Origin: Nitrospirota bacterium
GTDB taxonomy: Bacteria > Nitrospirota > 9FT-COMBO-42-15 > HDB-SIOI813
Assembly: GCA_020851375.1 (NCBI GenBank)
Contig: JADZCV010000025.1
Span: forward strand, 1-64,000
Length of the DNA stretch: 64,000 nt
Direction of reading: 5' to 3'
The notes under the pieces: generated by a model
Seen by the model: the letters and a program-made list of their open reading frames with translations, nothing else
Databases searched by the model: none
What the model was told of the DNA's origin: nothing
Position numbers and translations under genes: made by a program
Shown: positions 1 through 64,000 of the stretch, piece after piece
Numbering within the stretch: the first letter of the stretch is position 1
Layout: each line of letters begins with the position of its first letter

Positions 1-110
1 CGCTTTAACTTTAGAAAGTGCAATAAAGATAGTTTCATGATAAAGAGACAATAAGAGAGATTTTCCTGGCAATCAGCTATGGAATTTAAATTGCCCGGGA
101 CTATGGAATT

Positions 111-698
111 TTAATTGACTTTGAGGGGCAGATTGGTGGTAACGATAGTAGGAAGTATCTCAGACCTTTTGGATATGATCTGGAAGATGACGTCCGTATC
201 TTCCTTTTTATGAAATGTGTAGCCGATCTCATCAATACACAGTACCCGCATTTTTGCATAGTATTCGATCCTGGTAGCGGGATTCAGCGCCTTCTGGATT
301 TTTGATATGAGGTCATAAGCAGTGATAAAGGCAGTTGGGAAGCCCAGGAGTATTGCCTCATAACATAGAGCTTGTGCTATATGCGTTTTCCCAAGACCTG
401 TATCCCCCACAAGGACGAGGTTAGAGGCATCCCTGACCCAGTGGGAATTGGAGAAGGCAAGGATATCTTCTTTACTGATCCTGGGGTTAAACTGCCAGTC
501 AAACTGTGCGAGGGTCTTTACCTGTTTTATGCCGGAGAGCCTCAGGAGTCTTTTGATTTTGTGTTGTTTATAATACTCCTGTTCCGTCTTGAGGAAATCG
601 GCAATAATCCCACGGCTCTCAGACTGGATTGCATTTACAGGGGTCTTAAGCCCCAGCTCATTGAGAAGGGTTTCAAGGTTATTCTGGCTCATCTTCAT
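111..698 (-). CDS. istB: IstB-like transposition helper ATPase, C-terminally shortened
   Basis: AAA+ ATPase that assists the IS21 transposase IstA. The 195-residue product shows Walker A (GDTGLGKTH, about residues 98-106), Walker B (LCIDEIGY, about 153-160) and the sensor strand IVTTNLPLK. Family members usually continue about 50-60 residues past TTNLP, but here the frame stops two codons later, directly against the repeated CTATGGAATTT end motifs. It therefore looks truncated by an end deletion or recombination. Its start overlaps the istA stop by 20 bases, the usual coupled arrangement. Helper activity is doubtful without the C-terminal part. Confidence 0.85.
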   Translation of the reverse strand: MKMSQNNLETLLNELGLKTPVNAIQSESRGIIADFLKTEQEYYKQHKIKRLLRLSGIKQVKTLAQFDWQFNPRISKEDILAFSNSHWVRDASNLVLVGDTGLGKTHIAQALCYEAILLGFPTAFITAYDLISKIQKALNPATRIEYYAKMRVLCIDEIGYTFHKKEDTDVIFQIISKRSEILPTIVTTNLPLKVN

Positions 699-2103
699 AC
701 TCCTCCAATGCCCTGGCCTTATAAGTGATATTTAGAAGATCAGAATTCTGAGGACAGACCGCCTCACTCGCTTCTTCCGGCTGTATATGAAGATAGGACA
801 GGAGTGTCTTTACTCTTGGGCTTCTCCTCGTAAGGCACTCGGATATAATGCTTAATATCATCCCCCTGCTAAACTGTTTCAGCAGCTTAAATATCTGGTA
901 TGCTGTGTTCTGTGGGTCTTCACCACAGGCTTGATTTTTTGTAAGGAACTCAGCCACGGCAGGGTGCAGGCCGGATATTACCTCATATATGCGCTGCATC
1001 CTGGCCTTTGTGGAGAGCCTGGAATAACTGCGGTGAAGGGGGTTTATGATCTGCTTATATCTCTCAAATGACCTTGGATGAGAGGCTACCTCACTATTTC
1101 CGTCATATATCTTGACCGTGGTTGGGGTGGAATAAACCGACAATGCCATGCCGACAAGATAATCAGGGACAGAGTAGGTGTTTGTATCAAAGATCATCAT
1201 GGCTGTCTTGGTGGTTTTTACCGGTGGATGGACATTAACATTCTTCCAGGGTATGGCGGGAAGTGGTTTAAGCCTCTCCTCTCTGAACATATCTATAGGT
1301 CTTTTTCCTGTTGCCCTGTGCAGGGTCTTGTTTTTATCATCAACCCATTCATGGAGTCCCTGGTTTATGGCAGATAGGGACCGATACATGGAAATATTGT
1401 TAAAGAAGGTGGCTCTCATTGTGCGTATAACTCGCTCGACTCGGCCTTTTTCATTTCCTCGTGCAGGATTACAGAGGCGTATCTCAGCGCCATAGTGGCG
1501 TGTGAAGTCAAGGAATCGTGGATTGTATTGAATCTCCGGCCTGCGTCTTAGAACTACCGTTTTAAGGTTATCGTAACGAAGACTTCTGGCAGTGCCATTC
1601 ATGGAAGAAAATGCCATGATGTGTCCCTCTATGAAAAACTCGAAGGAGGAGCGGGGGAATATATGGGCGAAGAGATAACGGGAATAACTTAAGATGAGCA
1701 CAAAGCAAAAGAGTCTGCCCATCCCAGGATGAGAGATGATACACCAGTCTACCTGACCCTCTTCACCGGGAAGAAAATCAAGGGGATGGTAGACCTTCTC
1801 CTTTTTACTTCTAAGCTCCCTTGTGTACTTCACTACAAGTGGATAGCTCACTTCAACCCCTCTCTCGCATAACCACTTGTAGACCTGCAGCGCCTTAAGA
1901 GACGGGTAATCGTTAAACCAGTTGGAAATCAGTGGCTGATACTTATCCAACAGGGAGAATCGCTTCTTTCTGTCCCCAGGAGAACACTTCCTGTATATCC
2001 TTGATGCACGCTTTCTGGATATCCCCGTCTGCTCTTCAATCTGATGGAAGCTAAGACCTTTAACATCCCGCAGATAGAGTATCCTCTGCCGTATCTCTTC
2101 CAT
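679..2103 (-). CDS. istA: IS21-family transposase IstA
   Basis: DDE transposase of 474 residues, full length for the family. An N-terminal helix-turn-helix segment (FHQIEEQTGISRKRASRIYR, about residues 20-39) precedes the integrase core, which shows all three acidic residues: Asp in GQVDWCI, Asp in LRYDNLK, and Glu in GNEKGRVE. A C-terminal beta-rich DNA-binding part follows. The frame is intact, so the catalytic subunit could be functional even though its partner istB is shortened. It is transcribed away from the Cys-rich gene upstream. Confidence 0.93.
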   Translation of the reverse strand: MEEIRQRILYLRDVKGLSFHQIEEQTGISRKRASRIYRKCSPGDRKKRFSLLDKYQPLISNWFNDYPSLKALQVYKWLCERGVEVSYPLVVKYTRELRSKKEKVYHPLDFLPGEEGQVDWCIISHPGMGRLFCFVLILSYSRYLFAHIFPRSSFEFFIEGHIMAFSSMNGTARSLRYDNLKTVVLRRRPEIQYNPRFLDFTRHYGAEIRLCNPARGNEKGRVERVIRTMRATFFNNISMYRSLSAINQGLHEWVDDKNKTLHRATGKRPIDMFREERLKPLPAIPWKNVNVHPPVKTTKTAMMIFDTNTYSVPDYLVGMALSVYSTPTTVKIYDGNSEVASHPRSFERYKQIINPLHRSYSRLSTKARMQRIYEVISGLHPAVAEFLTKNQACGEDPQNTAYQIFKLLKQFSRGMILSIISECLTRRSPRVKTLLSYLHIQPEEASEAVCPQNSDLLNITYKARALEEYEDEPE

Positions 2104-2336
2104 AACACCTCCTCACTGGAATATCCCGTACCCACCAGCGAGACATTCGATATTCGCAGTGCTTGCATTGAGCGAAGTGAAAAATAAACACTTCTTTGAT
2201 TAATCATAAGCTGGCAGGCTCAGGTTCATTGACTCATGGCAGAGCCGGTGAAGGCAGCCTTACTGTAGTATCTCCTTGACCAATAATGGAGTAGCTCTTT
2301 GCACATCTCATGATGGGTCTATGCTATCCGGTGTCT

Positions 2337-2762
2337 TTATAGAAAACAATCTCGTCTTGTATCTTGCACCACCTCACCGGCAACGAAAACCCCGCATTCA
2401 CAATGCCTTACGAGCTTTATCTCGTCTTGTATCTCACCGGAAAGCAATATCTCCGGTATCACCAAACGCACCGTTTTTACAGGGTTTTCATGGGGTATCT
2501 CGTCTTGTATCTCACGTCTTCTCTCCCTCCACTTGGTTTGATAGTCAGGGTTCCTGCCCCGCCACTCCCGCACATAGGCGTATCTGCCACGGAAATACCC
2601 CGGATTGGCCTCTACCCACATCTTCTGACTCTCACCCTTTCGCATCTTCTGACACGCCTTCTCATTACAACTCTTCTGTCTGGCACCTACCCGACGGTCC
2701 GGTTTAAAAAACCGCCGACAGTAGACACACCTCTTCTGGTTTATTTTTGTATTTGTCTCCAT
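2337..2762 (-). CDS. Cys-rich putative zinc-ribbon protein, likely IS passenger
   Basis: 141-residue protein of unknown function. The N-terminal half has a CVYC pair (about residues 12-15) followed by further cysteines (CNEKAC), and a basic middle with the pattern NPGYFRGRYAYVREWR and NPDYQ. Proteins with this pattern recur upstream of IS21 transposase genes in other bacteria (recalled, not searched), so a passenger or regulatory role in transposition is inferred. The C-terminal half contains three copies of a short DNA direct repeat that encode an IQDEI-type motif, so this part may be repeat-derived low-complexity sequence. Function is not established. Confidence 0.55.
   Translation of the reverse strand: METNTKINQKRCVYCRRFFKPDRRVGARQKSCNEKACQKMRKGESQKMWVEANPGYFRGRYAYVREWRGRNPDYQTKWRERRREIQDEIPHENPVKTVRLVIPEILLSGEIQDEIKLVRHCECGVFVAGEVVQDTRRDCFL
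2351..2512. repeat. Three direct repeats of CTCGTCTTGTATCT
   Basis: Exact copies start at 2351, 2421 and 2499, spaced 70 and 78 bases apart, inside the 3' half of the Cys-rich gene. On the minus strand each reads AGATACAAGACGAG and encodes a variant of IQDE. The spacing is too irregular for a tandem array. They could be transposase or regulator binding sites within the IS end. Confidence 0.7.
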
Positions 2763-3001
2763 CCTGATATTTTATGTCAGGCTAAAGACAGATAAATACT
2801 ATGATGGGAATTAAGAAGTTAAATACCTGAAGTCAGTGAGGGGATTTAAGAAATTAAATGGGACAATAAGAATTATTACTATTGGGGATATTTTAATTAT
2901 TCCCTACACACCCTGCTGCCAGCGAAACGCCAAGCCATAATATCAGGCCTGTTAATGACTTCACCATCTGCAAAGTTCCTCCATTTGGCTACCGACATGG
3001 C

Positions 3002-3472
3002 TCAACCGCGGCGCTGTGTCAGCGGCGACGCTGGCCGGAGCGTCTTGTCGGGCGCGATTTTCTCGGCGAAGTGAAGGCTGGCCATGGTCATGCCTTCACG
3101 CTCATAAAATCGGTGCGCCTCTTTTCTTTGGACACCTGAATCGAGGTGTATTTGTTCGCACCCTTCCTTAGCGGCCTGTTCTTTGAGCCACGATAGCAAC
3201 TCGGCGCCATGGCCCTTTGAACGATGCTCAGGAAGAGTTACCAGATCATCAACATACAGGAAACGCCCCCACGCCAGATTTTCACCAACCCGAAACCCGG
3301 CAACAGCCACCACGCCATTTTCACCTTCAAGGAAGGCGAGGCGATACCCAGCACTTTCCTGGCTCCGGACCCGGGAAAGAAATTGATCTTCAGTAATATG
3401 ATGACGAAGCTCACGCATGACAGGATAACAAGCGGCAATCTCCGCATCGGTTTTAGCGACAAGAACAGTCAT
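3002..3472 (-). CDS. GNAT-family N-acetyltransferase
   Basis: 156-residue protein with the Gcn5-related acetyltransferase fold. The acetyl-CoA loop is seen as LPEHRSKGHGAELLSWL (about residues 79-95), preceded by beta strands YRLAFLEGENGVVAVAGF and followed by the C-terminal strand HLDSGVQRKEAHRFYEREG. Family members transfer acetyl from acetyl-CoA to an amine on a small molecule or protein; the substrate cannot be told. It is monocistronic, with a flavin-reductase-like gene 50 bases upstream on the same strand. Confidence 0.9.
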   Translation of the reverse strand: MTVLVAKTDAEIAACYPVMRELRHHITEDQFLSRVRSQESAGYRLAFLEGENGVVAVAGFRVGENLAWGRFLYVDDLVTLPEHRSKGHGAELLSWLKEQAAKEGCEQIHLDSGVQRKEAHRFYEREGMTMASLHFAEKIAPDKTLRPASPLTQRRG

Positions 3473-3522
3473 GGTTGTTTTGTTATAGCTCCACAGTAAT
3501 TATACACTCTGCATAAAATGAG

Positions 3523-4065
3523 TTACACACCGTCCGGAAGCTTAGACTGCATCACTTTCCTTCGATTCAACTTACGCCCATCCACCACGAAGGTGCCGTC
3601 GCCAATTGCGTGAATGGTTCGCTTCTCTTTTCGAGAACTATCGAGGTAAGCAGCGACACCTTCAAGGACAATGATATTGTGCTTTTTGATGATATCGGTA
3701 ACTTTGCATTCGATATTTGCCAGGCATTCCTTAATCAAGGGCGCCCTGACATGCTTTCCCTTCACCGGAGTTAGTCGGAATTTTTCAAATTTATCTGTGT
3801 CGGCGCCGGAACATGTTCCCACGCCAACAACCTGATCAATCAGGTCAACAGTGGGAATTGCAATTACGCATTCCCTGGATTTCCTAATCGCCTCATAGGA
3901 ATAGTTCCACGGCCCCGTGGTTATGGCAAATAGCGGCGTAAAGTCCACAACCATGGTCCAAGAGATGGTCATGATGTTGTTATTTCTTCCATCGCTGGTA
4001 GTGACCAAGACGACTGGTCCGGACTCTATCAGGGTAAATGCCTTACTTAGCTTCAGTGCCCGCAT
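3523..4065 (-). CDS. Flavin reductase / flavoredoxin-like FMN-binding protein
   Basis: FMN-binding split-barrel protein of the flavin reductase-like or flavoredoxin type. The opening GPVVLVTTSDGRNNNIMTIS and the segment GPWNYSYEAIRKSRECVIAI are characteristic, as is the GVGTCSG loop. Such proteins bind FMN and act in flavin or iron-sulphur electron transfer. The open frame runs from a TTG at 4089, but I prefer the ATG at 4065: the AGGG/AAAAGGG stretch before it looks like a ribosome-binding site, and the family N-terminus begins there (about 180 residues). It lies just downstream of the GIY-YIG/helicase gene but is probably not part of that system. Confidence 0.85.
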   Translation of the reverse strand: MRALKLSKAFTLIESGPVVLVTTSDGRNNNIMTISWTMVVDFTPLFAITTGPWNYSYEAIRKSRECVIAIPTVDLIDQVVGVGTCSGADTDKFEKFRLTPVKGKHVRAPLIKECLANIECKVTDIIKKHNIIVLEGVAAYLDSSRKEKRTIHAIGDGTFVVDGRKLNRRKVMQSKLPDGV

Positions 4066-4106
4066 ATTTGCCCTTTTCCCTGTTTTCAAATGCCATCACC
4101 CGGAGT

Positions 4107-6641
4107 TCAACCCTTGGTAGTTTTGTAACGCTCCGCAGATTCATTGACAAAGATGGCCTGGTAATCTTTCCGCGACAGGACCGTATCGTAAAGGCCGATG
4201 TCTTCGCCCCCGTGTTTGTTGATTCCGGTATAGCTCAGGCTGGAATCCTCATAGCGCTTGAACTTGAAAACCGCATCATTCATCAGGGCGTTATTGAAGA
4301 CACCAAGGCTCACGAGGAGTTCAAAGTCTTTTACTGTCAGGCCGGTGACCTTCTTAAACAAGCCCGGTTCCAGCTGGGTAATGACATCCTTCAGGCACCG
4401 CTCGCGGTAATCTGTCAGATACATGAAGATGGGGATGCGCGTGGCAAACTTGATGAGTTTCTCCTGAATTTCCCTGCGCCTGCTCTTGTATTCCTTCTCT
4501 TCCTCAGTCAGCTGCTTTTTCTCCTTTGCGGACAACTGCCCGTCGTTTGCTTCCCTGCGCGCCTTTTTCACGGCCTCTGACTTGTTGATGATCGTCTCGA
4601 TGTCCTGATTCAGGTTGCGAAAACCCTCGATGCTCATGAGCGCCTTCATCGCCGCTCCGTTACCCATAAGACGTTTCAGGGTGCTGTTGTCCACGTTAAC
4701 CAGCAGCGCGCTTTCCCAGCGCCTGGCAAGTAACGTCGCTGTTGTACCACTCATGGCCATGTCGAGGATTCCGGCGGCATCAATCTGCTTCATCGAACTG
4801 CCGTCGTAGGCCAGGACAGGCAGGAAGCTGATGAACTCCTCGACCTTTTTTTCGGGGTTTAAGTCGTTGACGTTCAGGCGGCAACTGTAGTCGGCAATCT
4901 GCCGCAGGGCCCGGTCAGGAGCGAAATCGAAGACGTAGCATTCCTCTTTGATGATCTGCTCTGCATTCGGGGTAGCGCCATCGGGATTCCTGATTGTCCA
5001 TGGCGATTGAACCCGAAAGGCGGCCTGAAAATATGTCTCCGGGCTGGACGAGTTTCGGAGCATGAGTATCCCTGTCCATGGTCTGACTGTCACGCCCGTG
5101 GTCAGTTTGCCACAGGAAAGGGTAATGGTCTTCGTTCTGAGAGGATTGTCCATGGCCTCCTGCACGGGCGGCAAGGCCGCCACGCCGATCCCGGCGGTGC
5201 TTCCCGCTGCCACAATCACCACGTAATCGTGATAAAAACGGTTCTGCTTCTTAGACAGCAGGTTCCGCATGGCGTGACATGAAGCGATGCTCGGCAAAAA
5301 CCAGAATGTGTGCGAGAGGACATTCAGCAATCGGACGTCCGAGAAAGGCATCGGAGGCTTCTGTGCGCCAAGTTTCAGGTTGTCCACACTGGTCGGCATA
5401 AATGCGCCACGGATCAGGTCGAGCCACTTCTGAACTTCGTCCGCATACCTGAATTTTGCCTGTTCCCCGACCCCTTCGGCGGAGAAAAAGACATTCAGAT
5501 CAAATTCATTGAACTCACCCTGCAGGGCGATTTCCCGGATCGCGTCCGGTAACTGGTAGGTCAGCAGCACCATGCGGGGCAGTGAGGCGTAGGGATTGTC
5601 CGGGCCTTGCCATTCATGCTTTGCCCGCTGTTCATCTGAATAGGTCCAGTTGAATATCTGCTCCTCGATGAACTCGCCTGATGCAATCGCCCGGAATGGC
5701 GTGCCGGACAGATAGAGATACCCGTCCGTTGTGATGGGCATGATGTCCTCATCGAAGTCTTCGATACCCGCGCCCTCAGCAAACTCGACTTCCTTCCTGT
5801 CCTCAGACTCGAACAGCTCCTTCGCGTTCTCCCGCCATGCGCCGTAGTGGTATTCGTCCAGAATGACGCAATCCCAGTGAGTGGTATGTACCCATTCATT
5901 CCTGGTCTTGATCCCGCCAGTACTCGGATTTCTGCCCAGGTAGTCCTGAAACGACCCAAAGCAGACGAAGGGCTTTTTCTTGTCGGCGTGCTCATACGAA
6001 AGGCCGCCAGGCCTGATGAACTGCCAGCCCTTGAAATCCACGTGGCACTTCAAGTCCTCTTCCCATGCGCTCTGCACAGCCGGCTTGAAGGTCATGACGA
6101 GCACCTTTCGCCAGCCCATTTTCAATGCCAATTGATAGGCGGCGAAGGTCTTACCGAACCGCATCTTGGCATTCCAGAGGAAGTGCGGCGGCTTGTTGTG
6201 GTTTTCCTTGCGGAAGCTCTTGAAGTACGCAGCTGTCTTCACGACTGCCGCTTCCTGCTCCGGCCTCATCCTGAAATCGAGTGAACGGTTCTCCTCATTC
6301 AGTTGGCCGTCCCTGACGGCGATGACCGCGGCCTTGACCTGTGCGACCGTGCAACGGAACCATTCTCCATCCGGATTCTTTACTCCATTGATCCGGAGCA
6401 TCCGGTGAACGTCGCGGTCGGTGAACACTGTACCATCATTTCGCATGGCCGGTTCTTCCAGGACAATCTGATAGGGCGGTTTACCGGGTCGCAGAATGGG
6501 GTACTGCTGCGCCACCCGGCTCTGCACGTCCAAAGTAGTGTACCCCACCTTGAGCAGTCCTGCGTATTGCGGATTGGTATCCTCATAGGCGTAAATGGTG
6601 GGCCGGGATGCCGGGCGCGGTGGGAAGAAGTCATTACTCAT
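4107..6641 (-). CDS. GIY-YIG (T5orf172) nuclease-helicase, restriction subunit
   Basis: 844-residue putative restriction subunit. The N-terminal T5orf172-type GIY-YIG domain (about residues 14-105) shows IYAYEDTN, LLKVGYTT and the VHRMLRI/GEWFRC pattern. It is followed by a superfamily-2 helicase: Walker A MRFGKT (about 160-165), DEYH box (262-265), SGTPFRA (312-318) and a motif-VI-like QAAFRVQSPW near 560. A charged coiled-coil-like stretch lies near 690-735. It would translocate DNA and cut through the GIY-YIG domain. Its start overlaps the upstream DUF1016 stop by 8 bases, so it is the last gene of the minus-strand operon. The role is inferred from domains and linkage to two methyltransferase subunits. 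Confidence 0.85.
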   Translation of the reverse strand: MSNDFFPPRPASRPTIYAYEDTNPQYAGLLKVGYTTLDVQSRVAQQYPILRPGKPPYQIVLEEPAMRNDGTVFTDRDVHRMLRINGVKNPDGEWFRCTVAQVKAAVIAVRDGQLNEENRSLDFRMRPEQEAAVVKTAAYFKSFRKENHNKPPHFLWNAKMRFGKTFAAYQLALKMGWRKVLVMTFKPAVQSAWEEDLKCHVDFKGWQFIRPGGLSYEHADKKKPFVCFGSFQDYLGRNPSTGGIKTRNEWVHTTHWDCVILDEYHYGAWRENAKELFESEDRKEVEFAEGAGIEDFDEDIMPITTDGYLYLSGTPFRAIASGEFIEEQIFNWTYSDEQRAKHEWQGPDNPYASLPRMVLLTYQLPDAIREIALQGEFNEFDLNVFFSAEGVGEQAKFRYADEVQKWLDLIRGAFMPTSVDNLKLGAQKPPMPFSDVRLLNVLSHTFWFLPSIASCHAMRNLLSKKQNRFYHDYVVIVAAGSTAGIGVAALPPVQEAMDNPLRTKTITLSCGKLTTGVTVRPWTGILMLRNSSSPETYFQAAFRVQSPWTIRNPDGATPNAEQIIKEECYVFDFAPDRALRQIADYSCRLNVNDLNPEKKVEEFISFLPVLAYDGSSMKQIDAAGILDMAMSGTTATLLARRWESALLVNVDNSTLKRLMGNGAAMKALMSIEGFRNLNQDIETIINKSEAVKKARREANDGQLSAKEKKQLTEEEKEYKSRRREIQEKLIKFATRIPIFMYLTDYRERCLKDVITQLEPGLFKKVTGLTVKDFELLVSLGVFNNALMNDAVFKFKRYEDSSLSYTGINKHGGEDIGLYDTVLSRKDYQAIFVNESAERYKTTKG

Positions 6642-7761
6642 GGCCGTGTTCCTCCTGGGCCGCCTCGATCAGCATGCGTTCTTTCTCGACCTCCAGGCGG
6701 AGCTGCTCCTCCGTCGGAAGGCACAGCATATATTTGGATGCGAAGATCTGCCTGCGGTCTTTCAGCACCGAATAGCGCGCCACGGTTTCATTTTTCTCCG
6801 TGCAGAGGATAAGGCCAATGGTGGGATTGTCATCCGGCGCAACGAAAAGGCCGTCGTACATGCGCACATAGCCATCCATCTGTCCGACATCCGCATGCGT
6901 CAGCTCGCCCACCTTCAGGTCGATCAGCAGATAGAATTTCAGGCGACAGTGATAAAAGACCAGATCAATATAGCGGTCCTGTTCCTCAATGCGGATATGC
7001 TTTTGTCGGGCGACAAAGGCGAAGCCGTTGCCCAATTCCAGGAGGAACCGCTGCAAGTGGGTGATGATCGCCCGTTCCAGATTTGATTCATGGAGCATTG
7101 CCACGTCCGGCAACCCCAAAAACTCCAGGACGTACGGATTCTTCAGTTCATCGGCGGCCGTCGCCGGAATTGGCAGACGCCGTCCTTCCGTCAGCATTTT
7201 CTCAGGCTTGCGGCTCTTTGAGATGCGCTCGTAATAGTATGATTGAATCTGCCGCTCCAGCGTGCGCTTGTCCCAACCGCCCGCGACAGCTTCCCGCTCA
7301 TAGAAATCCCGAGCTTCTGAGTTCTCTACCCGCATCAGGGCGCGGTAATGCGACCAGGAAAGTTGTGGCGAAAAACCCTCGGGAAATTCCCTCCCCGTTG
7401 GGGAGGAAATCAGGGCAACTGAAGATTCTCCACCCAATGGGTGGGGAATTCGATGACGATCCGCGAAAGCAAGATAGAACTGCCTGAAATACCACAGATT
7501 TGTGACAGAAAATCCTTTCCCATACCGATCCGTCAATTGCTTTGACAGAGTCTCCACCACCTTCTCACCGTATTCCGCCCGCCCCTTGCCGCGCTGGATT
7601 TCCTCCACGATCTCCCTGCCTATCAGCCAGTATGCCAGCACCATGTTCGTGTTGACCGCGCGGACGACGTTTCCCCGCGCCTGATCGAGGATCGAAACCA
7701 CCCGGTCGAAGAGCGCATCCGGTTTCACTGCCGGCGCCTGCTTCTTGCCTTTACTCATCAT
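6634..7761 (-). CDS. DUF1016 (YhcG-like) PD-(D/E)xK nuclease family protein
   Basis: 375-residue full-length member of the YhcG/DUF1016 family. The N-terminal domain (about 12-165, including VLAYWLIGREIVEEIQRG) is followed by a C-terminal PD-(D/E)xK nuclease domain (about 200-365). The candidate catalytic residues are intact: Asp266 in RYIDLVFY, Asp281-x-Lys283 in LLIDLKVG, and Gln294 in GQMDGY. Between the domains a segment HRIPHPLGGE...SSPTGREFPEG is encoded by palindromic DNA and looks like an inserted repeat. It is coupled by an ATGA overlap to the Bro-N gene upstream and by 8 bases to the helicase gene downstream. Related proteins are common near restriction and defence genes. Confidence 0.9.
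   Translation of the reverse strand: MMSKGKKQAPAVKPDALFDRVVSILDQARGNVVRAVNTNMVLAYWLIGREIVEEIQRGKGRAEYGEKVVETLSKQLTDRYGKGFSVTNLWYFRQFYLAFADRHRIPHPLGGESSVALISSPTGREFPEGFSPQLSWSHYRALMRVENSEARDFYEREAVAGGWDKRTLERQIQSYYYERISKSRKPEKMLTEGRRLPIPATAADELKNPYVLEFLGLPDVAMLHESNLERAIITHLQRFLLELGNGFAFVARQKHIRIEEQDRYIDLVFYHCRLKFYLLIDLKVGELTHADVGQMDGYVRMYDGLFVAPDDNPTIGLILCTEKNETVARYSVLKDRRQIFASKYMLCLPTEEQLRLEVEKERMLIEAAQEEHGHE
7384..7450. repeat. Palindromic mini-insert inside DUF1016 gene
   Basis: Two near-perfect inverted repeats lie back to back in coding sequence. At about 7384-7410 the arms ATTCCCTCCCC and GGGGAGGAAAT flank GTT. At about 7425-7450 the arms ATTCTCCACCC and GGGTGGGGAAT flank AAT. They encode PxGxE/SPTGRE-type peptides in the linker between the DUF1016 N- and C-terminal domains. 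Related but different palindromes occupy the same place in the duplicated copy at 8800-8896. Confidence 0.75.
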
Positions 7762-8618
7762 TTGCCTCCATCGGCCCCCGTCAATCTCTTCGCCGGTTTG
7801 GGCGGAGGCAGGAAGTTCTCGCCGGTGACCACCTTTCGCCCGGTCTTACGTTCCAATTCCTTGCGCGCCTTCTTTGCAATACCGCCGCCCTTGCGGCCGG
7901 CTTCGGCATTTTCAGTCATGCCGGTTGCCTCGACGCTTTCGGCAATCTGGCGCGAGGACAGCTCGGCCAGCGCGGTGAAGATCAATTCCGCCTCGCTCAT
8001 GTGGTCGCGCAGGTTTTGGTTCTTCAATCGCTTTATTTGCTTGTGCTCCTTGACCGAGATGCCGCTCCATTCCTGATGGATGATGTTGGTCAGAATGGCG
8101 TATTCATCCTCGCCCCTGATGTCGTGCGTCTTCCAGTAGTCGGTCAGCTTGTTGCGGGTCTCCTGGCCCATCATCCGCTGTTGAATCCACTTATCACTGC
8201 GTCCGTGCTGCCGCCAGTATTCGCGCGCGCGGTCAATCGAGCGGGCCGGGTCGCCCATGTCCTGGATGCGCTCGTAGCCGACCCTGGCCAGCCAAAGCTT
8301 GATCGGCTCCGCCTTGGGGCTGGGGACAGACTGGATAAGGCGCAGTAGGGTTTCCGTATCGGCTGTGTCGGTAAGGCGCATCTTCCCGTCTTCCGCAACC
8401 ATTTTCAACTGGTGACAATTTGTCACCGTTTGACTGCCTTCTGCCTTCAACCGCTCTTTCAGCTTATTCCAGTATTTCCGGGCAGTCTGATAATCCGGCT
8501 GCTGAAGCAGCGCCGCGATAATATCCACGACAGAGAAATACCATGTCTCGGCTTTCTCGTCATAAAACCGGCGTATTTTAAAATTCTCAAAAACCGCCAA
8601 AGTTTTCTCGTCTTTCAT
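7758..8618 (-). CDS. Bro-N domain protein (DinD/antirepressor-like)
   Basis: Bro-N-type N-terminal domain: the pattern FENFKIRRFYDEKAETWYFS followed by VVDIIAALL (about residues 8-35) is typical of Bro-N/phage antirepressor and DinD-like proteins. The C-terminal part (GEDEYAILTNIIHQEWSG...SEAELIFTALAELSSRQIAES) resembles DNA-damage-inducible protein D-like proteins. I place the start at 8618: AAAGGGA lies 7 bases before that ATG, while the longer frame to 8642 has no such site. It overlaps the end of the truncated DUF1016 gene and couples by ATGA to the full DUF1016 gene. A regulatory or DNA-damage-linked role in the defence operon is inference. Confidence 0.8.
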   Translation of the reverse strand: MKDEKTLAVFENFKIRRFYDEKAETWYFSVVDIIAALLQQPDYQTARKYWNKLKERLKAEGSQTVTNCHQLKMVAEDGKMRLTDTADTETLLRLIQSVPSPKAEPIKLWLARVGYERIQDMGDPARSIDRAREYWRQHGRSDKWIQQRMMGQETRNKLTDYWKTHDIRGEDEYAILTNIIHQEWSGISVKEHKQIKRLKNQNLRDHMSEAELIFTALAELSSRQIAESVEATGMTENAEAGRKGGGIAKKARKELERKTGRKVVTGENFLPPPKPAKRLTGADGGK

Positions 8619-9204
8619 AAACGTCCCTTTCATTAACTGCAAATATTGCGCATATGAACAGATACTGCTTCTGTTTCTTCAAGCCGCCTGCAATGGCCTC
8701 CCGCTCGTAGAAATCCCGCGCTTCTGCATTCTCCACCCGCATCAGGGCACGGTAATGCGACCAGGATAGCTGCGGTGAGAAAGCTCGCGGGAATTGGCTG
8801 CCCGGCGGGGAGACTTTCTCCGCTGGCAACGATTCTCTTCCCGCTGGGGAGAGTTTCGGGGAGCAGGGCAATTCTCTTCCCAATGGGGAGAGAATTGTTA
8901 TCCGATCGTCATAGGTCATGTAAAACTGACGGAAATTCCACAGGACTGGCGCGGAAAAACCTTTGCCATACCGTTCCGTTAATTGCTTTGACAGAGTCTC
9001 CACCACCTTCTCGCCGTATTCCGCCCGCCCCTTGCCGCGCTGGATTTCCTCCACGATCTCTCGCCCAATCAGCCAGTACGCCAGCACCATGTTCGTGTTG
9101 ACCGCGCGGACGACGTTCCCCCGTGCCTGATCGAGAATCGAAACCACCCGGTCGAAGAGCGCGTCCGGTTTCACTGCCGGCGACGGCCTCTTGACTTTAC
9201 TCAT
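8587..9204 (-). CDS. Truncated DUF1016 paralogue (N-terminal domain only)
   Basis: 205-residue frame whose first 165 or so residues are a close copy of the N-terminal domain of the full DUF1016 protein encoded downstream (for example VRAVNTNMVLAYWLIGREIV is identical). Similarity stops after DFYEREAIAGG, and an unrelated tail follows that overlaps the Bro-N gene start. The PD-(D/E)xK nuclease domain is absent, so it cannot cut DNA. It might still bind the same partner as the full protein, or it may simply be a duplication relic. Its start overlaps the methyltransferase stop by 8 bases, the same overlap seen between the full copy and the helicase gene. Confidence 0.8.
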   Translation of the reverse strand: MSKVKRPSPAVKPDALFDRVVSILDQARGNVVRAVNTNMVLAYWLIGREIVEEIQRGKGRAEYGEKVVETLSKQLTERYGKGFSAPVLWNFRQFYMTYDDRITILSPLGRELPCSPKLSPAGRESLPAEKVSPPGSQFPRAFSPQLSWSHYRALMRVENAEARDFYEREAIAGGLKKQKQYLFICAIFAVNERDVYERRENFGGF

Positions 9205-9214
9205 TGCTTGCCTC
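8694..9214. repeat. Partial duplication of DUF1016 gene (partner near 7285-7771)
   Basis: This stretch matches about 7285-7771 in the same orientation, with long runs of identical DNA in the segment encoding the N-terminal domain. Similarity continues about ten bases past both start codons (TTGCCTCCAT). It ends abruptly at the AGG/GGW codons near 8694. The palindrome-filled linker is the only strongly divergent part. Confidence 0.75.
8800..8896. repeat. Palindromic mini-inserts in truncated DUF1016 gene
   Basis: Several related inverted repeats of about 26 bases follow each other. The best, at 8870-8896, has arms AATTCTCTTCCC and GGGGAGAGAATT around AAT. Another at 8831-8857 has CTCTTCCC and GGGGAGAG around GCT. 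They encode repeated SPxGRE peptides (SPLGRE, SPAGRE). The number and sequence differ from the paralogue at 7384-7450, so this linker is a hot spot for small palindromic insertions. Confidence 0.75.
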
Positions 9215-10705
9215 CATGGGGCGGATTTTCGATTCGATGAAGGTGATCTCGCCCTTTGTCAGACCGTAACGTTTGTAGAGCATGTCGTCAGTCCAACGTT
9301 TGGTCATGTCTAAGATGGGAATGAAAGCGTATGTGTCCTTCGTAATCCCATGGGAATACATGAATAAGGACATCAGGAAACGAAAGAAGCGTGTTTTCAT
9401 ATAGGCGAGCAAGTTTCGAGCCTGTGCTTCTGTAGAGTAACTTCCGATCACCAAGTAGGTTTCCGTGCAGACAGTACCAGGGAGCAAGACAACGGTCTTT
9501 GCGAGCACCCTACGTGCACCGTCTGTGCCGGGATTGCCGGCATGCTCGTGGCCAGAGCGAGACGAAATGACCTTCCACTTGTCAATCATCTCAACCCCGG
9601 CGGTGATGTCCTTTCTTTTGTACGGGCCTTCGCCTTTCTGCCAGTGCAATACGATGTCACCGGTCTTCTGTGGCTTGACATAGGTACGCAGTCCGAAGGG
9701 CTTATAGGCTGAAACTTGAGAGTTCATTCGTTTCTCATCTCTCGCCAGCACTTTTCTGATGATAGGAACCGCCTGACCGTGTCTGATGAAAATACTAAAC
9801 TCATTGAGGTGCCTTGTAGAGACAGCTTCGACGCCATTGTGCATATTTACTACTTCACACAGGCCTCTGGAATCTCTTTCCCACAGGAAGTAGCAGATGC
9901 CGCCCGCGACACTTACACCAGGAAAGACTTCCGAGGAGTCCTCAAAATCCACGATCTTGCGGATGCGGTCATCGTTAAGCATCTCGCTGCGAAACTCGTC
10001 TAACCCCTTGCCGCCTCCGAACCAGCGCGAGGGGATAATCATGGTCAGATAGCGAGGATTAAGTTTCTTGGCCTGTTGAACAAACTTCTGGTAGATGGGT
10101 GAGGCGCTTCGCCCGAAGCCGCCATCGCTCAACTGATACGGTGGATTGCCTATGATGACATCGAATTTCATTTTGAATATCTCCTCCGGATTTTTGGTGT
10201 GAATAATTTGATAGGCGTGGGTCTCCAGTTCCGAACCCCGGCCAAAGTTTTCCTCGTTAGCCCCGCAGAACGTACATCGGCCGTTCTCCCAGGCATGCTC
10301 AGTCCGCTCAAAGCAGATATTCCCCTGCGGGGTATCGAAGGCCTCGCAGACGGAGTATTTCCCGTTCGCGGTCCTGGAGCAGTACACTGACCGGCGTGAG
10401 AGCAGGGCGGTCAGTTCCGTGATGGCGAGGCCGTAGAGCTGGTTCCGGAAGATGTGGTTTATCCGCTTCTGGCGGTTGGGGATCTGCTTTTCCAGCCCTT
10501 TGTCAAGGCGTCTTGCGATCTCGCGCAGGAATACGCCGGACTTGCATCCCGGATCGAGGAACGTGGCGTCCGGGTCGCTCCAGAGGTCCGCCGGAAAGAG
10601 GTCGAGAATCCGGTTCACCAGTTGCGGCGGCGTGAATACTTCGTCGCTGCTCAGGTTGGCAATGCAGGTCAGCACATCCGGGTTGTAGCTATTGTTGCTG
10701 AACAC
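9197..10705 (-). CDS. Eco57I/TaqI-like N6-adenine DNA methyltransferase subunit
   Basis: 502-residue DNA methyltransferase. S-adenosylmethionine motif I is FLDPGCKSGVFLREIA (about 49-64) and catalytic motif IV is NPPY at 187-190, diagnostic of N6-adenine methylation. A CxxC/zinc-like insert (CTFCG, about 144-148) sits between them, and the C-terminal half should hold target recognition. Its start overlaps the end of the smaller upstream methyltransferase gene by 17 bases. Together they would methylate host DNA and so protect it from the GIY-YIG/helicase subunit in the same operon. A single-protein IIG enzyme is unlikely because no nuclease motif is visible here. Confidence 0.9.
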   Translation of the reverse strand: MFSNNSYNPDVLTCIANLSSDEVFTPPQLVNRILDLFPADLWSDPDATFLDPGCKSGVFLREIARRLDKGLEKQIPNRQKRINHIFRNQLYGLAITELTALLSRRSVYCSRTANGKYSVCEAFDTPQGNICFERTEHAWENGRCTFCGANEENFGRGSELETHAYQIIHTKNPEEIFKMKFDVIIGNPPYQLSDGGFGRSASPIYQKFVQQAKKLNPRYLTMIIPSRWFGGGKGLDEFRSEMLNDDRIRKIVDFEDSSEVFPGVSVAGGICYFLWERDSRGLCEVVNMHNGVEAVSTRHLNEFSIFIRHGQAVPIIRKVLARDEKRMNSQVSAYKPFGLRTYVKPQKTGDIVLHWQKGEGPYKRKDITAGVEMIDKWKVISSRSGHEHAGNPGTDGARRVLAKTVVLLPGTVCTETYLVIGSYSTEAQARNLLAYMKTRFFRFLMSLFMYSHGITKDTYAFIPILDMTKRWTDDMLYKRYGLTKGEITFIESKIRPMEASNE

Positions 10706-11348
10706 GGGCTATCTCCATGAAATGGACGGGCGGATACTCCTTCTCAGGAGTGGGTATGAATACGTCTTCCCCAAGATCGGAGAAGAGCGGCAGCTCCTTC
10801 ATGCCCTCGTGCTCCAGTAATCCGTGGAACGTGAAGTCGCGCCGCTTGAGCATGCTGCCGTTGAGCGGCGACCATTCCGAAAAGATGATGTATCCTGGCT
10901 TTCCTCCCACAGTCTTTAGCGTCAGGGCATCGCCCCAGATGATGTTGCGCTCCAGAATGAACCGGACCGCCTCCCGGCACTTGTCCTTCGCCCGGTTCCT
11001 GAAAAGCCGTGAGTAGAAATCGCAGTCAAACACGCTGTAAAGCCGATGCCTGCACTGACGGACGTTGTCCTCCAGAATGTCAATACCATAGACCGAGGAC
11101 ACCGCCAGTATCGCATAACGCTCAAAATCCAGTTGCGACTTGGCGTAGCGCTTTTCCACTACGGCCAGCTTCCGTTCCAGGATTACAGTCAGGAAGTTTC
11201 CGTTACCGCAAGCCGGTTCAAGAAAACGGGACTCGATGCGTTCCGTTTCCTGCTTCACAAGATCGAGCATGGCGTTGACCTCACGCCTGCCGGTCAACAC
11301 CTCGCCATGATCCGCAACCCGTTTCCTGGATATAACTTGCGATTCCAT
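10689..11348 (-). CDS. N-6 DNA methylase-like small subunit (SAM-binding)
   Basis: About 219 residues from the ATG at 11348. Motif I is RFLEPACGNGNFL (about residues 41-53), preceded by the family opening RKRVADHGEVLTGRREVNAML. No NPPY motif is present, so it is probably a non-catalytic or partner subunit of the larger methyltransferase that it overlaps by 17 bases. The open frame continues upstream to 11516, but that part matches a different family (DUF4143 ATPase C-terminus), so I treat it as a remnant, not part of this protein. First gene of the six-gene minus-strand operon. Confidence 0.82.
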   Translation of the reverse strand: MESQVISRKRVADHGEVLTGRREVNAMLDLVKQETERIESRFLEPACGNGNFLTVILERKLAVVEKRYAKSQLDFERYAILAVSSVYGIDILEDNVRQCRHRLYSVFDCDFYSRLFRNRAKDKCREAVRFILERNIIWGDALTLKTVGGKPGYIIFSEWSPLNGSMLKRRDFTFHGLLEHEGMKELPLFSDLGEDVFIPTPEKEYPPVHFMEIARVQQQ

Positions 11349-11516
11349 CAGGTGCTTTATTTTATCACAATAAGAAGTAAATGAGGATTTTTTTGGGCCG
11401 TCAGGCAGAACTTTATTATATAGACGTAGCTTTAGGATAAAATCTACTTCCATATTGTTGGATGTCCGCCAATAAAATATGTTGTATCCAAGTCCTAAGG
11501 CGCTGTTTATTGCCAT
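11349..11516 (-). pseudogene. DUF4143 ATPase C-terminal remnant fused to methylase frame
   Basis: The in-frame upstream extension of the methylase encodes LGLGYNIFYWRTSNNMEVDF, a hallmark of the C-terminal DUF4143 region of AAA ATPases (YYWR...EVDFIL). The rest of that gene is missing. It was probably broken when the restriction-modification operon or a repeat inserted; the fusion to the methylase frame looks accidental. Confidence 0.6.
11383..11433. repeat. About 50-base repeat, copy 1 (copy 2 at 16686-16738)
   Basis: GAGGATTTTTTTGGG followed by GCAGAACT, then AGACGTAGCTT, recurs in the same order and spacing at 16686-16738 with a few mismatches and small gaps. Both copies lie next to broken gene remnants. 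This could mark the end of an unrecognised mobile element, or an old recombination point flanking the 11.4-16.7 kb segment. Confidence 0.65.
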
Positions 11517-11972
11517 AGAGGGGATGCGTCAGGATATTACAGACAGAATTCAAAATCTTGACGGATTTTCCCAACATACCAATCAACGACACGAAAAAAC
11601 AGAAAAAAAGTCTATCCAATGAAAGTGATATGCAAACTTTCATACAGGAGAAACCTACCAAAGTTGCCGTCCTGCCTAAAGTGGTTCAAATGGCAAAAAA
11701 GCTTTTGTAAAGACGTTACTTACGGCAAGAAAGCCGGCATGTTCAATGTCACTGCATTAACCTTTTTACTTCCTTAATTTTTACTTCTCTGCTCCTCAAT
11801 AAGTTCCTTCTTCAAACCGTTAGTAATTGTTGGCAAGATACTTGCTATATTCTATTCGCGGACGGGATATGGATCACTGAATGATAAAAACTTTGACTGC
11901 TATAATGTATAAGTGTTGTGCTTTATTATGGACAAGTTAAACCGGTTAGAGGGATTGAACTGCTAAGGAGGA
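11517..11972. other. Intergenic region with decayed coding remnants
   Basis: No intact gene recognised. On the plus strand near 11605-11710 a short frame ends in EKPTKVAVLPKVVQMAKKLL, which looks like the tail of a lost gene. The rest is AT-rich with no clear domain. An AAGGAGG ribosome-binding site at 11965-11971 serves the next gene. Confidence 0.5.
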
Positions 11973-12857
11973 ATGCAATTGCTACAGACAAATACAGAGG
12001 CAACGGTCGATCCATCTGAACAATATCGTTATGATGTATTAAAGCGCAATATCGAGACGCATCGCATTGTCAGAGACAAATTTTCTATTCCAACGTCTGA
12101 CATGGCGTTACGACGCGTTGCAGAAAAATATGTTAAACCACAATGGGCAACTGGAAGCATCAGCAGCGTAGATGCACTTTTCATTTATGACATGGTAAGG
12201 TGCGTTCTTCCTGACACTGTTGTGGAAATTGGCACTGCATCCGGCGGTTCAACAACGGTGCTGCTCTTGTCACTGTCTGACAATGGCGTTCCGCTTGTTA
12301 ACGGGCCCGGAAGGCGGGCTGTCCACACCTTTGATATCAGCACTCATTGTTATTTTGATATGAGTTGGCCAGTTGGTTCTGCAGTATACGAATTAGTTCC
12401 TCAATTATCCGGCGGGGTTGAATTCCATAAAGGAAAGACAGCCGTTGATGCTGCAAAAATGTTTCCCGGGAAATCAATATCACTTGCGCTCATAGATGCC
12501 AATCATCGCCATCCATGGCCGACTACAGACTTGATCTGCCTACTCCCGATCTTAAAGCCAGGGGCGTGGGTTATTTTGCATGATATCAATCTTCCTGCCC
12601 TCGCAGTTGCCCACGAGCAACGCACAGGGACATCAGTGGATTGGCACGATCATGGCCCCAAGCTGCTATATGAAAACTGGCCATTTGAAAAAGTATGCGG
12701 TGTTAATGAAGGGAACAATATTGGGGCGATTCAAATACCTCATCATGAAAGATTGAGATCAGATGACATTAAAAAAATTGTTGATATACCATGGGAATCT
12801 AACATCGAGGAATCTTCACGGAGTGTTCTCGATGATTTTATGATCAATTTCTTATGA
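11973..12857 (+). CDS. Class I SAM-dependent methyltransferase (CmcI-like)
   Basis: About 294 residues. Motif I is VVEIGTASGGSTTVLL (about residues 88-103), followed by the acidic LALIDANHRHPWPTTDL and LKPGAWVILHDINLP segments, typical of Methyltransf_24/cephalosporin-hydroxylase-like enzymes often found with surface-glycan genes. The substrate is unknown. AAGGAGG ends one base before the ATG at 11973, too close for good initiation, so an in-frame TTG at 11979 with seven-base spacing may be the real start. The sulfotransferase/glycosyltransferase gene follows after a repeat, which supports a role in modifying a cell-surface sugar. Confidence 0.8.
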   Translation: MQLLQTNTEATVDPSEQYRYDVLKRNIETHRIVRDKFSIPTSDMALRRVAEKYVKPQWATGSISSVDALFIYDMVRCVLPDTVVEIGTASGGSTTVLLLSLSDNGVPLVNGPGRRAVHTFDISTHCYFDMSWPVGSAVYELVPQLSGGVEFHKGKTAVDAAKMFPGKSISLALIDANHRHPWPTTDLICLLPILKPGAWVILHDINLPALAVAHEQRTGTSVDWHDHGPKLLYENWPFEKVCGVNEGNNIGAIQIPHHERLRSDDIKKIVDIPWESNIEESSRSVLDDFMINFL

Positions 12858-12987
12858 ACGGTCATGAGCCTCTGGCTAACCAAGGTTTATGAAATCGTCA
12901 TTCCCGCGCAAGCTGGAATCCAGACCGGTGGCTTGACTCCGGATTCCAGGTTCCGTGGTAATGACAGGTATACAGAAGCATTTTGGG
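12856..12987. repeat. Dispersed palindromic repeat A, diverged copy
   Basis: Contains TCATGAGCC, then CGTCATTCCCGCGCAAGC, GGAATCCAGACCGG, and GTTCCGTGGTAATGAC. The same modules in the same order occur at 27117-27403, 55590-55845 and 55991-56187. The TCATTCCCGC and its near-complement at the other end can pair as a hairpin. No coding content seen. Confidence 0.85.
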
Positions 12988-13102
12988 ATGATGCATCTGA
13001 AATATAATTCTTTGTGTCCTTTGTGCCTTTGTGGTAAATAACATGGATTTTCAGGTGAAAGCCGGGTCTGCTATTTTCAGCAGAGCTAAATTAGGAGATA
13101 TA

Positions 13103-16100
13103 ATGATTGACAAACGTCCGATTGTAGTAATTCTTGGTATGCATAGGAGCGGAACTTCCCTCCTGACCAATTTGTTAAAAGTGCTTAATGTCGATGTAGG
13201 TAATGATCTCCTTCCTGCTGACCAATGGAATGCTGCCGGATACTTTGAATTAACCGGGATATATAAAACCCAGGACGCAATCCTTGAGAAGTTAAATCGG
13301 AGATGGGATACATTAAATGGGGTTTTGGCTTTTCCAGACAATTGGGTCAATCTTCCTGAAATTTCTCCATTGAAGGACCATCTCGCAGGTCTATTAACGA
13401 CAGAACTGGGCAAAACAGAAAACCTCTGGTGTTTCAAAGACCCTCGGACGGCTACGTTATTGCCGATGTGGACTGAAATATTTAATAGGTTAAATTTATT
13501 TCCCATTTATATCCTGGCCATTAGAAATCCTTTGGAAATTGCCGCATCTTTAAAGAAGAGAAATGGATTTTCAAATCTTCATTCGCAGTTGTTATGGCTG
13601 AAAACCAACTTAGATGCATTAAGTTATGCGGGGGATAAAATAAGGCTGGTAGTCGAATATGAAAAGTGGTTCACAAAACGTGAACAACAGAGCGAAGCTG
13701 TTTATGAGGTTCTTGCACCATACATTCCTGCTATTAGAAGAGACGAATTGTTTCAAATCTGTGGATCTGTTATAAAGGCTGAACTTTATCACGAAAAGAC
13801 CGGCAGCGAAGGGGCACTTCTGCCTTGTGTATCAGAACTTTACAGTCATTTAACCCTTGCGGCAGATCAGGGGAAATTACCTCAGGATACAATGAACGTC
13901 CTCGGTGCGGTGCAGAAGCAGATGGATATCTTAAGCTGGTGGGGAGCGGAGTTTATAAAAAAATCAGAAGCAGCAGATCATAATCCCGACCAGGATTTGA
14001 AAAAACAAAAAATAAGTAACGCTACATGTTCGTCATCAACAGTCAAGGGGGGTGACTATCCGCCCCTTCCTGTTATCACAAAATCAGATAATAAGACAAA
14101 GGCCCGTATCTGCATCGTGAGTAGTGAATTCATAGGACCGTACCGAAATGGCGGGATAGGAACAGCGAACACTTCTCTTGGTGTCGCCCTGGCAGATGCG
14201 GGTCATGATGTGACATTCCTGTTTACGCGCGGCAATGTGTGTGAAAACAAGACAATGGATTATTGGATATCTCATTATAAGAAAAAAGGGATCAGGTTTG
14301 TTCCACTGCCTGACCGTACAGCCCCTTCAGAAAAATCTCCTTCGTATTTGGTGACCGCGTACGACGTGTATTCATGGTTAAGGAATAACGAGATATTTGA
14401 CGTCATTCATTTCCATGAGATGGGCGGTATGTCCTATTATGTTTCGTTGGCAAAACGACAAGGGCTTGCATTTACTGATTCAATAATTTGTGTAGGTAAT
14501 CACAGCTCTACTCTCTGGATACGGGAGGCAAATTCAGAAGATATAACAAATTTATACGACGTAGAAATTGATTTTATTGAAAGACAGAGTGTTTTGCTGG
14601 CAGATATTTCATGGAGCCCCAGTCAGTATTTGTTCCAATGGATGAAATCGAAAGGATGGGAGCTGCCGGATAACTGTTATGTTCAACCCTATATCCTGCC
14701 CCGTTCGGCCAGACTGGCTATAGACTATAACCATACAGGAAAAAAGGAAATTAATGAGTTTGTATTTTTTGGTCGCCTCGAAACCCGCAAGGGAGTAGTG
14801 CTGTTTTGTGATGCCATAGACCGCCTGACAAGTGACAAGATATCTGAAATTAAGATAACTTTTCTTGGTCGTCATGCAATAGTAGATGGACAAAAAAGCG
14901 AAGATTACATTAAGATCCGTGCAAGGAAATGGCCATGGAAGTGGCAGATTATAAGTAATTACGACCAACCGGAAGCTATTAAGTATCTGCAGGAAGATGG
15001 TCGTCTTGCCGTCATGGCATCTCCGGTTGATAATTCACCGAATACAGTTTATGAATGTCTCGGTGCCCGGATTCCCTTCATTGCCTGTAATGCGGGAGGC
15101 ATTCCTGAGTTAATAGCTAAAGAAGATGTGGAGTCTGCATGTTTTCCGTACAATGCCCATGCAATGGCGGAAAGACTTCGCAAGGTTTTAATTGAAGGGA
15201 TTGACGTAGCACGTCCGGCAATAGATTTTTATGAGAACGAAAGGATATGGATTTCTTTTCACGAGAATCTCATTCACCAAAAAAGAGAGTTGCGAAATGA
15301 TCCGCCGGAGATTCAGCTGTCTGCCCAGCCCTTCATTAGCGTCTGTTTGACGCATTTTAACAGGGATAAGCTATTAAGACAGGCACTCGATTCTTTGAGG
15401 TCCCAGATATATCCTTATTTTGAAGTTATTTTGGTAGATGATGGTAGTACATCAGATACGAGTATTTCTTATTTAAAGTCATTAGAACCTGAGTTCAGAA
15501 AAAGAAATTGGAAACTCATCTACCAGGATAACAGATATCTTGGAAAGGCGCGCAATACTGGTGCAGGATATGCACGCGGTGATTATATCCTGTTCATGGA
15601 CGATGATAATTATGCCAAACCTCATGAACTGTCAACATTTGTTAAAGTGGCCCAAAAGACCAATGCTGACATTCTCACATCGTTTATGGATATCTTTGCA
15701 GGCGATGGGCCGCCTGATATGCAATCAACGTCTTATGAAAGATGGTTGTACACCGGAGGAGATGCCGCCAGCGGGGTCTTAAAAAATGTATTTGGTGACG
15801 CCAACGCACTGATCCGCAGGGATGCCTTCTTTGCTTTGGGTGGATTTACCGGGGATTATGGGGTTACTCATGAGGACTGGGAGTTTTTTGCAAAGGCTGT
15901 TCTGACGGGATACCGTCTTGAAGTTATTCCAGAGGCCCTCTTCTGGTATCGCCTTTCGTCTGATAGCATGATAAGAACCACAAACGGTTATAAGAATAGG
16001 ATGCGTCATATGAGGCCATATTTGAGCAATATTGACCCAAAACTGAGAAATATAGTATTGCTCCTTCATGGTCAGAACATAAGAATTCTGGAATCATACA

Positions 16101-16387
16101 GGCTTGAACAGGGCAGGAAAAATGCTGTGAATGGCGCTAAACATTTACTTAAAGTAGGTGAGAAGCTTTATACAGAAGGCAGGACAAGGGATGCCATAGA
16201 AGTGTTTATGAGGCTCACCGAGATTGTGCCGGAGAATCCTGATTGCTGGAATAATCTGGCAGTTGCCCTGTATTCTTTTGGGATGCGAGACAACTCATTG
16301 AAATGTTTTGAAAAGGCCATTGCGATAGACCCTGGATATCAGAGCAGCATAGAAAATCTAAAGATTCTTCAGGAGGCTGTTACATAA
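13103..16387 (+). CDS. Sulfotransferase-GT4-GT2-TPR fusion glycosyltransferase
   Basis: About 1094 residues with four modules. An N-terminal sulfotransferase-like domain has the PAPS loop GMHRSGTSLL (about 12-21). A GT4-type glycosyltransferase begins near residue 331 (ARICIVSSEFIGPYRNGGIG) and includes the FGRLETRKGV segment. A GT2 domain begins near 743 (SVCLTHFNRDKLLRQALDSL, VDDGST, MDDDN). TPR repeats lie near 1020-1090 (NPDCWNNLAVALYSFG). I choose the ATG at 13103, preceded by TAGGAG, over the GTG at 13031, which lies in repeat-derived sequence. It probably builds and sulphates a surface polysaccharide. Such a three-enzyme fusion is uncommon. Confidence 0.88.
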   Translation: MIDKRPIVVILGMHRSGTSLLTNLLKVLNVDVGNDLLPADQWNAAGYFELTGIYKTQDAILEKLNRRWDTLNGVLAFPDNWVNLPEISPLKDHLAGLLTTELGKTENLWCFKDPRTATLLPMWTEIFNRLNLFPIYILAIRNPLEIAASLKKRNGFSNLHSQLLWLKTNLDALSYAGDKIRLVVEYEKWFTKREQQSEAVYEVLAPYIPAIRRDELFQICGSVIKAELYHEKTGSEGALLPCVSELYSHLTLAADQGKLPQDTMNVLGAVQKQMDILSWWGAEFIKKSEAADHNPDQDLKKQKISNATCSSSTVKGGDYPPLPVITKSDNKTKARICIVSSEFIGPYRNGGIGTANTSLGVALADAGHDVTFLFTRGNVCENKTMDYWISHYKKKGIRFVPLPDRTAPSEKSPSYLVTAYDVYSWLRNNEIFDVIHFHEMGGMSYYVSLAKRQGLAFTDSIICVGNHSSTLWIREANSEDITNLYDVEIDFIERQSVLLADISWSPSQYLFQWMKSKGWELPDNCYVQPYILPRSARLAIDYNHTGKKEINEFVFFGRLETRKGVVLFCDAIDRLTSDKISEIKITFLGRHAIVDGQKSEDYIKIRARKWPWKWQIISNYDQPEAIKYLQEDGRLAVMASPVDNSPNTVYECLGARIPFIACNAGGIPELIAKEDVESACFPYNAHAMAERLRKVLIEGIDVARPAIDFYENERIWISFHENLIHQKRELRNDPPEIQLSAQPFISVCLTHFNRDKLLRQALDSLRSQIYPYFEVILVDDGSTSDTSISYLKSLEPEFRKRNWKLIYQDNRYLGKARNTGAGYARGDYILFMDDDNYAKPHELSTFVKVAQKTNADILTSFMDIFAGDGPPDMQSTSYERWLYTGGDAASGVLKNVFGDANALIRRDAFFALGGFTGDYGVTHEDWEFFAKAVLTGYRLEVIPEALFWYRLSSDSMIRTTNGYKNRMRHMRPYLSNIDPKLRNIVLLLHGQNIRILESYRLEQGRKNAVNGAKHLLKVGEKLYTEGRTRDAIEVFMRLTEIVPENPDCWNNLAVALYSFGMRDNSLKCFEKAIAIDPGYQSSIENLKILQEAVT

Positions 16388-16503
16388 TAATCCTCTGGAC
16401 GGGGCGAACGCCTTTTCAAACGATCCAGGCTGTTAAACCAGGGTTGCGCCCTCAGCCAGGCCGGGCCGTGCGAGCTCACTGATCCACCTCAGTATCTCAT
16501 CAT

Positions 16504-16671
16504 TCAACAGAATATCCGCTCAATTGGTGTTGAAGGATCCGCATAGTGTGCGTACCACAGATCAATGACGTCAATGTCGAGACGTAGGAGACTTGCGGCC
16601 AGCGCTTTACGTACATACTGCGGTTTGCCATTGATCTTGAGCGAGAACCCCAGCCTGTAGGCAGGTCCGCA
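16504..16671 (-). pseudogene. Aldo/keto reductase remnant
   Basis: A 55-codon minus-strand frame encodes [20 protein letters not shown] followed by [16 protein letters not shown], which matches the aldo/keto reductase signature (VR.A...SL.RL..D.IDLYY.H..D..TPIE). Both the N-terminal catalytic part and everything after TPIE are missing. It is a decayed gene fragment in the gap between the glycosyltransferase and the phosphate genes. Confidence 0.8.
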
Positions 16672-16685
16672 CCTGTCTCGTTATA

Positions 16686-16738
16686 GAGGATTTTTTTGGG
16701 GTGTCAAAGCAGAACTCTTTTATGCAGACGTAGCTTAT
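16686..16738. repeat. About 50-base repeat, copy 2 (copy 1 at 11383-11433)
   Basis: Shares GAGGATTTTTTTGGG, AGCAGAACT and AGACGTAGCTTA with the copy beside the methylase gene, in the same orientation. It sits immediately after the aldo/keto reductase remnant. Confidence 0.65.
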
Positions 16739-16864
16739 GGTTACCTACTCTGTATAGCGCAGGACTTTGATGACTACTCAAGAGAGATCAGGGGGCTGTG
16801 CAGCTCGTACTCTGAAAATCATATTATTACTGGCAGACACTCCGGAGAGTTATTCTTCTTGCGA

Positions 16865-16892
16865 TTGACAAGTTGTCCCGTGAGGATAAGAT
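16865..16892 (+). promoter_or_regulatory. Candidate sigma-70 promoter upstream of phosphate module
   Basis: TTGACA at 16865-16870 and TAAGAT at 16887-16892, separated by 16 bases. It precedes a 23-codon frame and the porin/pst genes. No clear Pho box was recognised nearby. Confidence 0.4.
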
Positions 16893-16918
16893 TCACATTG
16901 AAAAAGGAGGAAGAGATT

Positions 16919-16990
16919 ATGTTTTATCGCGATAAGATTATAGGATTAGACGAAAGCCCATATCGTAACAGAATCTTAACAATTCCGTAG
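16919..16990 (+). CDS. Possible 23-residue leader peptide
   Basis: ATG at 16919 follows a strong AAGGAGGA ribosome-binding site with about 7-base spacing and runs 23 codons to TAG (MFYRDKIIGLDESPYRNRIL, then TIP). It lies between a candidate promoter and the porin gene. No family is recognised. It could be a translated leader affecting downstream expression, or a chance frame with a good start. Confidence 0.35.
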   Translation: MFYRDKIIGLDESPYRNRILTIP

Positions 16991-17145
16991 TAATCCGGTA
17001 ACAGTTACAATTTAGAATTCCTTACAAGATGAAAAGGGGTGAGGAAAGGGCCCTGCAGAGCCAACTGTAGAGTATTTCAAGAAGGAGTATGAGTCGAGAC
17101 ATGCAGAAAATAAATAACAATCAATTAAAGGAGGAAAAAAGAAAG

Positions 17146-18321
17146 ATGGTAAAATTTGCAAAACTAATACTGACACCGGCTGTAATAATAGCACTGGCGA
17201 CAACGTCGTTTGCCGATTTCAGGCTGGGTGATGAGACAAAGGGGTTAAAGGTCAGGATAAGCGATGATACAGACATCAACATCAGGGTGCGCATGCAGCC
17301 AAGACTGGATATTGGGGATCTTGTAAAGAACGAAGCAGGAACTGCCTATGAATCTGAAATTGACAATTATCTCAGAAGAATCCGTCTTGAACTTAGTGGA
17401 AACATGACAAAGGAACTGAAGTATAACCTTGTATATGAGGCAGATAAAAATGGGAAAATTGCTTCGAGTGGTTCACCGGCTAATGAGGTGAAGATACAGC
17501 TTGCCAATATTGATTACAAGTTTGATGACTTGTTTGACGTAAGGTTCGGTAAGGCAAAACTGCCTTACTCGAGGGTTTCTTTAACATCATCTTCAAAACA
17601 GCTCGTTGTTGAGAGGCCTGTTTCAACAGAGGCTGCAAAAAGACTTTTTGATGATTACTACCAGTCACATCTGTTGTTTTCCGGTAAGGCATCTGAAGGC
17701 CTTTTTGTCTATAACGTTGCTATCGCAGATGGTTGGGAGCCGAATTCGACAATATCAGGTTTAACTGTTGTTCACAAATCGGGTCCTCTGTATGTTGCAA
17801 GGTTTGAAGTCTCTCCTCCGGGCTGGGCAGAGGCAAGCCAGAGCGATGCACACCTTGGCAAGGGGAAACACCTCACAATTGGGGCAAACTATGCTACCCA
17901 AAAAGGGATTGAGTATAAGACTACTGATTATGAAGAGGACAGGACCCTTACAGGACTGGATATCTCCGTACACCTGGAAGGGTTTACAGGACAGTTTGAG
18001 TATAACGCCTGGAAGCAGGAATCTACAGATCCCGCCAAAGGTAACATAGAGCCGAAGGGGTGGTACATTCAGGCAGGCTATCTGATTCCTGATATTGACA
18101 TAGAACCTGTTGCAAGATATGAGGTATATGACCAGGACTCAAACAGCAGTGATAAGCAGGAGAAGACTACTACTGTCGGCGTCAACTGGTATCTGAAAGG
18201 TCACAGCATGAAGATTGGTTTGAACCGTGCCAGCACAAAGTATGACAGCGGCGCCAGCGGCTGGCTTACTAATGCAGATACAAAGGACACATATCAGCTT
18301 CAGGCACAGTTGTACTTCTAA
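17146..18321 (+). CDS. Phosphate-selective porin O/P family outer-membrane protein
   Basis: 391-residue beta-barrel with signal peptide MVKFAKLILTPAVIIALATT then SFA. The repeated alternating strands, the LRRIRLELSG segment and the terminal aromatic residue (YQLQAQLYF) fit the Porin_O_P family, which passes phosphate or other anions through the outer membrane. I chose the ATG at 17146, after AAAGGAGGAAA, since the signal peptide starts there; the upstream ATG at 17089 only adds a hydrophilic leader. It heads a run pstS-pstC-pstA-pstB-phoU, which supports a phosphate-uptake role and likely induction under phosphate limitation. Confidence 0.88.
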   Translation: MVKFAKLILTPAVIIALATTSFADFRLGDETKGLKVRISDDTDINIRVRMQPRLDIGDLVKNEAGTAYESEIDNYLRRIRLELSGNMTKELKYNLVYEADKNGKIASSGSPANEVKIQLANIDYKFDDLFDVRFGKAKLPYSRVSLTSSSKQLVVERPVSTEAAKRLFDDYYQSHLLFSGKASEGLFVYNVAIADGWEPNSTISGLTVVHKSGPLYVARFEVSPPGWAEASQSDAHLGKGKHLTIGANYATQKGIEYKTTDYEEDRTLTGLDISVHLEGFTGQFEYNAWKQESTDPAKGNIEPKGWYIQAGYLIPDIDIEPVARYEVYDQDSNSSDKQEKTTTVGVNWYLKGHSMKIGLNRASTKYDSGASGWLTNADTKDTYQLQAQLYF

Positions 18322-18336
18322 ATACTTAACATTTTG

Positions 18337-18352
18337 CTTACAATCTTGTAAG
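18337..18352. other. Inverted repeat CTTACAATCTTGTAAG between porin and pstS
   Basis: Perfect 7-base arms around TC, 15 bases after the porin stop and 33 bases before the pstS start. It could be a weak hairpin that sets the expression ratio, or an operator. No T-run follows, so it is not a standard terminator. Confidence 0.45.
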
Positions 18353-18384
18353 ATGATTGTGCATTTATGACAAATGGAGGAATA

Positions 18385-19383
18385 ATGAAAAGGATTTTAT
18401 CAGGTGTCGTATCCGTACTCTTTGTTTCATCAATAGCGTCTAATGCCTATTCTGCAGTAACGGTAAAAGTAGACGGTTCATCCACAGTTTATCCGATTAC
18501 TGAGGCGGTTGCTGAGGAGTTTCAGGGGGCGGAAAAGGGAAAGACGCGCGTTACTGTGGGGATATCCGGCACTGGTGGTGGATTTAAGAAGTTGTGTAAT
18601 GGTGAGACTGATATTGCGGATGCCTCAAGGCCCATCAAACCTTCTGAGGTTGATCTATGCAGGAAGAAAGGTGTTGAGTACATTGAACTGCCGGTTGCAT
18701 ATGACGGCCTCGCCATAATGGTAAACCCAAAGAATAACTGGGTTTCTCATACTACTGTTAATGAGTTGAAGAAGTTATGGGAACCTGCTGCTCAGGGGAA
18801 GATAAAAAAATGGAACCAGATACGTCCCAACTGGCCGGACAAGGAGGTCCATCTTTTCGGGGCTGGAGTGGATTCTGGTACGTATGACTATTTTACAGAG
18901 GCCATTGTTGGAAAGGAACATGCAAGCCGTGGTGACTATACTTCCAGTGAAGATGACAATGTCCTTGTGCAGGGAATTGCAACGGATGTCCTTGCACTGG
19001 GGTTTGCCGGTGTGGCATACTATGAGAACAATAAAGAGAGCCTTAAACTTGTGCCTGTAGATGATGAAAATCCTTCAAATGGCAAAGGATCTGTACTCCC
19101 GACATATGATAATGTAGTAAAAGGTTTCTATCAGCCTTTGTCAAGACCACTGTTTATATACGTTAATAAGAATTCTGCTGAACGGCCTGAAGTTAAGAGG
19201 TTTGTTGAATATTATATGAAGAATGCAGGACAGCTTACCAGAGAGGTCGGATACATTGCCCTCCCGGACAAGGCGTATGGACTTGCGTTAAAACGCTTTG
19301 CTGACCGCCGGACAGGTTCAATATTTGGTGGACATGGCTCTCAGGTAGGGGTGAAGATTGAAGAACTTTTACAAAAGGAATAG
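18385..19383 (+). CDS. pstS: Phosphate ABC transporter substrate-binding protein PstS
   Basis: 332-residue periplasmic phosphate-binding protein. Signal peptide at residues 1-22 ([20 protein letters not shown], then AYSA). Phosphate-binding loops are visible: [37 protein letters not shown] with DASRPIK, and [12 protein letters not shown]. The start at 18385 is set by TGGAGG five bases upstream; the ATG at 18367 lacks a site. It delivers phosphate to PstCA. First transporter gene of the pst run, presumably controlled by phosphate limitation, although I see no Pho box or phoBR here. Confidence 0.96.
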
Positions 19384-19399
19384 TTTGAGAGCGTTTTGA

Positions 19400-20287
19400 A
19401 TGTCTAAGCAAGTCAGAAGAGTAAAGGAAAGACTTATCGAGGGGGCGCTGCTATTGAGCGCCCTCTTTTCAATTTTTGTTACTGCAGGGATTATTGCAGT
19501 CCTCTTTTTTGAGACCTTTGAGTTTTTCAAAGAGGTTTCCATTATAGAGTTTCTTACTGACACTCAGTGGACGCCCTTGTTTGCTGATAAACACTTTGGC
19601 ATCCTGCCGCTTTTTGCCGGTACATTGCTTACTACTATCATAGCAGTTGCAGTCGCCATTCCTATTGGTCTTACGAGCGCGATATATTTGAGTGAGTATG
19701 CCTCAGACAGGGTAAGGACCATGGTGAAGCCTGCTCTGGAAATCCTCGCTGCGGTACCGACTGTGGTCTATGGCTATTTTGCCCTGCTTCTGGTGACACC
19801 CGTCCTTCAAAAAATCTTCCCGGACCTCTCAGGCTTCAATGCCTTGAGTCCCGGGATTGTAATGGGGATCATGATAATTCCAATTATCTCATCCCTGAGC
19901 GAGGATGCTATGCATGCAGTTCCGATGGGGCTTCGGGAAGGGGCATATGCCCTTGGTTCCACAAGACTGCAGGTTGCAACACGCGTAGTTGTGCCTGCTG
20001 CATTTTCAGGTATTGCCGCATCTTTCATTCTTGGAATATCAAGGGCAGTAGGAGAGACAATGGTGGTTGCGATAGCAGCAGGTCAGCAGCCGAGACTCAC
20101 GATGAATCCATTTGTTCCGGTTGAAACAGTTACAGCTTATATAGTGCAGGTAAGCCTTGGTGATACACCGACCGGGACGATTGAGTACAGGACTATCTTT
20201 GCAGTCGGTATAAGCCTGTTTGTAGTAACATTCGGGTTGAATATGGTAAGCTATTGGTTTAGAAAAAGATTCAGAGAAGAATATTGA
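19400..20287 (+). CDS. pstC: Phosphate ABC transporter permease PstC
   Basis: 295-residue inner-membrane permease with about six transmembrane segments. The binding-protein-dependent permease signature is visible near residues 175-215 ([20 protein letters not shown] then [14 protein letters not shown]). The conserved [18 protein letters not shown] follows. It pairs with PstA to form the phosphate channel energised by PstB. It starts 16 bases after pstS, and pstA follows after a 62-base gap. Confidence 0.96.
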
Positions 20288-20349
20288 GACGATTTCAATA
20301 AATGTCTAAAGCCATTTCTTACGTTCCGGTTAATGCTATTTAGGAAAAG

Positions 20350-21246
20350 ATGAATAGAAAAGTATTGAGTAAATGGTTTGACAAGTCCTTTTATGTCGTA
20401 GGATTTATTGCTACCCTGATAGGGCTGGCAATTCTTGTAGTGCTCATCCTCGACATCGCAATTGACGGTGCCGGAAGGCTTGGCTGGCAGTTTTTTACAA
20501 GCTATCCTTCCAGGAGGCCGGAGGCTGCAGGGATACTCTCTGCATGGGTTGGCACTGTCTGGATTATGGTGATAACAGGGCTTCTTGCTATACCGCTTGG
20601 TATAATGGCGGCCGTGCATCTGGAGGAATACGGCAAAAAGAGCTGGCTGACAAATCTTATAGAAATCAATATTGCCAATCTGGCCGGGGTACCCTCTATT
20701 ATATACGGTTTATTGGGGCTCGGCCTTTTTGTAAGGGCCTTGTCTCTTGAGAGGAGTGTTATATCAGGGGCTGCAACCCTTGCCATACTTGTTCTGCCTA
20801 TAGTGATACTATCTACGCGTGAGGCGCTGAGGGCCATACCGTTTTCCATCAGAGAGGCATCATATGCCCTTGGGGCTACGAAGTGGCAGACGATAAGGCA
20901 TCAGGTGCTGCCTGCTGCCCTTCCAGGTATAATGACAGGGATAATCCTTGCGATGTCGAGGGCAGTCGGTGAAACTGCGCCACTTATTACAATTGGGGCT
21001 CTCACATACGTTGCATTTCTGCCAACGAGCCCCATATCTTTGGAATTTCCTTATATAAGTTTCCAGGGACTGTTTGATCCCTTTACAGTGCTCCCTATAC
21101 AGATATTCAACTGGGTATCGAGGCCGCAGAAGGGCTTTTTTGCTAATGCGGCTGCTGGTATAATAGTTTTATTGATAATAACGTTTCTTATGAATGCTAT
21201 TGCAGTCTGGATCAGGCATAAACATTCGAAGAAGATAAGATGGTGA
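20350..21246 (+). CDS. pstA: Phosphate ABC transporter permease PstA
   Basis: 298-residue second permease subunit. Transmembrane helices are spread through the protein. The permease loop REASYALGATKWQTIRHQVL and SRAVGETAPLITIGAL are typical of PstA, as is the N-terminal periplasmic SRRPEAAGI motif. Partner of PstC in the inner membrane. Ends 6 bases before pstB, so the two are translationally close. Confidence 0.96.
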   Translation: MNRKVLSKWFDKSFYVVGFIATLIGLAILVVLILDIAIDGAGRLGWQFFTSYPSRRPEAAGILSAWVGTVWIMVITGLLAIPLGIMAAVHLEEYGKKSWLTNLIEINIANLAGVPSIIYGLLGLGLFVRALSLERSVISGAATLAILVLPIVILSTREALRAIPFSIREASYALGATKWQTIRHQVLPAALPGIMTGIILAMSRAVGETAPLITIGALTYVAFLPTSPISLEFPYISFQGLFDPFTVLPIQIFNWVSRPQKGFFANAAAGIIVLLIITFLMNAIAVWIRHKHSKKIRW

Positions 21247-21252
21247 AATATT

Positions 21253-22002
21253 ATGGCCTTTAAAGTGAGAGAAGTAAGCGCATGGTATGGGGAAAAACAT
21301 GCGTTAAAAAATGTAAACTTTGAAATACCCGAGAAGTCCGTCACCGCCATTATTGGTCCATCCGGATGTGGTAAGAGCACCTTCATCAGGTGCCTTAACA
21401 GGATGAATGACCTTGTCCCGATGTTCCGGGTAAGTGGAGATATCTTATATAACGGAACAAACATATATTCAAAGAATCTCGATATCACAGAACTCAGAAG
21501 GCGAATAGGGATGGTATTTCAAAAACCCAACCCTTTTCCAAAGAGTATATTTGATAATGTCTCATACGGCTTGCGCATTCAGGGTATACACAGGAAGAGT
21601 GTTCTTGACGGGGTCGTGGAAGAGAGCCTTAAAAAGGCTGCACTGTGGGATGAGGTAAAGGACAGGCTCAGTGCAAGTGCGCTTGCCCTGTCCGGGGGAC
21701 AGCAACAGAGGTTGTGCATTGCAAGGGCAATCGCAACGGAGCCGGAGGTAATCCTGTTTGATGAGCCCTGCTCTGCCCTTGATCCCATTGCAACAGCGAA
21801 GGTGGAAGACCTGATAATGGCGTTAAAGCAATACTATACCGTTGTTATTGTGACTCACAATATGCAGCAGGCGGCGCGTGTATCAGACATGACTGGATTT
21901 TTTATGATGGGTGAGTTGATAGAGTTTGACGATACAAGGCAGATATTTACTGCGCCGTCTAACAAGATGACGGAAGATTATATAACCGGAAGATTCGGAT
22001 AG
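21253..22002 (+). CDS. pstB: Phosphate ABC transporter ATPase PstB
   Basis: 249-residue ABC ATPase. Walker [20 protein letters not shown] (about 36-54), Q-loop [10 protein letters not shown], signature [16 protein letters not shown], Walker [17 protein letters not shown] and switch His in VTHNM are all present and match the PstB subfamily. It hydrolyses ATP to drive phosphate import through PstCA. It precedes phoU by 8 bases. Confidence 0.97.
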
Positions 22003-22010
22003 GAGGCTGC

Positions 22011-22676
22011 ATGACACGGGAGGCATATCATAAGGCGTTAAAGAATGTTCAGGATGATGTTATGACAATGGCCGGCATGGTGAGTAAGGCACTGTCCGAT
22101 TCTATGGAGGCACTGAAGCGCCGGGATTTTGAGTCTTCAAAGAGGATTATTGATGAAGATAACATTATAAACAGGAAGAGGTTTGACATAGAAGAAAAGT
22201 GCCTCCTTCTTATTGCCACGCAACAGCCTATGGCCGTAGACCTCAGGGTACTGGCAGCAGTTATTAACATAATTACAGATCTTGAGCGAATTGGTGACCA
22301 TGCTGAGGGAATTGCCAAGATCAACATCTCCATAGGAGAAGAGCCTCTGGTAAAGCCGCTCAGAGACATACCACAGATGAGCGAGCTCGGGCTTTCCATG
22401 CTTGACAGGTGCATGAAGGCATTTCTGAACCGGGATTTAGATGCAGCAAGAAAAGTATGTCATGACGACGATGAGGTGGATGCCCTCTATGACCAGACCT
22501 ACAGGGAATTACTACTTGTCATGATAGAAAATCCGAGGACCATCCAGGGGGCCACATATCTGATTTGGGCTGCACACAACCTTGAAAGGATCGCAGACCG
22601 GGTTACCAACATTGCCGAACGCGTGGTCTTCATGGTGACAGGCAAGATGGAAGAGATGAATATATCAAAATATTAG
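22011..22676 (+). CDS. phoU: Phosphate uptake regulator PhoU
   Basis: 221 residues forming two three-helix PhoU repeats. Each repeat carries the metal-binding ExxxD-type motif, seen as ITDLERIGDHAEGIAK (about 87-102) and HNLERIADRVTNIAERV (about 189-205). PhoU restrains Pst uptake and signals phosphate status to a PhoR-type kinase. No kinase/response-regulator pair is in this window, so the signal partner lies elsewhere. Last gene of the phosphate run. Confidence 0.96.
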   Translation: MTREAYHKALKNVQDDVMTMAGMVSKALSDSMEALKRRDFESSKRIIDEDNIINRKRFDIEEKCLLLIATQQPMAVDLRVLAAVINIITDLERIGDHAEGIAKINISIGEEPLVKPLRDIPQMSELGLSMLDRCMKAFLNRDLDAARKVCHDDDEVDALYDQTYRELLLVMIENPRTIQGATYLIWAAHNLERIADRVTNIAERVVFMVTGKMEEMNISKY

Positions 22677-22698
22677 TAGGATGACGGGAGGCGGGTCA

Positions 22699-23268
22699 TT
22701 ATTTATTTCTGCCGATTCTATCCATCACCGCTTTCCATATTTCCGCAAGGCCCAGACGTTCTGCCCACTCTGAGATGTACCCATAATCAATCTCATCTCT
22801 ACTGACCTTCAGGATACCTGTAATATCTCTGAGATGTTTTTCGGAGCTCCCTTCTCTGTAATATTCCATCTTTTTTATAATTACATCTTCAGGCGCAGCA
22901 AAATTTGCCTGAAAAGAGTCTGACGGGTAAATCCGTTTTAACCTTGTAAATCTACTTGTATTGAAGGGGGTATCAACCTTTATAATAATGTCTACCTTAA
23001 GACCTGAGGCAGGGTGGATGATATTGAATTGCCCCTTACGCCGGATAGCATCCCTGATCATATCTTCACTGATATAAAACTCCTCCGGCGGAAAGGCTGC
23101 AAGAAGACCTGGTATATGTTTTTCCTCCACGGCCGCGACGATATCAATATCATTGGTCAACCGTGGTTCTCCATAGACCATTGCAGCTACTGATCCGGTT
23201 ACAATGTAAGGAATCTGAAGGTCCTCTAATGTTACTACTATGTCCTGGAGCAGTTCATACGGCTCCAT
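22699..23268 (-). CDS. Nucleotidyltransferase-fold protein (AbiEii/DUF6036-like)
   Basis: 189-residue protein with the minimal nucleotidyltransferase signature: GSVAAMVYGEPRLTNDIDIV (about residues 21-40), giving the GS and DxD metal-binding pattern, with a third acidic strand at LKVDIIIKV. I place the start at the ATG at 23268, preceded by GGAG, rather than the upstream TTG. It overlaps the small upstream gene by 14 bases. Such pairs resemble toxin-antitoxin or nucleotidyltransferase/helper modules; activity and target are unknown. Confidence 0.8.
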   Translation of the reverse strand: MEPYELLQDIVVTLEDLQIPYIVTGSVAAMVYGEPRLTNDIDIVAAVEEKHIPGLLAAFPPEEFYISEDMIRDAIRRKGQFNIIHPASGLKVDIIIKVDTPFNTSRFTRLKRIYPSDSFQANFAAPEDVIIKKMEYYREGSSEKHLRDITGILKVSRDEIDYGYISEWAERLGLAEIWKAVMDRIGRNK

Positions 23269-23470
23269 GGCTGAGTCTCCTGGCAACCTCCTTTTGAAGT
23301 CTTAAGGTATCCCATTCCGGATGAGTTTTTTCCAGATGTGTCATTAACATTTTGTATGCCGAGACCCACAGACTGAAACCTATTCCAAGCCGCTCAGCCG
23401 GGGTCTTGTGTCGCAGTACTTCCGCCATAACGTCATCAATAACTTCAATCTGTCCTGCATCTAATCGCAT
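23255..23470 (-). CDS. Small conserved partner of nucleotidyltransferase
   Basis: 71-residue acidic/basic helical protein, with RHKTPAERLGIGFSLWVSAY in the middle and a terminal VARRLSHGAV. Small proteins with the KTPAERL...W...RxLSHG pattern commonly sit just upstream of nucleotidyltransferase-fold genes (recalled, not searched). Its stop overlaps the start of that gene here, so they are co-translated. It may act as the helper or antitoxin of the pair. Confidence 0.7.
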   Translation of the reverse strand: MRLDAGQIEVIDDVMAEVLRHKTPAERLGIGFSLWVSAYKMLMTHLEKTHPEWDTLRLQKEVARRLSHGAV

Positions 23471-23683
23471 AATGCACCTCTAAGCAAAAATCTACACTAT
23501 TTTGCCGGGAAAATCTACCATCCGTAACACGGCTTCGTCTTAATGGATACTTCTTTATCTCAAGAGGCCGGTCAAGTTTATTCCCTGCCTTCCCGAAAAA
23601 GAAGCCGTATCACTTCAGGCCTGAACAGGAGCTGTGGCCTGTCTTTTGTTATCGTTAAGCCTGTCTTGAGGAGGGAGTACGCA

Positions 23684-24271
23684 ATGAATATGACGCATTA
23701 TGTTCTGTTAGCCATTACGGCGGCACTGGTAATTTACATAGTGATGATCTATAACAGCCTTGTCAGCCTGAAACACGGTGTCAAAAAGGCGTGGGCAAAC
23801 ATTGACGTCCTGCTTAGTCAGCGTCATGATGAGCTGCCGAAGCTTGTAGAGACATGCCGCCAGTACATGAAGTACGAGCAGGATACCCTGGAAAAGGTCA
23901 TCAAGGCGCGTTCACAGGTGGCAGTTGCACAGGAAAAGCAGGATATGCGTGCCCTGGGGGCTGCTGAGACTGATCTGCGTAGAAACCTGGGCCAGATATT
24001 CGCTCTGGCGGAATCCTATCCTGGCCTCAAGACTGATGAAGGCTTTCAGCACCTGCAGACACGGATCACTTCCCTGGAAGACGCCATCGCTGACCGCCGT
24101 GAGTTCTACAATGAGAGTGTCAATATAAACAATATCCGCATCGAACAATTCCCTGACAGTGTTATTGCCGGCTTCTTTGGCTTTCAGGCCGGACATCTGC
24201 TGGAATTTACTGTACATGAGAAAAAGGATGTGGACATCAAGTCGTTGTTTGGGGAGCCTGTCCTGAGGTGA
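23684..24271 (+). CDS. lemA: LemA family membrane protein
   Basis: 195 residues. One N-terminal transmembrane helix (about residues 6-25) is followed by the LemA signature: YNSLVSLKHGVKKAWANIDV, LLSQRHDELPKL, and the late YNESVNINNIRIEQFPDSVI. The rest is helical coiled-coil. LemA proteins are anchored in the inner membrane with the helical domain outside; their role is poorly defined. The start is chosen at 23684, after GAGGAGGGAG, because the frame upstream encodes a non-conserved hydrophilic stretch. It is followed 6 bases later by the GIDE-domain gene, a pairing often seen. Confidence 0.9.
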   Translation: MNMTHYVLLAITAALVIYIVMIYNSLVSLKHGVKKAWANIDVLLSQRHDELPKLVETCRQYMKYEQDTLEKVIKARSQVAVAQEKQDMRALGAAETDLRRNLGQIFALAESYPGLKTDEGFQHLQTRITSLEDAIADRREFYNESVNINNIRIEQFPDSVIAGFFGFQAGHLLEFTVHEKKDVDIKSLFGEPVLR

Positions 24272-24277
24272 CCTCCG

Positions 24278-25192
24278 ATGCCTGATCTGCGTGCTGCCTA
24301 TGCTGGCCTCATCACCTCTGGGGCGCATCTGATTCTGCTGCTGTTTGCCGTACGTGCCAATAACCGCTATGTCTGGATTGGGACTGTTTCCATAATTTCA
24401 GGCATCAGTTTCTTTGCATGGCTGAATGCCAATCGCCGCCGTCTTGCCATTGATGACCATCCCACCGCCCGCGTTGCATCGGCTCCTCAGGGGTATGTTG
24501 AACTGACCGGGATCTGCCGTATACCGGCGGGGAACAGTCCGCTCGGCCTCAGGGCAGAGGAACTTGCCCTGGGCGTTGGGCATGCCTGGTTCCGGTACCG
24601 TATCGAAGAAAGATCAGGCAACAGGTGGAAGACTGTCAGTACGGGACGGAGTGATCAGGAAATGGTGCTGGACGACGGAACCGGACAGTGCTTTGTAGAC
24701 CCTGAAGGCGCCGAGATCGTGACCGCCCATAAGCGGGCCTGGTATCAGGGAGACTATCGCTATACCGAATGGTTTATACTTCCCAATGACAAACTGTATG
24801 CCATCGGAGAGTTTAAGACAACCGGCGGCGCAGGTTCCGAACCTGTCACGGATGCTGACATGCGTCTGCTTCTGACTGACTGGAAACGGGATCCGTCAGC
24901 ACTTCTCGCGCGCTTTGACCGTAACAACGACAAACAAATAGATGTCGTCGAGTGGGAAGATGCCAGACAGGCAGCAAGGACAGCGCTGGAGGAGCAGCAC
25001 TGCGAAGATGAGGCGCAGCCGTCAGTCCACACTATGAGTCGGCCACAGGACGGACGAATGTATCTCATTTCGAATCTGGAACCCGGAAAACTGGCGGGCA
25101 GGTACCGGCTCTGGGCCTGGTTTCACCTGACTATTTTCGTATCCGGCGTTGCCGCTGCATCGGGTATAGCCACTGGTTTGATCCCGCTGTAA
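24278..25192 (+). CDS. GIDE-domain membrane protein
   Basis: 304 residues. Transmembrane helices lie at about 8-25, 32-50 and near the C-terminus (about 277-300). The central soluble region (GYVELTGICRIPAGNSPLG, WFRYRIEE, GTGQCFVDPEGAEI, YRYTEWFILPNDKLYAIGEF) matches the GIDE domain found in bacterial membrane proteins and in the mitochondrial E3 ligase MUL1. No RING domain is present. A short acidic DRNNDKQIDVVEWEDA segment resembles a calcium-binding EF-hand-like loop. Function in bacteria is unknown; it is usually linked to LemA. Confidence 0.85.
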   Translation: MPDLRAAYAGLITSGAHLILLLFAVRANNRYVWIGTVSIISGISFFAWLNANRRRLAIDDHPTARVASAPQGYVELTGICRIPAGNSPLGLRAEELALGVGHAWFRYRIEERSGNRWKTVSTGRSDQEMVLDDGTGQCFVDPEGAEIVTAHKRAWYQGDYRYTEWFILPNDKLYAIGEFKTTGGAGSEPVTDADMRLLLTDWKRDPSALLARFDRNNDKQIDVVEWEDARQAARTALEEQHCEDEAQPSVHTMSRPQDGRMYLISNLEPGKLAGRYRLWAWFHLTIFVSGVAAASGIATGLIPL

Positions 25193-25245
25193 TTTGAAGG
25201 CTGGAGCTGAGACACCCGCTTGCTTTCAATTACAATGAATGTGTA

Positions 25246-25581
25246 TCACCTTATCCTGTGACTGATGCCCTGAATGGCCTCTTGTAGCTCCTTTTTTGAC
25301 ATGTTGTCCAGGATTTGAATGAGGCGCAGGCGGCAGGCATGATATTCACTGTCACGTCCCGATGGCAAGTGCAGGAGTTCGGCCGGCGAGAGGTTGAGTG
25401 CTTCTGCAAGAAGGGCTATAATGGTTAATGTCGGATCTCCTCTTCCTGCCTCGATATCTTCTATATCCTTAGTGCTTAGACCGGTCTTGGTTCCCAGATC
25501 CTCACGGGATAGCAGCATCTGTTTCCGGAATATTTGAAGCTGTTTCCCAAAACGATTTAATAATAGTGCATGTTCACGCAT
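25246..25581 (-). CDS. Xre-family helix-turn-helix regulator
   Basis: 111 residues. The helix-turn-helix lies at about 15-65: LLSREDLGTKTGLSTKDIED followed by IEAGRGDPTLTIIALLAEAL. The C-terminal part (SKKELQEAIQGI) may mediate dimerisation. DNA target unknown. It is divergent from a second Xre-type gene, with about 110 bases between the ATG codons that could hold shared operators. Confidence 0.88.
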   Translation of the reverse strand: MREHALLLNRFGKQLQIFRKQMLLSREDLGTKTGLSTKDIEDIEAGRGDPTLTIIALLAEALNLSPAELLHLPSGRDSEYHACRLRLIQILDNMSKKELQEAIQGISHRIR

Positions 25582-25727
25582 ATTATCAAATCAATACAAC
25601 ATATAAGTGGTATTTGTCAACTCACTCTCACACCGCTTATATTGTAGACATTTCCAGCCCTCACTATTATCGTTCTATTCAAATATCATAGATGTATTGC
25701 CAGAATAGGAGATATGGGGATGTCTGC

Positions 25728-26102
25728 ATGTATCGAATAAAAGACAGAAGGTTCATTGGCACAAGGATCAGGGACAGGCGGAAAGAATTGGGGTTTTCAC
25801 AGGAAAGACTGGCAGAGGCGATAGGAATTACATATCAGCAGCTTCAACGATATGAAAATGGAAGAGGACGTTTGAATACTGACAGGTTGCAGGCCCTGTC
25901 GGAAGTGCTTGATGTGCCCATATCTTACCTGTTTGAGGATAAGGGATCGGGAAAATCGGCGATAGGGGAAATTGATGCAATGTACCTTACCCAGGAAGAA
26001 AGGGAGTTTGTAGAGATACTGCGGAAGATTAACGATGAGGAATCCAGGAAGGGGCTTAAAGTGTTCATGAAACTTGCGGCAGAGAAGAAGAAGAGGTCAT
26101 GA
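25728..26102 (+). CDS. Xre-family helix-turn-helix regulator
   Basis: 124 residues from the ATG at 25728. The DNA-binding domain is at about 8-65 (IGTRIRDRRKELGFSQERLA, then ITYQQLQRYENGRGRL). The C-terminal extension (LTQEEREFVEILRKINDEES) is a helical tail seen in many Xre regulators. An alternative upstream ATG at 25692 would add 12 non-conserved residues. It lies next to, and divergent from, another Xre gene. Target unknown. Confidence 0.88.
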   Translation: MYRIKDRRFIGTRIRDRRKELGFSQERLAEAIGITYQQLQRYENGRGRLNTDRLQALSEVLDVPISYLFEDKGSGKSAIGEIDAMYLTQEEREFVEILRKINDEESRKGLKVFMKLAAEKKKRS

Positions 26103-26112
26103 TACAAAGAGT

Positions 26113-27105
26113 TTAATCCATGTATCCAATGTATGATGGTGCCAGCTTTACCGGCCGGTAAGAGAGTTTGACCCTTCTCAGATTTTCAAGTCCTGAGTCG
26201 CCAAGGGCGTTGATGTATGTATATCCCTCCATTTCCCTGCAGAATTCCCTGAACATGAATTGTGCAAGCCCTTTTATTCCAGGATTTGTGACTTCCAGCA
26301 AGACATAAAAAATATCCTTATTCCGTTCAAACCCGAAAATGTACCCCTCTACCCTGTCATTGATTGTTACAACCCGTCCTGTTATTCCGAGTGCTTCAGA
26401 ATTATTTATCACCTCTCTGTGTGCCAGGAATGAATCTTCAATAATGGCATTATAGTAGGTATCTTTTTCCTTTTTTTGTTTTTCCTCTTTCCATGTATTA
26501 TAGAGCTCAAGACATTGCACCGCATGTTCTGTTCTGAAGGGTTCATATCTGTATCTGTAATGTTTTTCAAAGTAGTTGCACAATGCCCTCTTTGATTTGT
26601 ATGGATCACCCTTTAGACCGGACAGGTCTTTACGAAGATAGACGAACTCTGACTCACCGGGTTTAATGCTGAATCCGGTATCAGTGAAGGTTTGTATCCA
26701 TGCTTCGTCAATGTTTTCAATACGGGAGACAGCCTTGTTGTGATTGATTCCGTCCATGATGCTGAAGACCTCTGTTAGTAGATCTAAGAAAATCCCCCTT
26801 AATCCCCCTTTTTCAAAGGGGGAAATTCGATCCTCCCCTTTAGTAAAGGGGGGGAAGGGGGGTTTTGAATGGAGATTTCCTGACGAAATTGGCGGTACAG
26901 GCATATATATATAGTCATCATACTTTGCAAATATGCAGAGATGGTCGCTGATAATACCCCAGTGAAAGTTGAAATGGCTGCGCCAGATATAATGGGAAGC
27001 GAATGAATAGGCAGACAGCATGGTATTCTGACGGAAAAGGATGCTGTCAATCAGTGGCCTGTCTTCAATAGTCAGCGTATTTAGGCCAAGGGTGGAGAAA
27101 TTCAA
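26113..27105 (-). CDS. DUF2156 protein with in-frame repeat insertion
   Basis: 330 residues of the DUF2156 family, which adopts a GNAT-like fold related to the C-terminal part of lysyl-phosphatidylglycerol synthases. Family features are SAYSFASHYIWRSHFNFHWG near the start and YYNAIIEDSFLAHREV with GYTYINALGDSGLENLRRVK in the C-terminal half. Residues about 78-105 (SKPPFPPFTKGEDRISPFEK and GGLRGIF) are encoded by a dispersed palindromic repeat and are presumably not ancestral. The reading frame is kept, so the protein may tolerate the insert as a surface loop. Substrate unknown. Confidence 0.82.
   Translation of the reverse strand: MNFSTLGLNTLTIEDRPLIDSILFRQNTMLSAYSFASHYIWRSHFNFHWGIISDHLCIFAKYDDYIYMPVPPISSGNLHSKPPFPPFTKGEDRISPFEKGGLRGIFLDLLTEVFSIMDGINHNKAVSRIENIDEAWIQTFTDTGFSIKPGESEFVYLRKDLSGLKGDPYKSKRALCNYFEKHYRYRYEPFRTEHAVQCLELYNTWKEEKQKKEKDTYYNAIIEDSFLAHREVINNSEALGITGRVVTINDRVEGYIFGFERNKDIFYVLLEVTNPGIKGLAQFMFREFCREMEGYTYINALGDSGLENLRRVKLSYRPVKLAPSYIGYMD
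26788..26872. repeat. Dispersed palindromic repeat B inside DUF2156 gene
   Basis: AATCCCCCTT, CCCCCTTTTTCAAAGGGGG and CCCCTTTAGTAAAGGGG hairpins, ending GGGGGGTTTTGAA. The same modules occur between genes at 28014, 29886, 34724 and 55846 and inside the Cys-cluster gene at 27793. Here it keeps the frame open. Confidence 0.9.
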
Positions 27106-27116
27106 TCGAAAATACT

Positions 27117-27403
27117 CCTAAGTACCCGTCATTCCCGCGGAACCTGTCCCCGCATGATTTAAGCGGGGAGTGGAATCCAGAACCAGGCCTCGGTCTGGAT
27201 TCCCGCTTACGCGGGAATGACGTTTTCATGAACCTTGGTGAGCCCTGAGCTTGTCGAAGGGCTCATGACGGCTCACCTGCAAATGCTCCTGTATACCCGT
27301 CATTCCCGCGGAACCTGTTCCCGCATGATTTAAGCGGGGAGTGGAATCCAGAACCAGGCCTCGGTCTGGATTCCCGCTTACGCGGGAATGACGTTTTCAT
27401 GAC
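27117..27403. repeat. Dispersed palindromic repeat A, tandem double copy
   Basis: Two nearly identical units (about 27121-27223 and 27294-27395) each run from CGTCATTCCCGCGGAACC to GCTTACGCGGGAATGACG. Each contains inner palindromes (CCCCGCATGATTTAAGCGGGG; CCAGAACCAGGCCTCGGTCTGG). They are separated by a second module, GTGAGCCCTGAGCTTGTCGA and its partner GGGCTCATGACGGCTCAC. This fills the whole 320-base gap; no gene is present. Confidence 0.92.
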
Positions 27404-27427
27404 CTTTTGTGAGTCCTGCCTCGCCGG

Positions 27428-27994
27428 TCAAGTAAGTGCCCGTGTAAGATTTGTCAGCACAACTGCATGAGCGACATCATCCTGAAAAGGTCCTATGAGA
27501 CCTGGATTTTCTGAAAGTATGTCGAGTACAGGAGATGAATCAATGGTATTTCTCATCTCTATCTCAGCTTCCCTGAGACGATCTGAATTAATAAATTCTG
27601 TGACATAGGGACACTTTGAATCCACTCCAAGCAGAATCTCCCTGCGATCAGCTGACCACATTATTGCAAAAGGATAAATTATGCAATCAAGCGGCCGGGC
27701 ATCATATATTTTACAGTGTGATGATGACGGGTCAAATGCAGGGCAGATATAGGCTTCCATGTATGGGATTAGTGTAATCTTGCTACCGTTAAATCCCCCC
27801 ACCCCCCCTTTTTCAAAGGGGGGAATTTTATGGATGGAGGGGAAACATTTCTCCAACCCTGACAGGGTGGCAGATATAATTTCCTCACGGGAAAAATATG
27901 GTGCAAGAAAGCTGCCCTTTTCAGGGAAGCGGCAGCAGACATCGCATTTGAAGCACCATTCAGGCGGCACTACCTGGGGAATTACTGGTTGCAA
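27428..27994 (-). CDS. YkgJ-type cysteine cluster protein with repeat insertion
   Basis: 188 residues with the CxxCxxCC pattern (WCFKCDVCCRFPEKG, about 13-27) and later cysteines in AYICPAFD, HCKIYDARPLDCIIYPF and SKCPYV, as in the YkgJ (CxxCxxCC) family, which probably binds an iron-sulphur or zinc centre. Function is unknown. Residues about 53-68 (SIHKIPPFEKGGVGGFNG) are encoded by a palindromic repeat, in frame, like the neighbouring DUF2156 gene. Both genes are on the minus strand and are separated by repeat A. Confidence 0.82.
   Translation of the reverse strand: MQPVIPQVVPPEWCFKCDVCCRFPEKGSFLAPYFSREEIISATLSGLEKCFPSIHKIPPFEKGGVGGFNGSKITLIPYMEAYICPAFDPSSSHCKIYDARPLDCIIYPFAIMWSADRREILLGVDSKCPYVTEFINSDRLREAEIEMRNTIDSSPVLDILSENPGLIGPFQDDVAHAVVLTNLTRALT
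27793..27838. repeat. Dispersed palindromic repeat B inside Cys-cluster gene
   Basis: AATCCCCCCACCCC followed by CCCCTTTTTCAAAGGGG. On the minus strand it encodes PPFEKGGVGGF, the same peptide type as the insert in the DUF2156 gene. Confidence 0.9.
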
Positions 27995-28013
27995 TTTTAC
28001 TCTGATTCCTCGT

Positions 28014-28098
28014 TCAAATCCCCCCTGCCCCCTTTAGTAATGGGGGGGAATAAATTTACCACTTTACTAAAGGGGATTAAGGGGGATTTTCGCTATCC
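28014..28098. repeat. Dispersed palindromic repeat B, intergenic copy
   Basis: AATCCCCCCTGCCCCCTTTA followed by TTTACTAAAGGGG and AAGGGGGATTTT. It lies between the 3' end of the sensor gene and the 5' end of the Cys-cluster gene, just overlapping the sensor stop. Confidence 0.88.
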
Positions 28099-29883
28099 TT
28101 TTATCTCAGGCTCGTCATGTCTGAGTAATTTGGCAAACAGGAGGGAGTTTTCGATAGCTATTCCTATATGGCTTCCTATTGAAACCAGCATATCTTCTTC
28201 CCGTGAAGTGAGGGCCTTGATTTTCTTATAAAGGAGAAACATTATTGCAATGACCTTATCCCTCGATTTTAGCGGGATCCCTACAACGGATATGAAGTCA
28301 TCTTCAGATATACTTATATTTTCAAGACGGTCATCTACCGTAACATTCTCTGATGCCCACATCCTGCCATTGTGTATGACCTTGTCTCCGATAAAATCAA
28401 ATAATTCAGATATCTTCTGTTCACGGGCAGGAGTCAGATCAATGCTGTGGGATGCCATTATTGCAAAACGCCTCTTCTTGTTGTCGAGCATCCAGATTAC
28501 GCCGCTGTCTGCCTTCATAACTTCGATCAGAGTCTTTAATGATTCAGCAAACGTCCTATCAAGATCAAGAGACTGATTCAGGGTAGTTGCAGTAGAATAC
28601 AGTATGGATATCTCTTCATTCCTCTGCTCAAGCTCCCTTGTCCTCTCCTTTACCATTTCTTCAAGTCTGATATAGAATAACTTAAGTTTTGCCGCCATGT
28701 CATTGAACTTGTCACCGAGGTCTTCTATCTCGTCTCCGGTGTTGACGGCAATTCTATAATCAAGATCTCCTTCGCCCATGAGCTCAGCGCCTTTTTGCAG
28801 TTCTCTCACTGGCCTTACAATCTTTCCTGCTGTAATATAAGCGAGGATGGCAATGATGCCGGCGCCTATAAGCCCCGCAATTCCTATGCGCAGGAGGAGG
28901 GAGTATACAGGCCTGAAGGTTTCTGACGGGTCCTGGCTCGTTAACACGTACCAGCGTTTTCCATCAATGTTTTCCTTTCCAAGCGCTGCTGTAATCTTAA
29001 CAGGTGCATACCCCACTATTGACTGTCTTCCCCTATAACTCACGTCTGCCTTTGTAGTGAGCCACCCTGATTGTGCCTGTGATATTTCCTCAAGAAGTCC
29101 CTTGTCGAGCTGTATTTCCTTAGTACCTGTTGGAGGGGAAAACAGTATGGTGCCGTCTGAGTTGGCGAGCATGACATTATCTGTAGTCCCGACCTTTGTG
29201 GCTGAAATGAATTTAAAAAAGGTATCAACGCTATGAGACATCAGGATGACGCCTATAGCCTTGCCCCCCTTCATTACAGGCGTAGCTATGTCAAGCGTCT
29301 TGATGCCGAACTCTTCACTAAGATATATGTCGCTTACGTAAGTAGCGCCCACACCATTATTGTAGGCTGAGCGCCACCATTTTTGATTGCCATAGTAATA
29401 GTGACTGGGTTTTTCAGTTGCCCCTACTACAGCCCCCTTTTCATTAGTTACCAGTACAATGTTATAGACATTCCTGTCGCCGCTGTTTGCAAAGTCTTTC
29501 AGATAACTGGTGGCCCTGTTGTTCAGCACTTCAAAAAGATAGGCATTGACCCCAACGCCTCCGGTCCATCTGGCCTCAATCTCCTGGATCCTTTTTTCTA
29601 TCGCGTGATTTGTCTCCCCTTCATAAATCAGGTTTGAGTCTTCGATAGCACTGAGGATACTTTGTGCGGATACAAGAAGTCTGGATTCTTCTATGTGATG
29701 TCCAATAGAGAGGTCAATATTGTTGCTGACAGTCTCTGCAAGCTCGCGGAATGTTCCGCCGATGCTTGCCTTCAATGCAGCGCGGCCGGTAACGTAGACA
29801 ACAATGAGCACGATCAATCCGGCAGCAAAGCTCACTGCGAGGATAGATGTAATTAGCCTTTTCTGCAGACCAGATTTTTTCAA
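28093..29883 (-). CDS. dCache-HAMP-GAF sensor protein without obvious output domain
   Basis: 596 residues. Transmembrane helix 1 (about 12-33), periplasmic dCache sensor (about 35-325, with WWRSAYNNGVGATYVSDIYL and DIATPVMKGGKAIGVILM), transmembrane helix 2 (about 332-352), HAMP (353-405), a coiled coil (ERTRELEQRNEEISIL) and a GAF domain (about 430-580). No histidine kinase, GGDEF or methyl-accepting region follows; the gene ends at repeat B, so loss of an output domain is possible. The start is TTG, directly after another repeat B copy. The ligand is unknown. Confidence 0.88.
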   Translation of the reverse strand: MKKSGLQKRLITSILAVSFAAGLIVLIVVYVTGRAALKASIGGTFRELAETVSNNIDLSIGHHIEESRLLVSAQSILSAIEDSNLIYEGETNHAIEKRIQEIEARWTGGVGVNAYLFEVLNNRATSYLKDFANSGDRNVYNIVLVTNEKGAVVGATEKPSHYYYGNQKWWRSAYNNGVGATYVSDIYLSEEFGIKTLDIATPVMKGGKAIGVILMSHSVDTFFKFISATKVGTTDNVMLANSDGTILFSPPTGTKEIQLDKGLLEEISQAQSGWLTTKADVSYRGRQSIVGYAPVKITAALGKENIDGKRWYVLTSQDPSETFRPVYSLLLRIGIAGLIGAGIIAILAYITAGKIVRPVRELQKGAELMGEGDLDYRIAVNTGDEIEDLGDKFNDMAAKLKLFYIRLEEMVKERTRELEQRNEEISILYSTATTLNQSLDLDRTFAESLKTLIEVMKADSGVIWMLDNKKRRFAIMASHSIDLTPAREQKISELFDFIGDKVIHNGRMWASENVTVDDRLENISISEDDFISVVGIPLKSRDKVIAIMFLLYKKIKALTSREEDMLVSIGSHIGIAIENSLLFAKLLRHDEPEIKG

Positions 29884-29885
29884 CT

Positions 29886-29937
29886 CAAAATCCCCATCAA
29901 ATCCCCCCTCTCCCCCCTATAACAAAGGTGGGAACTG
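29886..29937. repeat. Dispersed palindromic repeat B, intergenic copy
   Basis: AATCCCCATCAAATCCCCCC, CTCCCCCC and ACAAAGGTGGG. It fills the gap between the LolA-like gene stop and the TTG start of the sensor gene, so it also supplies the sensor's upstream sequence. Confidence 0.85.
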
Positions 29938-30759
29938 TTACCTCACCCTGCCGGATGACATGGTCCTTTCAGTGAAGGACGAGTCTGTCAGACCGGTATT
30001 AATTTCAACGTCGCTTATATTGAGGATCGTCTGGACATCTGTCTTGACATTCGTCAGTACGACCTTTTCCCAGACGTATGCATCTTTAACCTTCTTCCAT
30101 GTAATAAGCTGTTTCTTCAGTAATGCGGAATCAGTGTCATAATAGTCAATACGCTCTTTAAGGAAGTCGTTCTTATTTATCCATTTGACGATCTTTCCGT
30201 AGGTGTAATTCGGGCTTTTTGATTTTGGTACACTCTCAATGACATAGTAGTGTTGATTTTCAATTGTTTCTTCGCGAAGCAGCTTATGTTTATCCAGCGA
30301 AACATCCCTAGGTATCATATCCGCAGGTTTGAGATTTGCCCCGCTGAAGATTTCATCCGGGTGTTCCGGAAGTTTCTGCACCTTCCTCAGTATGGGAAGA
30401 TATATCCACAGGTCTTCTGGTTTTTGTGATGATGACTTATATGTCCATACCATGAATGCATTACCCTTGGTATCCGGCGGGTATTCGTTGAATACGAGCA
30501 CCTTGGAATCAATGTCAGAGTCCTGTGTGTAGTTTTTCCAGTAGCGTCTTAATACTACTTTCCTTTCTGCCCCGTCAGCCTCCCTGATAATGAATGTAAG
30601 CTTTGACTGCTGGTCTGCGCCTGGATGAACATCTTCTGACTTTGCGACAATCTGGTCGGCAGTGAGTTCAGCATAAGTTGTTGATGGTGTTGTTGCGGAT
30701 AGAACGGAAATACCTAAGCATAGCCAAAATACAAGAAACATAGCTCCTCGTTTACTCAC
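29938..30759 (-). CDS. LolA-like outer-membrane lipoprotein-sorting protein
   Basis: 273 residues with a signal peptide ending near ATTPSTTYA. The mature part is typical of the outer-membrane lipoprotein-sorting/DUF4292-like LolA-fold family: ADQIVAKSEDVHPGADQQSK, VVLRRYWKN, DLWIYLPILRKVQKLPEHP, DVEINTGLTDSSFTERTM. It probably carries lipid or lipoprotein in the periplasm, often in partnership with RND exporters. The GTG start at 30759 is supported by AAAGGAG nine bases upstream; an ATG at 30741 is an alternative. A peptidoglycan synthase gene lies upstream on the same strand. Confidence 0.86.
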   Translation of the reverse strand: MSKRGAMFLVFWLCLGISVLSATTPSTTYAELTADQIVAKSEDVHPGADQQSKLTFIIREADGAERKVVLRRYWKNYTQDSDIDSKVLVFNEYPPDTKGNAFMVWTYKSSSQKPEDLWIYLPILRKVQKLPEHPDEIFSGANLKPADMIPRDVSLDKHKLLREETIENQHYYVIESVPKSKSPNYTYGKIVKWINKNDFLKERIDYYDTDSALLKKQLITWKKVKDAYVWEKVVLTNVKTDVQTILNISDVEINTGLTDSSFTERTMSSGRVR

Positions 30760-30818
30760 GTTTACTTTCTCCTTTCATTAAGCACAAATTGTCTCATTTT
30801 AACTTATTATTTCTTGAT

Positions 30819-32021
30819 TTACAAGGAGTTTTCAGCGCCGGCATCAATCAGCAATATGTTGTTCCACAATATCTTTCTTTCAGAAACAACATTATAAGTA
30901 TAATGATTATAGGGTCTGCCAAGAGACTTAATTTTCTCTGCTGTTTTCATCCCCCCTGAAGTGCACCCCACTGCTCTGACCTTATTTTTAGAAGACACGA
31001 GTAAAAGTTCCACCACCAGTCTGTTACCTTTGTTTGTATTTGCAGTAACTTCTGCTTCAAATTTGCTTATAGCGCCTTCGATTAGATTCTGTAAATCATT
31101 GTCAATGGTTGATCGGATATCCACCCCTACATCATAAATTGTGTTATAACCAAGGGTTTTTACCAGATAATCCTGCATCAATTGTACGTGACATGGTAAT
31201 GATGGTCTGGTCTTGCCTGAATCATCAAGGCCGATCCGTTTGAAGCGCTTGAATTTCTTATCCCGCCGGAACTCAATTGTGTATGCGAGCGAATCATTAT
31301 ATTCATCATTAGATATAAATTTGTGCCTCAGCAAGAGTTTCAAAACCAACTGCCGGCGTTTAATAACCTTTTCGGGATTCTTAAAGGGATTATATTGGGC
31401 AGGATTCCGCAGCATTGAGATGAGGAAGGCAGCTTCAGCGGTATTTAGATCGCTTGCATGTTTGTCAAGATAATATCGTGAAGCAAGTTCTGCACCATAA
31501 ATACCGTATCCCCACCCTACTTCGTTCAGATACAGTTCGATAATCCGTTCCTTTGGCAGCAGCTTTTCAAGCCTTCTTGCAAGAAAGTACTCCTTTATCT
31601 TGCGTGTAATAGTCTTTTCATTTGAGAGAAAGACATTTTTTGCCACCTGTTGGGTAATCGTACTCCCGCCTCTTACCAATTGCCAGACACGGAGGTTGTC
31701 CTTGACGGATTCCCATGTCTGCCTGTAGTCAATGCCGCTGTGCCGCATGAAGTAAGGATCTTCTGTAGCTATAAGGGCATACTGCAGCTGCTTTGATATT
31801 GCAGAAATAGGCACCCATACCTGGTTCTTATCCACAGTGAATTTATACAGCGTTTTTCCGTACCTGTCGTAAATTATTGTTTCAGCATCATATCTGAAAT
31901 CTTTAATGATTGTCTCAACAGGGATGTCGTTGGATAACTTGTATATCCATAGACCGGTGCCGGTCACTATTACAAGCAAAATTGTTATAAGGGTAAGAAA
32001 TAAAGAGAGAATCGTTTTCAT
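30819..32021 (-). CDS. Peptidoglycan glycosyltransferase (GT51), degenerate C-terminus
   Basis: About 400 residues from the ATG at 32021. One N-terminal membrane helix, then a GT51 domain with EDPYFMRHSGID, RGGSTITQQVAKN and KEYFLARRLEKLLPKERIIE, covering the catalytic glutamates and polymerase motifs. It makes glycan strands from lipid II outside the inner membrane. The C-terminal part starts like the linker of bifunctional penicillin-binding proteins (STIDNDLQNLIEGAI) but lacks SxxK, SxN and KTG, so the transpeptidase domain is missing or decayed. The longer TTG start at 32060 is less likely. Confidence 0.87.
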   Translation of the reverse strand: MKTILSLFLTLITILLVIVTGTGLWIYKLSNDIPVETIIKDFRYDAETIIYDRYGKTLYKFTVDKNQVWVPISAISKQLQYALIATEDPYFMRHSGIDYRQTWESVKDNLRVWQLVRGGSTITQQVAKNVFLSNEKTITRKIKEYFLARRLEKLLPKERIIELYLNEVGWGYGIYGAELASRYYLDKHASDLNTAEAAFLISMLRNPAQYNPFKNPEKVIKRRQLVLKLLLRHKFISNDEYNDSLAYTIEFRRDKKFKRFKRIGLDDSGKTRPSLPCHVQLMQDYLVKTLGYNTIYDVGVDIRSTIDNDLQNLIEGAISKFEAEVTANTNKGNRLVVELLLVSSKNKVRAVGCTSGGMKTAEKIKSLGRPYNHYTYNVVSERKILWNNILLIDAGAENSL

Positions 32022-32079
32022 CAACGTTACTATTGTAAATAATAAGGTTGATATATTCAACTTGTACGTGTATTTGTGC

Positions 32080-32108
32080 TTGACATTCTACAATCTGTAG
32101 AATATATT
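32080..32108 (+). promoter_or_regulatory. Promoter with palindromic operator filling the spacer
   Basis: TTGACA (32080-32085) and TATATT (32103-32108) are separated by exactly 17 bases, and those 17 bases are TTCTACAATCTGTAGAA, a perfect inverted repeat (7-base arms around ATC). The TACA...TGTA core resembles operators of BlaI/CopY-type repressors. The expected transcript start (about 32115) is only a few bases before the ATG at 32118, so the mRNA of the efflux operon may be nearly leaderless. Confidence 0.75.
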
Positions 32109-32117
32109 TACGCATAT

Positions 32118-33395
32118 ATGCCTGGGAAAAGTATATACAGGATATCTCTTTTTGTTATTTGCTATTTGCTGCCTTCTGCCTGTTGTCTTTTACTGCCGTT
32201 AGTTGTCGCTTCGCAGGATACCCGTACCCTTGGACAGGTCGCAGAGGAGGCCAAACTCAATAATCCGGAAATACAGGCGCTGAGGCGCAATGTAGAGGCG
32301 AAGAAGGCCCGGGTTCAGTCAGAAGGGATACTTGATGATCCTGTACTAAGGATTGAAATGATGGATTTGGATAAGGGGAACCTTTTTCCGGCTCCGGGAA
32401 ATGCCAGGGAGACACGGTATGAGTTTAGCCAGATGTTTCCTTTTCCAGGGAAACTTTCATTGGAGAAGCGTATTGCGCTTCTCAGAGTCATGACGTCAGA
32501 GGCTGAGGTGCGGTCTAAAGAAATTGAAATAGCCTCGAGGCTTAAAGAGGCATATTATGAATACCTGCTTATTATTCAGTCAATAAAGACCCTGGAGGAA
32601 ACAAAGGCAGTGCTCTCCAATATGGTCAGGATTGCGGAGACAAAGTATGCTACCGGTGAGGTGTCTCAGCAGGATGTTATCAAGGCACAGGTAGAGTTGA
32701 CCATGCTGTTAAATGAGATTATTGACCTCGGAGCAGAGAAGGATGTAGCAGAGGCAGGGATGAAGTCCATCCTGAACCTGCCGCAGGATGTTAATGGTTA
32801 TTTTGACCATGTGATATTGAGTGAGGGAAAAGCAGAGATACAGATGGATGAACTGGCAGGAAGGGCATTGGGAGTCAATCCGTATCTTGCAGTGATGAAA
32901 TATGAGGCAGATATACGTGAGCTTGAAACTGAACTAACGAAAAAGAATTATTATCCGGACTTTATGGTAGGGATAGCGCCTGTCCAGCGTGATGGGAGGT
33001 TTGACGCATGGGATGCCATGTTCCAGATGAATATACCTGTATGGAGGGCAAAGTATAAGAGTCAGGAAGAAGAAGGTGTAAAAATGACTGAAGCAATCAG
33101 ATCAGAAATCAGGGCAGAAGAAAACATGATTAAGGCCAGGGTTAAAGAAGGTGTGATAAAAACAGAGACAGCCGGCAGGATCAGGACACTCTATGAGACG
33201 AGTCTGCTTCCGCAGGCAGAGCTTTCCTTTGAGTCAACCCTTAAGAACTATCAGAGCGGCAGGGCGGATTTTATTATGCTGCTTGATTCTGAGAGATTAT
33301 TAAAGAAGACAAAGATAGATTACATTGGCGCTGTGATGACTTATTACAAGCGACTTGTGACATTGGAGAGTGTTGTGGGCGAGGAGTTTAATTAG
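32118..33395 (+). CDS. TolC-family outer-membrane efflux protein (CusC-like)
   Basis: 425 residues from the ATG at 32118. Signal peptide at residues 1-33 (hydrophobic core SLFVICYLLPSACCLLLPLV). Long heptad-rich helices such as LKEAYYEYLLIIQSIKTLEE and LPQAELSFESTLKNYQSGRA are the TolC-repeat pattern. It forms the outer-membrane channel for the RND pump encoded downstream. The frame opens at a TTG (32076), but this overlaps the promoter; the ATG places the signal peptide at the start. No ribosome-binding site is visible, consistent with a near-leaderless message. Confidence 0.9.
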   Translation: MPGKSIYRISLFVICYLLPSACCLLLPLVVASQDTRTLGQVAEEAKLNNPEIQALRRNVEAKKARVQSEGILDDPVLRIEMMDLDKGNLFPAPGNARETRYEFSQMFPFPGKLSLEKRIALLRVMTSEAEVRSKEIEIASRLKEAYYEYLLIIQSIKTLEETKAVLSNMVRIAETKYATGEVSQQDVIKAQVELTMLLNEIIDLGAEKDVAEAGMKSILNLPQDVNGYFDHVILSEGKAEIQMDELAGRALGVNPYLAVMKYEADIRELETELTKKNYYPDFMVGIAPVQRDGRFDAWDAMFQMNIPVWRAKYKSQEEEGVKMTEAIRSEIRAEENMIKARVKEGVIKTETAGRIRTLYETSLLPQAELSFESTLKNYQSGRADFIMLLDSERLLKKTKIDYIGAVMTYYKRLVTLESVVGEEFN

Positions 33396-33404
33396 GGGAG
33401 CGAG

Positions 33405-34712
33405 ATGAAGAAATCCAGAATATTAACAAGTCTCGTTACCGGAATAATTATAGGTATAGGAATTGGTATCCTTGCGATGGTTTTTCATAAAGGAAAAAGC
33501 GGGACAGTTGCTGTTAAGACAGAACAGCCAGAACGAAAAATACTTTTCTACCGTAATCCAATGAATCCTTCTGTTACGTCACCAAATCCAATGAAGGATG
33601 AAATGGGGATGGACTATGTTCCGGTTTATGCAGGTGAAGACGGGGAAAAGGGTGGAGAGGAAGAGCCGGGCACTGTCAGTATCAGTAATGAGAAGATTCA
33701 GAAGATTGGGGTCAGGACGGAAATCGTTAAGCGGCGTTCGCTGAAACGGATAATAAGGACGGTCGGGAGGGTAGACCCTGACGAAACAAAGGTCTTTAAC
33801 ATTAATGCCAAAGTCGGTGGCTGGGTGGAAAAGCTATACATCAACAGGACGGACCAGATGGTAGAGCACCATGACCCACTCCTGGAGCTATACAGCCCTG
33901 AGCTCGTCTCAGCACAGGAGGAATATCTTCTGGCATATAAGGAGATGGAGAAGGTGAAAGGGAGTCCATATCCTGAAGTGAAAAGCAGTGCTGAATCTAT
34001 CCTGAGTGCTGCAAGACAGCGTCTCAAATACTGGGATATTTCAGACGACCAGTTAAAGAGACTCGAAGAGGATGGCAGGATAACGCGGACAATGACAATC
34101 CGGGCCCCGGCACACGGGAGTGTTACGGAGAAGATGGTGGTTGAAGGGCAGAGGATTGAGGCAGGAGAGCAGCTATTTAAGATAATAGACCACACGTCTG
34201 TGTGGGTTTACGGCGAGTTATATGAGTATGAATTGCCGTTTGTGCGGCTTGGTCAGAAGGCAAAGATTACACCGTCGTATTCACCTGGCGAGCAATATAC
34301 GGCTGCTGTCGAACATATATATACGCACCTGGGGTCTGTTACCTATACACCTGAGGGCAGTGCGGAGATAAGGACAGCAAAGATAAGGTTTGCACTGCAA
34401 AACCCTCAACACAAGTTAAAGCTTGGAATGTATGTAAATGTTGAACTGGAGGTTGGTGCAGCATCCAATGCACTTGCTGTACCGGATTCAGCCCTGATTG
34501 ATACGGGGATCAGGCAGGTGGTGATTGTGGACAAGGGCGACGGCAGGTTTGAACCCCGTGAAGTAGAGATCGGGGCAAAGTCAGAGGGCTATTATGAGAT
34601 ACTGAAGGGAGTAACAGCAGGAGAGTCAGTGGTAACCTCGGCAAACTTCCTGATAGATTCGGAGAGCAACCTAAAAGCAGCGCTTTCAGGAATGGGAGGA
34701 CACCAGCATTGA
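33405..34712 (+). CDS. cusB: Cus-type RND efflux periplasmic adaptor (CusB-like)
   Basis: 435 residues. N-terminal membrane anchor (about 7-27), then a heavy-metal-binding motif (FYRNPMNPSVTSPNPMKDEM and GMDYVPVY, about 48-75), then the membrane-fusion-protein body: barrel-sandwich (VGGWVEKLYINRTDQMVEHH), helical hairpin and beta-barrel (TMTIRAPAHGSVTEKMVVEG). It bridges the outer-membrane channel and the inner-membrane pump and binds Cu(I)/Ag(I) through Met residues in related proteins. Starts 9 bases after the channel gene. Metal identity is inferred from the motif and the CusA neighbour. Confidence 0.93.
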   Translation: MKKSRILTSLVTGIIIGIGIGILAMVFHKGKSGTVAVKTEQPERKILFYRNPMNPSVTSPNPMKDEMGMDYVPVYAGEDGEKGGEEEPGTVSISNEKIQKIGVRTEIVKRRSLKRIIRTVGRVDPDETKVFNINAKVGGWVEKLYINRTDQMVEHHDPLLELYSPELVSAQEEYLLAYKEMEKVKGSPYPEVKSSAESILSAARQRLKYWDISDDQLKRLEEDGRITRTMTIRAPAHGSVTEKMVVEGQRIEAGEQLFKIIDHTSVWVYGELYEYELPFVRLGQKAKITPSYSPGEQYTAAVEHIYTHLGSVTYTPEGSAEIRTAKIRFALQNPQHKLKLGMYVNVELEVGAASNALAVPDSALIDTGIRQVVIVDKGDGRFEPREVEIGAKSEGYYEILKGVTAGESVVTSANFLIDSESNLKAALSGMGGHQH

Positions 34713-34723
34713 ATATCCGCGTT

Positions 34724-34840
34724 CAAATCCCCCCATGCCCCACTTTACTAAAGGGGGAAAGAAGTATAACCATCGCTTTATATAGAGATTAGTAATATCT
34801 CCCCCTTTGAAAAAGGGGGATGAAGGGGGATTTATATTGT
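34724..34840. repeat. Dispersed palindromic repeat B inside efflux operon
   Basis: AATCCCCCCATGCCCCACTT, CTTTACTAAAGGGGG, then CCCCCTTTGAAAAAGGGGG and AAGGGGGATT. It separates the adaptor and pump genes by about 140 bases within an otherwise tight operon and may affect processing or the expression ratio. Confidence 0.88.
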
Positions 34841-34855
34841 CCCTCAAATTTAGCC

Positions 34856-37800
34856 ATGCTAAGCAAAATCATCGAATTTTCCGTAAAGAATAAATTTATT
34901 ATTCTCCTCTTTACTGCCTTTGCAATCATGTGGGGTGTATGGACTTTATATAATACCCCGCTTGATGCAATCCCTGACCTCTCGGATGTCCAGGTCATAA
35001 TTTATACGGACTATCCTGGTCAGTCACCCCAGGTTGTTGAAGACCAGATAACTTATCCTCTGACGACTGCAATGCTTGCTGTACCAGGGAGCAAGGTTGT
35101 GAGGGGCTTTTCCTTCTTTGGTGTTTCCTTTATATATATAATTTTTGAAGACGGCACTGACTTATACTGGGCACGTTCACGGGTCCTGGAATACCTGAAT
35201 TTTGCCTCCGGAAAACTCCCGAAGGGAGTTACCCCTTCTCTTGGACCTGATGCAACAGGAGTCGGCTGGGTCTATGAGTACAGTATAGAGGGAAAGGGAT
35301 ATAACCTTGCAGAGCTCAGGAGCATCCAGGACTGGTATGTGCGATACCAGTTGACTAAGGTCCCTGGCGTCTCTGAAGTCGCATCCATCGGAGGCTTTGT
35401 AAAGCAGTACCAGGTGAATATAGACCCCAACAAACTCCTTACCTACAATATCTCTCTAAAAGATGTGGTGGACTCCATAAAGATGGGAAATGTTGATGTA
35501 GGCGGCAGGGTTGTTGAGCTGGCAGAGCGTGAGTATATGGTCAGGGGGCTTGGATATATAAAGAAGGTTCCTGACATTGAAAATATCGTTCTTAAGGTGG
35601 ATCAGAATGGAACGTCTATAAGGATTCAGGATATTGCACGTGTTGAGCTTGGACCTGATGAAAGGCGGGGTATCACAGAACGGAACGGTGATGGCGAGGT
35701 GGCAGGCGGCATTGTTGTAATGAGGTTTGGAGAGAATGCCCTTGATGTAATCAGGAATGTGAAAAAGAAGATTGAGGAGCTGAAGCCCGGACTGCCGCCG
35801 GGCGTTGAGATTGTCACCACTTACGACAGGAGTCATCTCATCCTCAGGGCTATTGATACCCTTAAGGAAAAACTGATTGAAGAGTTCATTGTTGTATCTT
35901 TAGTATGTGTCATATTCCTCCTCCACTTGAGGAGCGCCCTCGTAGCGATAATAATGCTTCCTATAGCCATACTCATTTCTTTTATAGTGATGTACTACCT
36001 TGGGATAAATGCGAATATCATGAGCCTTGGCGGCATTGCCATAGCTGTAGGGGCGATGATAGATGCTGCCATTGTAATGATTGAAAATGCACATAAACAC
36101 ATTGAGAAGAGTCATAAGTCAGGAGAAACAATCCAGGGGGAAAGAAGATGGGAAATCATTTTAACGGCAAGTAAAGAAGTCGGACCGCCTCTGTTTTTTT
36201 CACTTCTTATAATTACAGTCTCCTTTATCCCTGTCTTTACGCTTGAGGCTCAGGAAGGCCGCCTGTTTAAGCCGCTTGCGTATACCAAGACATTTGCCAT
36301 GGCTGCTGCTGCCCTGCTCTCTATTACTCTTGTGCCTGTCCTGATGGGATATTTTATCAGGGGACGCATCATGCCTGAGGAGAGGAACCCTGTCTCAAGG
36401 TTTTTGATCTACATATACAGGCCTGCTATAGACATTGTGCTGAGGTTTAAAAAGACGACGATCATTATTGCCGTTGTTATTCTTGCCATCAGCATTTACC
36501 CCTTCTCCAGGCTTGGTACTGAATTCATGCCTCCCCTTAATGAGGGGACACTCATGTACATGCCTGTGACTCTGCCAGGCATATCCGTGACAAAGGCCGC
36601 TGAGCTGATGCAGACGCAGGACAGGATTATAAAGAGTTTCCCTGAGGTTGAGTCTGTCTTTGGAAAGGCGGGGAGGGCAATGACTGCAACAGACCCTGCG
36701 CCGATGGAGATGTTTGAGACCATCATTAACCTGAAGCACGAAGGTGAGTGGCGTCCGGGCATGACTCAAAAGAAACTTATTGATGAGATGAATAAGGCAC
36801 TTGAGATGCCTGGAGTGACCAATGCCTGGACCATGCCCATCAAGGCAAGGACAGACATGCTCTCTACCGGGATTCGAACCCCTGTGGGTATTAAGGTCTT
36901 TGGAAAAGATTTGAATACCATAGAGCGCCTTGCAACAGAGATAGAGTCAGTTGTTAAGGCTCTTCCTGGCACAGCCAGTGTTTATGCAGAGAGGATCGTG
37001 GGGGGCTACTATGTAGACATTGATATCAAACGTGAAGAGGCTGCACGGTATGGGTTAAAGATAGAAGACATACAGCAGGTTATCATGTCAGCCATAGGCG
37101 GAGAGAACATCTCTACAACGGTTGAAGGGCGTGAAAGATACCCCATCAATGTAAGATACAAGAGAGAACTCAGGGACAGCGTGGACAAGATAGGCCGTGT
37201 CCTTGTACCGACTATGATGGGGCAGCATATCCCGCTGTCACAAGTAGCGGATATACGGTTAAGTAAAGGGGTGGCAGGAATCAAAACAGAGAATGCCCTC
37301 TTAAACACCTGGGTCTACGTAGATGTCAGTGACAGTGATATTGGCGGTTATGTTGCGAATGCAAAAAAGGCAGTGCTTGAGAAGGTAAAATTCCCGCCTG
37401 GTTATTACATAACATGGAGTGGGCAGTATGAGTATATGGCAAGGGTGTGGGAGCGGCTCAGATATATTATCCCCCTGACGTTGTTTATCATAATATTACT
37501 GCTCTATTTTAACTTCAGGTCATATACAGAGACGCTGATAATCCTCCTCGCAATACCATTCTCTTTGATAGGGGCGTCGTGGATTCTATTTCTGCTTGGC
37601 TACAACCTGAGTATCGCAGTCTGGGTGGGTTTCATAGCCCTTGCCGGAGTTGACGCAGAGACAGGGATAGTCATGCTGATTTACCTTAAGAATGCGTATG
37701 AAAGGCGAAAGGCTGAGGGCAATATGAATACTTATGATGACCTGCGCGAGGCTATTATCGAAGGGACAGTCTTGCGGGTGCGTCCAAAATTGATGACTGT

Positions 37801-37987
37801 AACAGCGATAATAGCCGGCCTCCTTCCTATTATGTGGGGTACCGGCGCCGGCTCTGATGTGATGAAGAGGATAGCTGCCCCGATGGTGGGGGGGATGGTT
37901 ACGTCAAGTGTTATGGAACTGCTTGTGCTTCCGGCAATCTATATAGTCTGGAAGGGGTGGTTACACAGAAGTAAAATTAAGGTATAA
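34856..37987 (+). CDS. cusA: CusA-type Cu(I)/Ag(I) RND efflux pump
   Basis: 1043 residues, full length for heavy-metal RND pumps, with 12 expected transmembrane helices and two large periplasmic loops. Family hallmarks: LDAIPDLSDVQVIIYTDYPG, PPLNEGTLMYMPVTLPGISV, and the methionine-rich AMTATDPAPMEM and TMPIKARTDMLSTGIRTPVG, which supply the Met residues that bind Cu/Ag. Proton-relay acidic residues lie in the GAMIDAAIVMIENAHK and GVDAETGIVMLIYLKNAY helices. I use the ATG at 34856 (MLSKIIEFSV), since the upstream ATG at 34820 lies within repeat B. Confidence 0.95.
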   Translation: MLSKIIEFSVKNKFIILLFTAFAIMWGVWTLYNTPLDAIPDLSDVQVIIYTDYPGQSPQVVEDQITYPLTTAMLAVPGSKVVRGFSFFGVSFIYIIFEDGTDLYWARSRVLEYLNFASGKLPKGVTPSLGPDATGVGWVYEYSIEGKGYNLAELRSIQDWYVRYQLTKVPGVSEVASIGGFVKQYQVNIDPNKLLTYNISLKDVVDSIKMGNVDVGGRVVELAEREYMVRGLGYIKKVPDIENIVLKVDQNGTSIRIQDIARVELGPDERRGITERNGDGEVAGGIVVMRFGENALDVIRNVKKKIEELKPGLPPGVEIVTTYDRSHLILRAIDTLKEKLIEEFIVVSLVCVIFLLHLRSALVAIIMLPIAILISFIVMYYLGINANIMSLGGIAIAVGAMIDAAIVMIENAHKHIEKSHKSGETIQGERRWEIILTASKEVGPPLFFSLLIITVSFIPVFTLEAQEGRLFKPLAYTKTFAMAAAALLSITLVPVLMGYFIRGRIMPEERNPVSRFLIYIYRPAIDIVLRFKKTTIIIAVVILAISIYPFSRLGTEFMPPLNEGTLMYMPVTLPGISVTKAAELMQTQDRIIKSFPEVESVFGKAGRAMTATDPAPMEMFETIINLKHEGEWRPGMTQKKLIDEMNKALEMPGVTNAWTMPIKARTDMLSTGIRTPVGIKVFGKDLNTIERLATEIESVVKALPGTASVYAERIVGGYYVDIDIKREEAARYGLKIEDIQQVIMSAIGGENISTTVEGRERYPINVRYKRELRDSVDKIGRVLVPTMMGQHIPLSQVADIRLSKGVAGIKTENALLNTWVYVDVSDSDIGGYVANAKKAVLEKVKFPPGYYITWSGQYEYMARVWERLRYIIPLTLFIIILLLYFNFRSYTETLIILLAIPFSLIGASWILFLLGYNLSIAVWVGFIALAGVDAETGIVMLIYLKNAYERRKAEGNMNTYDDLREAIIEGTVLRVRPKLMTVTAIIAGLLPIMWGTGAGSDVMKRIAAPMVGGMVTSSVMELLVLPAIYIVWKGWLHRSKIKV

Positions 37988-38008
37988 TTCTTCTGAGGAG
38001 GTGCCGTC

Positions 38009-38353
38009 ATGTCTACCATAAAACACCATCATATAAGATTCAGGAATGCCCCTGCTGCAGGAGGAGTTAATGACTGGACTGCAAGTCTGCGCACGTGCAA
38101 AGGGATAACGAATATCAGTATTGATACTGAGAAGAATGACCTGTTTGCCGAATATGATTTGAAGATATGTAAGGAGGAGGATGTTGAAAGGTGCATGTTG
38201 GACATCGGTTTTGTCCTTGAAGACAGCGTAATGGAGCGGATCAAGAGGGGTTGGATCCACTTTACAGAGGAGAACGAACAGTCTGAGTTTAAACATAAGG
38301 GTGCGTCCTGTTGTGATATATCAGAGATTGAAGAGAAGAGGAAGCGTGATTAG
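38009..38353 (+). CDS. Small HMA-fold-like protein in copper operon
   Basis: 114 residues. The middle (DWTASLRTCKGITNISIDTE and CMLDIGFVLED) has the length and pattern of a heavy-metal-associated (ferredoxin-like) fold but lacks the CxxC metal site. A histidine run near the start and CC near the end could bind metal. It follows cusA by 21 bases and precedes a YHS-domain gene by 14, so it is probably part of the efflux operon. Function not established. Confidence 0.7.
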   Translation: MSTIKHHHIRFRNAPAAGGVNDWTASLRTCKGITNISIDTEKNDLFAEYDLKICKEEDVERCMLDIGFVLEDSVMERIKRGWIHFTEENEQSEFKHKGASCCDISEIEEKRKRD

Positions 38354-38367
38354 AAAGGAGTCCAGAA

Positions 38368-38511
38368 ATGGCATTAGATCCGGTGTGTAAGATGACAGTC
38401 AGTGAAGAAAAGGCTGCTGCAAAGAGCGAATACTAGGGAAAGACTTATTACTTCTGCCATAAGAGCTGTAAAGAACGCTTCGACAAGGATCCTGAGAAAT
38501 ATCTTAAATAA
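38368..38511 (+). pseudogene. YHS-domain gene interrupted by an in-frame TAG
   Basis: Too short and broken for ORF prediction. ATG at 38368 follows AAAGGAG. Translation gives MALDPVCKMTVSEEKAAAKS, E, Y, a TAG at codon 23 (38434-38436), then GKTYYFCHKSCKERFDKDPE and KYLK. Both halves match the YHS metal-binding domain, where Lys or Gln usually sits at the TAG position (EYKGKTYYF). A single C-to-T or A-to-T change explains it. Either a recent pseudogene or a readthrough codon. YHS proteins often accompany copper exporters. Confidence 0.85.
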
Positions 38512-38526
38512 TAGTCCTGTCTGACT

Positions 38527-39651
38527 TCACTGTAATATGCCGATTGTAGTGACTGATACAGGGCCTGTACCTGCCTTATATGATCCTATAGGTGTAAGCG
38601 CACCATTGGATTCGATTAAATATGCGGAGACAGTGCTGGCATTAATACCGTCTCCGTAGTTGGCTGTATAAACGAAACTGCCTGAGGGGTCAACTGTGAC
38701 AGAGTAAGGATTGGCCCCTGTGTTAAACGGAGAATGTGTAACTTCTGTAAGTGCGCCAGTTGTGGTGTTAATTGAATAGGCAGAAATATTGTCAGAACCA
38801 AAATTAGCCACATAAACAATCTTGCCAAATGGATCAACTGTAACAGATTTGGGGCTCGTCCCGGCTGTATATGGTGAGGTAGAAAGTGGCGTAAGCGACC
38901 CATCGGGGTTGATGGTGTAGGCTGACACGTTATCAGAATCCTGATTAGCCGCATAGACGAATTTGCCTGAGGGGTCAACAGTGACCGAGTAAGGGTTAAA
39001 GCCTGCCTCAAATGGTGATCCTACATCTGAAAGCGCCCCATTTGTGCCTATTCTATAGGCGGAAATAGTGTTTGTGGACCAATTTGCCACATATACGAAC
39101 CTTCCAAGGGGGTCAACTGCAACGCTCTCCGGAGCTCCATTTGGCTGAGCAGGGAAAGGTTGGCCTGCTACAGGTGTGAGTGCCCCGTCGTCGGTACCTA
39201 TCGCAAATGCTGAAATGTCGCTGGAGTCCCTGTTAGCTACATATGCGAACATGCCTGAGGGGTCAATTGCCACAGATTCAGAGGTTAAACCTGCTGTAAA
39301 TGGTGACCCTGTCACATCTGTAAGCGCTCCATTGATGCCTATTGAATAGGCATTGACAGTGCCATTCCAGTTTGCAACATACACAAACCTTCCCAGTGGG
39401 TCACTTGCTATGGATTCCGGAAAGCCGGCTGCTACAACAGGGTCGCCTACAGTCAGGAGCGTCCCGTCGTCAGCGATAGAAAAGCCATAGACATCGCCTG
39501 ATTCATGATTTGCCACATACAGGTACTTTTGTGTGTATGCCGGCAGCGTGGGGGTTGAGCTACTTTTTTGATTCTCGCTGCACTATGTCAAAGAGACAAT
39601 CAAAAACGTTAAAAGTACAATAATTAGTCCATTGTAGCCCTTATTTTTCAT
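38527..39651 (-). pseudogene. YVTN beta-propeller lipoprotein with in-frame TAG
   Basis: From ATG at 39651 the frame reads MKNKGYNGLIIVLLTFLIVS, L, T, then TAG at codon 23 (39585-39583), then CSENQKSSSTPTLPA and the whole propeller to the TGA at 38527. The TAG sits where Gly, Ala or Ser would precede the lipobox cysteine, so the intact gene would be a lipoprotein. The propeller has about seven YVTN/6-phosphogluconolactonase-like repeats (ANPYSVTVDPSGSFVYTANY). An internal ATG at 39516 would give a 329-residue protein without a signal. Probably extracytoplasmic; function unknown. Confidence 0.8.
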
Positions 39652-39835
39652 TGAACCCACATATGAGATATTTATTCGTCCCTTAATTGTAAATTTTATT
39701 ATTAAATTTATCAATCGGAATAAATTTCACGATACAATAATTCTTGACAAAATTCTAGTTTGGGAATAATATCCCAAAATAACATTGAAACGACCTAAAT
39801 CTTTTTAAATCTTGCGCCGAATTGTTTTATATATC

Positions 39836-39940
39836 CTTTGCTAAGAGCAAACCTTCTGAAAGGAAGGGACGCAGAGCAACGGGGCTTAGGGTTTATCCGG
39901 TGTCCCCGGAATAAACCTATGTTCGCCGGGCCGCCAAAGG
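39836..39940 (+). promoter_or_regulatory. GEMM-I-type cyclic dinucleotide riboswitch aptamer
   Basis: The conserved core is visible: AGAGCAAACC, a short stem with GAAA tetraloop (TTCTGAAAGGAAG), GGGACGCAGAGC, then CGGGGCTTAGG and a second hairpin (GGGTTTATCC with GGAATAAACC). This matches the GEMM-I class that binds c-di-GMP or, in the Ib subtype, 3',3'-cGAMP. An A lies where I would align the discriminating base of the cGAMP subtype, but I cannot verify the alignment. A terminator follows, then the membrane protein and giant cytochrome genes, so the ligand probably controls their transcription. Confidence 0.85.
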
Positions 39941-39967
39941 TAGATGAGACTTTGGGCGGCTTTTTTT
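39930..39967 (+). terminator. Intrinsic terminator, riboswitch expression platform
   Basis: GCCGCCAAAG and CTTTGGGCGGC form a stem around GTAGATGAGA, followed by TTTTTTT. It begins within or just after the 3' edge of the GEMM aptamer (GTTCGCCGGGCC), so aptamer P1 and terminator pairing could compete. It lies 36 bases before the first gene of the cytochrome operon. Confidence 0.85.
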
Positions 39968-40002
39968 ATGGCAAATGCAACTTGCAGTATGGATTCTAAT
40001 TA

Positions 40003-40908
40003 ATGAGCAGCGCGAGAGAAGGCAAAAGTGAGAGTTATATATTTGAACTTATACTTATCATTATAGTAATCATAAGCATATGTGTCCTGGGCTATGAAAG
40101 CTATACACAAGAATATATGCCTGATTACAGCATACTAAGCTATCTTCACAGCCTGGGTTATCTTAAGAGATACCCTGTGATCTATGAACCGAGTAAAGGG
40201 ATATGGCACCCTATTGGCTGGATTGGTTCCGGCATGATGGTCGTGATGATGCTCTACAGTGTAAGAAAGAGGGCGGGGTTTATGCGGTCTTATGGTTCTT
40301 TGCGGCACTGGCTTTCAGCTCACATGTTTCTTGGAATAATGGGGCCGGTCCTCGTGACTTTTCATACGACTTTCAAGTTCAACGGGATTATTGCCACGAG
40401 TTTCTGGTCAATGATAATTACGATGGTATTCGGGATACTTGGCAGGTACATATATATCCAGATCCCCCGCAGCATTGCAGGGGCTGAACTAAGGGTTCAG
40501 GACATTGAGCGTATGATTCAGACGATTGATTCCCGTCTTGGTGAAGTCTCAAAGGGAATAAACATTTCTGAGTTGTGCAAGGCATTTGATTTTAGTGAAA
40601 GGCGACATGAGGATGCAAGTTTAATTAAATCGCTCCTTTCTATGGTTCGGGATGACATAGTGATATCATACCGCTTGCACCAACTGGATAGTGTACTGAG
40701 AAAGACTCACCGGCAGGTCAGGAAAAAGATAGATTTTCTTATCAAGAAAAAGGCGGCGCTTACGAGAAGAAGGATTTACCTCGCTACATCTCACAGGATA
40801 CTCCATTACTGGCACATTTTTCATGTGCCGTTGGCCATTGTAATGTTTTTGATCATGATCCTGCATGTGTTTGTATATTATCTGTTCAGGACTACCCACG
40901 TAGTGTAA
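40003..40908 (+). CDS. Four-helix membrane protein, likely haem b electron carrier
   Basis: 301 residues. Hydrophobic helices at about 14-35, 68-87, 105-145 and 270-295. Paired histidines in HWLSAHMFLGIMGPVLVTFH (third helix) and in the last helix region (HYWHIFHVP, ILHVFVYY) are arranged like haem b ligands. A long cytoplasmic or periplasmic helical stretch (about 155-255) separates them. It starts the operon behind the riboswitch and ends 9 bases before the giant cytochrome gene, so it probably passes quinol electrons to it. No cytochrome-b signature was matched exactly. Confidence 0.72.
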   Translation: MSSAREGKSESYIFELILIIIVIISICVLGYESYTQEYMPDYSILSYLHSLGYLKRYPVIYEPSKGIWHPIGWIGSGMMVVMMLYSVRKRAGFMRSYGSLRHWLSAHMFLGIMGPVLVTFHTTFKFNGIIATSFWSMIITMVFGILGRYIYIQIPRSIAGAELRVQDIERMIQTIDSRLGEVSKGINISELCKAFDFSERRHEDASLIKSLLSMVRDDIVISYRLHQLDSVLRKTHRQVRKKIDFLIKKKAALTRRRIYLATSHRILHYWHIFHVPLAIVMFLIMILHVFVYYLFRTTHVV

Positions 40909-40917
40909 ATAACTTTT

Positions 40918-43900
40918 ATGATGAAAAAATTCTTATTAATTTTCTTTGCATTGCTTCTTTGCTCGGAAGCACTGGCGCAGGAAGGCGGCGTTGGTTCTTT
41001 AATAAGCCCGGGAGAGCTGACATCCCCCCATGCAAAATATGAGGGAATCAGCAACTGCACACAGTGTCACTCCCTTGGCGGCGGTATGCCTGACAGCAAG
41101 TGTCTGGACTGCCACGACAAGCTCGCGGAAAGAATAAAAAACAAGCAGGGCGTACATGCCACATACACGGATGCATGTATTAAGTGCCATACTGACCACA
41201 AGGGAAAAGGTTTTAAGATTATATCACTTGAGAAGGATAAGTTTGACCACGGCAAGACAGATTATCCCCTCGTGGATAAACACTCAAAGGTTGACTGTAA
41301 TAAGTGTCATAAAAAGGGTGATCCGTATTCCGGAATCTCCAGCGAATGTTTATCCTGTCACAAAGATCCGCATAAGGAAAAACTTGGAAAAGACTGTGAG
41401 CGCTGCCATAACATCAAGGGGTGGAAGGATCTTGTAAAGTTTAATCATGACAGAGAATCAAAATATTCACTGACCGGGAAACACATTGAGGTCAAGTGTG
41501 AGAAATGCCATTTAGACAGCAAAAATTATAAAGTAGAAAAGTTTGAAGAGTGTCTTACATGCCACAAGGACCCGCATAAGGATAAACCGAAGTGTAAGGA
41601 GTGCCACACAACAGAAAGCTGGAAAAAGGTCAGGACAGACCATGACAAGACAAAATACCCCCTTGTTGACAAGCATATAGATGTAAAGTGCGACAAGTGC
41701 CACAAGAACAGCAAGCTCACAGGCATACCATTTAAGACATGCGAGTCATCAGCCTGCCATAACGACCCGCACAAGACCCAGTTTGAAGGGCAGAAGTGCG
41801 ATGAGTGTCATAATATTAAGGGTTGGAAGCCATCACTCTTCGAGCACAATGCGCCAAAATATACCGGCTATAAGCTTGAGAAGAAGCACATTGAGGTGAA
41901 ATGTGAAAAGTGTCATGTCAAGGGCCGGTATAAACCGCTGGATTCGAAGACCTGCAATACATCAGATTGTCACAAGGATGTCCACAAAGGCCAGTTCAGG
42001 AATCAGAAGTGCGAGGCCTGTCATACTGTTAAGGGATGGGGACCGTCATTATTCGAACATAATGCTGCAGAATACAAGGGATACAAATTAGAAGGAAAAC
42101 ATGTTGACGTTGAATGCAAGAAGTGTCATGTGCAGGGCAAATACAGACCGCTTAATTATAAGAGTTGTGATACCTCGGATTGTCATAAGGATACCCACAA
42201 GGGACAGTTTAAGGAGAAGAAGTGCGAGTCATGCCATATACTGAAAGGCTGGAAGCCGTCCACATTTGAACATAATGCGCCGGATTACAGTGGTTACAGG
42301 CTGGATGGAAAGCACGTGAAGACTCCATGTGAAAAATGTCATGTGGACGGGAAGTATAAACCTCTGTCTGACCGCTGCTATGACTGCCATGAAAAGGATG
42401 ATACCCACAAGAAGGAGCTGGGGAATAATTGTGCCAAGTGTCACAATACTGCAGACTGGAAGAAGTATGCGCTGGACCACAACAAACAGACTAAATTCCC
42501 GCTTATAGGAAAGCATAAGAGCACAGAATGTGAGAAGTGTCACAAGGACAAGAAGTATTCCACAAAGGCTGAAAAGTGTGTTGACTGCCATAAGGATATT
42601 CACAAAGGGAAGTTTAAGGAAGAATGCAGTTCGTGTCATACACAGAATGACTGGTTCCCCAGGAAATTTGACCATAAGAAAGAATCAGGTCTTGAGTTAA
42701 AGGGTGTTCACAATGACATAGACTGCACAAACTGCCACAAGACTAAAGGAGAATACAAGGAGGCTAATCGCTATTGTGATCAGTGCCACCAGGATCCGCA
42801 CTTCAATCAGTTCGGCAGGATAAAATGCAGTCAGTGTCACAGTGAGAGGACATGGAATCCGACAGAGTTTGATCACAGCAAGACAGGATATCCCTTAATA
42901 GGCGGGCACCGGTCAGCAGAATGTCAGGACTGTCACAGGAGCAGGTTATACAGGAACACGCCGGTAGCATGCATAAGTTGTCACCAAAGCCTTTATGATT
43001 CTGCCCCTGATCATGTTGCAAAGGGTTATAGCAGGAACTGTACAGATTGTCATAAGGGCAACTTTTCTTCATGGTCTTTCAAACATACGACTGCATCAAA
43101 GAATTGTTCAAGCTGTCATATAAGCAGCAGGCCATTAAGTCATACCACGAGTGTCGCAAAGAATACGGCAACGTGCGAGAATTGTCACAATTCGACCACT
43201 TCATGGTCGTCGCATACTCATCCTGCTGTCAGTAATAACTGCAACAGCTGTCACATTAATGACAAGCCGCAAAGTCATGCAAATAATCCGGCAGCTTATC
43301 CAACTACATGTGAGAGTTGCCATACTTCAACGGCTTCCTGGTCATCCCGTAAACATACTGCGGCTACTACAGGCTGTTCTGTATGTCATGTCACATACAG
43401 CACGCCGGCAAAAACGTCGAATCATAATGCCAATAACTGGATTACGTGTGAGAATTGCCATGTATTTCCGAACTGGTCATTCGTCCATACTTCTTCTACA
43501 ACGGGTTGTTCTACCTGTCACTTGACATACAGTACACCTGCGAAACCTGCAAGCCATACGACTTATAACTGGACTACCTGTGAGACCTGTCACAAATCAA
43601 AGGTATCATGGACTTTCGTGCATACGACCGTTACGTCCGGGTGTGCAAGCTGTCACGCAACATCCAGTGTTCCTGCGAAACCTGCAAGCCATACAACGTA
43701 TAACTGGACTACATGTGAGACCTGTCACAAGTCAACGGCATCATGGGCCTTTACGCATACGACTGCAACGACTGGGTGTGCAAGCTGTCATGCAGCATAC
43801 AGTACGCCTGTGAAACCTGCAGGCCATGCAACGAACAACTGGACTACCTGTGAGACATGCCATAAATCCAAAACATCATGGGTCTTTACGCATACGACTG

Positions 43901-45834
43901 CAACGACCGGTTGCTCAAGCTGTCATGCAGCATACAGTACACCTGCGAAGCCTGCAAACCATGCAACGAACAACTGGACTACCTGCGAGACGTGCCATAA
44001 GTCAAACACGACATGGGCATTTACACACACGACTGTAGCGACTGGTTGTTCAAGCTGTCATGCAACATACAGCACGCCTGCGAAGCCTGCAAGCCATGCG
44101 ACAAACAACTGGACTACCTGCGAGACATGTCACAAGTCAACGGCAACATGGACCTTTGCACACACAACGCTTACGACCGGATGTTCAGGCTGTCATGCAA
44201 CATACAGCACGCCTGCGAAACCTGCAAACCATGCAACAAACAACTGGACTACCTGCGAGATATGTCACAAGTCAAACACTACATGGGCATTTACGCATAC
44301 GACTGCAACGACCGGATGTTCAAGCTGTCATGCGACATACAGTATGCCTGTAAAGCCATCGAATCACACGACTAATAAGTGGTCTACCTGCGAGACATGC
44401 CACAAGTCCATAACCTCATGGGCATTCGCACATCCTACTGCGGCGACAGGTTGCTCAACCTGTCATATGACATACAGCACTCCTGCAAAGCCATCGAATC
44501 ATGCAACAAACAACTGGACTACATGTGAGACATGCCACAAGTCCATAACTTCATGGGCATTCGCACACCCTACTGCGGCGACAGGTTGCTCAACCTGTCA
44601 TATGACATACAGCACGCCTGCAAAGCCATCGAATCATGCAACTAACAACTGGACTACGTGTGAGACATGCCACAAGTCCATAACTTCATGGGCATTCGCA
44701 CACCCTGCTGCGGCGACAGGTTGCTCAACCTGTCATATGACATACAGCACTCCTGCAAAGCCATCGAATCATGCAACTAACAACTGGACTACATGTGAGA
44801 CATGCCACAAGTCCATAACTTCATGGGCATTCGCACACCCTGCTGCGACCACAGGTTGCTCAACCTGTCATATGACATACAGCACTCCTGCAAAGCCATC
44901 GACCCATGCAACTAACAACTGGACTACGTGTGAGACATGCCACAAGTCCATAACTTCATGGGCATTTACGCATCCGGCTTCAACGACGGGCTGTTCAAGT
45001 TGTCACGCATCATACAGTACACCGGTAAAACCAGCTGATCATACTACTAATAAATGGACAACCTGTGAGACATGTCACAAATCCATTACTTCATGGGCAT
45101 TTACGCATCCGGCTTCAACGACCGGCTGCGCAACGTGCCATGCGACATACAGTACGCCTGCGAAGCCTGCGAGCCATACGACAAACAACTGGACTACCTG
45201 CGAGACATGTCATAAGTCAACGACCTTGTGGACATTCAGCCATGGGACTATATCTACAGGCTGTGCGACCTGTCATGCAACTTACAGCACACCGGCAAAA
45301 CCGGCGAACCATACTACATATAACTGGACAACCTGTGAGATATGTCACAAGTCCATTACTTCATGGGCATTTACGCATCCGGCTTCAACGACCGGCTGTG
45401 CAACGTGCCATGCGACATACAGCACGCCTGTAAAGCCTGCAAGCCATAAAACAAACAACTGGACCACTTGTGAAACATGCCACAAATCTACCACTGCATG
45501 GACTTTTACTCACGGTACATCAACCACCAACTGTACACTTTGTCATGCAACATACAGTACACCTGCAAAACCTGCCAGCCATACAATTAACAACTGGACT
45601 ACATGTCAGAACTGTCATAAGTCAACATCAACGTGGGCATTTACGCATCCTGCAACCACCTTCCCGCTTAATCATGAAGGGACTAACCCGACAAATTGCG
45701 CAGCTTGTCACCCTGCCGGGGCTTATAACAACAAAGGTGGGTGTATTGAATGTCATTCAGCGAGAGGGGTGAAGGTTCACAAGACAACACTTAACTCTGG
45801 ATGTCTGGGTTGTCACCCTGATGGCAGAAAATAA
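40918..45834 (+). CDS. Giant multiheme c-type cytochrome (about 71 haem motifs)
   Basis: 1638 residues with signal peptide MMKKFLLIFFALLLCSEALA. By hand count there are 68 CXXCH and 3 CX4CH motifs (CESSACH, CNTSDCH, CDTSDCH). The N-terminal half has Lys-rich spacers (CHKDPHK, GWKPSLFEHN). The C-terminal half is about 16 tandem 45-residue units, each with CETCHKS...W.F.H and CSTCH.TYSTPAKP. Haems would be attached in the periplasm. No membrane anchor is seen after the signal, so it may be periplasmic or exported as an electron wire. The beta-barrel gene follows after two bases. Confidence 0.95.
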   Translation: MMKKFLLIFFALLLCSEALAQEGGVGSLISPGELTSPHAKYEGISNCTQCHSLGGGMPDSKCLDCHDKLAERIKNKQGVHATYTDACIKCHTDHKGKGFKIISLEKDKFDHGKTDYPLVDKHSKVDCNKCHKKGDPYSGISSECLSCHKDPHKEKLGKDCERCHNIKGWKDLVKFNHDRESKYSLTGKHIEVKCEKCHLDSKNYKVEKFEECLTCHKDPHKDKPKCKECHTTESWKKVRTDHDKTKYPLVDKHIDVKCDKCHKNSKLTGIPFKTCESSACHNDPHKTQFEGQKCDECHNIKGWKPSLFEHNAPKYTGYKLEKKHIEVKCEKCHVKGRYKPLDSKTCNTSDCHKDVHKGQFRNQKCEACHTVKGWGPSLFEHNAAEYKGYKLEGKHVDVECKKCHVQGKYRPLNYKSCDTSDCHKDTHKGQFKEKKCESCHILKGWKPSTFEHNAPDYSGYRLDGKHVKTPCEKCHVDGKYKPLSDRCYDCHEKDDTHKKELGNNCAKCHNTADWKKYALDHNKQTKFPLIGKHKSTECEKCHKDKKYSTKAEKCVDCHKDIHKGKFKEECSSCHTQNDWFPRKFDHKKESGLELKGVHNDIDCTNCHKTKGEYKEANRYCDQCHQDPHFNQFGRIKCSQCHSERTWNPTEFDHSKTGYPLIGGHRSAECQDCHRSRLYRNTPVACISCHQSLYDSAPDHVAKGYSRNCTDCHKGNFSSWSFKHTTASKNCSSCHISSRPLSHTTSVAKNTATCENCHNSTTSWSSHTHPAVSNNCNSCHINDKPQSHANNPAAYPTTCESCHTSTASWSSRKHTAATTGCSVCHVTYSTPAKTSNHNANNWITCENCHVFPNWSFVHTSSTTGCSTCHLTYSTPAKPASHTTYNWTTCETCHKSKVSWTFVHTTVTSGCASCHATSSVPAKPASHTTYNWTTCETCHKSTASWAFTHTTATTGCASCHAAYSTPVKPAGHATNNWTTCETCHKSKTSWVFTHTTATTGCSSCHAAYSTPAKPANHATNNWTTCETCHKSNTTWAFTHTTVATGCSSCHATYSTPAKPASHATNNWTTCETCHKSTATWTFAHTTLTTGCSGCHATYSTPAKPANHATNNWTTCEICHKSNTTWAFTHTTATTGCSSCHATYSMPVKPSNHTTNKWSTCETCHKSITSWAFAHPTAATGCSTCHMTYSTPAKPSNHATNNWTTCETCHKSITSWAFAHPTAATGCSTCHMTYSTPAKPSNHATNNWTTCETCHKSITSWAFAHPAAATGCSTCHMTYSTPAKPSNHATNNWTTCETCHKSITSWAFAHPAATTGCSTCHMTYSTPAKPSTHATNNWTTCETCHKSITSWAFTHPASTTGCSSCHASYSTPVKPADHTTNKWTTCETCHKSITSWAFTHPASTTGCATCHATYSTPAKPASHTTNNWTTCETCHKSTTLWTFSHGTISTGCATCHATYSTPAKPANHTTYNWTTCEICHKSITSWAFTHPASTTGCATCHATYSTPVKPASHKTNNWTTCETCHKSTTAWTFTHGTSTTNCTLCHATYSTPAKPASHTINNWTTCQNCHKSTSTWAFTHPATTFPLNHEGTNPTNCAACHPAGAYNNKGGCIECHSARGVKVHKTTLNSGCLGCHPDGRK
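43434..45640 (+). repeat. Tandem 135-base repeat array in cytochrome gene
   Basis: About 16 units of 135 bases (45 codons), each encoding two CXXCH motifs. Units between about 44390 and 44960 are almost identical at the DNA level, with changes mostly in one or two bases, while the outer units are more diverged. This pattern suggests recent unequal crossover in the middle of the array. Confidence 0.93.
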
Positions 45835-45836
45835 TA

Positions 45837-47084
45837 ATGAATAGATTATTGCCTATTGTTATTTACATAATTGTCTTTCTGTTTGTTATTCTGCCTCAGT
45901 CGCATGAGGTGTTCTGTGCAGAATATCATGGTCTCATTTCAATGGATGATTACTACTCCAATGAGTCCGGTTCATCGTATGATTACCACCTGCTGACGAC
46001 CCGTATAAGGCTGGATGCAGACAAGTTGAACAAGGCGGGCAGTCTTTCATTACACTTCGAGGGCCGGGAAAGAAATAATCTCGGTGACCAGGACTACTAC
46101 AGCAGCACAAGTAATTCACGTATAGACACCTTGAATATTGAGTACAATAGAAAGAAGACTGACATTGTAGCGGGCAGATTGTGGCCAAAAGAATTATATA
46201 CTGAAAGGGTAGACGGCCTGAACATACTCAGGCACGGCCCGGACAGCGGTATTGGCGTTTTTGCCGGAATAAAACCTGATCCCTACACCCAGGAATTTAA
46301 TTCAAACTACACGGCTGCCGGAGTATACTATTACCGTCACAAGAAAAGCAATTCCGAGAATCTTGCCTTTATACACAATGGATTCAAGGGAAAAACCGAC
46401 AGACAATACATGTATGGACAGGCGTCATATTATCCGACAGAGAAGATTAGTTTGTACGGAACCATCACAGCGGATATAGATCAAATATCAGGCGGGCTTG
46501 ATCTTACAAATGCCATTGTTGAAATATCCTGGCGACCGGATTACCGCAAGGGGTTTGCCATAGGCTACAGTAATTTTCATGCCTTTCGCCTTTATGAGTC
46601 AATGGATATTGCTATAGATACGGGTACGCAAAATTCATATTATATGAGGGGAGATTACCGTTTAAGTGACAAATATTCCATTTACGGCAGATATGATCTG
46701 CAGACTCTTAATTATAACTCACTGGATGCAGAACTTAGAACTTCGAATACGGTTCAGATTGGTGTCAGGAACGACAATCTGCTGAATAGTCAGATTTCAA
46801 TGGATTTTAACACAACGATAGCAGACAGTTTCGGCTCTGGTTATGGAACGTATGAACTGCAGTTCAGCAGGTTCTTTAAAGATACTCTTCAATTGACACT
46901 GCACAGCGCCTACACGCAGAGTACCAGTGACATCATTGATTATAGTGATAATATTTTTGTCTATGACCTGTCAGTCTATTATTCCTTCAGCAGGATGTGG
47001 ACCGCATCCGTATCATATCAGGGACGGAGCGCTAAAGATTATGAAACAGAGAACATCAGTACAAGGGTTACGTACAGGTTTTAG
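45837..47084 (+). CDS. Outer-membrane beta-barrel of porin-cytochrome type
   Basis: 415 residues. Signal peptide at about 1-27 (VIYIIVFLFVILPQSHEVFC). The rest alternates hydrophobic and polar residues in short strands rich in Tyr and Ser and ends in phenylalanine (STRVTYRF), as outer-membrane barrels do. No specific family is recognised. Its position 2 bases after the giant cytochrome gene makes it the likely barrel component of a porin-cytochrome conduit, comparable to MtrB or OmbB in role, but this is inference; sequence similarity to those was not seen. Confidence 0.8.
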   Translation: MNRLLPIVIYIIVFLFVILPQSHEVFCAEYHGLISMDDYYSNESGSSYDYHLLTTRIRLDADKLNKAGSLSLHFEGRERNNLGDQDYYSSTSNSRIDTLNIEYNRKKTDIVAGRLWPKELYTERVDGLNILRHGPDSGIGVFAGIKPDPYTQEFNSNYTAAGVYYYRHKKSNSENLAFIHNGFKGKTDRQYMYGQASYYPTEKISLYGTITADIDQISGGLDLTNAIVEISWRPDYRKGFAIGYSNFHAFRLYESMDIAIDTGTQNSYYMRGDYRLSDKYSIYGRYDLQTLNYNSLDAELRTSNTVQIGVRNDNLLNSQISMDFNTTIADSFGSGYGTYELQFSRFFKDTLQLTLHSAYTQSTSDIIDYSDNIFVYDLSVYYSFSRMWTASVSYQGRSAKDYETENISTRVTYRF

Positions 47085-47113
47085 GTAAAGAAGGTTTATA
47101 ACAGGAGAAGCTG

Positions 47114-48415
47114 ATGCTGACGTCAATTATTTCACCGTTGGTAATAGTTGTTGTTGTGGGAATATATGTAGCTCACCAAAGCAAACGGAGCCGGAAAAAT
47201 ATCAGGAAAATAGGCAAGGCCAGGGAATATGGTACACACGAGCCGGTACATATTCACCCCTTTGTTGATCCCGGAGTATGTATAGGCAGCGGGGCGTGTG
47301 TTATGGCATGTCCTGAAAAGGATATACTGGGTCTTGTAAATGGACGTTCAAGCCTTATCAATTCCTCACACTGTATAGGACATGGTGCATGTGCCGCAGC
47401 CTGTCCGGTTGGTGCAATCAGACTTGTATTTGGCACTGAGACGCGCGGAGTGGATATCCCGTATGTAACACCTAAATTTGAGACTAATATGAAAGGGATC
47501 TTCATCGTTGGCGAGCTTGGGGGGATGGGGCTGATCAGGAATGCCGTAACGCAGGGCCGTGAGGTAATTGAATATATGTCCTGCATGCTTCGCAGCGGGG
47601 AGAAGAAGCGGGATAATGTACTTGATGTTTTGATTGTTGGGGCAGGTCCCGCCGGCATATCTGCATCCCTGGCGGCCTTAAAGCATAAGCTTAAATTCGT
47701 TACTGTTGAGCAGGAGGATATCGGCGGTACAGTTTTTCAATATCCCCGGCATAAGATTGTTATGACCGCGCCGATGGAACTGCCCATGCATGGAAAGGTC
47801 AAAGTACGGGAAACAACCAAGGAGGCCCTTCTTGAGCTCTGGATGCAGGTAATTCAGAAGACAGGCCTTAAAATCAGGACAAAGGAAAAGATGACAGATA
47901 TAAAGCAGGATGATGACGGTTACAAGATCTTTACAACTAAAGGTGAGTATCTGTCAAGAACTATTGTCCTGGCTATCGGGCGTCGCGGCACACCTCGAAA
48001 ACTCGCGGTTCCAGGCGAGAATCTCCCCAAGGTGTCATACCGGCTGCTGGATGCTGAACAGCATAAGAACCAGCATTTACTTGTGGTAGGTGGCGGTGAC
48101 AGTGCGGTAGAGGCCGCTATGGCCCTTTCTGATCAGCCTGGCAACAAAGTCATCCTGTCGTACAGGGGTGAGGCATTTGGACGTATCAAGCCGATGAACA
48201 AAGAACGTTTGGACCAGAGGGTGGGGAAGAAATCCATTGAAGTAATCCTGAATTCCAACGTCAAAGAGATTAGTGAGAAAATGATTAAAATCGCTGTTAA
48301 AGACGATATTAAAGAGATACGTAATGACTACGTATATATATTTGCAGGCGGTGAGCTCCCCAATGAATTCCTGAGCAAGATCGGCGTACGTATTGACAAG
48401 AGATTCGGCACATAG
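47114..48415 (+). CDS. Membrane-anchored iron-sulphur flavoprotein (TrxR-like)
   Basis: 433 residues. N-terminal membrane helix (about 3-21), two ferredoxin-like motifs and a thioredoxin-reductase-type FAD/NAD(P) domain (GAGPAGISASLAALKH; GGGDSAVEAAMALSD). Both cluster motifs have three cysteines, not four: CIGSGACVMACP and CIGHGACAAACP carry Ser and His where the second Cys normally is. It could transfer electrons between NAD(P)H and the membrane or cytochrome chain. Start set by AGGAGAAGCTG before the ATG. Located 29 bases after the beta-barrel gene. Confidence 0.86.
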   Translation: MLTSIISPLVIVVVVGIYVAHQSKRSRKNIRKIGKAREYGTHEPVHIHPFVDPGVCIGSGACVMACPEKDILGLVNGRSSLINSSHCIGHGACAAACPVGAIRLVFGTETRGVDIPYVTPKFETNMKGIFIVGELGGMGLIRNAVTQGREVIEYMSCMLRSGEKKRDNVLDVLIVGAGPAGISASLAALKHKLKFVTVEQEDIGGTVFQYPRHKIVMTAPMELPMHGKVKVRETTKEALLELWMQVIQKTGLKIRTKEKMTDIKQDDDGYKIFTTKGEYLSRTIVLAIGRRGTPRKLAVPGENLPKVSYRLLDAEQHKNQHLLVVGGGDSAVEAAMALSDQPGNKVILSYRGEAFGRIKPMNKERLDQRVGKKSIEVILNSNVKEISEKMIKIAVKDDIKEIRNDYVYIFAGGELPNEFLSKIGVRIDKRFGT

Positions 48416-48465
48416 TTCTGAATAAATATGTTCCCTTATTTATTCTTTGATGTATCATAACAGGC

Positions 48466-49440
48466 ATGCCACAGTATATTGATCTATTGAAATCCGGTGA
48501 ATTGAATAAACGCTCTGAGGCGCTGGCAGTGAAGCTCAGAGACTGCACATTGTGCCCGCGTGAATGCAGGGTTGACAGGACAAAGGACAAACATGGTTTT
48601 TGCCGAACAGGCTATCATCCTGTTGTGGCAAGCTACTGCGCTCATTATGGCGAGGAGCCGGTACTTTCAGGAACGATGGGCTCCGGGACTATATTTTTCG
48701 GATATTGCAATATGAGCTGCGTCTTCTGTCAGAACCATCAGATTTCTCAACCGGTAAAGTCATTAAAGAGCGAGGCTGTAAGTTTCGAACGTCTTGCAGA
48801 CATTATGCTGGAATTGCAGGATATGGGCTGCCACAATATCAATTTTGTCTCCCCTTCTCATGTCAGTGCACAGATAGTTAAGTCGCTTGAGATAGCAGCG
48901 CTAAAGGGACTTAACATCCCTCTTGTCTATAATAGTAATGGATATGAATCGGTTGAAACACTGAAACTGCTTGATGGGATTATAGACATATATCTTCCGG
49001 ACTTAAAATACGGTAATAACAATACAGCCTATTATTTTTCAAAGGTAGTTGATTATGTGGTTTATTCGCGGGCGGCAATCCTTGAGATGAAGAGGCAGGT
49101 TGGAGACCTTGAGGTTGACCATGAGGGAATAGCAATCAGGGGATTGATAATAAGGCATCTTGTGTTGCCCAATGATCTTTCAGGCAGTGAGGACTGTTTC
49201 AGATTTATAAGCCAGGAGGTTGGAAAACTTACATTTATCAGCTCTATGTCACAGTTCTTTCCTGCACACAGGGCATACAAACATCCCCTTTTGTCAAGAC
49301 CTATCCGCGAGAGCGAATATGAAAAGGTACTCGCATGGCTTGAAAAGTACGGGCTTGATAATGGTTGGATGCAGGCCTATTCAAGCCGTGACTACTACTG
49401 TCCGGACTTTGAGAAGGACCAGCCATTTGCGGAAAATTGA
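48466..49440 (+). CDS. PflA/AmrS-like radical SAM protein
   Basis: 324 residues. The radical SAM cluster motif CNMSCVFCQN (CxxxCxxC, about 83-92) is preceded by an N-terminal Cys set, CTLCPRECRVDRTKDKHGFC. This layout is found in PflA-like proteins and the AmrS family. The [4Fe-4S] cluster cleaves S-adenosylmethionine to start a radical reaction; the target is unknown. It follows the flavoprotein by about 50 bases, so it may be in the same transcript or be an independent housekeeping gene. Confidence 0.88.
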   Translation: MPQYIDLLKSGELNKRSEALAVKLRDCTLCPRECRVDRTKDKHGFCRTGYHPVVASYCAHYGEEPVLSGTMGSGTIFFGYCNMSCVFCQNHQISQPVKSLKSEAVSFERLADIMLELQDMGCHNINFVSPSHVSAQIVKSLEIAALKGLNIPLVYNSNGYESVETLKLLDGIIDIYLPDLKYGNNNTAYYFSKVVDYVVYSRAAILEMKRQVGDLEVDHEGIAIRGLIIRHLVLPNDLSGSEDCFRFISQEVGKLTFISSMSQFFPAHRAYKHPLLSRPIRESEYEKVLAWLEKYGLDNGWMQAYSSRDYYCPDFEKDQPFAEN

Positions 49441-49449
49441 AATGTGACT

Positions 49450-49869
49450 TTAGTCACTATAATTTATCATTCCGGAGCGAAGCTTTTTCTTTTCAGACTG
49501 GGCCTTCTTTTCAGCAAGCATCTTCTCTTTTGCACGTTTTGAGCGCTTACGCTTCTGCCGGCGGATCTTCTCTATTCTCTGTCTTTCTTCACTCTCCCTG
49601 CCTTTTACCATCTGGTCAATTTTCCTGACAAGGAGCACCCTGGCACGATAGCGATTCAAAGACTGGGAGCGTTCTTTCTGGCATTTTACCTCTATTCCGG
49701 TGGGTATATGTTTCAGGTAAACGCAGGTAGAGACCTTATTAACGTGTTGTCCCCCCTTTCCACTGGAACGGATGAAAGACTCCTCAATGTCTTCTTCCCT
49801 GATATTCAGGGCATCCATCTTATCCCTGAGTTCTTTTTCCTTTGCAGAGCTGACAGAAAATGCCGGCAT
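49450..49869 (-). CDS. Peptide chain release factor-like protein (ArfB/PrfH type)
   Basis: 139 residues. The peptidyl-tRNA hydrolysis motif GGQ is present in RSSGKGGQHVNKVSTCVYLK (about 51-70), and the C-terminus is strongly basic (IRRQKRKRSKRAKEKMLAEK), as in proteins that rescue stalled ribosomes by entering the empty mRNA channel. It lacks codon-recognition domains 2a/2b. Convergent with the radical SAM gene, 10 bases apart. Confidence 0.9.
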   Translation of the reverse strand: MPAFSVSSAKEKELRDKMDALNIREEDIEESFIRSSGKGGQHVNKVSTCVYLKHIPTGIEVKCQKERSQSLNRYRARVLLVRKIDQMVKGRESEERQRIEKIRRQKRKRSKRAKEKMLAEKKAQSEKKKLRSGMINYSD

Positions 49870-49964
49870 AGTACACTACCATCCGCACCCGTCATTCCTC
49901 GCAGGGCTGTCTGGCGGGATTCTGTTTCTTGAGGAAAGACGTAGATTGTGGTTTTCTCTATGCA

Positions 49965-50645
49965 TTATTTCTGCCCGGCGGCCTCAGCATCACGGACAAG
50001 TGACGGATCCGGGGTGATGTGCAGTTCAACCCTGCGATTTAAGGCCCTTCCTTCAGGGGTGTCATTAGATTCCACAGGAGCATCGAAGCCCATTCCGATT
50101 GTTTTAAGACGGCTGGCCTGTACCCCCTGATTTATCAGAAAGACCTCGACAGAATTGGCCCGTCTTTCAGAAAGGTCCTGATTATAAGTGGCTGAACCTA
50201 CGTTATCTGTATGCCCTATTATCGCGACCTCTGTCTTGTTGTACCTTTTGATGACGTCGGCAATTTTGATCAGACCAAGACGTGATTCAGGTTTCAGGGC
50301 GGACTGACCTGTATCGAAGAGGATATTATCCCGCATCGTGACCCTGATCCCATCGTCTGTGCGCTGGACCTCTGCAACGGATGCCAGCTCCTGGGCCTGT
50401 TTGTCCATGTAATTACCGATCAGGCCACCTGATGCAGCTCCAAGTATGCCCCCGATCAAAGCCCCTGTTCCTGAGCTCTTTTTCCCGCCGATTAGTGCAC
50501 CTGTGGCAGCTCCTCCGAGACCACCAATAATGACCCCCTGCTGTGTGCGTGACATTGAGGAGCATCCTGACTGAGTCAATCCTGTCAGCAACATGCATAC
50601 CCCTGACACTGCAATGATCTTCAACCTTACATTCCCAAATACCAT
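49965..50645 (-). CDS. OmpA-family lipoprotein with glycine-zipper segment
   Basis: 226 residues. Lipoprotein signal ending LTQSGC, a glycine zipper (GGLGGAATGALIGG and GALIGGILGAASGG, about 40-75), then an OmpA peptidoglycan-binding domain with GHTDNVGSATYNQDLSERRA and RALNRRVEL. It tethers the outer membrane to peptidoglycan. Similar YiaD/PAL-like proteins are envelope-stabilising. Monocistronic. Confidence 0.9.
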   Translation of the reverse strand: MVFGNVRLKIIAVSGVCMLLTGLTQSGCSSMSRTQQGVIIGGLGGAATGALIGGKKSSGTGALIGGILGAASGGLIGNYMDKQAQELASVAEVQRTDDGIRVTMRDNILFDTGQSALKPESRLGLIKIADVIKRYNKTEVAIIGHTDNVGSATYNQDLSERRANSVEVFLINQGVQASRLKTIGMGFDAPVESNDTPEGRALNRRVELHITPDPSLVRDAEAAGQK

Positions 50646-50804
50646 TGATGTTTCCTCCTTTATTGATGCATTTTTAAGTTTCCTGCAAGATAAATGATTA
50701 TACAGAAATTCCCGGAATTACTGTATATTATTTTATGACCTCTGTGGTTGAATGAGCAGTACTTGTATTGTGTTCTATAGCCAATTTTCATATACTAATC
50801 CATC

Positions 50805-51722
50805 ATGGAGCATGAACATCACCCAAAAATAGCTTCTCACGATGAGCACCACGACCATCCCCACGAGCATGTCCACAGGGGAATTGAGAAGAAACGTCTT
50901 ACGCTGGTAGCGATGCTTACCGGCTCTATGATGGTGATCGAAGGTATTGGCGGCTATGTAACTAACAGCCTTGCCCTCCTTTCTGATGCTTTTCACATGC
51001 TGACTCACTTCGGGGCGTTAATGATTAGTCTGTCGGCGATCATAATTGCAACAAGGTTTCAGTCTGAAGACAAGACCTTTGGTTACTGGCGGGCTGAAAT
51101 CCTGACGGCGCTACTGAATGGCATTACCCTTGTCCCGATCGTCGGATATATCCTGTATGAGTCTTATCAGAGATATATGCACCCTGAACCTATCAGGGAT
51201 ACCCTCATGCTTGGTGTTGCATTCGCGGGACTTGTTGTAAACATTGTCAGCGCCCTTGCCCTGTGGGGGGTTGGCAAGGAAGACATTAACATTAGGGGGG
51301 CGTTTCTCCATATGCTTGGGGATACACTCTCCTCTGTGGCTGTAATAATTGCAGGAATAATTATACATTTCACAGACTGGATGGTTGTGGACCCTATTGC
51401 CAGTGCGATAATAAGCATCATGATATTGATCTGGTCCCTGGGGCTCATATATGAGTCAGTGCACGTCCTTCTTGAATCTGTCCCGAAAGGAATAAAGCTT
51501 GATGAGGTTGAGCGTATGATTAGAACTATCCCACAGGTTAAGGATATTCACGATATTCATATATGGCAGATTACCTCAGGTATGTATTCCATAACCTGTC
51601 ATGTTGTCGTAGAGGATACGACCATATCAGGGTCGCAGGGAATAATAGTACAGATCCAGTCCACACTGGATAAGAACTTTCATATAACGCACGCAAATAT
51701 CCAGTTGGAGCATTCTCTCTGA
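50805..51722 (+). CDS. Cation diffusion facilitator family metal exporter
   Basis: 305 residues, about six transmembrane helices. The His-rich N-terminus (EHEHHPKIASHDEHHDHPHE) and the site-A pattern SDAFHMLTH with HMLGDTLSS are typical of CDF transporters such as ZitB/CzcD. The C-terminal cytoplasmic ferredoxin-like domain (VKDIHDIHIWQITSGMYSIT) completes the family layout. It exports Zn2+ or a related divalent metal in exchange for protons. Metal specificity is not certain. Monocistronic. Confidence 0.93.
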   Translation: MEHEHHPKIASHDEHHDHPHEHVHRGIEKKRLTLVAMLTGSMMVIEGIGGYVTNSLALLSDAFHMLTHFGALMISLSAIIIATRFQSEDKTFGYWRAEILTALLNGITLVPIVGYILYESYQRYMHPEPIRDTLMLGVAFAGLVVNIVSALALWGVGKEDINIRGAFLHMLGDTLSSVAVIIAGIIIHFTDWMVVDPIASAIISIMILIWSLGLIYESVHVLLESVPKGIKLDEVERMIRTIPQVKDIHDIHIWQITSGMYSITCHVVVEDTTISGSQGIIVQIQSTLDKNFHITHANIQLEHSL

Positions 51723-51763
51723 AGAGTTCACTTGAGAATCCCCGTAAACTGTGCTACTTAGTC

Positions 51764-51945
51764 CCGGTGACAGGTTGTGTAGTAACCCATGAGCGACTTG
51801 CCGGAGCAGTTGGGTACCTGTCAAGGCGATCAGGCGGAGGAAAGCCCGACCTTTAGAGTCGGGAAGGGTTCCCCGCCTGAGAGTCCTTATGACAGGTCAA
51901 CTGCGCAGGCGTTGAGCGAATGGGTTGCCACACAACCTGTCCCGG
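51764..51945. ncRNA. Rod-shaped structured RNA candidate, strand unknown
   Basis: About 182 bases fold on paper into one long interrupted rod. Stems: 51769-51780 with 51930-51941 (12 pairs), 51784-51790 with 51920-51926, 51806-51812 with 51898-51904, 51816-51823 with 51890-51897, 51831-51837 with 51873-51879, and 51845-51850 with 51858-51863. Internal loops are large and roughly symmetrical, somewhat like 6S RNA. TGACAGGT/ACCTGTCA appears in each half, so an alternative two-hairpin fold is possible. It lies between convergent genes and has no T-run. Family not identified. Confidence 0.55.
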
Positions 51946-51949
51946 ATTT

Positions 51950-51990
51950 TCATGAACCTTTGTGAGCCCTGGCTCATGACGGTTCACCTG
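51950..51990. repeat. Fragment of dispersed palindromic repeat A
   Basis: TTCATGAACCTTTGTGAGCC and CTGGCTCATGACGGTTCACC match the flanking module of repeat A at 27230-27284. It reaches into the last codons of the HAD gene. Confidence 0.75.
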
Positions 51991-52643
51991 GTTATCAGTT
52001 CATCAAAATCAGCTATTCCTGTAAAATGGTCAGATGATCTTATACCCAGTCTGGAGCTTGGCCTTGCCTTGAATATCAGACAACCCATGCCGTAATCTCT
52101 TGCAGAAAACAGCACATTTTCATTGTCATCAACCAGCATGGTTGTCTCTTTGTCAAATCCGATGAGTTGTTTTAATTTTGGCCAGAAGGCAGTATCCTCC
52201 TTAGGGAGCCCTATGTCGAAGGCACATACTACGGAGTCAAAATATTTGCCGATTTCAGTCTTCCTTAGCTTTAAATCAAGTGTCTTGTAATGGGCGTTCG
52301 TTACGAGATGTATGCGTTTTTTCATTGAACGCAGGAATCCAAGAAATTCTTCTGCATGTGGATGGACAGCAATGAGGTGATGGACCTGCTCTTTTAGTGC
52401 AGGTATGTCGAGGTCAAATTCTTTTGACCAGAAATCTATGTCTGTCCATGCGAGGGTCTTTTCTTCTTTCTTGTATCTTGCGAGGAGTTGCTGCCTTGCC
52501 TCACTTATTGGAACATTGTATTTTTCTGCATACTTCTCGGGCAGAAAGTGTTCCCAGAAATAATCGTCAAAATATCTGTCAAGGAGTGTGCCGTCCATAT
52601 CAAGCAAGACCGTGTCTATATTATTCCATGAAAAATTATTCAT
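51984..52643 (-). CDS. HAD-superfamily hydrolase (YrfG-like nucleotidase)
   Basis: 219 residues. Motif I is LLDMDGTLLDRYFDDYFWEH (about 13-32), with motif II in HLVTNAHYKTL and the motif III/IV acid pair in MLVDDNENVLFSARDYG. Full family architecture with an alpha-helical cap. The pattern DRYFDDYFWEHFLP resembles GMP/IMP nucleotidase YrfG. It couples to mnmA by a 4-base overlap. Substrate inferred by family resemblance only. Confidence 0.85.
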   Translation of the reverse strand: MNNFSWNNIDTVLLDMDGTLLDRYFDDYFWEHFLPEKYAEKYNVPISEARQQLLARYKKEEKTLAWTDIDFWSKEFDLDIPALKEQVHHLIAVHPHAEEFLGFLRSMKKRIHLVTNAHYKTLDLKLRKTEIGKYFDSVVCAFDIGLPKEDTAFWPKLKQLIGFDKETTMLVDDNENVLFSARDYGMGCLIFKARPSSRLGIRSSDHFTGIADFDELITR

Positions 52644-53722
52644 ATTCCCTTTTTTATAATCCCGCCGCCAACCAGCAAATCACCGTCATAAAATACAACA
52701 GACTGCCCCGGGGTAACAGCGCGCTGGGGGTCTTCAAATACGACTTTAATATGACCTTCTCCTTCAGGGGTTATCATTGCTTTTACCGCCTGTGACCTGT
52801 ATCTGATCTTCGTGTAATACAGCTTGCCCTGATCAGGCAGTTCGCCGCTAATCATATGAATATCTGAGGCTACAAGACCTCCTGCAAACAACTCCTGCTC
52901 AGTTCCAAGAACAACCTCATTCTTTTGTGCATCTATATTTATTACATAGAGCCGTTCGCCTGCTGAGATCTTAAGCCCCCTCCTCTGTCCAATTGTGTAA
53001 AACGGAATACCATCGTGTTCTCCCAAAACCGTTCCTGAAGATGACACGAAATGCCCAGTGTTAATGGCTGTTGATGTGTGTTCTCTGATAAATTCCCTGT
53101 ATCCCTCATGTGTGACAAAACAGACCTCCTGACTTTCTCTCATTTCTGATACAGGGAGGTCTAAAGATTCTGCCTTACTGATGACCTCTTTCTTTGTGTA
53201 GCCGCCAACTGGAAAGATTATGTTTGAGAGCTGGTCCTGAGTAAGCCTGTAAAGGAAATAGCTCTGATCTTTGTGAGGGTCCAGACCCTTTGTCAGGTTG
53301 TACCTGTTGCGAGTTTGATCGTAGCTGACCCGTGCATAATGTCCTGTAGCTATGAAGTCTGCACCTATGCTCCGTGCCTTTTCAAACATGAGAGAGAATT
53401 TGATCTTTTCATTACACCTTGTGCAGGGATTCGGAGTGCGTCCCTCTGCATATTCCCGGCAGAATTCATCAACAACATACTCTTTAAACTCCTTGTGTGC
53501 ATCCCAAATGTAATAGGGTATCTTAAGTTGCTCCGCTGCATACCTCGCAAGTCCTGTCTTACAACAGGACCGGTCATGCCATTCTCCATCAAGGTACTCC
53601 CCATCTCCCCATATCCTGAGTGTGGCGCCGATTACTTCATAACCCTGTTCAACCAATAGGAGGGCTGCGACAGAGCTGTCTATTCCGCCGCTAAGTCCAA
53701 CAACAACCTTTTTCCTGCTCAC
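52640..53722 (-). CDS. mnmA: tRNA-specific 2-thiouridylase MnmA
   Basis: 360 residues. PP-loop VVGLSGGIDSSVAALLL (about 6-22), catalytic cysteines in TPNPCTRCN (about 97-105) and EVCFVTHEGYREFI, and the C-terminal beta-barrel. It adenylates and thiolates U34 of Lys, Glu and Gln tRNAs. mnmG and mnmE, which modify the same base at carbon 5, lie 2.5-6 kb away in this window. Ends in a 4-base overlap with the HAD gene. Confidence 0.96.
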   Translation of the reverse strand: MSRKKVVVGLSGGIDSSVAALLLVEQGYEVIGATLRIWGDGEYLDGEWHDRSCCKTGLARYAAEQLKIPYYIWDAHKEFKEYVVDEFCREYAEGRTPNPCTRCNEKIKFSLMFEKARSIGADFIATGHYARVSYDQTRNRYNLTKGLDPHKDQSYFLYRLTQDQLSNIIFPVGGYTKKEVISKAESLDLPVSEMRESQEVCFVTHEGYREFIREHTSTAINTGHFVSSSGTVLGEHDGIPFYTIGQRRGLKISAGERLYVINIDAQKNEVVLGTEQELFAGGLVASDIHMISGELPDQGKLYYTKIRYRSQAVKAMITPEGEGHIKVVFEDPQRAVTPGQSVVFYDGDLLVGGGIIKKGI

Positions 53723-53764
53723 CTGAAAATGTCCTCTATACTTCCGCCCCAGAAATTATAATGT

Positions 53765-54628
53765 TTAACTATTCTCCACCAACTCCAGTATCCTTGTGAG
53801 GTCATCCGTGGAATAATAGTCCACGACAATCTTTCCGCCTTTTTTCTCTTCCTGAATCCTCACCTTTGTTCCCAATGTGCGCTGAAGTCTCAATTCAACA
53901 TCCCTTATCGCAACATTCTTTGACTCTACGACCTTCTTTTTTCCTTTCTTAATCCCCCATTTTTTTGCGAGATACTCTGTTTCGCGGACTGAAGCGCCTT
54001 TATTTACTATATACTCGGCAAACCTGAGTTGCTCATTCCTGTTCGTAAAGGATAGGATTGCCTTTGCATGTCCTGTTGTAATAACAGATCGGGATAGAAA
54101 TTCCTGTATCTTTTCAGGTAGTGTAAGCAGACGCATATAATTTGTTACCGTAGAACGCTCTTTACCTACCTTCGCTGCTATCTCTTCCTGAGTCAGGCCA
54201 AATTCGTCTGTAAGGCGCTGGTAACCCTGAGCTGACTCTATGGGATTTAAATTCTCTCTCTGAAGGTTTTCTATAAGGGCTATTTCCAGTGATTTTTCAT
54301 TTGACAGGTCTTTTATTACAACAGGTATTTTATTAAGCCCCGCAATCTGGGCAGCCCGCCATCTCCGCTCCCCTGCCACCAGTTCATAAGCCCCGTCGTT
54401 GATGTGTCTCACTATAACCGGCTGTATTACACCATGCTCCTTTATGGAGTCTGCGAGTTCCCGCAGAGCTGTATCTTCGAAGAACTGTCTGGGCTGGTAT
54501 TTGTTTGGAATGATCCGGGTAAGTTCCAGCTCTGATACAGGAATCCTGCTATCGTCAGGCCGTGCATGTGCGGCCGCACCTGGAATTAATGTCCCCAGCC
54601 CTCTACCCAGAACCATTTTTTTTGTCAT
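53765..54628 (-). CDS. parB: Chromosome partitioning protein ParB
   Basis: 287 residues. N-terminal ParB/Srx domain with GERRWRAAQIAGL (the CTPase box region), central helix-turn-helix (LTQEEIAAKVGKERSTVTNY) that binds parS, and a C-terminal dimerisation part. Two perfect parS sites lie nearby, at 55473 and 58242. Its start overlaps the parA stop by 26 bases. Chromosomal ParB loads and slides from parS to drive origin segregation. Confidence 0.97.
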   Translation of the reverse strand: MTKKMVLGRGLGTLIPGAAAHARPDDSRIPVSELELTRIIPNKYQPRQFFEDTALRELADSIKEHGVIQPVIVRHINDGAYELVAGERRWRAAQIAGLNKIPVVIKDLSNEKSLEIALIENLQRENLNPIESAQGYQRLTDEFGLTQEEIAAKVGKERSTVTNYMRLLTLPEKIQEFLSRSVITTGHAKAILSFTNRNEQLRFAEYIVNKGASVRETEYLAKKWGIKKGKKKVVESKNVAIRDVELRLQRTLGTKVRIQEEKKGGKIVVDYYSTDDLTRILELVENS

Positions 54629-55382
54629 TTTTCATAACCTCCAGCGCCAGTCCGAGATACGACTGGGCGCCCCTTGAATTTATGTTATAGGTAATAATTG
54701 GTTTTCCATGGCTTGGTGCCTCTCCAAGTGCAACATTCCTCGGGATTGTGCTGTTAAAAACCTTATCCTTAAAATGTCCCTTGATTTCCTGTGCAACCTG
54801 ATGTGACAGATTATTCCTCCCATCGAACATGGTAAGGAGTATGCCTTCAATATCGAGAGAAGTGTTCAGGGATTTTTGAACGAGCTCTATGGTCCTCATA
54901 ACCTGACTGAGCCCCTCTAACGCAAAGTACTCGCACTGAACGGGAATAATCACAGAGTCAGCAGCAGTTAATGAGTTTATAGTCAGCAATCCCAGTGACG
55001 GCGGACAGTCAAGTATAATGAAATCGAAGTTGTCCCTTACAGGATAGAGGACATTTCTAAGGACGAACTCCCTATTTTCGAGTTCTATTAGCTCAATTTC
55101 AGCGCCTATAAGATCAATGCCGGCCGGGATAACCTGAAAATAGCGCAAGTCTGTCGGCCGCATGACTTCCGTGATGTCCATCCTGCCTATCATGACATCA
55201 TATATCGAAGTCTTGATGTCTCTTCTGTCTATACCAGACCCGCTAGTTGCATTTCCCTGTGGGTCCATGTCAACAAGCAGGACTTTCTTTTCTGCAACAG
55301 CAAGCGAGGCAGAGACATTTATGGCAGTTGTCGTCTTGCCAACGCCGCCCTTCTGGTTTGTTATAGAGATTATTTTGCCCAT
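54603..55382 (-). CDS. parA: Chromosome partitioning ATPase ParA (Soj)
   Basis: 259 residues. Deviant Walker A KGGVGKTTTAINVSA (about 10-24), Walker A' DMDPQGNATSG, and Walker B FIILDCPPSLGLLT. It forms DNA-bound gradients that move ParB-parS complexes, placing origins. It starts about 90 bases from a parS site. Chromosomal Soj type rather than plasmid type, as judged from length and neighbours. Confidence 0.97.
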   Translation of the reverse strand: MGKIISITNQKGGVGKTTTAINVSASLAVAEKKVLLVDMDPQGNATSGSGIDRRDIKTSIYDVMIGRMDITEVMRPTDLRYFQVIPAGIDLIGAEIELIELENREFVLRNVLYPVRDNFDFIILDCPPSLGLLTINSLTAADSVIIPVQCEYFALEGLSQVMRTIELVQKSLNTSLDIEGILLTMFDGRNNLSHQVAQEIKGHFKDKVFNSTIPRNVALGEAPSHGKPIITYNINSRGAQSYLGLALEVMKNDKKNGSG

Positions 55383-55472
55383 AAAATCAATAGGTTACGA
55401 CATGCAGAGAGATAATCAGGGATAATTTTATCATAGTGGCTGCATTAATGGAAGTATTATAATAAATACGAA

Positions 55473-55488
55473 TGTTCCACGTGGAACA
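55473..55488. other. parS centromere site 1
   Basis: TGTTCCACGTGGAACA, a perfect 16-base palindrome that fits the chromosomal parS consensus, 91 bases upstream of parA. Binding site for ParB encoded at 53765-54628. Confidence 0.92.
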
Positions 55489-55589
55489 TTCATCGCCGTA
55501 TCTTCCTTCCGGTCACGAAACTTGTCTCCACTTGATTTATGCGGAAGTGAACCATGAGACATTGAGTACTTGTGGCTAAAATAGAATTT

Positions 55590-55845
55590 CCGGTGAACCA
55601 TCATGAGCCCTTCGACTGTTCGGCACATTCACAGCTCAGGACTTACAAGATGTCATGAAAAACGTCATTCCCGCGCAAGCGGGAATCCAGACCGGGGCAT
55701 AGTTCTGGATTCCCACTCCCTGCTTAAATCCTGCGGGGACAGGTTCCGTGGGAATGACGGGTACTTAGGAGCATTTTCAGGTGGACATGCCTGAGCCATT
55801 CAACTGTTCGGCACGCTCACAGCTCAGGGCTCACAAAGGCAGATG
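55590..55845. repeat. Dispersed palindromic repeat A, origin-region copy 1
   Basis: CATGAGCCCTTCGACTGTTC, then CGTCATTCCCGCGCAAGCGG, GGTTCCGTGGGAATGACGGG and TACTTAGGAGCATTTTC, followed by the GTTCGGCACGCTCACAGCTC module again. Part of the 800-base gap between parA and mnmG; no gene is seen there. Confidence 0.92.
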
Positions 55846-55990
55846 AAAATCCCCCTTAGTCCCCCTTTGCAAAGGGGGAAATCCGTTCCCACACTGTACA
55901 AAGGGGGAAAGTAATTCTTCTCTGTATAAAAGAGGGAAATCAGCTCCCCCCTTTATTAAAGGGGGAGAGGGGGGATTTGAACGGGGATTT
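55846..55990. repeat. Dispersed palindromic repeat B, origin-region copy
   Basis: AATCCCCCTTAGTCCCCCTT, TTTGCAAAGGGGGAAAT, then CCCCCCTTTATTAAAGGGGG and GGGGGGATTTGAACGGGG. The central part has extra diverged hairpin units. Lies between two copies of repeat A. Confidence 0.9.
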
Positions 55991-56187
55991 TTAGGTGAAC
56001 CGTCATGAGCCCTTCGACTGTTCGGCACGCTCACAGCTCAGGGCTCACCAGGGTTCATGAAAACGTCATTCCCGCGTAAGCGGGAATCCAGGCCGATTGC
56101 CTGGTTCTGGATCCCCACTCCCTGCTTAAGTCCTGCGGGGACAGGTTCCGTGGGAATGATGGGTACTTAGGAGCATTTTCGAGTGAA
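55991..56187. repeat. Dispersed palindromic repeat A, origin-region copy 2
   Basis: Same module order as the copy at 55590: GTGAACCGTCATGAGCCC, CGTCATTCCCGCGTAAGCGG, GGTTCCGTGGGAATGATGGG, TACTTAGGAGCATTTTC. It touches the stop codon of mnmG. Confidence 0.92.
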
Positions 56188-56188
56188 C

Positions 56189-58192
56189 CTATATGGCCTT
56201 GCTGCGCGCCTGTTTTGCTATTGTAATTGCAAGGACGGATATTGCCGCCGGCGTCATGCCTGGGATGCGCGATGCCTGACCCAGTGAAACTGGTTTAACA
56301 GACAGGAGCTTCTCTTTTATCTCATTGGAAAGACCGGATATGTTGTGGTAATCAAAATCAGCAGGGATTTTCTTCTGTTCCATATCCTTGTGGCGGTCAA
56401 CCAGTTGTATCTGCCGCTTTATATACCCCTCGTACTTTATTTCAACTTCAACTCTAAACTTAATGTCTTTATCGAGCGGGCTGTCTGGCGGACTTAACTG
56501 CTCGATTTCTGTATAGCTAACTTCAGGTCTCTGAAGCAGTTGTGAAAGAGTCAGGTCAGGCCTTATGCTCCCCTCACTCCCACACTTAAAGGGGGCGGCG
56601 CTCTTTTCTTTTTCATATTCAATGTCATCCCGATCTTGTTTTGTTGTCCCGTGATCTCGCATTGCCGGAGAGACTGAAATAAATTCAGTAGGACGGATGT
56701 CTTTACCGGAACATTCTTTGTATGGAATGCGTGGTGCGTTGCCAATGCGTGTCCTTTTAAGTCTCGATATTTCATGCGCTATTGAGTTTGTTGTTTCTTT
56801 GTACTTTTTGTAACGTTCCTCTGAGACAAGACCTGTTTTGTATCCCTTTTCTGTAAGGCGTGAATCCGCGTTGTCGTGACGCAACAGGAGCCTGTATTCA
56901 GCGCGCGACGTAAACATCCTGTATGGTTCCTGTGTCCCTTTGGTTACAAGGTCGTCAATGAGAACGCCGATATATGCCTCTGACCGGTCCAATATAAGAG
57001 GTACCCGGCCCTGTACCTTTAATGACGCATTAATTCCGGCCATAACTCCCTGCGCTGCCGCCTCCTCGTAACCTGAAGTGCCGTTTATCTGGCCGGCATT
57101 ATACAAGCCTTCAATTAACTTAGTCTCAAGTGTGTGTTTAATCTGTGTTGGTGGTATGAAATCGTACTCAATGGCATAGCCTGGCCTCATGATCTCTGCC
57201 TCTTCAAGTCCTTTGATGGACCTGACCAGATCTACCTGGACATCTGCAGGAAGACTCGTGGATATCCCATTGGCATACATTTCTACGGTGTTGTAGCCTT
57301 CAGGTTCGAGAAAGACCTGGTGTTTTTCCTTACCCGAAAATCTTACTATCTTGTCTTCGATGGACGGGCAATATCGCGGTCCTATACCCTTTATAACCCC
57401 TCCATACAGGGGTGACCGGTCAAGGTTTTTCCTTATAATATCATGAGTCACAGGAGATGTATAAGTAAGATAGCAGGGTACTTGCCTGGCATCTATTTTG
57501 TCTGTCATGTATGAGAACGGAACCGGTGGTTCATCCCCGTGCTGTGCTGTCATGACGCTGAAGTCTATGCTTCGGGCATCAATCCTTGGAGGAGTGCCTG
57601 TCTTTAGCCTCCCAATAGTAAAGCCAATACGTTGTAAATCCTCGGATAGACCTAACGAAGGAAATTCACCTGCCCTCCCTGCCGGATAGCTTGTAAGGCC
57701 AACATGTATTAGTCCCCGGAGGAATGTGCCTGTTGTCAGAATAACCGCCTTGGCGGTGTACTGCATGCCAAGGTTTGTCTCCACGCCCCGGACACGGTCG
57801 CCCTCAATAATAAGCCTCTCGACGACCCCCTGAACAATATCAAGATTGTTCTGTGATTCCAGTAGGTTACGCATGGCGAGCTTATATGCATTTCTGTCAG
57901 CCTGGGCGCGCAGTGCCTGTACTGCCGGACCTTTGCTGGTGTTCAGCATCCGGAACTGGATGCCAGCTGCATCTGTTACCCTTCCCATTTCACCGCCAAG
58001 TGTATCAATCTCGCGCACGAGATGGCCCTTCGCAATTCCTCCAATTGCAGGATTACAGGACATCAGGGCTATATTGTCTATATTGAGCGTAATGATGAGG
58101 GTTTTGCACCCAAGCCTTGAAGATGCCAATGCTGCCTCGCACCCGGCATGTCCGGCGCCGACTACAATTACGTCGTAACATACGTTTGACAT
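56189..58192 (-). CDS. mnmG: tRNA uridine-34 carboxymethylaminomethyl enzyme MnmG
   Basis: 667 residues, about 35-40 longer than usual. FAD-binding VVGAGHAGCEAALASSRLG at the start, then SCNPAIGGIAKGHLVREIDT, GTFLRGLIHVG, and AEYRLLLRHDNAD. It works with MnmE to install the cmnm5 group at U34 of certain tRNAs. The extra length is in the C-terminal part (about 500-545), with PAMRDHGTTKQDRDDIEYEK, encoded partly by sequence resembling a dispersed palindrome. FAD, NADH and tRNA-binding parts appear intact. MnmE lies just upstream. Confidence 0.96.
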   Translation of the reverse strand: MSNVCYDVIVVGAGHAGCEAALASSRLGCKTLIITLNIDNIALMSCNPAIGGIAKGHLVREIDTLGGEMGRVTDAAGIQFRMLNTSKGPAVQALRAQADRNAYKLAMRNLLESQNNLDIVQGVVERLIIEGDRVRGVETNLGMQYTAKAVILTTGTFLRGLIHVGLTSYPAGRAGEFPSLGLSEDLQRIGFTIGRLKTGTPPRIDARSIDFSVMTAQHGDEPPVPFSYMTDKIDARQVPCYLTYTSPVTHDIIRKNLDRSPLYGGVIKGIGPRYCPSIEDKIVRFSGKEKHQVFLEPEGYNTVEMYANGISTSLPADVQVDLVRSIKGLEEAEIMRPGYAIEYDFIPPTQIKHTLETKLIEGLYNAGQINGTSGYEEAAAQGVMAGINASLKVQGRVPLILDRSEAYIGVLIDDLVTKGTQEPYRMFTSRAEYRLLLRHDNADSRLTEKGYKTGLVSEERYKKYKETTNSIAHEISRLKRTRIGNAPRIPYKECSGKDIRPTEFISVSPAMRDHGTTKQDRDDIEYEKEKSAAPFKCGSEGSIRPDLTLSQLLQRPEVSYTEIEQLSPPDSPLDKDIKFRVEVEIKYEGYIKRQIQLVDRHKDMEQKKIPADFDYHNISGLSNEIKEKLLSVKPVSLGQASRIPGMTPAAISVLAITIAKQARSKAI

Positions 58193-58241
58193 AGTGGGTT
58201 ATACTATCATAATCCAACATGTTACAACAAATTCAGCAATA

Positions 58242-58257
58242 TGTTCCACGTGGAACA
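58242..58257. other. parS centromere site 2
   Basis: TGTTCCACGTGGAACA, identical to the site at 55473-55488, in the short gap between mnmE and mnmG. A pair of identical parS sites about 2.8 kb apart supports an origin-proximal location. Confidence 0.92.
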
Positions 58258-58282
58258 TTCCTGTGTAAGGCCTTGCATGATA

Positions 58283-59656
58283 TTACTTTCCAATACAGAA
58301 CTCGCTGAAAATCCTGTTTAGGATGTCTTCTGCTGATACGACCCCTGTTATCTGTCCAAGGCTATCAAGGCTGCCGCGAAGGTGAAGTGCAAGTATTTCC
58401 AGCGGTAATTTATTGTGAAGGGCTTTGAGAAAGTTGTTAAGTTCATTCCTCGACTCTTCTAATGCGTTCTTATGTCGCAAGTTGGTAACAACTGCCTCCC
58501 CAGCGGTTAAGTTGTCATTTCCGGCTACGGTATCACGTATAACCTTCCTGAGCGATTCCACCCCTTCACCCCTTATTATTGATGTATGAGCGATAGGGGT
58601 GTTACATTTGATTAACTCATGTTCGATGAGGTTGCCTTTGTCTATCTTATTGATTATAAAAACCCTTTTCTTTCCGTTTGTCTTTTTGATAAGTTCTAAA
58701 TCCCATTCCGTCAGTGTCTCACTTCCATCAAATACAATTAATACGAGTTCAGCAGAGCCTATTGACCGGTACATCCGTCTGATCCCTTCCTCTTCAACTG
58801 TGTCTGTGGTGGAACGGAGTCCGGCTGTATCCAGGATTCTAAGGGGGAGTCCGTGAACAACGGTAGTGCCATCCACTATATCCCTTGTTGTTCCGGGGTA
58901 AGGGGTCACTATGGCGCGCTCTTCACCCAATAGCATATTCAGCAGGCTTGACTTCCCAACATTTGTCCTGCCGACTATTGCTGTTACTACCCCTTCCTTC
59001 AGGGGCTTCCATCTGTAGTAACCCTCAATTAGCATGTCTATTAGTTCTATTGATGAACGGACGCGCCCTTCGGCATCATTCATGACAGCGCCTGTGTCTT
59101 CTTCCGGGAAGTCAATAAATGCCTCGATAGATGCTGCTGCACTGGTTAGGTTATTGCGTAACTCATTGATAATGCGTGATAATCTGCCTTCAAGCTGCCA
59201 CAATGCAGTTTTGAGGCCTTCCTCTGTTTTGGCATTTATTATATCAACAACTGCCTCAGCCTGAGCCAAGTCAATCCTTCCATTTAGAAATGCCCTCTTC
59301 GTAAATTCCCCTGGCTCTGCAAGTCTTGCGCCTTCCCTGACAATGACTTCGAGAATTTTATCAGTGACCAAAGGACCACCATGGCAACTTATTTCAACCA
59401 CATCCTCACACGTATAACTATGAGGGGACTTCATAATACTTACGATGACTTCATCAATAGCGTCTAATGATGAGCCCACGACATTACCATAATAAATGCT
59501 ATGTGTTTTTGCATTACTAAGTGACTTGCCTGACTTGCTTCGAAAGACCCTGGATGCTATATTTAGCGCATCCTTTCCGCTAAGCCGTATAACACTAATT
59601 CCCCCAATGCCTGGAGGTGTAATTATTGCACAGATTGTGTCTTCCTGCCTGATCAT
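58283..59656 (-). CDS. mnmE: tRNA modification GTPase MnmE
   Basis: 457 residues from the ATG at 59656 (MIRQEDTICAIITPPGIGGI, the usual N-terminus); the frame upstream to the TTG at 59707 is not conserved. Domains: N-terminal folate-binding part, helical domain, inserted G domain (GRTNVGKSSLLNMLLGE, TPYPGTTRD, DTAGLR, INKID), and the C-terminal FCIGK with its conserved cysteine. It dimerises and partners with MnmG to modify U34 of tRNAs. Confidence 0.97.
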   Translation of the reverse strand: MIRQEDTICAIITPPGIGGISVIRLSGKDALNIASRVFRSKSGKSLSNAKTHSIYYGNVVGSSLDAIDEVIVSIMKSPHSYTCEDVVEISCHGGPLVTDKILEVIVREGARLAEPGEFTKRAFLNGRIDLAQAEAVVDIINAKTEEGLKTALWQLEGRLSRIINELRNNLTSAAASIEAFIDFPEEDTGAVMNDAEGRVRSSIELIDMLIEGYYRWKPLKEGVVTAIVGRTNVGKSSLLNMLLGEERAIVTPYPGTTRDIVDGTTVVHGLPLRILDTAGLRSTTDTVEEEGIRRMYRSIGSAELVLIVFDGSETLTEWDLELIKKTNGKKRVFIINKIDKGNLIEHELIKCNTPIAHTSIIRGEGVESLRKVIRDTVAGNDNLTAGEAVVTNLRHKNALEESRNELNNFLKALHNKLPLEILALHLRGSLDSLGQITGVVSAEDILNRIFSEFCIGK

Positions 59657-59818
59657 ACTCCATATATTATCATAATCGGCTTGATTAACAACAAGCGCCT
59701 TAAGCAACTCATGAGACGTGCAGGAGTATTATTTCTTAATAATATTTAATATCCCTTTAATCTATTTTTAATCCAGACAAGATAAAATCATCTCATTTTG
59801 AATAAAGGAGAATCTTTT

Positions 59819-60325
59819 ATGGTCAGGAATGTTATCGGAAGCATAATCTTTGCCTGTCTGTTTCTTGTAACACAGCTCTCCTGGGGGGCGTGGCTTAATG
59901 ACAGGGCACCCGATTTCAGCCTTCAGGATCGTTATGGAAAGACCATCTCATTGGGAGACATGAAGGGCAGGGTGGTCTTTGTTAATTTCTGGGCCAACTG
60001 GTGTCCCCCATGCAAAAAGGAATTCCCTGAACTTAACAAACTCTCAAAAAAATACAAAGAAGCAGACTTTGTTATCCTTGCCATAAACCTTGATAAACAG
60101 AGGGCCAATGTGGATGATTTTTTGGGTAAACTACCAGAGCCCCTTTCAGACAGAATGATCATACTGTTAGATCCCCGGTCCAGGGTTGTCTCATCATATG
60201 GCGCAAGGGCAATGCCTACATCTTTTATAATTGATAAGCAGGAGACCATCCGGTATGTCCACCTTGGCTTTAATGAATCAGACCCCGGCAAGTGGATAAC
60301 TGAGATAGACTCACTAATAAAGTAG
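59819..60325 (+). CDS. TlpA/ResA-like thioredoxin-fold protein
   Basis: 168 residues from the ATG at 59819, set by AAAGGAG. N-terminal signal or membrane anchor, then RAPDFSLQDRYGKTISLGDM and FWANWCPPCKKEFPELNKLS, with the active-site CPPC. Such proteins reduce periplasmic disulphides, often for cytochrome c maturation. It opens a plus-strand run with DUF4266, DUF3570, CcdA-like and ApbE genes. CcdA would supply its electrons from the cytoplasm. Confidence 0.9.
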   Translation: MVRNVIGSIIFACLFLVTQLSWGAWLNDRAPDFSLQDRYGKTISLGDMKGRVVFVNFWANWCPPCKKEFPELNKLSKKYKEADFVILAINLDKQRANVDDFLGKLPEPLSDRMIILLDPRSRVVSSYGARAMPTSFIIDKQETIRYVHLGFNESDPGKWITEIDSLIK

Positions 60326-60337
60326 GATGACGGCCCA

Positions 60338-60559
60338 ATGAAACAAAAGTTTATACTCAGACTTATACTCATTATAATTATTCCAATATTGTCAGGTTGT
60401 GCCATGGTCAAACCCTGGGAAAGGGAATATCTGGCAGATCCCATTATGCAGTTTGACTACTGTAAGGAAGAAAAGGCTGTGCGGGAACACTTCCTCGCTA
60501 CACGGGAGGGAAGCTCAGGTAGTTTCAGTGTTAGTGGAGGCGGTTGTGGCTGCAATTAA
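60338..60559 (+). CDS. DUF4266 small lipoprotein
   Basis: 73 residues. Lipoprotein signal with lipobox LSGC (about residues 19-22). The mature part VKPWEREYLADPIMQFD, followed by SREG-like ATREGSSG and the Gly/Cys-rich end GGGCGCN, is the DUF4266 pattern. Usually found beside DUF3570 and ApbE genes, as here. Function unknown; the terminal CGC could bind metal or be modified. Confidence 0.88.
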   Translation: MKQKFILRLILIIIIPILSGCAMVKPWEREYLADPIMQFDYCKEEKAVREHFLATREGSSGSFSVSGGGCGCN

Positions 60560-60563
60560 GGCA

Positions 60564-61730
60564 ATGAAAAGAACTGGTTATAGATACTTTTTCATTCTTA
60601 CCTGCCTCTTCCTTCTTACATTTTTTTCAAAAAACTCCAGGGCAGAGGATTATGCGAATGCAGATACATATATCCATGACTTCAATAACGGGATAATTGT
60701 CTATAGCGGTGTCTTTGCATTGAATAAGGATATTACACTGGATACATCTGCATATTTTAAGTATACGTTGGACCTTATCAATCCCAGCTTCTTCAGCGAG
60801 GAAGGTGAAGGCGAGGATGAAGGTCATGTGAAGGGTGATAAACCTGTGGCAGCCATTTCAGGAGCATCTGCCGCCTCTGGCAGAGGAGGGGATACGAGGA
60901 ATGAGTTAACAGCAGGTATTACTCATAACTTTGCTGATGTGATTGGTATTGAAATGTATTATGATTACAGCAAAGAAGGTGATTATACATCAAACACGCC
61001 CACTGTAACCTTTAAGAAAGACCTCTTTGAAAAGAACACAACACTTACCTTAGGCTACTCAAAGAGCATGGATCAGGTTTATGGAAAATTCATGACCGGT
61101 ACGAAAGACAGGGATACGGACAACTATTTTTTCGGTATTACTCAGGTCATCTCCCCTGTCACTGTAGCACGGGCTGGATATTCAAGGAGTAAAGTAACAG
61201 GTTTTACCTCTGAAGGGATTAGGTTGGTACCGATAGACGGGGCCACACAGGCATCATGCACTGACAAATCCGTCACATGTGTTGACGAGGTATTTCCAGA
61301 CGCACGTTCAAGGAATGCCTACTTGTTTGGCATCAATTACTACTTCAAAGATGGTTTTATAGATCTTCTGAAGAGGTCGGCCCTCAGGCTCACATTGCGC
61401 TATTACAGTGATGACTGGGATATCCACTCTCACACAGAAGAGGTTGAGTATTATAAGTACCTGTCAGATCAGAACATCATCCGGCTGAATCTCCGGTATT
61501 ATGATCAGGGTAAGGCTTTCTTTGTCAAAGATGCCTACTTGAATTCAGATTTATTTAAATCATCATCCCCTCAGCTTACTGATTTTAACTCACAACTTAT
61601 AGGCATAAAACTGACACATGCACTTGAGGATATAGAGGGAGGTTATATTGAAGGGAAATATGAATACTATACTCAGTCCATCAATGTAAATGCCAATGTT
61701 TTTATGCTTGGGGTGAGATTCAACTTCTAA
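60564..61730 (+). CDS. DUF3570 outer-membrane beta-barrel protein
   Basis: About 388 residues from the ATG at 60564, which begins a clear signal peptide (MKRTGYRYFFILTCLFLLTF). The rest alternates in beta-barrel fashion and ends in phenylalanine (VFMLGVRFNF). DUF3570 family features: DTSAYFKYTLDLINP, SGASAASGRGGDTRNELTAG and LRLTLRYYSDDWDIHSHT. The longer open frame to 60399 overlaps the DUF4266 gene and is not the start. It is linked to DUF4266 and ApbE, suggesting a flavin- or metal-related envelope function. Confidence 0.87.
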   Translation: MKRTGYRYFFILTCLFLLTFFSKNSRAEDYANADTYIHDFNNGIIVYSGVFALNKDITLDTSAYFKYTLDLINPSFFSEEGEGEDEGHVKGDKPVAAISGASAASGRGGDTRNELTAGITHNFADVIGIEMYYDYSKEGDYTSNTPTVTFKKDLFEKNTTLTLGYSKSMDQVYGKFMTGTKDRDTDNYFFGITQVISPVTVARAGYSRSKVTGFTSEGIRLVPIDGATQASCTDKSVTCVDEVFPDARSRNAYLFGINYYFKDGFIDLLKRSALRLTLRYYSDDWDIHSHTEEVEYYKYLSDQNIIRLNLRYYDQGKAFFVKDAYLNSDLFKSSSPQLTDFNSQLIGIKLTHALEDIEGGYIEGKYEYYTQSINVNANVFMLGVRFNF

Positions 61731-61747
61731 ATTAGGAGACAGGACAG

Positions 61748-62476
61748 ATGGATACAACAGGAAACGTATCTTTTGGTGTAGCATTTATCGCAGGCCTCTT
61801 ATCTTTTGTATCGCCCTGCGTGCTCCCGTTGTTACCCTCCTATGTCTCATTCATCACAGGCATGTCGTTTGAAGCAATAACCGGGGAGGAGGACAGGGCC
61901 AGGGTGAAAAGGATGACCGCTATACACTCCCTGTTTTTTATCCTCGGATTTTCCATTGTATTTGTGTCACTTGGTGCATCTGCAACATTTGTGGGTAATT
62001 TCCTGAACCAACAGCAACTCGCATTCCAGAAGGTGGGCGGCGTTATTATAATTCTGCTTGGCACACATTTTACAGGAGTCATAAACTTTGGCCTCCTGCA
62101 GAAGGACAAGCGATTTCACATAAAGGATAAACCTCTCGGATATGCAGGCTCCCTGCTTGTCGGGATTAGCTTTGCAATGGGCTGGACCCCTTGCATCGGA
62201 CCAATCCTGGCCGCTATACTTATGTACGCCACAACAACGAGCAGCATGGGCCATGGAATGGCACTCCTGTTTATTTACTCGATGGGTCTGGGCATCCCGT
62301 TTTTTCTCTCATCTCTGGCCATTAACACCTTTTTAAGTACTTTTAAAAGGATTGCCCCGTACATGAAGGTCGTAACTGTCGTAAGCGGCGTATTCCTGAT
62401 CGGGGTTGGGTTGTTGATATTCACTAATAACTTCGGTATCCTTTCCCATTATGTCACATACTGGTTTTCAGAATAA
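61748..62476 (+). CDS. CcdA/DsbD-type thiol-disulphide transmembrane transporter
   Basis: 242 residues with six hydrophobic segments. Two conserved prolyl-cysteine motifs are SFVSPCVLPLLPSYVSFITG (about 20-39) and GWTPCIGPILAAIL (about 147-160), whose cysteines relay electrons across the membrane. It keeps periplasmic thioredoxin-like proteins, such as the TlpA-like product of this cluster, reduced. This is needed for c-type cytochrome assembly, of which this genome makes a very large one. Confidence 0.93.
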   Translation: MDTTGNVSFGVAFIAGLLSFVSPCVLPLLPSYVSFITGMSFEAITGEEDRARVKRMTAIHSLFFILGFSIVFVSLGASATFVGNFLNQQQLAFQKVGGVIIILLGTHFTGVINFGLLQKDKRFHIKDKPLGYAGSLLVGISFAMGWTPCIGPILAAILMYATTTSSMGHGMALLFIYSMGLGIPFFLSSLAINTFLSTFKRIAPYMKVVTVVSGVFLIGVGLLIFTNNFGILSHYVTYWFSE

Positions 62477-63452
62477 ACGGGCGATTCCCCTTATTGCACT
62501 GTTTATTTTACTGATATCACCAATTCCGTCCTTTGCAAGAGTCTTTAAGAAGACCAGCGTATTGATGGGTACAGACATTGAACTGACTGCTTCGGATTCG
62601 GATGAGTCCAGAGTCAATACTGCATTTAATGCTGCTCTTCATGAAATAGACCGGATTGAAAATGAGATGAGCGAATGGAAAGATGGGACTCCGCTATCCA
62701 TAATCAATCAGAAGGCAGGGAAAGAGGCGGTACCCGTGCCTGAAGAGCTGTTCAATGTCCTGCTTGCGGCTCAAAAGATCTCTGAATTATCTGAGGGTGC
62801 ATTTGATGTATCGTGGGCCTCGATGAGGGGGGTGTGGAACTTTTCAAAGGGAATGGAGCATGTGCCATCCGCAGAAGATGTCAGTGAGAAGCTTTCGTTG
62901 GTCAATTATAAGGATATTGAACTGGATGGGATAAAGAAGACCGTATTTCTTAAAAGGCCAGGGATGGCCATCGGTCTCGGCGCTATTGCAAAAGGGTATG
63001 CTGTAGACAGGGCCATGCAGGCATTAGTAAACTCAGGGATTAAAAATGCAATAGTTAAGGCCGGGGGAGATATGAGGGTTCAGGGGACTGATGATGGAAA
63101 ACCATGGGAGATTGGCATACAGCACCCGAGAAACAGGGAGAAACTGTTGGGAAAGCTGGCCCTCAGCAACATCTCTATCTCTACATCCGGAGATTATGAA
63201 AGGTTCTTTATAAAAGATAACATCCTGTATCATCACATTATGAACCCTAAGACAGGCTATCCAGCCAGGGGCTGCCAGAGTGTAACCATTCTTGCTCCAG
63301 ACACCATGACATCAGATGCACTGTCAACTGCTGTCTTCGTCCTCGGCCCTGAAGAAGGTATGCAGTTGATTAAAAGTCTTCCAGGAATAGAGGGGATTAT
63401 AGTGGATAGTAATGGAGATGTGCTCCATTCACCGGGTATATACTTACATTAG
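62451..63452 (+). CDS. apbE: FAD:protein FMN transferase ApbE
   Basis: 333 residues; the start overlaps the CcdA-like gene by 26 bases. Signal-like N-terminus (AIPLIALFILLISPIPSFA), then VLMGTDIELTASD, NEMSEWKDGTPLSIINQKAG, GAIAKGYAVDRAM, HHIMNPKTGYPARGCQSVTI and TMTSDALSTAVFVLG, all ApbE family features. It links FMN covalently to Thr/Ser of target proteins outside the cytoplasm, for example in NQR/RNF complexes. No target with a clear D-x-x-(S/T)-G-A-T motif was noticed in this window. Confidence 0.94.
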   Translation: MSHTGFQNKRAIPLIALFILLISPIPSFARVFKKTSVLMGTDIELTASDSDESRVNTAFNAALHEIDRIENEMSEWKDGTPLSIINQKAGKEAVPVPEELFNVLLAAQKISELSEGAFDVSWASMRGVWNFSKGMEHVPSAEDVSEKLSLVNYKDIELDGIKKTVFLKRPGMAIGLGAIAKGYAVDRAMQALVNSGIKNAIVKAGGDMRVQGTDDGKPWEIGIQHPRNREKLLGKLALSNISISTSGDYERFFIKDNILYHHIMNPKTGYPARGCQSVTILAPDTMTSDALSTAVFVLGPEEGMQLIKSLPGIEGIIVDSNGDVLHSPGIYLH

Positions 63453-63659
63453 TAAAACGCTTCACAATTTACATTGAACTGGAATTTACCTTTTTAGGCG
63501 GTTTTTCCGGTACAAATCTTTGCGGGCTTATTAGGTGCGACAATTCTATGTTCTTCTTTATGTATATCTATGCTCTCTTTAGTCCGGTCTTCCTGGTTAA
63601 TCATTTATTTCAGGGAAAAGGCGTATGATGCCTGATACCTGTTTAATAGGAAAATTCTC

Positions 63660-63687
63660 TTGACATTTCAACTGACTGAATTATAAT
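63660..63687 (+). promoter_or_regulatory. Sigma-70 promoter of rpmH
   Basis: TTGACA at 63660-63665 and TATAAT at 63682-63687, separated by 16 bases. AAGGAGG follows about 15 bases later and then the rpmH ATG at 63710. No DnaA boxes were recognised in the 257-base gap before rpmH. Confidence 0.8.
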
Positions 63688-63709
63688 TATCTTTTTCGAA
63701 GGAGGCATT

Positions 63710-63844
63710 ATGTCGCTTACATACAGACCACACAACAAGAGCAGGAAAAGGACCCATGGCTTCAGGAGACGGATGAAGACAAAAGGCGGGAGAAATGTCT
63801 TAAGCCGTAGAAGGGCCAAGGGGCGTGCAAGGTTGACAGTTTAA
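63710..63844 (+). CDS. rpmH: 50S ribosomal protein L34
   Basis: 44 residues, below usual ORF cut-offs. The very basic sequence ([20 protein letters not shown], then [19 protein letters not shown]) is the classic L34. AAGGAGG lies six bases upstream of the ATG. Followed by rnpA, the conserved origin-region pair. Confidence 0.97.
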
Positions 63845-63863
63845 CCTATTTGAAATACCTGTA

Positions 63864-64000
63864 TTGAGTGAATCGAAATATAAGATCCGGAAGGGATGGG
63901 AATACCGGCATATTTACAAAATCGGGCGGAGAAAGGCCAGTCGTTATTTAGTCCTCTACTATGTAGAAACCAACCTTGGATACAGCCGGATTGGATTATC
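63864..64000 (+). CDS. rnpA: Ribonuclease P protein component RnpA (partial)
   Basis: The N-terminal 45 or so residues before the window ends: LSESKYKIRKGWEYRHIYKI, then GRRKASRYLVLYYVETNLGY and SRIGLS. This is the RnpA pattern of a basic helix and a conserved strand ending RIGLS. A TTG at 63864 is the best visible start; no ATG is available in frame. Follows rpmH by 19 bases. The gene continues beyond the window. Confidence 0.88.
   Translation, partial: MSESKYKIRKGWEYRHIYKIGRRKASRYLVLYYVETNLGYSRIGL

Follow-up and report, generated by a model that had tools for sequence, protein, structure and literature searches.

Organization of the locus

The window, a 64-kb stretch of DNA from a Nitrospirota bacterium found in groundwater, in which the operon is known from MAG sequence alone, contains a set of five genes, here called A to E, with gaps of 9 (A-B), 2 (B-C), 29 (C-D) and 50 bp (D-E), preceded by a riboswitch and a terminator (Table 1). 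An earlier note on this DNA had described five closely spaced genes, and the open reading frames are as it stated, all on one strand and 2-50 bp apart. The features that it had assigned to them were also recovered. The GEMM-I-type aptamer matched RF01051 with 60.2 bits (gathering score 35; E = 2.8e-9), as the sole Rfam match within the window, and is followed by the hairpin (-16.1 kcal/mol) and T-run of a terminator. The haem-b-like histidines of the membrane protein A are H107/H121 and H274/H288, which are invariant in 31 homologues; the "about 71" haem motifs of the 1638-residue cytochrome B are 68 CXXCH and 3 CX4CH, giving exactly 71; the outer-membrane barrel C has 22 strands in an AlphaFold2 model (pLDDT 87); the Fe-S flavoprotein D contains two 4Fe-4S and Pyr_redox domains and an N-terminal hydrophobic anchor; and the radical SAM gene E matches PF04055 (4e-9). 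The claim that this set has no close counterpart did not hold, because other Nitrospirota and many deltaproteobacterial MAGs share the conserved set A-B-C(-D), which resembles published PCC3. In the search for co-occurrence that the same note had suggested, other genera and phyla showed a homologous gene order, at identities of about 40-76%, and therefore the operon is not a chance arrangement.

Table 1. Features of the riboswitch-preceded cytochrome operon (positions within the window)
Feature	Position	Strand	Description
GEMM-I (c-di-GMP-I) aptamer	39836..39938	+	RF01051; A at Vc2-G20 position (GEMM-Ib/cGAMP-like)
Intrinsic terminator	39930..39967	+	Hairpin and T-run, in an ON-switch layout; 5' arm GCCGCCAAAG doubles as 3' strand of aptamer helix P1
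A	40003..40908	+	301 aa; inner-membrane protein, predicted to have five TM segments and two b haems; two WX3HX13H motifs (W103/H107/H121; W270/H274/H288); no CXXCH
B	40918..45834	+	1638 aa; 71-haem cytochrome, putatively secreted (Sec signal peptide by inspection)
B N-half (aa 21-700)	40978..43017	+	Charged, with 29 haem motifs; corresponds to MHC1 ("periplasmic-type"), a protein of its own in split clusters
B C-half (aa 701-1638)	43018..45831	+	Thr/Ser/Ala-rich, with 42 haem motifs; corresponds to MHC2 ("extracellular-type"), likewise a protein of its own in split clusters
Tandem repeats in B C-half	43525..45648	+	135 bp (45 aa, 2 haems), 15.7 copies, 81% matches
C	45837..47084	+	415 aa; signal peptide; outer-membrane beta-barrel with 22 predicted strands
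D	47114..48415	+	433 aa; membrane-anchored 2x[4Fe-4S] and circularly permuted YpdA/TrxR-type FAD/NAD(P)H oxidoreductase
E	48466..49440	+	324 aa; radical SAM protein (PF04055), probable passenger

Riboswitch and Hypr-type GGDEF

Because they overlap in sequence, helix P1 of the aptamer and the terminator are mutually exclusive. The aptamer has an A at RF01051 model position 11, which is the position of G20 in Vc2. A riboswitch is also found 5' of A in four other loci (L020, L021, L050, L051) and 5' of a B-type MHC in L026, and all these operon-associated copies are of the A20 type and have the same overlap of P1 and terminator. The riboswitch is not obligatory, since it lies ahead of A in only 3 of the 6 family loci and in 2 deltaproteobacterial loci.

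The host genome encodes 13 GGDEF domains, one of which is of the Ser (Hypr) type (G000:C25:70770-71846, L080/L087) and is located on the same contig as the operon, about 21 kb beyond it. This GAF-GGDEF protein has Ser at the Ser348 position (GHLIGS), an intact GGDEF motif and a non-Arg cross-dimer residue (Leu at -44), as expected for the class, and would thus be predicted to make cGAMP. The 9 other family genomes all have a Ser orthologue (10/10 with the host), as do the genomes that contain L050 and L051. The A at the Vc2-G20 position, together with the Hypr-type GGDEF in the genome, suggests that 3',3'-cGAMP is a likelier ligand than c-di-GMP.

Inner-membrane protein A and its partner

The two WX3HX13H motifs of A, at 103 and 270, are exact, its helices are compatible with five TM segments, and a charge map places H107 and H274 in the cytoplasmic half and H121 and H288 in the periplasmic half of the membrane. 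A pair of such motifs is the signature reported for the inner-membrane proteins of PCC3 and PCC4, of which the PCC3 protein is about 300 aa long and has five TM helices, with the motif on TM3 and TM5 (PMC5566968). The SGXXG motif of PCC3 TM4 reads FGILG in A of the window and SGIVG or SGIIG in more distant homologues, and the Sphingobium inner-membrane protein matches A at E = 1e-13. A PDB sequence search with the A profile gave no match, Foldseek of the A model (without haem, pLDDT 78) against the PDB gave none below E 0.6, and A has no Pfam FRD match. The quinol oxidases CymA, CbcL and ImcH are multihaem c-type cytochromes (PMC6295460), and A, which lacks CXXCH, was rejected as a member of that type.

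D neighbours A in 20 of the 23 informative loci and is missing beside A, with enough flanking sequence, in L024, L042 and L043. A is found together with D, or with a flavo-FeS protein resembling D, in Nitrospirota, deltaproteobacteria, FCB bacteria, Emticicia and Sphingobium; in Acetobacter, the A homologue adjoins an FAD/NAD/2Fe-2S reductase that is not homologous to D. D is best regarded as the partner of A, and since it is a circularly permuted NAD(P)H-type flavoprotein, a link to NAD(P)H or ferredoxin fits better than one to quinol. E comes after D in only part of the family, namely in the close relatives L022/L034 and L023/L036, and is missing outside it; it was therefore rejected as a core component and is probably a passenger.

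Giant cytochrome B and barrel C

The composition of B breaks at about residue 690, and the same break is seen in the other complete fused homologues. In distant relatives the two halves are two genes, like the periplasmic and extracellular cytochromes of PCC3; in all 6 Nitrospirota split pairs the halves of B pair with MHC1 and MHC2, respectively, and on the A tree fused versus split is a single change, on a branch with support 92/99. From these comparisons, B is a fusion of a periplasmic-type and an extracellular-type cytochrome, a new feature relative to PCC3. Export of B is predicted. An assembly artefact was rejected, as five independently assembled family members have 71, 40, 40, 49 and 55 motifs, all with the same bipartite plan. 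The haem count itself is not novel, given an 85-haem PCC3 cytochrome (PMC5566968), and B was rejected from the MtrA/DmsE decahaem family (122 bits, NCBIfam cut-off 192.2). PDB sequence searches with B and with the C profile gave no match. C is below the size of most reported PCC3 porins. In the fused clade, which includes several phyla, B and C remain neighbours on every contig that is long enough to show it.

Proposed function and alternatives

We propose, with a probability of about 0.6, that the operon encodes a cyclic-dinucleotide-controlled, PCC3-related conduit for extracellular electron transfer with fused periplasmic and extracellular cytochromes. cGAMP from the Hypr GGDEF would stabilise P1 and thereby block the terminator and turn the operon on. 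D would sit on the cytoplasmic face and connect NAD(P)H, or ferredoxin, with the pair of b haems in A by electron exchange. A in turn would carry the electrons through the inner membrane and deliver them to the 29-haem half of B. This half would span the periplasm, and B would continue through or at C, so that the 42-haem repeat half reaches the outside. Electrons could be exported to minerals or partners, or taken up. A bolder version, which we hold only tentatively and at less than even odds, is that B is a single-polypeptide wire of ~71 haems running from the inner membrane through the 22-strand barrel to the outside, that its electrons come from the NADPH-oxidase-like pair of D and A and not from the quinone pool, and that cGAMP turns it on in bacteria that do not belong to the groups in which the cGAMP pathway has been studied.

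The ligand might instead be c-di-GMP, for which the Rfam family itself is named (c-di-GMP-I) and which is surely made, given the canonical Asp in 10 of the 13 GGDEF domains. Furthermore, two other GEMM RNAs of the host genome retain G20, and A20 is a selectivity factor, not a hard filter (PMC9262584). This is nevertheless unlikely in view of the A at position 20 in every operon-preceding copy found and the conserved Hypr-type GGDEF in each genome with such a copy. The earlier note had proposed electron transfer from quinol to the outside through a porin-cytochrome conduit. A riboswitch-controlled conduit is well supported by conservation and by the likeness to PCC3; quinol as the donor is not the best-supported choice, because in most informative loci A lies near an NAD(P)H-type protein. 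That the conduit exists but A is a quinol oxidase or quinone reductase, with D an unrelated or accessory cytoplasmic reductase, is accordingly rather unlikely, even though He et al. suggest that proteins of the family of A are quinone-active cytochromes b (PMC5566968), the four-His di-haem arrangement is common to quinone-active cytochromes b, and three loci have no D next to A. Against it stand the flavo-FeS partners found with A across the groups listed above and, in Acetobacter, a non-homologous reductase in the same position.

It is also conceivable that B stays inside the outer membrane as a periplasmic haem capacitor, or is a secreted filament, and that C is an ordinary porin. Foldseek matched C to general porins, its top 50 included no cytochrome-conduit barrel, and export through a barrel is hypothetical for a chain of 71 haems. 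However, the B and C genes lie 2 bp apart and adjoin in several phyla of the fused clade, C is large, and the composition of the C-half of B is that reported for extracellular PCC3 cytochromes, all of which makes such an arrangement distinctly improbable. With respect to direction, the operon could serve the uptake of electrons, from metals, minerals or a partner, into NAD(P)H or respiration: PCC3 is reported from Fe(II) oxidisers and has been proposed to act in them (PMC5566968), and the hosts of the operon homologues are largely groundwater MAGs. In contrast, the cGAMP-controlled genes of Geobacter serve Fe(III) oxide reduction (PMC6456294), and inward flow through A would oppose the membrane potential, so that uptake in place of export seems somewhat unlikely. 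A search for dsrA, for clues to metabolism, gave matches below the cut-off only, indicating no canonical DsrA.

If the proposed conduit is correct, one gene product would take the place of a multi-protein relay across the periplasm and outer membrane, and envelope crossing by a long haem chain would become directly testable. In addition, cGAMP, whose connection with extracellular electron transfer is best known from Geobacter, would be tied to it in Nitrospirota as well, and the PCC3 conduit family would have a proposed point of entry for electrons from NAD(P)H on the cytoplasmic side.

Comparison with known systems

By analogy, the predicted path from a cytoplasmic FAD/NAD(P)H module through two stacked b haems and across the membrane resembles that of ferric reductases and NADPH oxidases (FRD). 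Here, however, the dehydrogenase part is a protein of its own, of a permuted TrxR/YpdA type and with two 4Fe-4S clusters, the acceptor would be a c-haem wire, and the FRD family is not matched by A. With MtrCAB/MtoAB the operon shares the overall logic of a periplasmic cytochrome, a barrel and an outside cytochrome. The MtrB barrel has 26 strands, whereas C has 22 and is without a PDB sequence match, and B falls below the 192-bit cut-off of the DmsE decahaem model with only 122 bits.

The regulation is similar to that of the GEMM-Ib/GacA system of Geobacter (PMC6456294), in which a GEMM-I RNA and terminator likewise lie ahead of cytochrome genes, and the cyclase has the same Ser at the Ser348 position, GGDEF rather than GGEEF, and a non-Arg cross-dimer position. 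It differs in the phylum, in the architecture of the cyclase (GAF-GGDEF here, Rec-GGDEF in Geobacter) and in the targets, which are a PCC3-like conduit here and OmcAHG or PgcA in Geobacter.

The closest likeness is to PCC3 (PMC5566968; Gallionellaceae, PMC10734462), with its inner-membrane protein of about 300 aa carrying WX3HX13H twice, its porin and its very large, repeat-rich cytochromes, of which the periplasmic one has 21-27 haems in Gallionellaceae (PMC10734462) and the extracellular one is Thr/Ser/Ala-rich. Unlike PCC3, in which the cytochromes are separate and the barrel has up to 42 strands, the operon has one polypeptide (29 + 42 haems), a smaller barrel, riboswitch control and the FAD/NAD(P)H partner D, and it occurs in Nitrospirota and deltaproteobacteria, whereas the published PCC3 hosts are Alpha-, Beta- and Gammaproteobacteria. 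Related clusters were found in Nitrospirota, deltaproteobacterial and FCB-group genomes. A agrees with PCC3 in size and in its two WX3HX13H motifs, and a barrel is encoded; in place of separate periplasmic and extracellular cytochromes there is one fused 71-haem chain, and we therefore call the operon PCC3-related rather than PCC3.

Organization and spread of the operon

Every element named in the earlier note, from riboswitch to radical SAM gene, was found where it had been placed. The riboswitch is the sole Rfam match within the window, and the five same-strand ORFs downstream of it are separated by gaps of 9, 2, 29 and 50 bp. The most likely mechanism as a whole is a cGAMP-activated conduit, in which cGAMP would switch on operon transcription, electron exchange between NAD(P)H in the cytoplasm and the periplasm would run through D and A, the N-terminal, 29-haem half of B would span the periplasm, the haem chain of B would meet or thread the barrel C, and the repeat half of B would extend outside the cell. 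We infer the ligand, the direction, the donor and the topology of B in this scheme; its gene anatomy and conservation were observed.

Features of the operon, its flanks and related loci of the same genome
Feature	Position	Strand	Remarks
RND efflux triplet	32076-37987	+	heavy-metal, CusA/CzcA-family; 439, 435, 1055 aa
Beta-propeller ORF	38527-39516	-	lactonase-type; oriented away from riboswitch
c-di-GMP-I (GEMM-I)	39836-39938		60.2 bits, E 2.8e-9
A	40003-40908	+	inner-membrane protein, 301 aa; no Pfam match above cut-off
B	40918-45834	+	cytochrome, 1638 aa; Pfam cytochrome c7/c3 repeats
C	45837-47084	+	predicted outer-membrane barrel; no Pfam match above cut-off
D	47114-48415	+	flavoprotein; Pfam 4Fe-4S, Pyr_redox
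E	48466-49440	+	Pfam radical SAM
Ser-type GAF-GGDEF	G000:C25:70770-71846		~21 kb beyond operon
GEMM-I array (L088)	G000:C31:1-12000		16-kb contig with three GEMM-I RNAs

The window is contig 25 of a 2.5-Mb genome that is 98% complete. The operon is shared by relatives labelled as Nitrospirae MAGs in the genome collection (e.g. RIFCSPLOW2_12_42_9 and nzgw272), and the names of several point to groundwater. The protein search matched six genomes of the family, including its own, at 60-100% identity, with more distant matches elsewhere in the phylum; other genera of the family keep the A-B-C-D order, and in two of these D is followed by E. Relatives of A are encoded at 35 loci in the named genome collection, and 55 genomes in a draw of 296 Nitrospirota contain one at E <1e-8. 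Wherever the contig extends far enough, B-type and C-type genes, usually with D, come after A in deltaproteobacterial MAGs, and D plus two cytochromes come after it in FCB-group genomes. Emticicia oligotrophica has CcsA, A, D, two cytochromes and a barrel-like protein encoded on its plasmid pEMTOL02. At three Nitrospinota loci (L037-L039), the stretch examined encodes a homologue of A (54-55% identity) but no adjoining cytochrome.

Orthologues of the RND triplet (55-81% identity) also lie 5' of the operon at L034/L022 and L036/L023, so that synteny between the metal-efflux genes and the conduit extends over three genera. No homologue of the beta-propeller ORF was found at the relatives' loci.

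The fused cytochrome and the predicted barrel

B has 68 CXXCH and three CX4CH motifs, with 29 in the N-terminal half and 42 in the C-terminal half. In 100-residue windows, residues 1 to ~690 are mostly 33-39% charged with 16-20% Thr/Ser/Ala/Gly, and the remainder is 6-12% charged with 41-55% Thr/Ser/Ala/Gly, a break that is also present in the clade's other complete homologues. Six other Nitrospirota clusters encode two separate cytochromes, one charged (periplasmic-type, MHC1) and one Thr/Ser/Ala-rich (extracellular-type, MHC2). The N-terminal half scored 248-478 bits against MHC1 and 102-147 bits against MHC2 (all six pairs), and the C-terminal half scored higher against MHC2 in 6/6 pairs. 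At L027 the order of the two genes, which run head to tail, is that of the halves of B. Judged from sequence, B is a fusion of two cytochromes that are encoded by separate genes elsewhere. On the A tree, fused versus split requires one change (branch support 92/99), with the reservation that L028 and Sphingobium are on long branches; the Sphingobium cluster fits the MHC1/MHC2 plan less clearly. Within the C-terminal half a 135-bp unit is repeated 15.7 times, and such tandem repeats fit the spread of motif totals among close relatives (40-71).

The AlphaFold2 model of C (15 homologues, mean pLDDT 87) has a signal helix and 22 strands, and Foldseek matched it to general porins.

Protein A and its probable redox partner

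A contains two exact WX3HX13H motifs, at W103 and W270, and its four histidines do not vary in 31 homologues. Because the TM2-TM3 loop and the large TM4-TM5 loop are Lys/Arg-rich, the positive-inside rule would assign the two His pairs to opposite halves of the membrane, one cytoplasmic and one periplasmic. In L030 and L031, from another Nitrospirota family, A has an Ala/Pro-rich N-terminal extension of ~450 aa.

The FAD/NAD(P)H part of D (172-432) aligns with residues 6-274 of the YpdA-type reductase 7a76_A, and D 117-136 aligns with the next piece (278-297), a match that is weak by itself. The same swap is found in the Sphingobium homologue, whose residues 1-278 and 286-327 correspond to D 182-427 and 115-156 (E 3e-8). 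D is therefore circularly permuted relative to the YpdA/TrxR fold, the C-terminal FAD motif lying ahead of the N-terminal one; in addition to two 4Fe-4S clusters, it has a TM anchor at its N terminus. A D-type protein is encoded near A at 20 loci and is missing in three with sufficient flank. In Sphingobium, A adjoins a D-like protein with cyclic-nucleotide domains, and in Acetobacter an unrelated FAD/NAD/2Fe-2S reductase, itself beside a 7-haem cytochrome. Since a flavo-FeS partner recurs beside A, NAD(P)H or ferredoxin would more probably be the redox partner of A than quinol, the donor proposed in the earlier note.

Riboswitch and probable signal synthase

The equivalent of Vc2 G20, at which G marks the c-di-GMP type and A the cGAMP type, is A in the operon aptamer, although this position is a selectivity factor and not a hard filter (PMC9262584). 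A20 was also found in all GEMM-I RNAs 5' of A (L020, L021, L050, L051) or of a B-type gene (L026). In each operon-associated RNA the 5' arm of the terminator overlaps with the 3' strand of P1, and therefore a ligand-stabilised P1 should block termination. The genome contains seven GEMM-I RNAs (five A20, two G20), and the closest copy of the operon aptamer in sequence (C28) lies 5' of a gene whose secreted, fibronectin-type product has no haem motifs. At L088 each RNA precedes a secreted-protein gene, at least two of the proteins having a common C-terminal motif; position 20 is A, G and A, so both aptamer types are mixed in one genome.

Of the 13 GGDEF matches in the genome, two are degenerate; at the Hypr-defining position (Ser348 in GacA; PMC6456294), ten have Asp and a single one has Ser. 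The Ser-type enzyme retains an intact GGDEF motif, with Leu replacing the cross-dimer Arg. Ser orthologues are present in 9/9 other family genomes examined. Of 14 further genomes, 12 gave a Ser-type orthologue as the best match, those of L050 and L051 among them.

Comparison with known conduits

He et al. (PMC5566968) reported WX3HX13H motifs, five TM helices and a length of ~300 aa for the inner-membrane proteins conserved in PCC3 and PCC4, which they compared with ferric reductase domains and di-haem cytochromes b; they described PCC3 extracellular cytochromes as repetitive and Thr/Ser/Ala/Gly-rich. The 29 haems of the N-terminal half of B are close to the 21, 24 or 27 of the periplasmic PCC3 cytochromes of Gallionellaceae. 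The view that this gene set has no close counterpart was thus not borne out, as the operon is a variant of the porin-cytochrome conduit PCC3. In the open-access journal literature, no description of a Nitrospirota PCC3 or of fused PCC3 cytochromes was found. What is new relative to PCC3 is the fusion of the cytochromes, the cGAMP-type control and the permuted flavoprotein partner.
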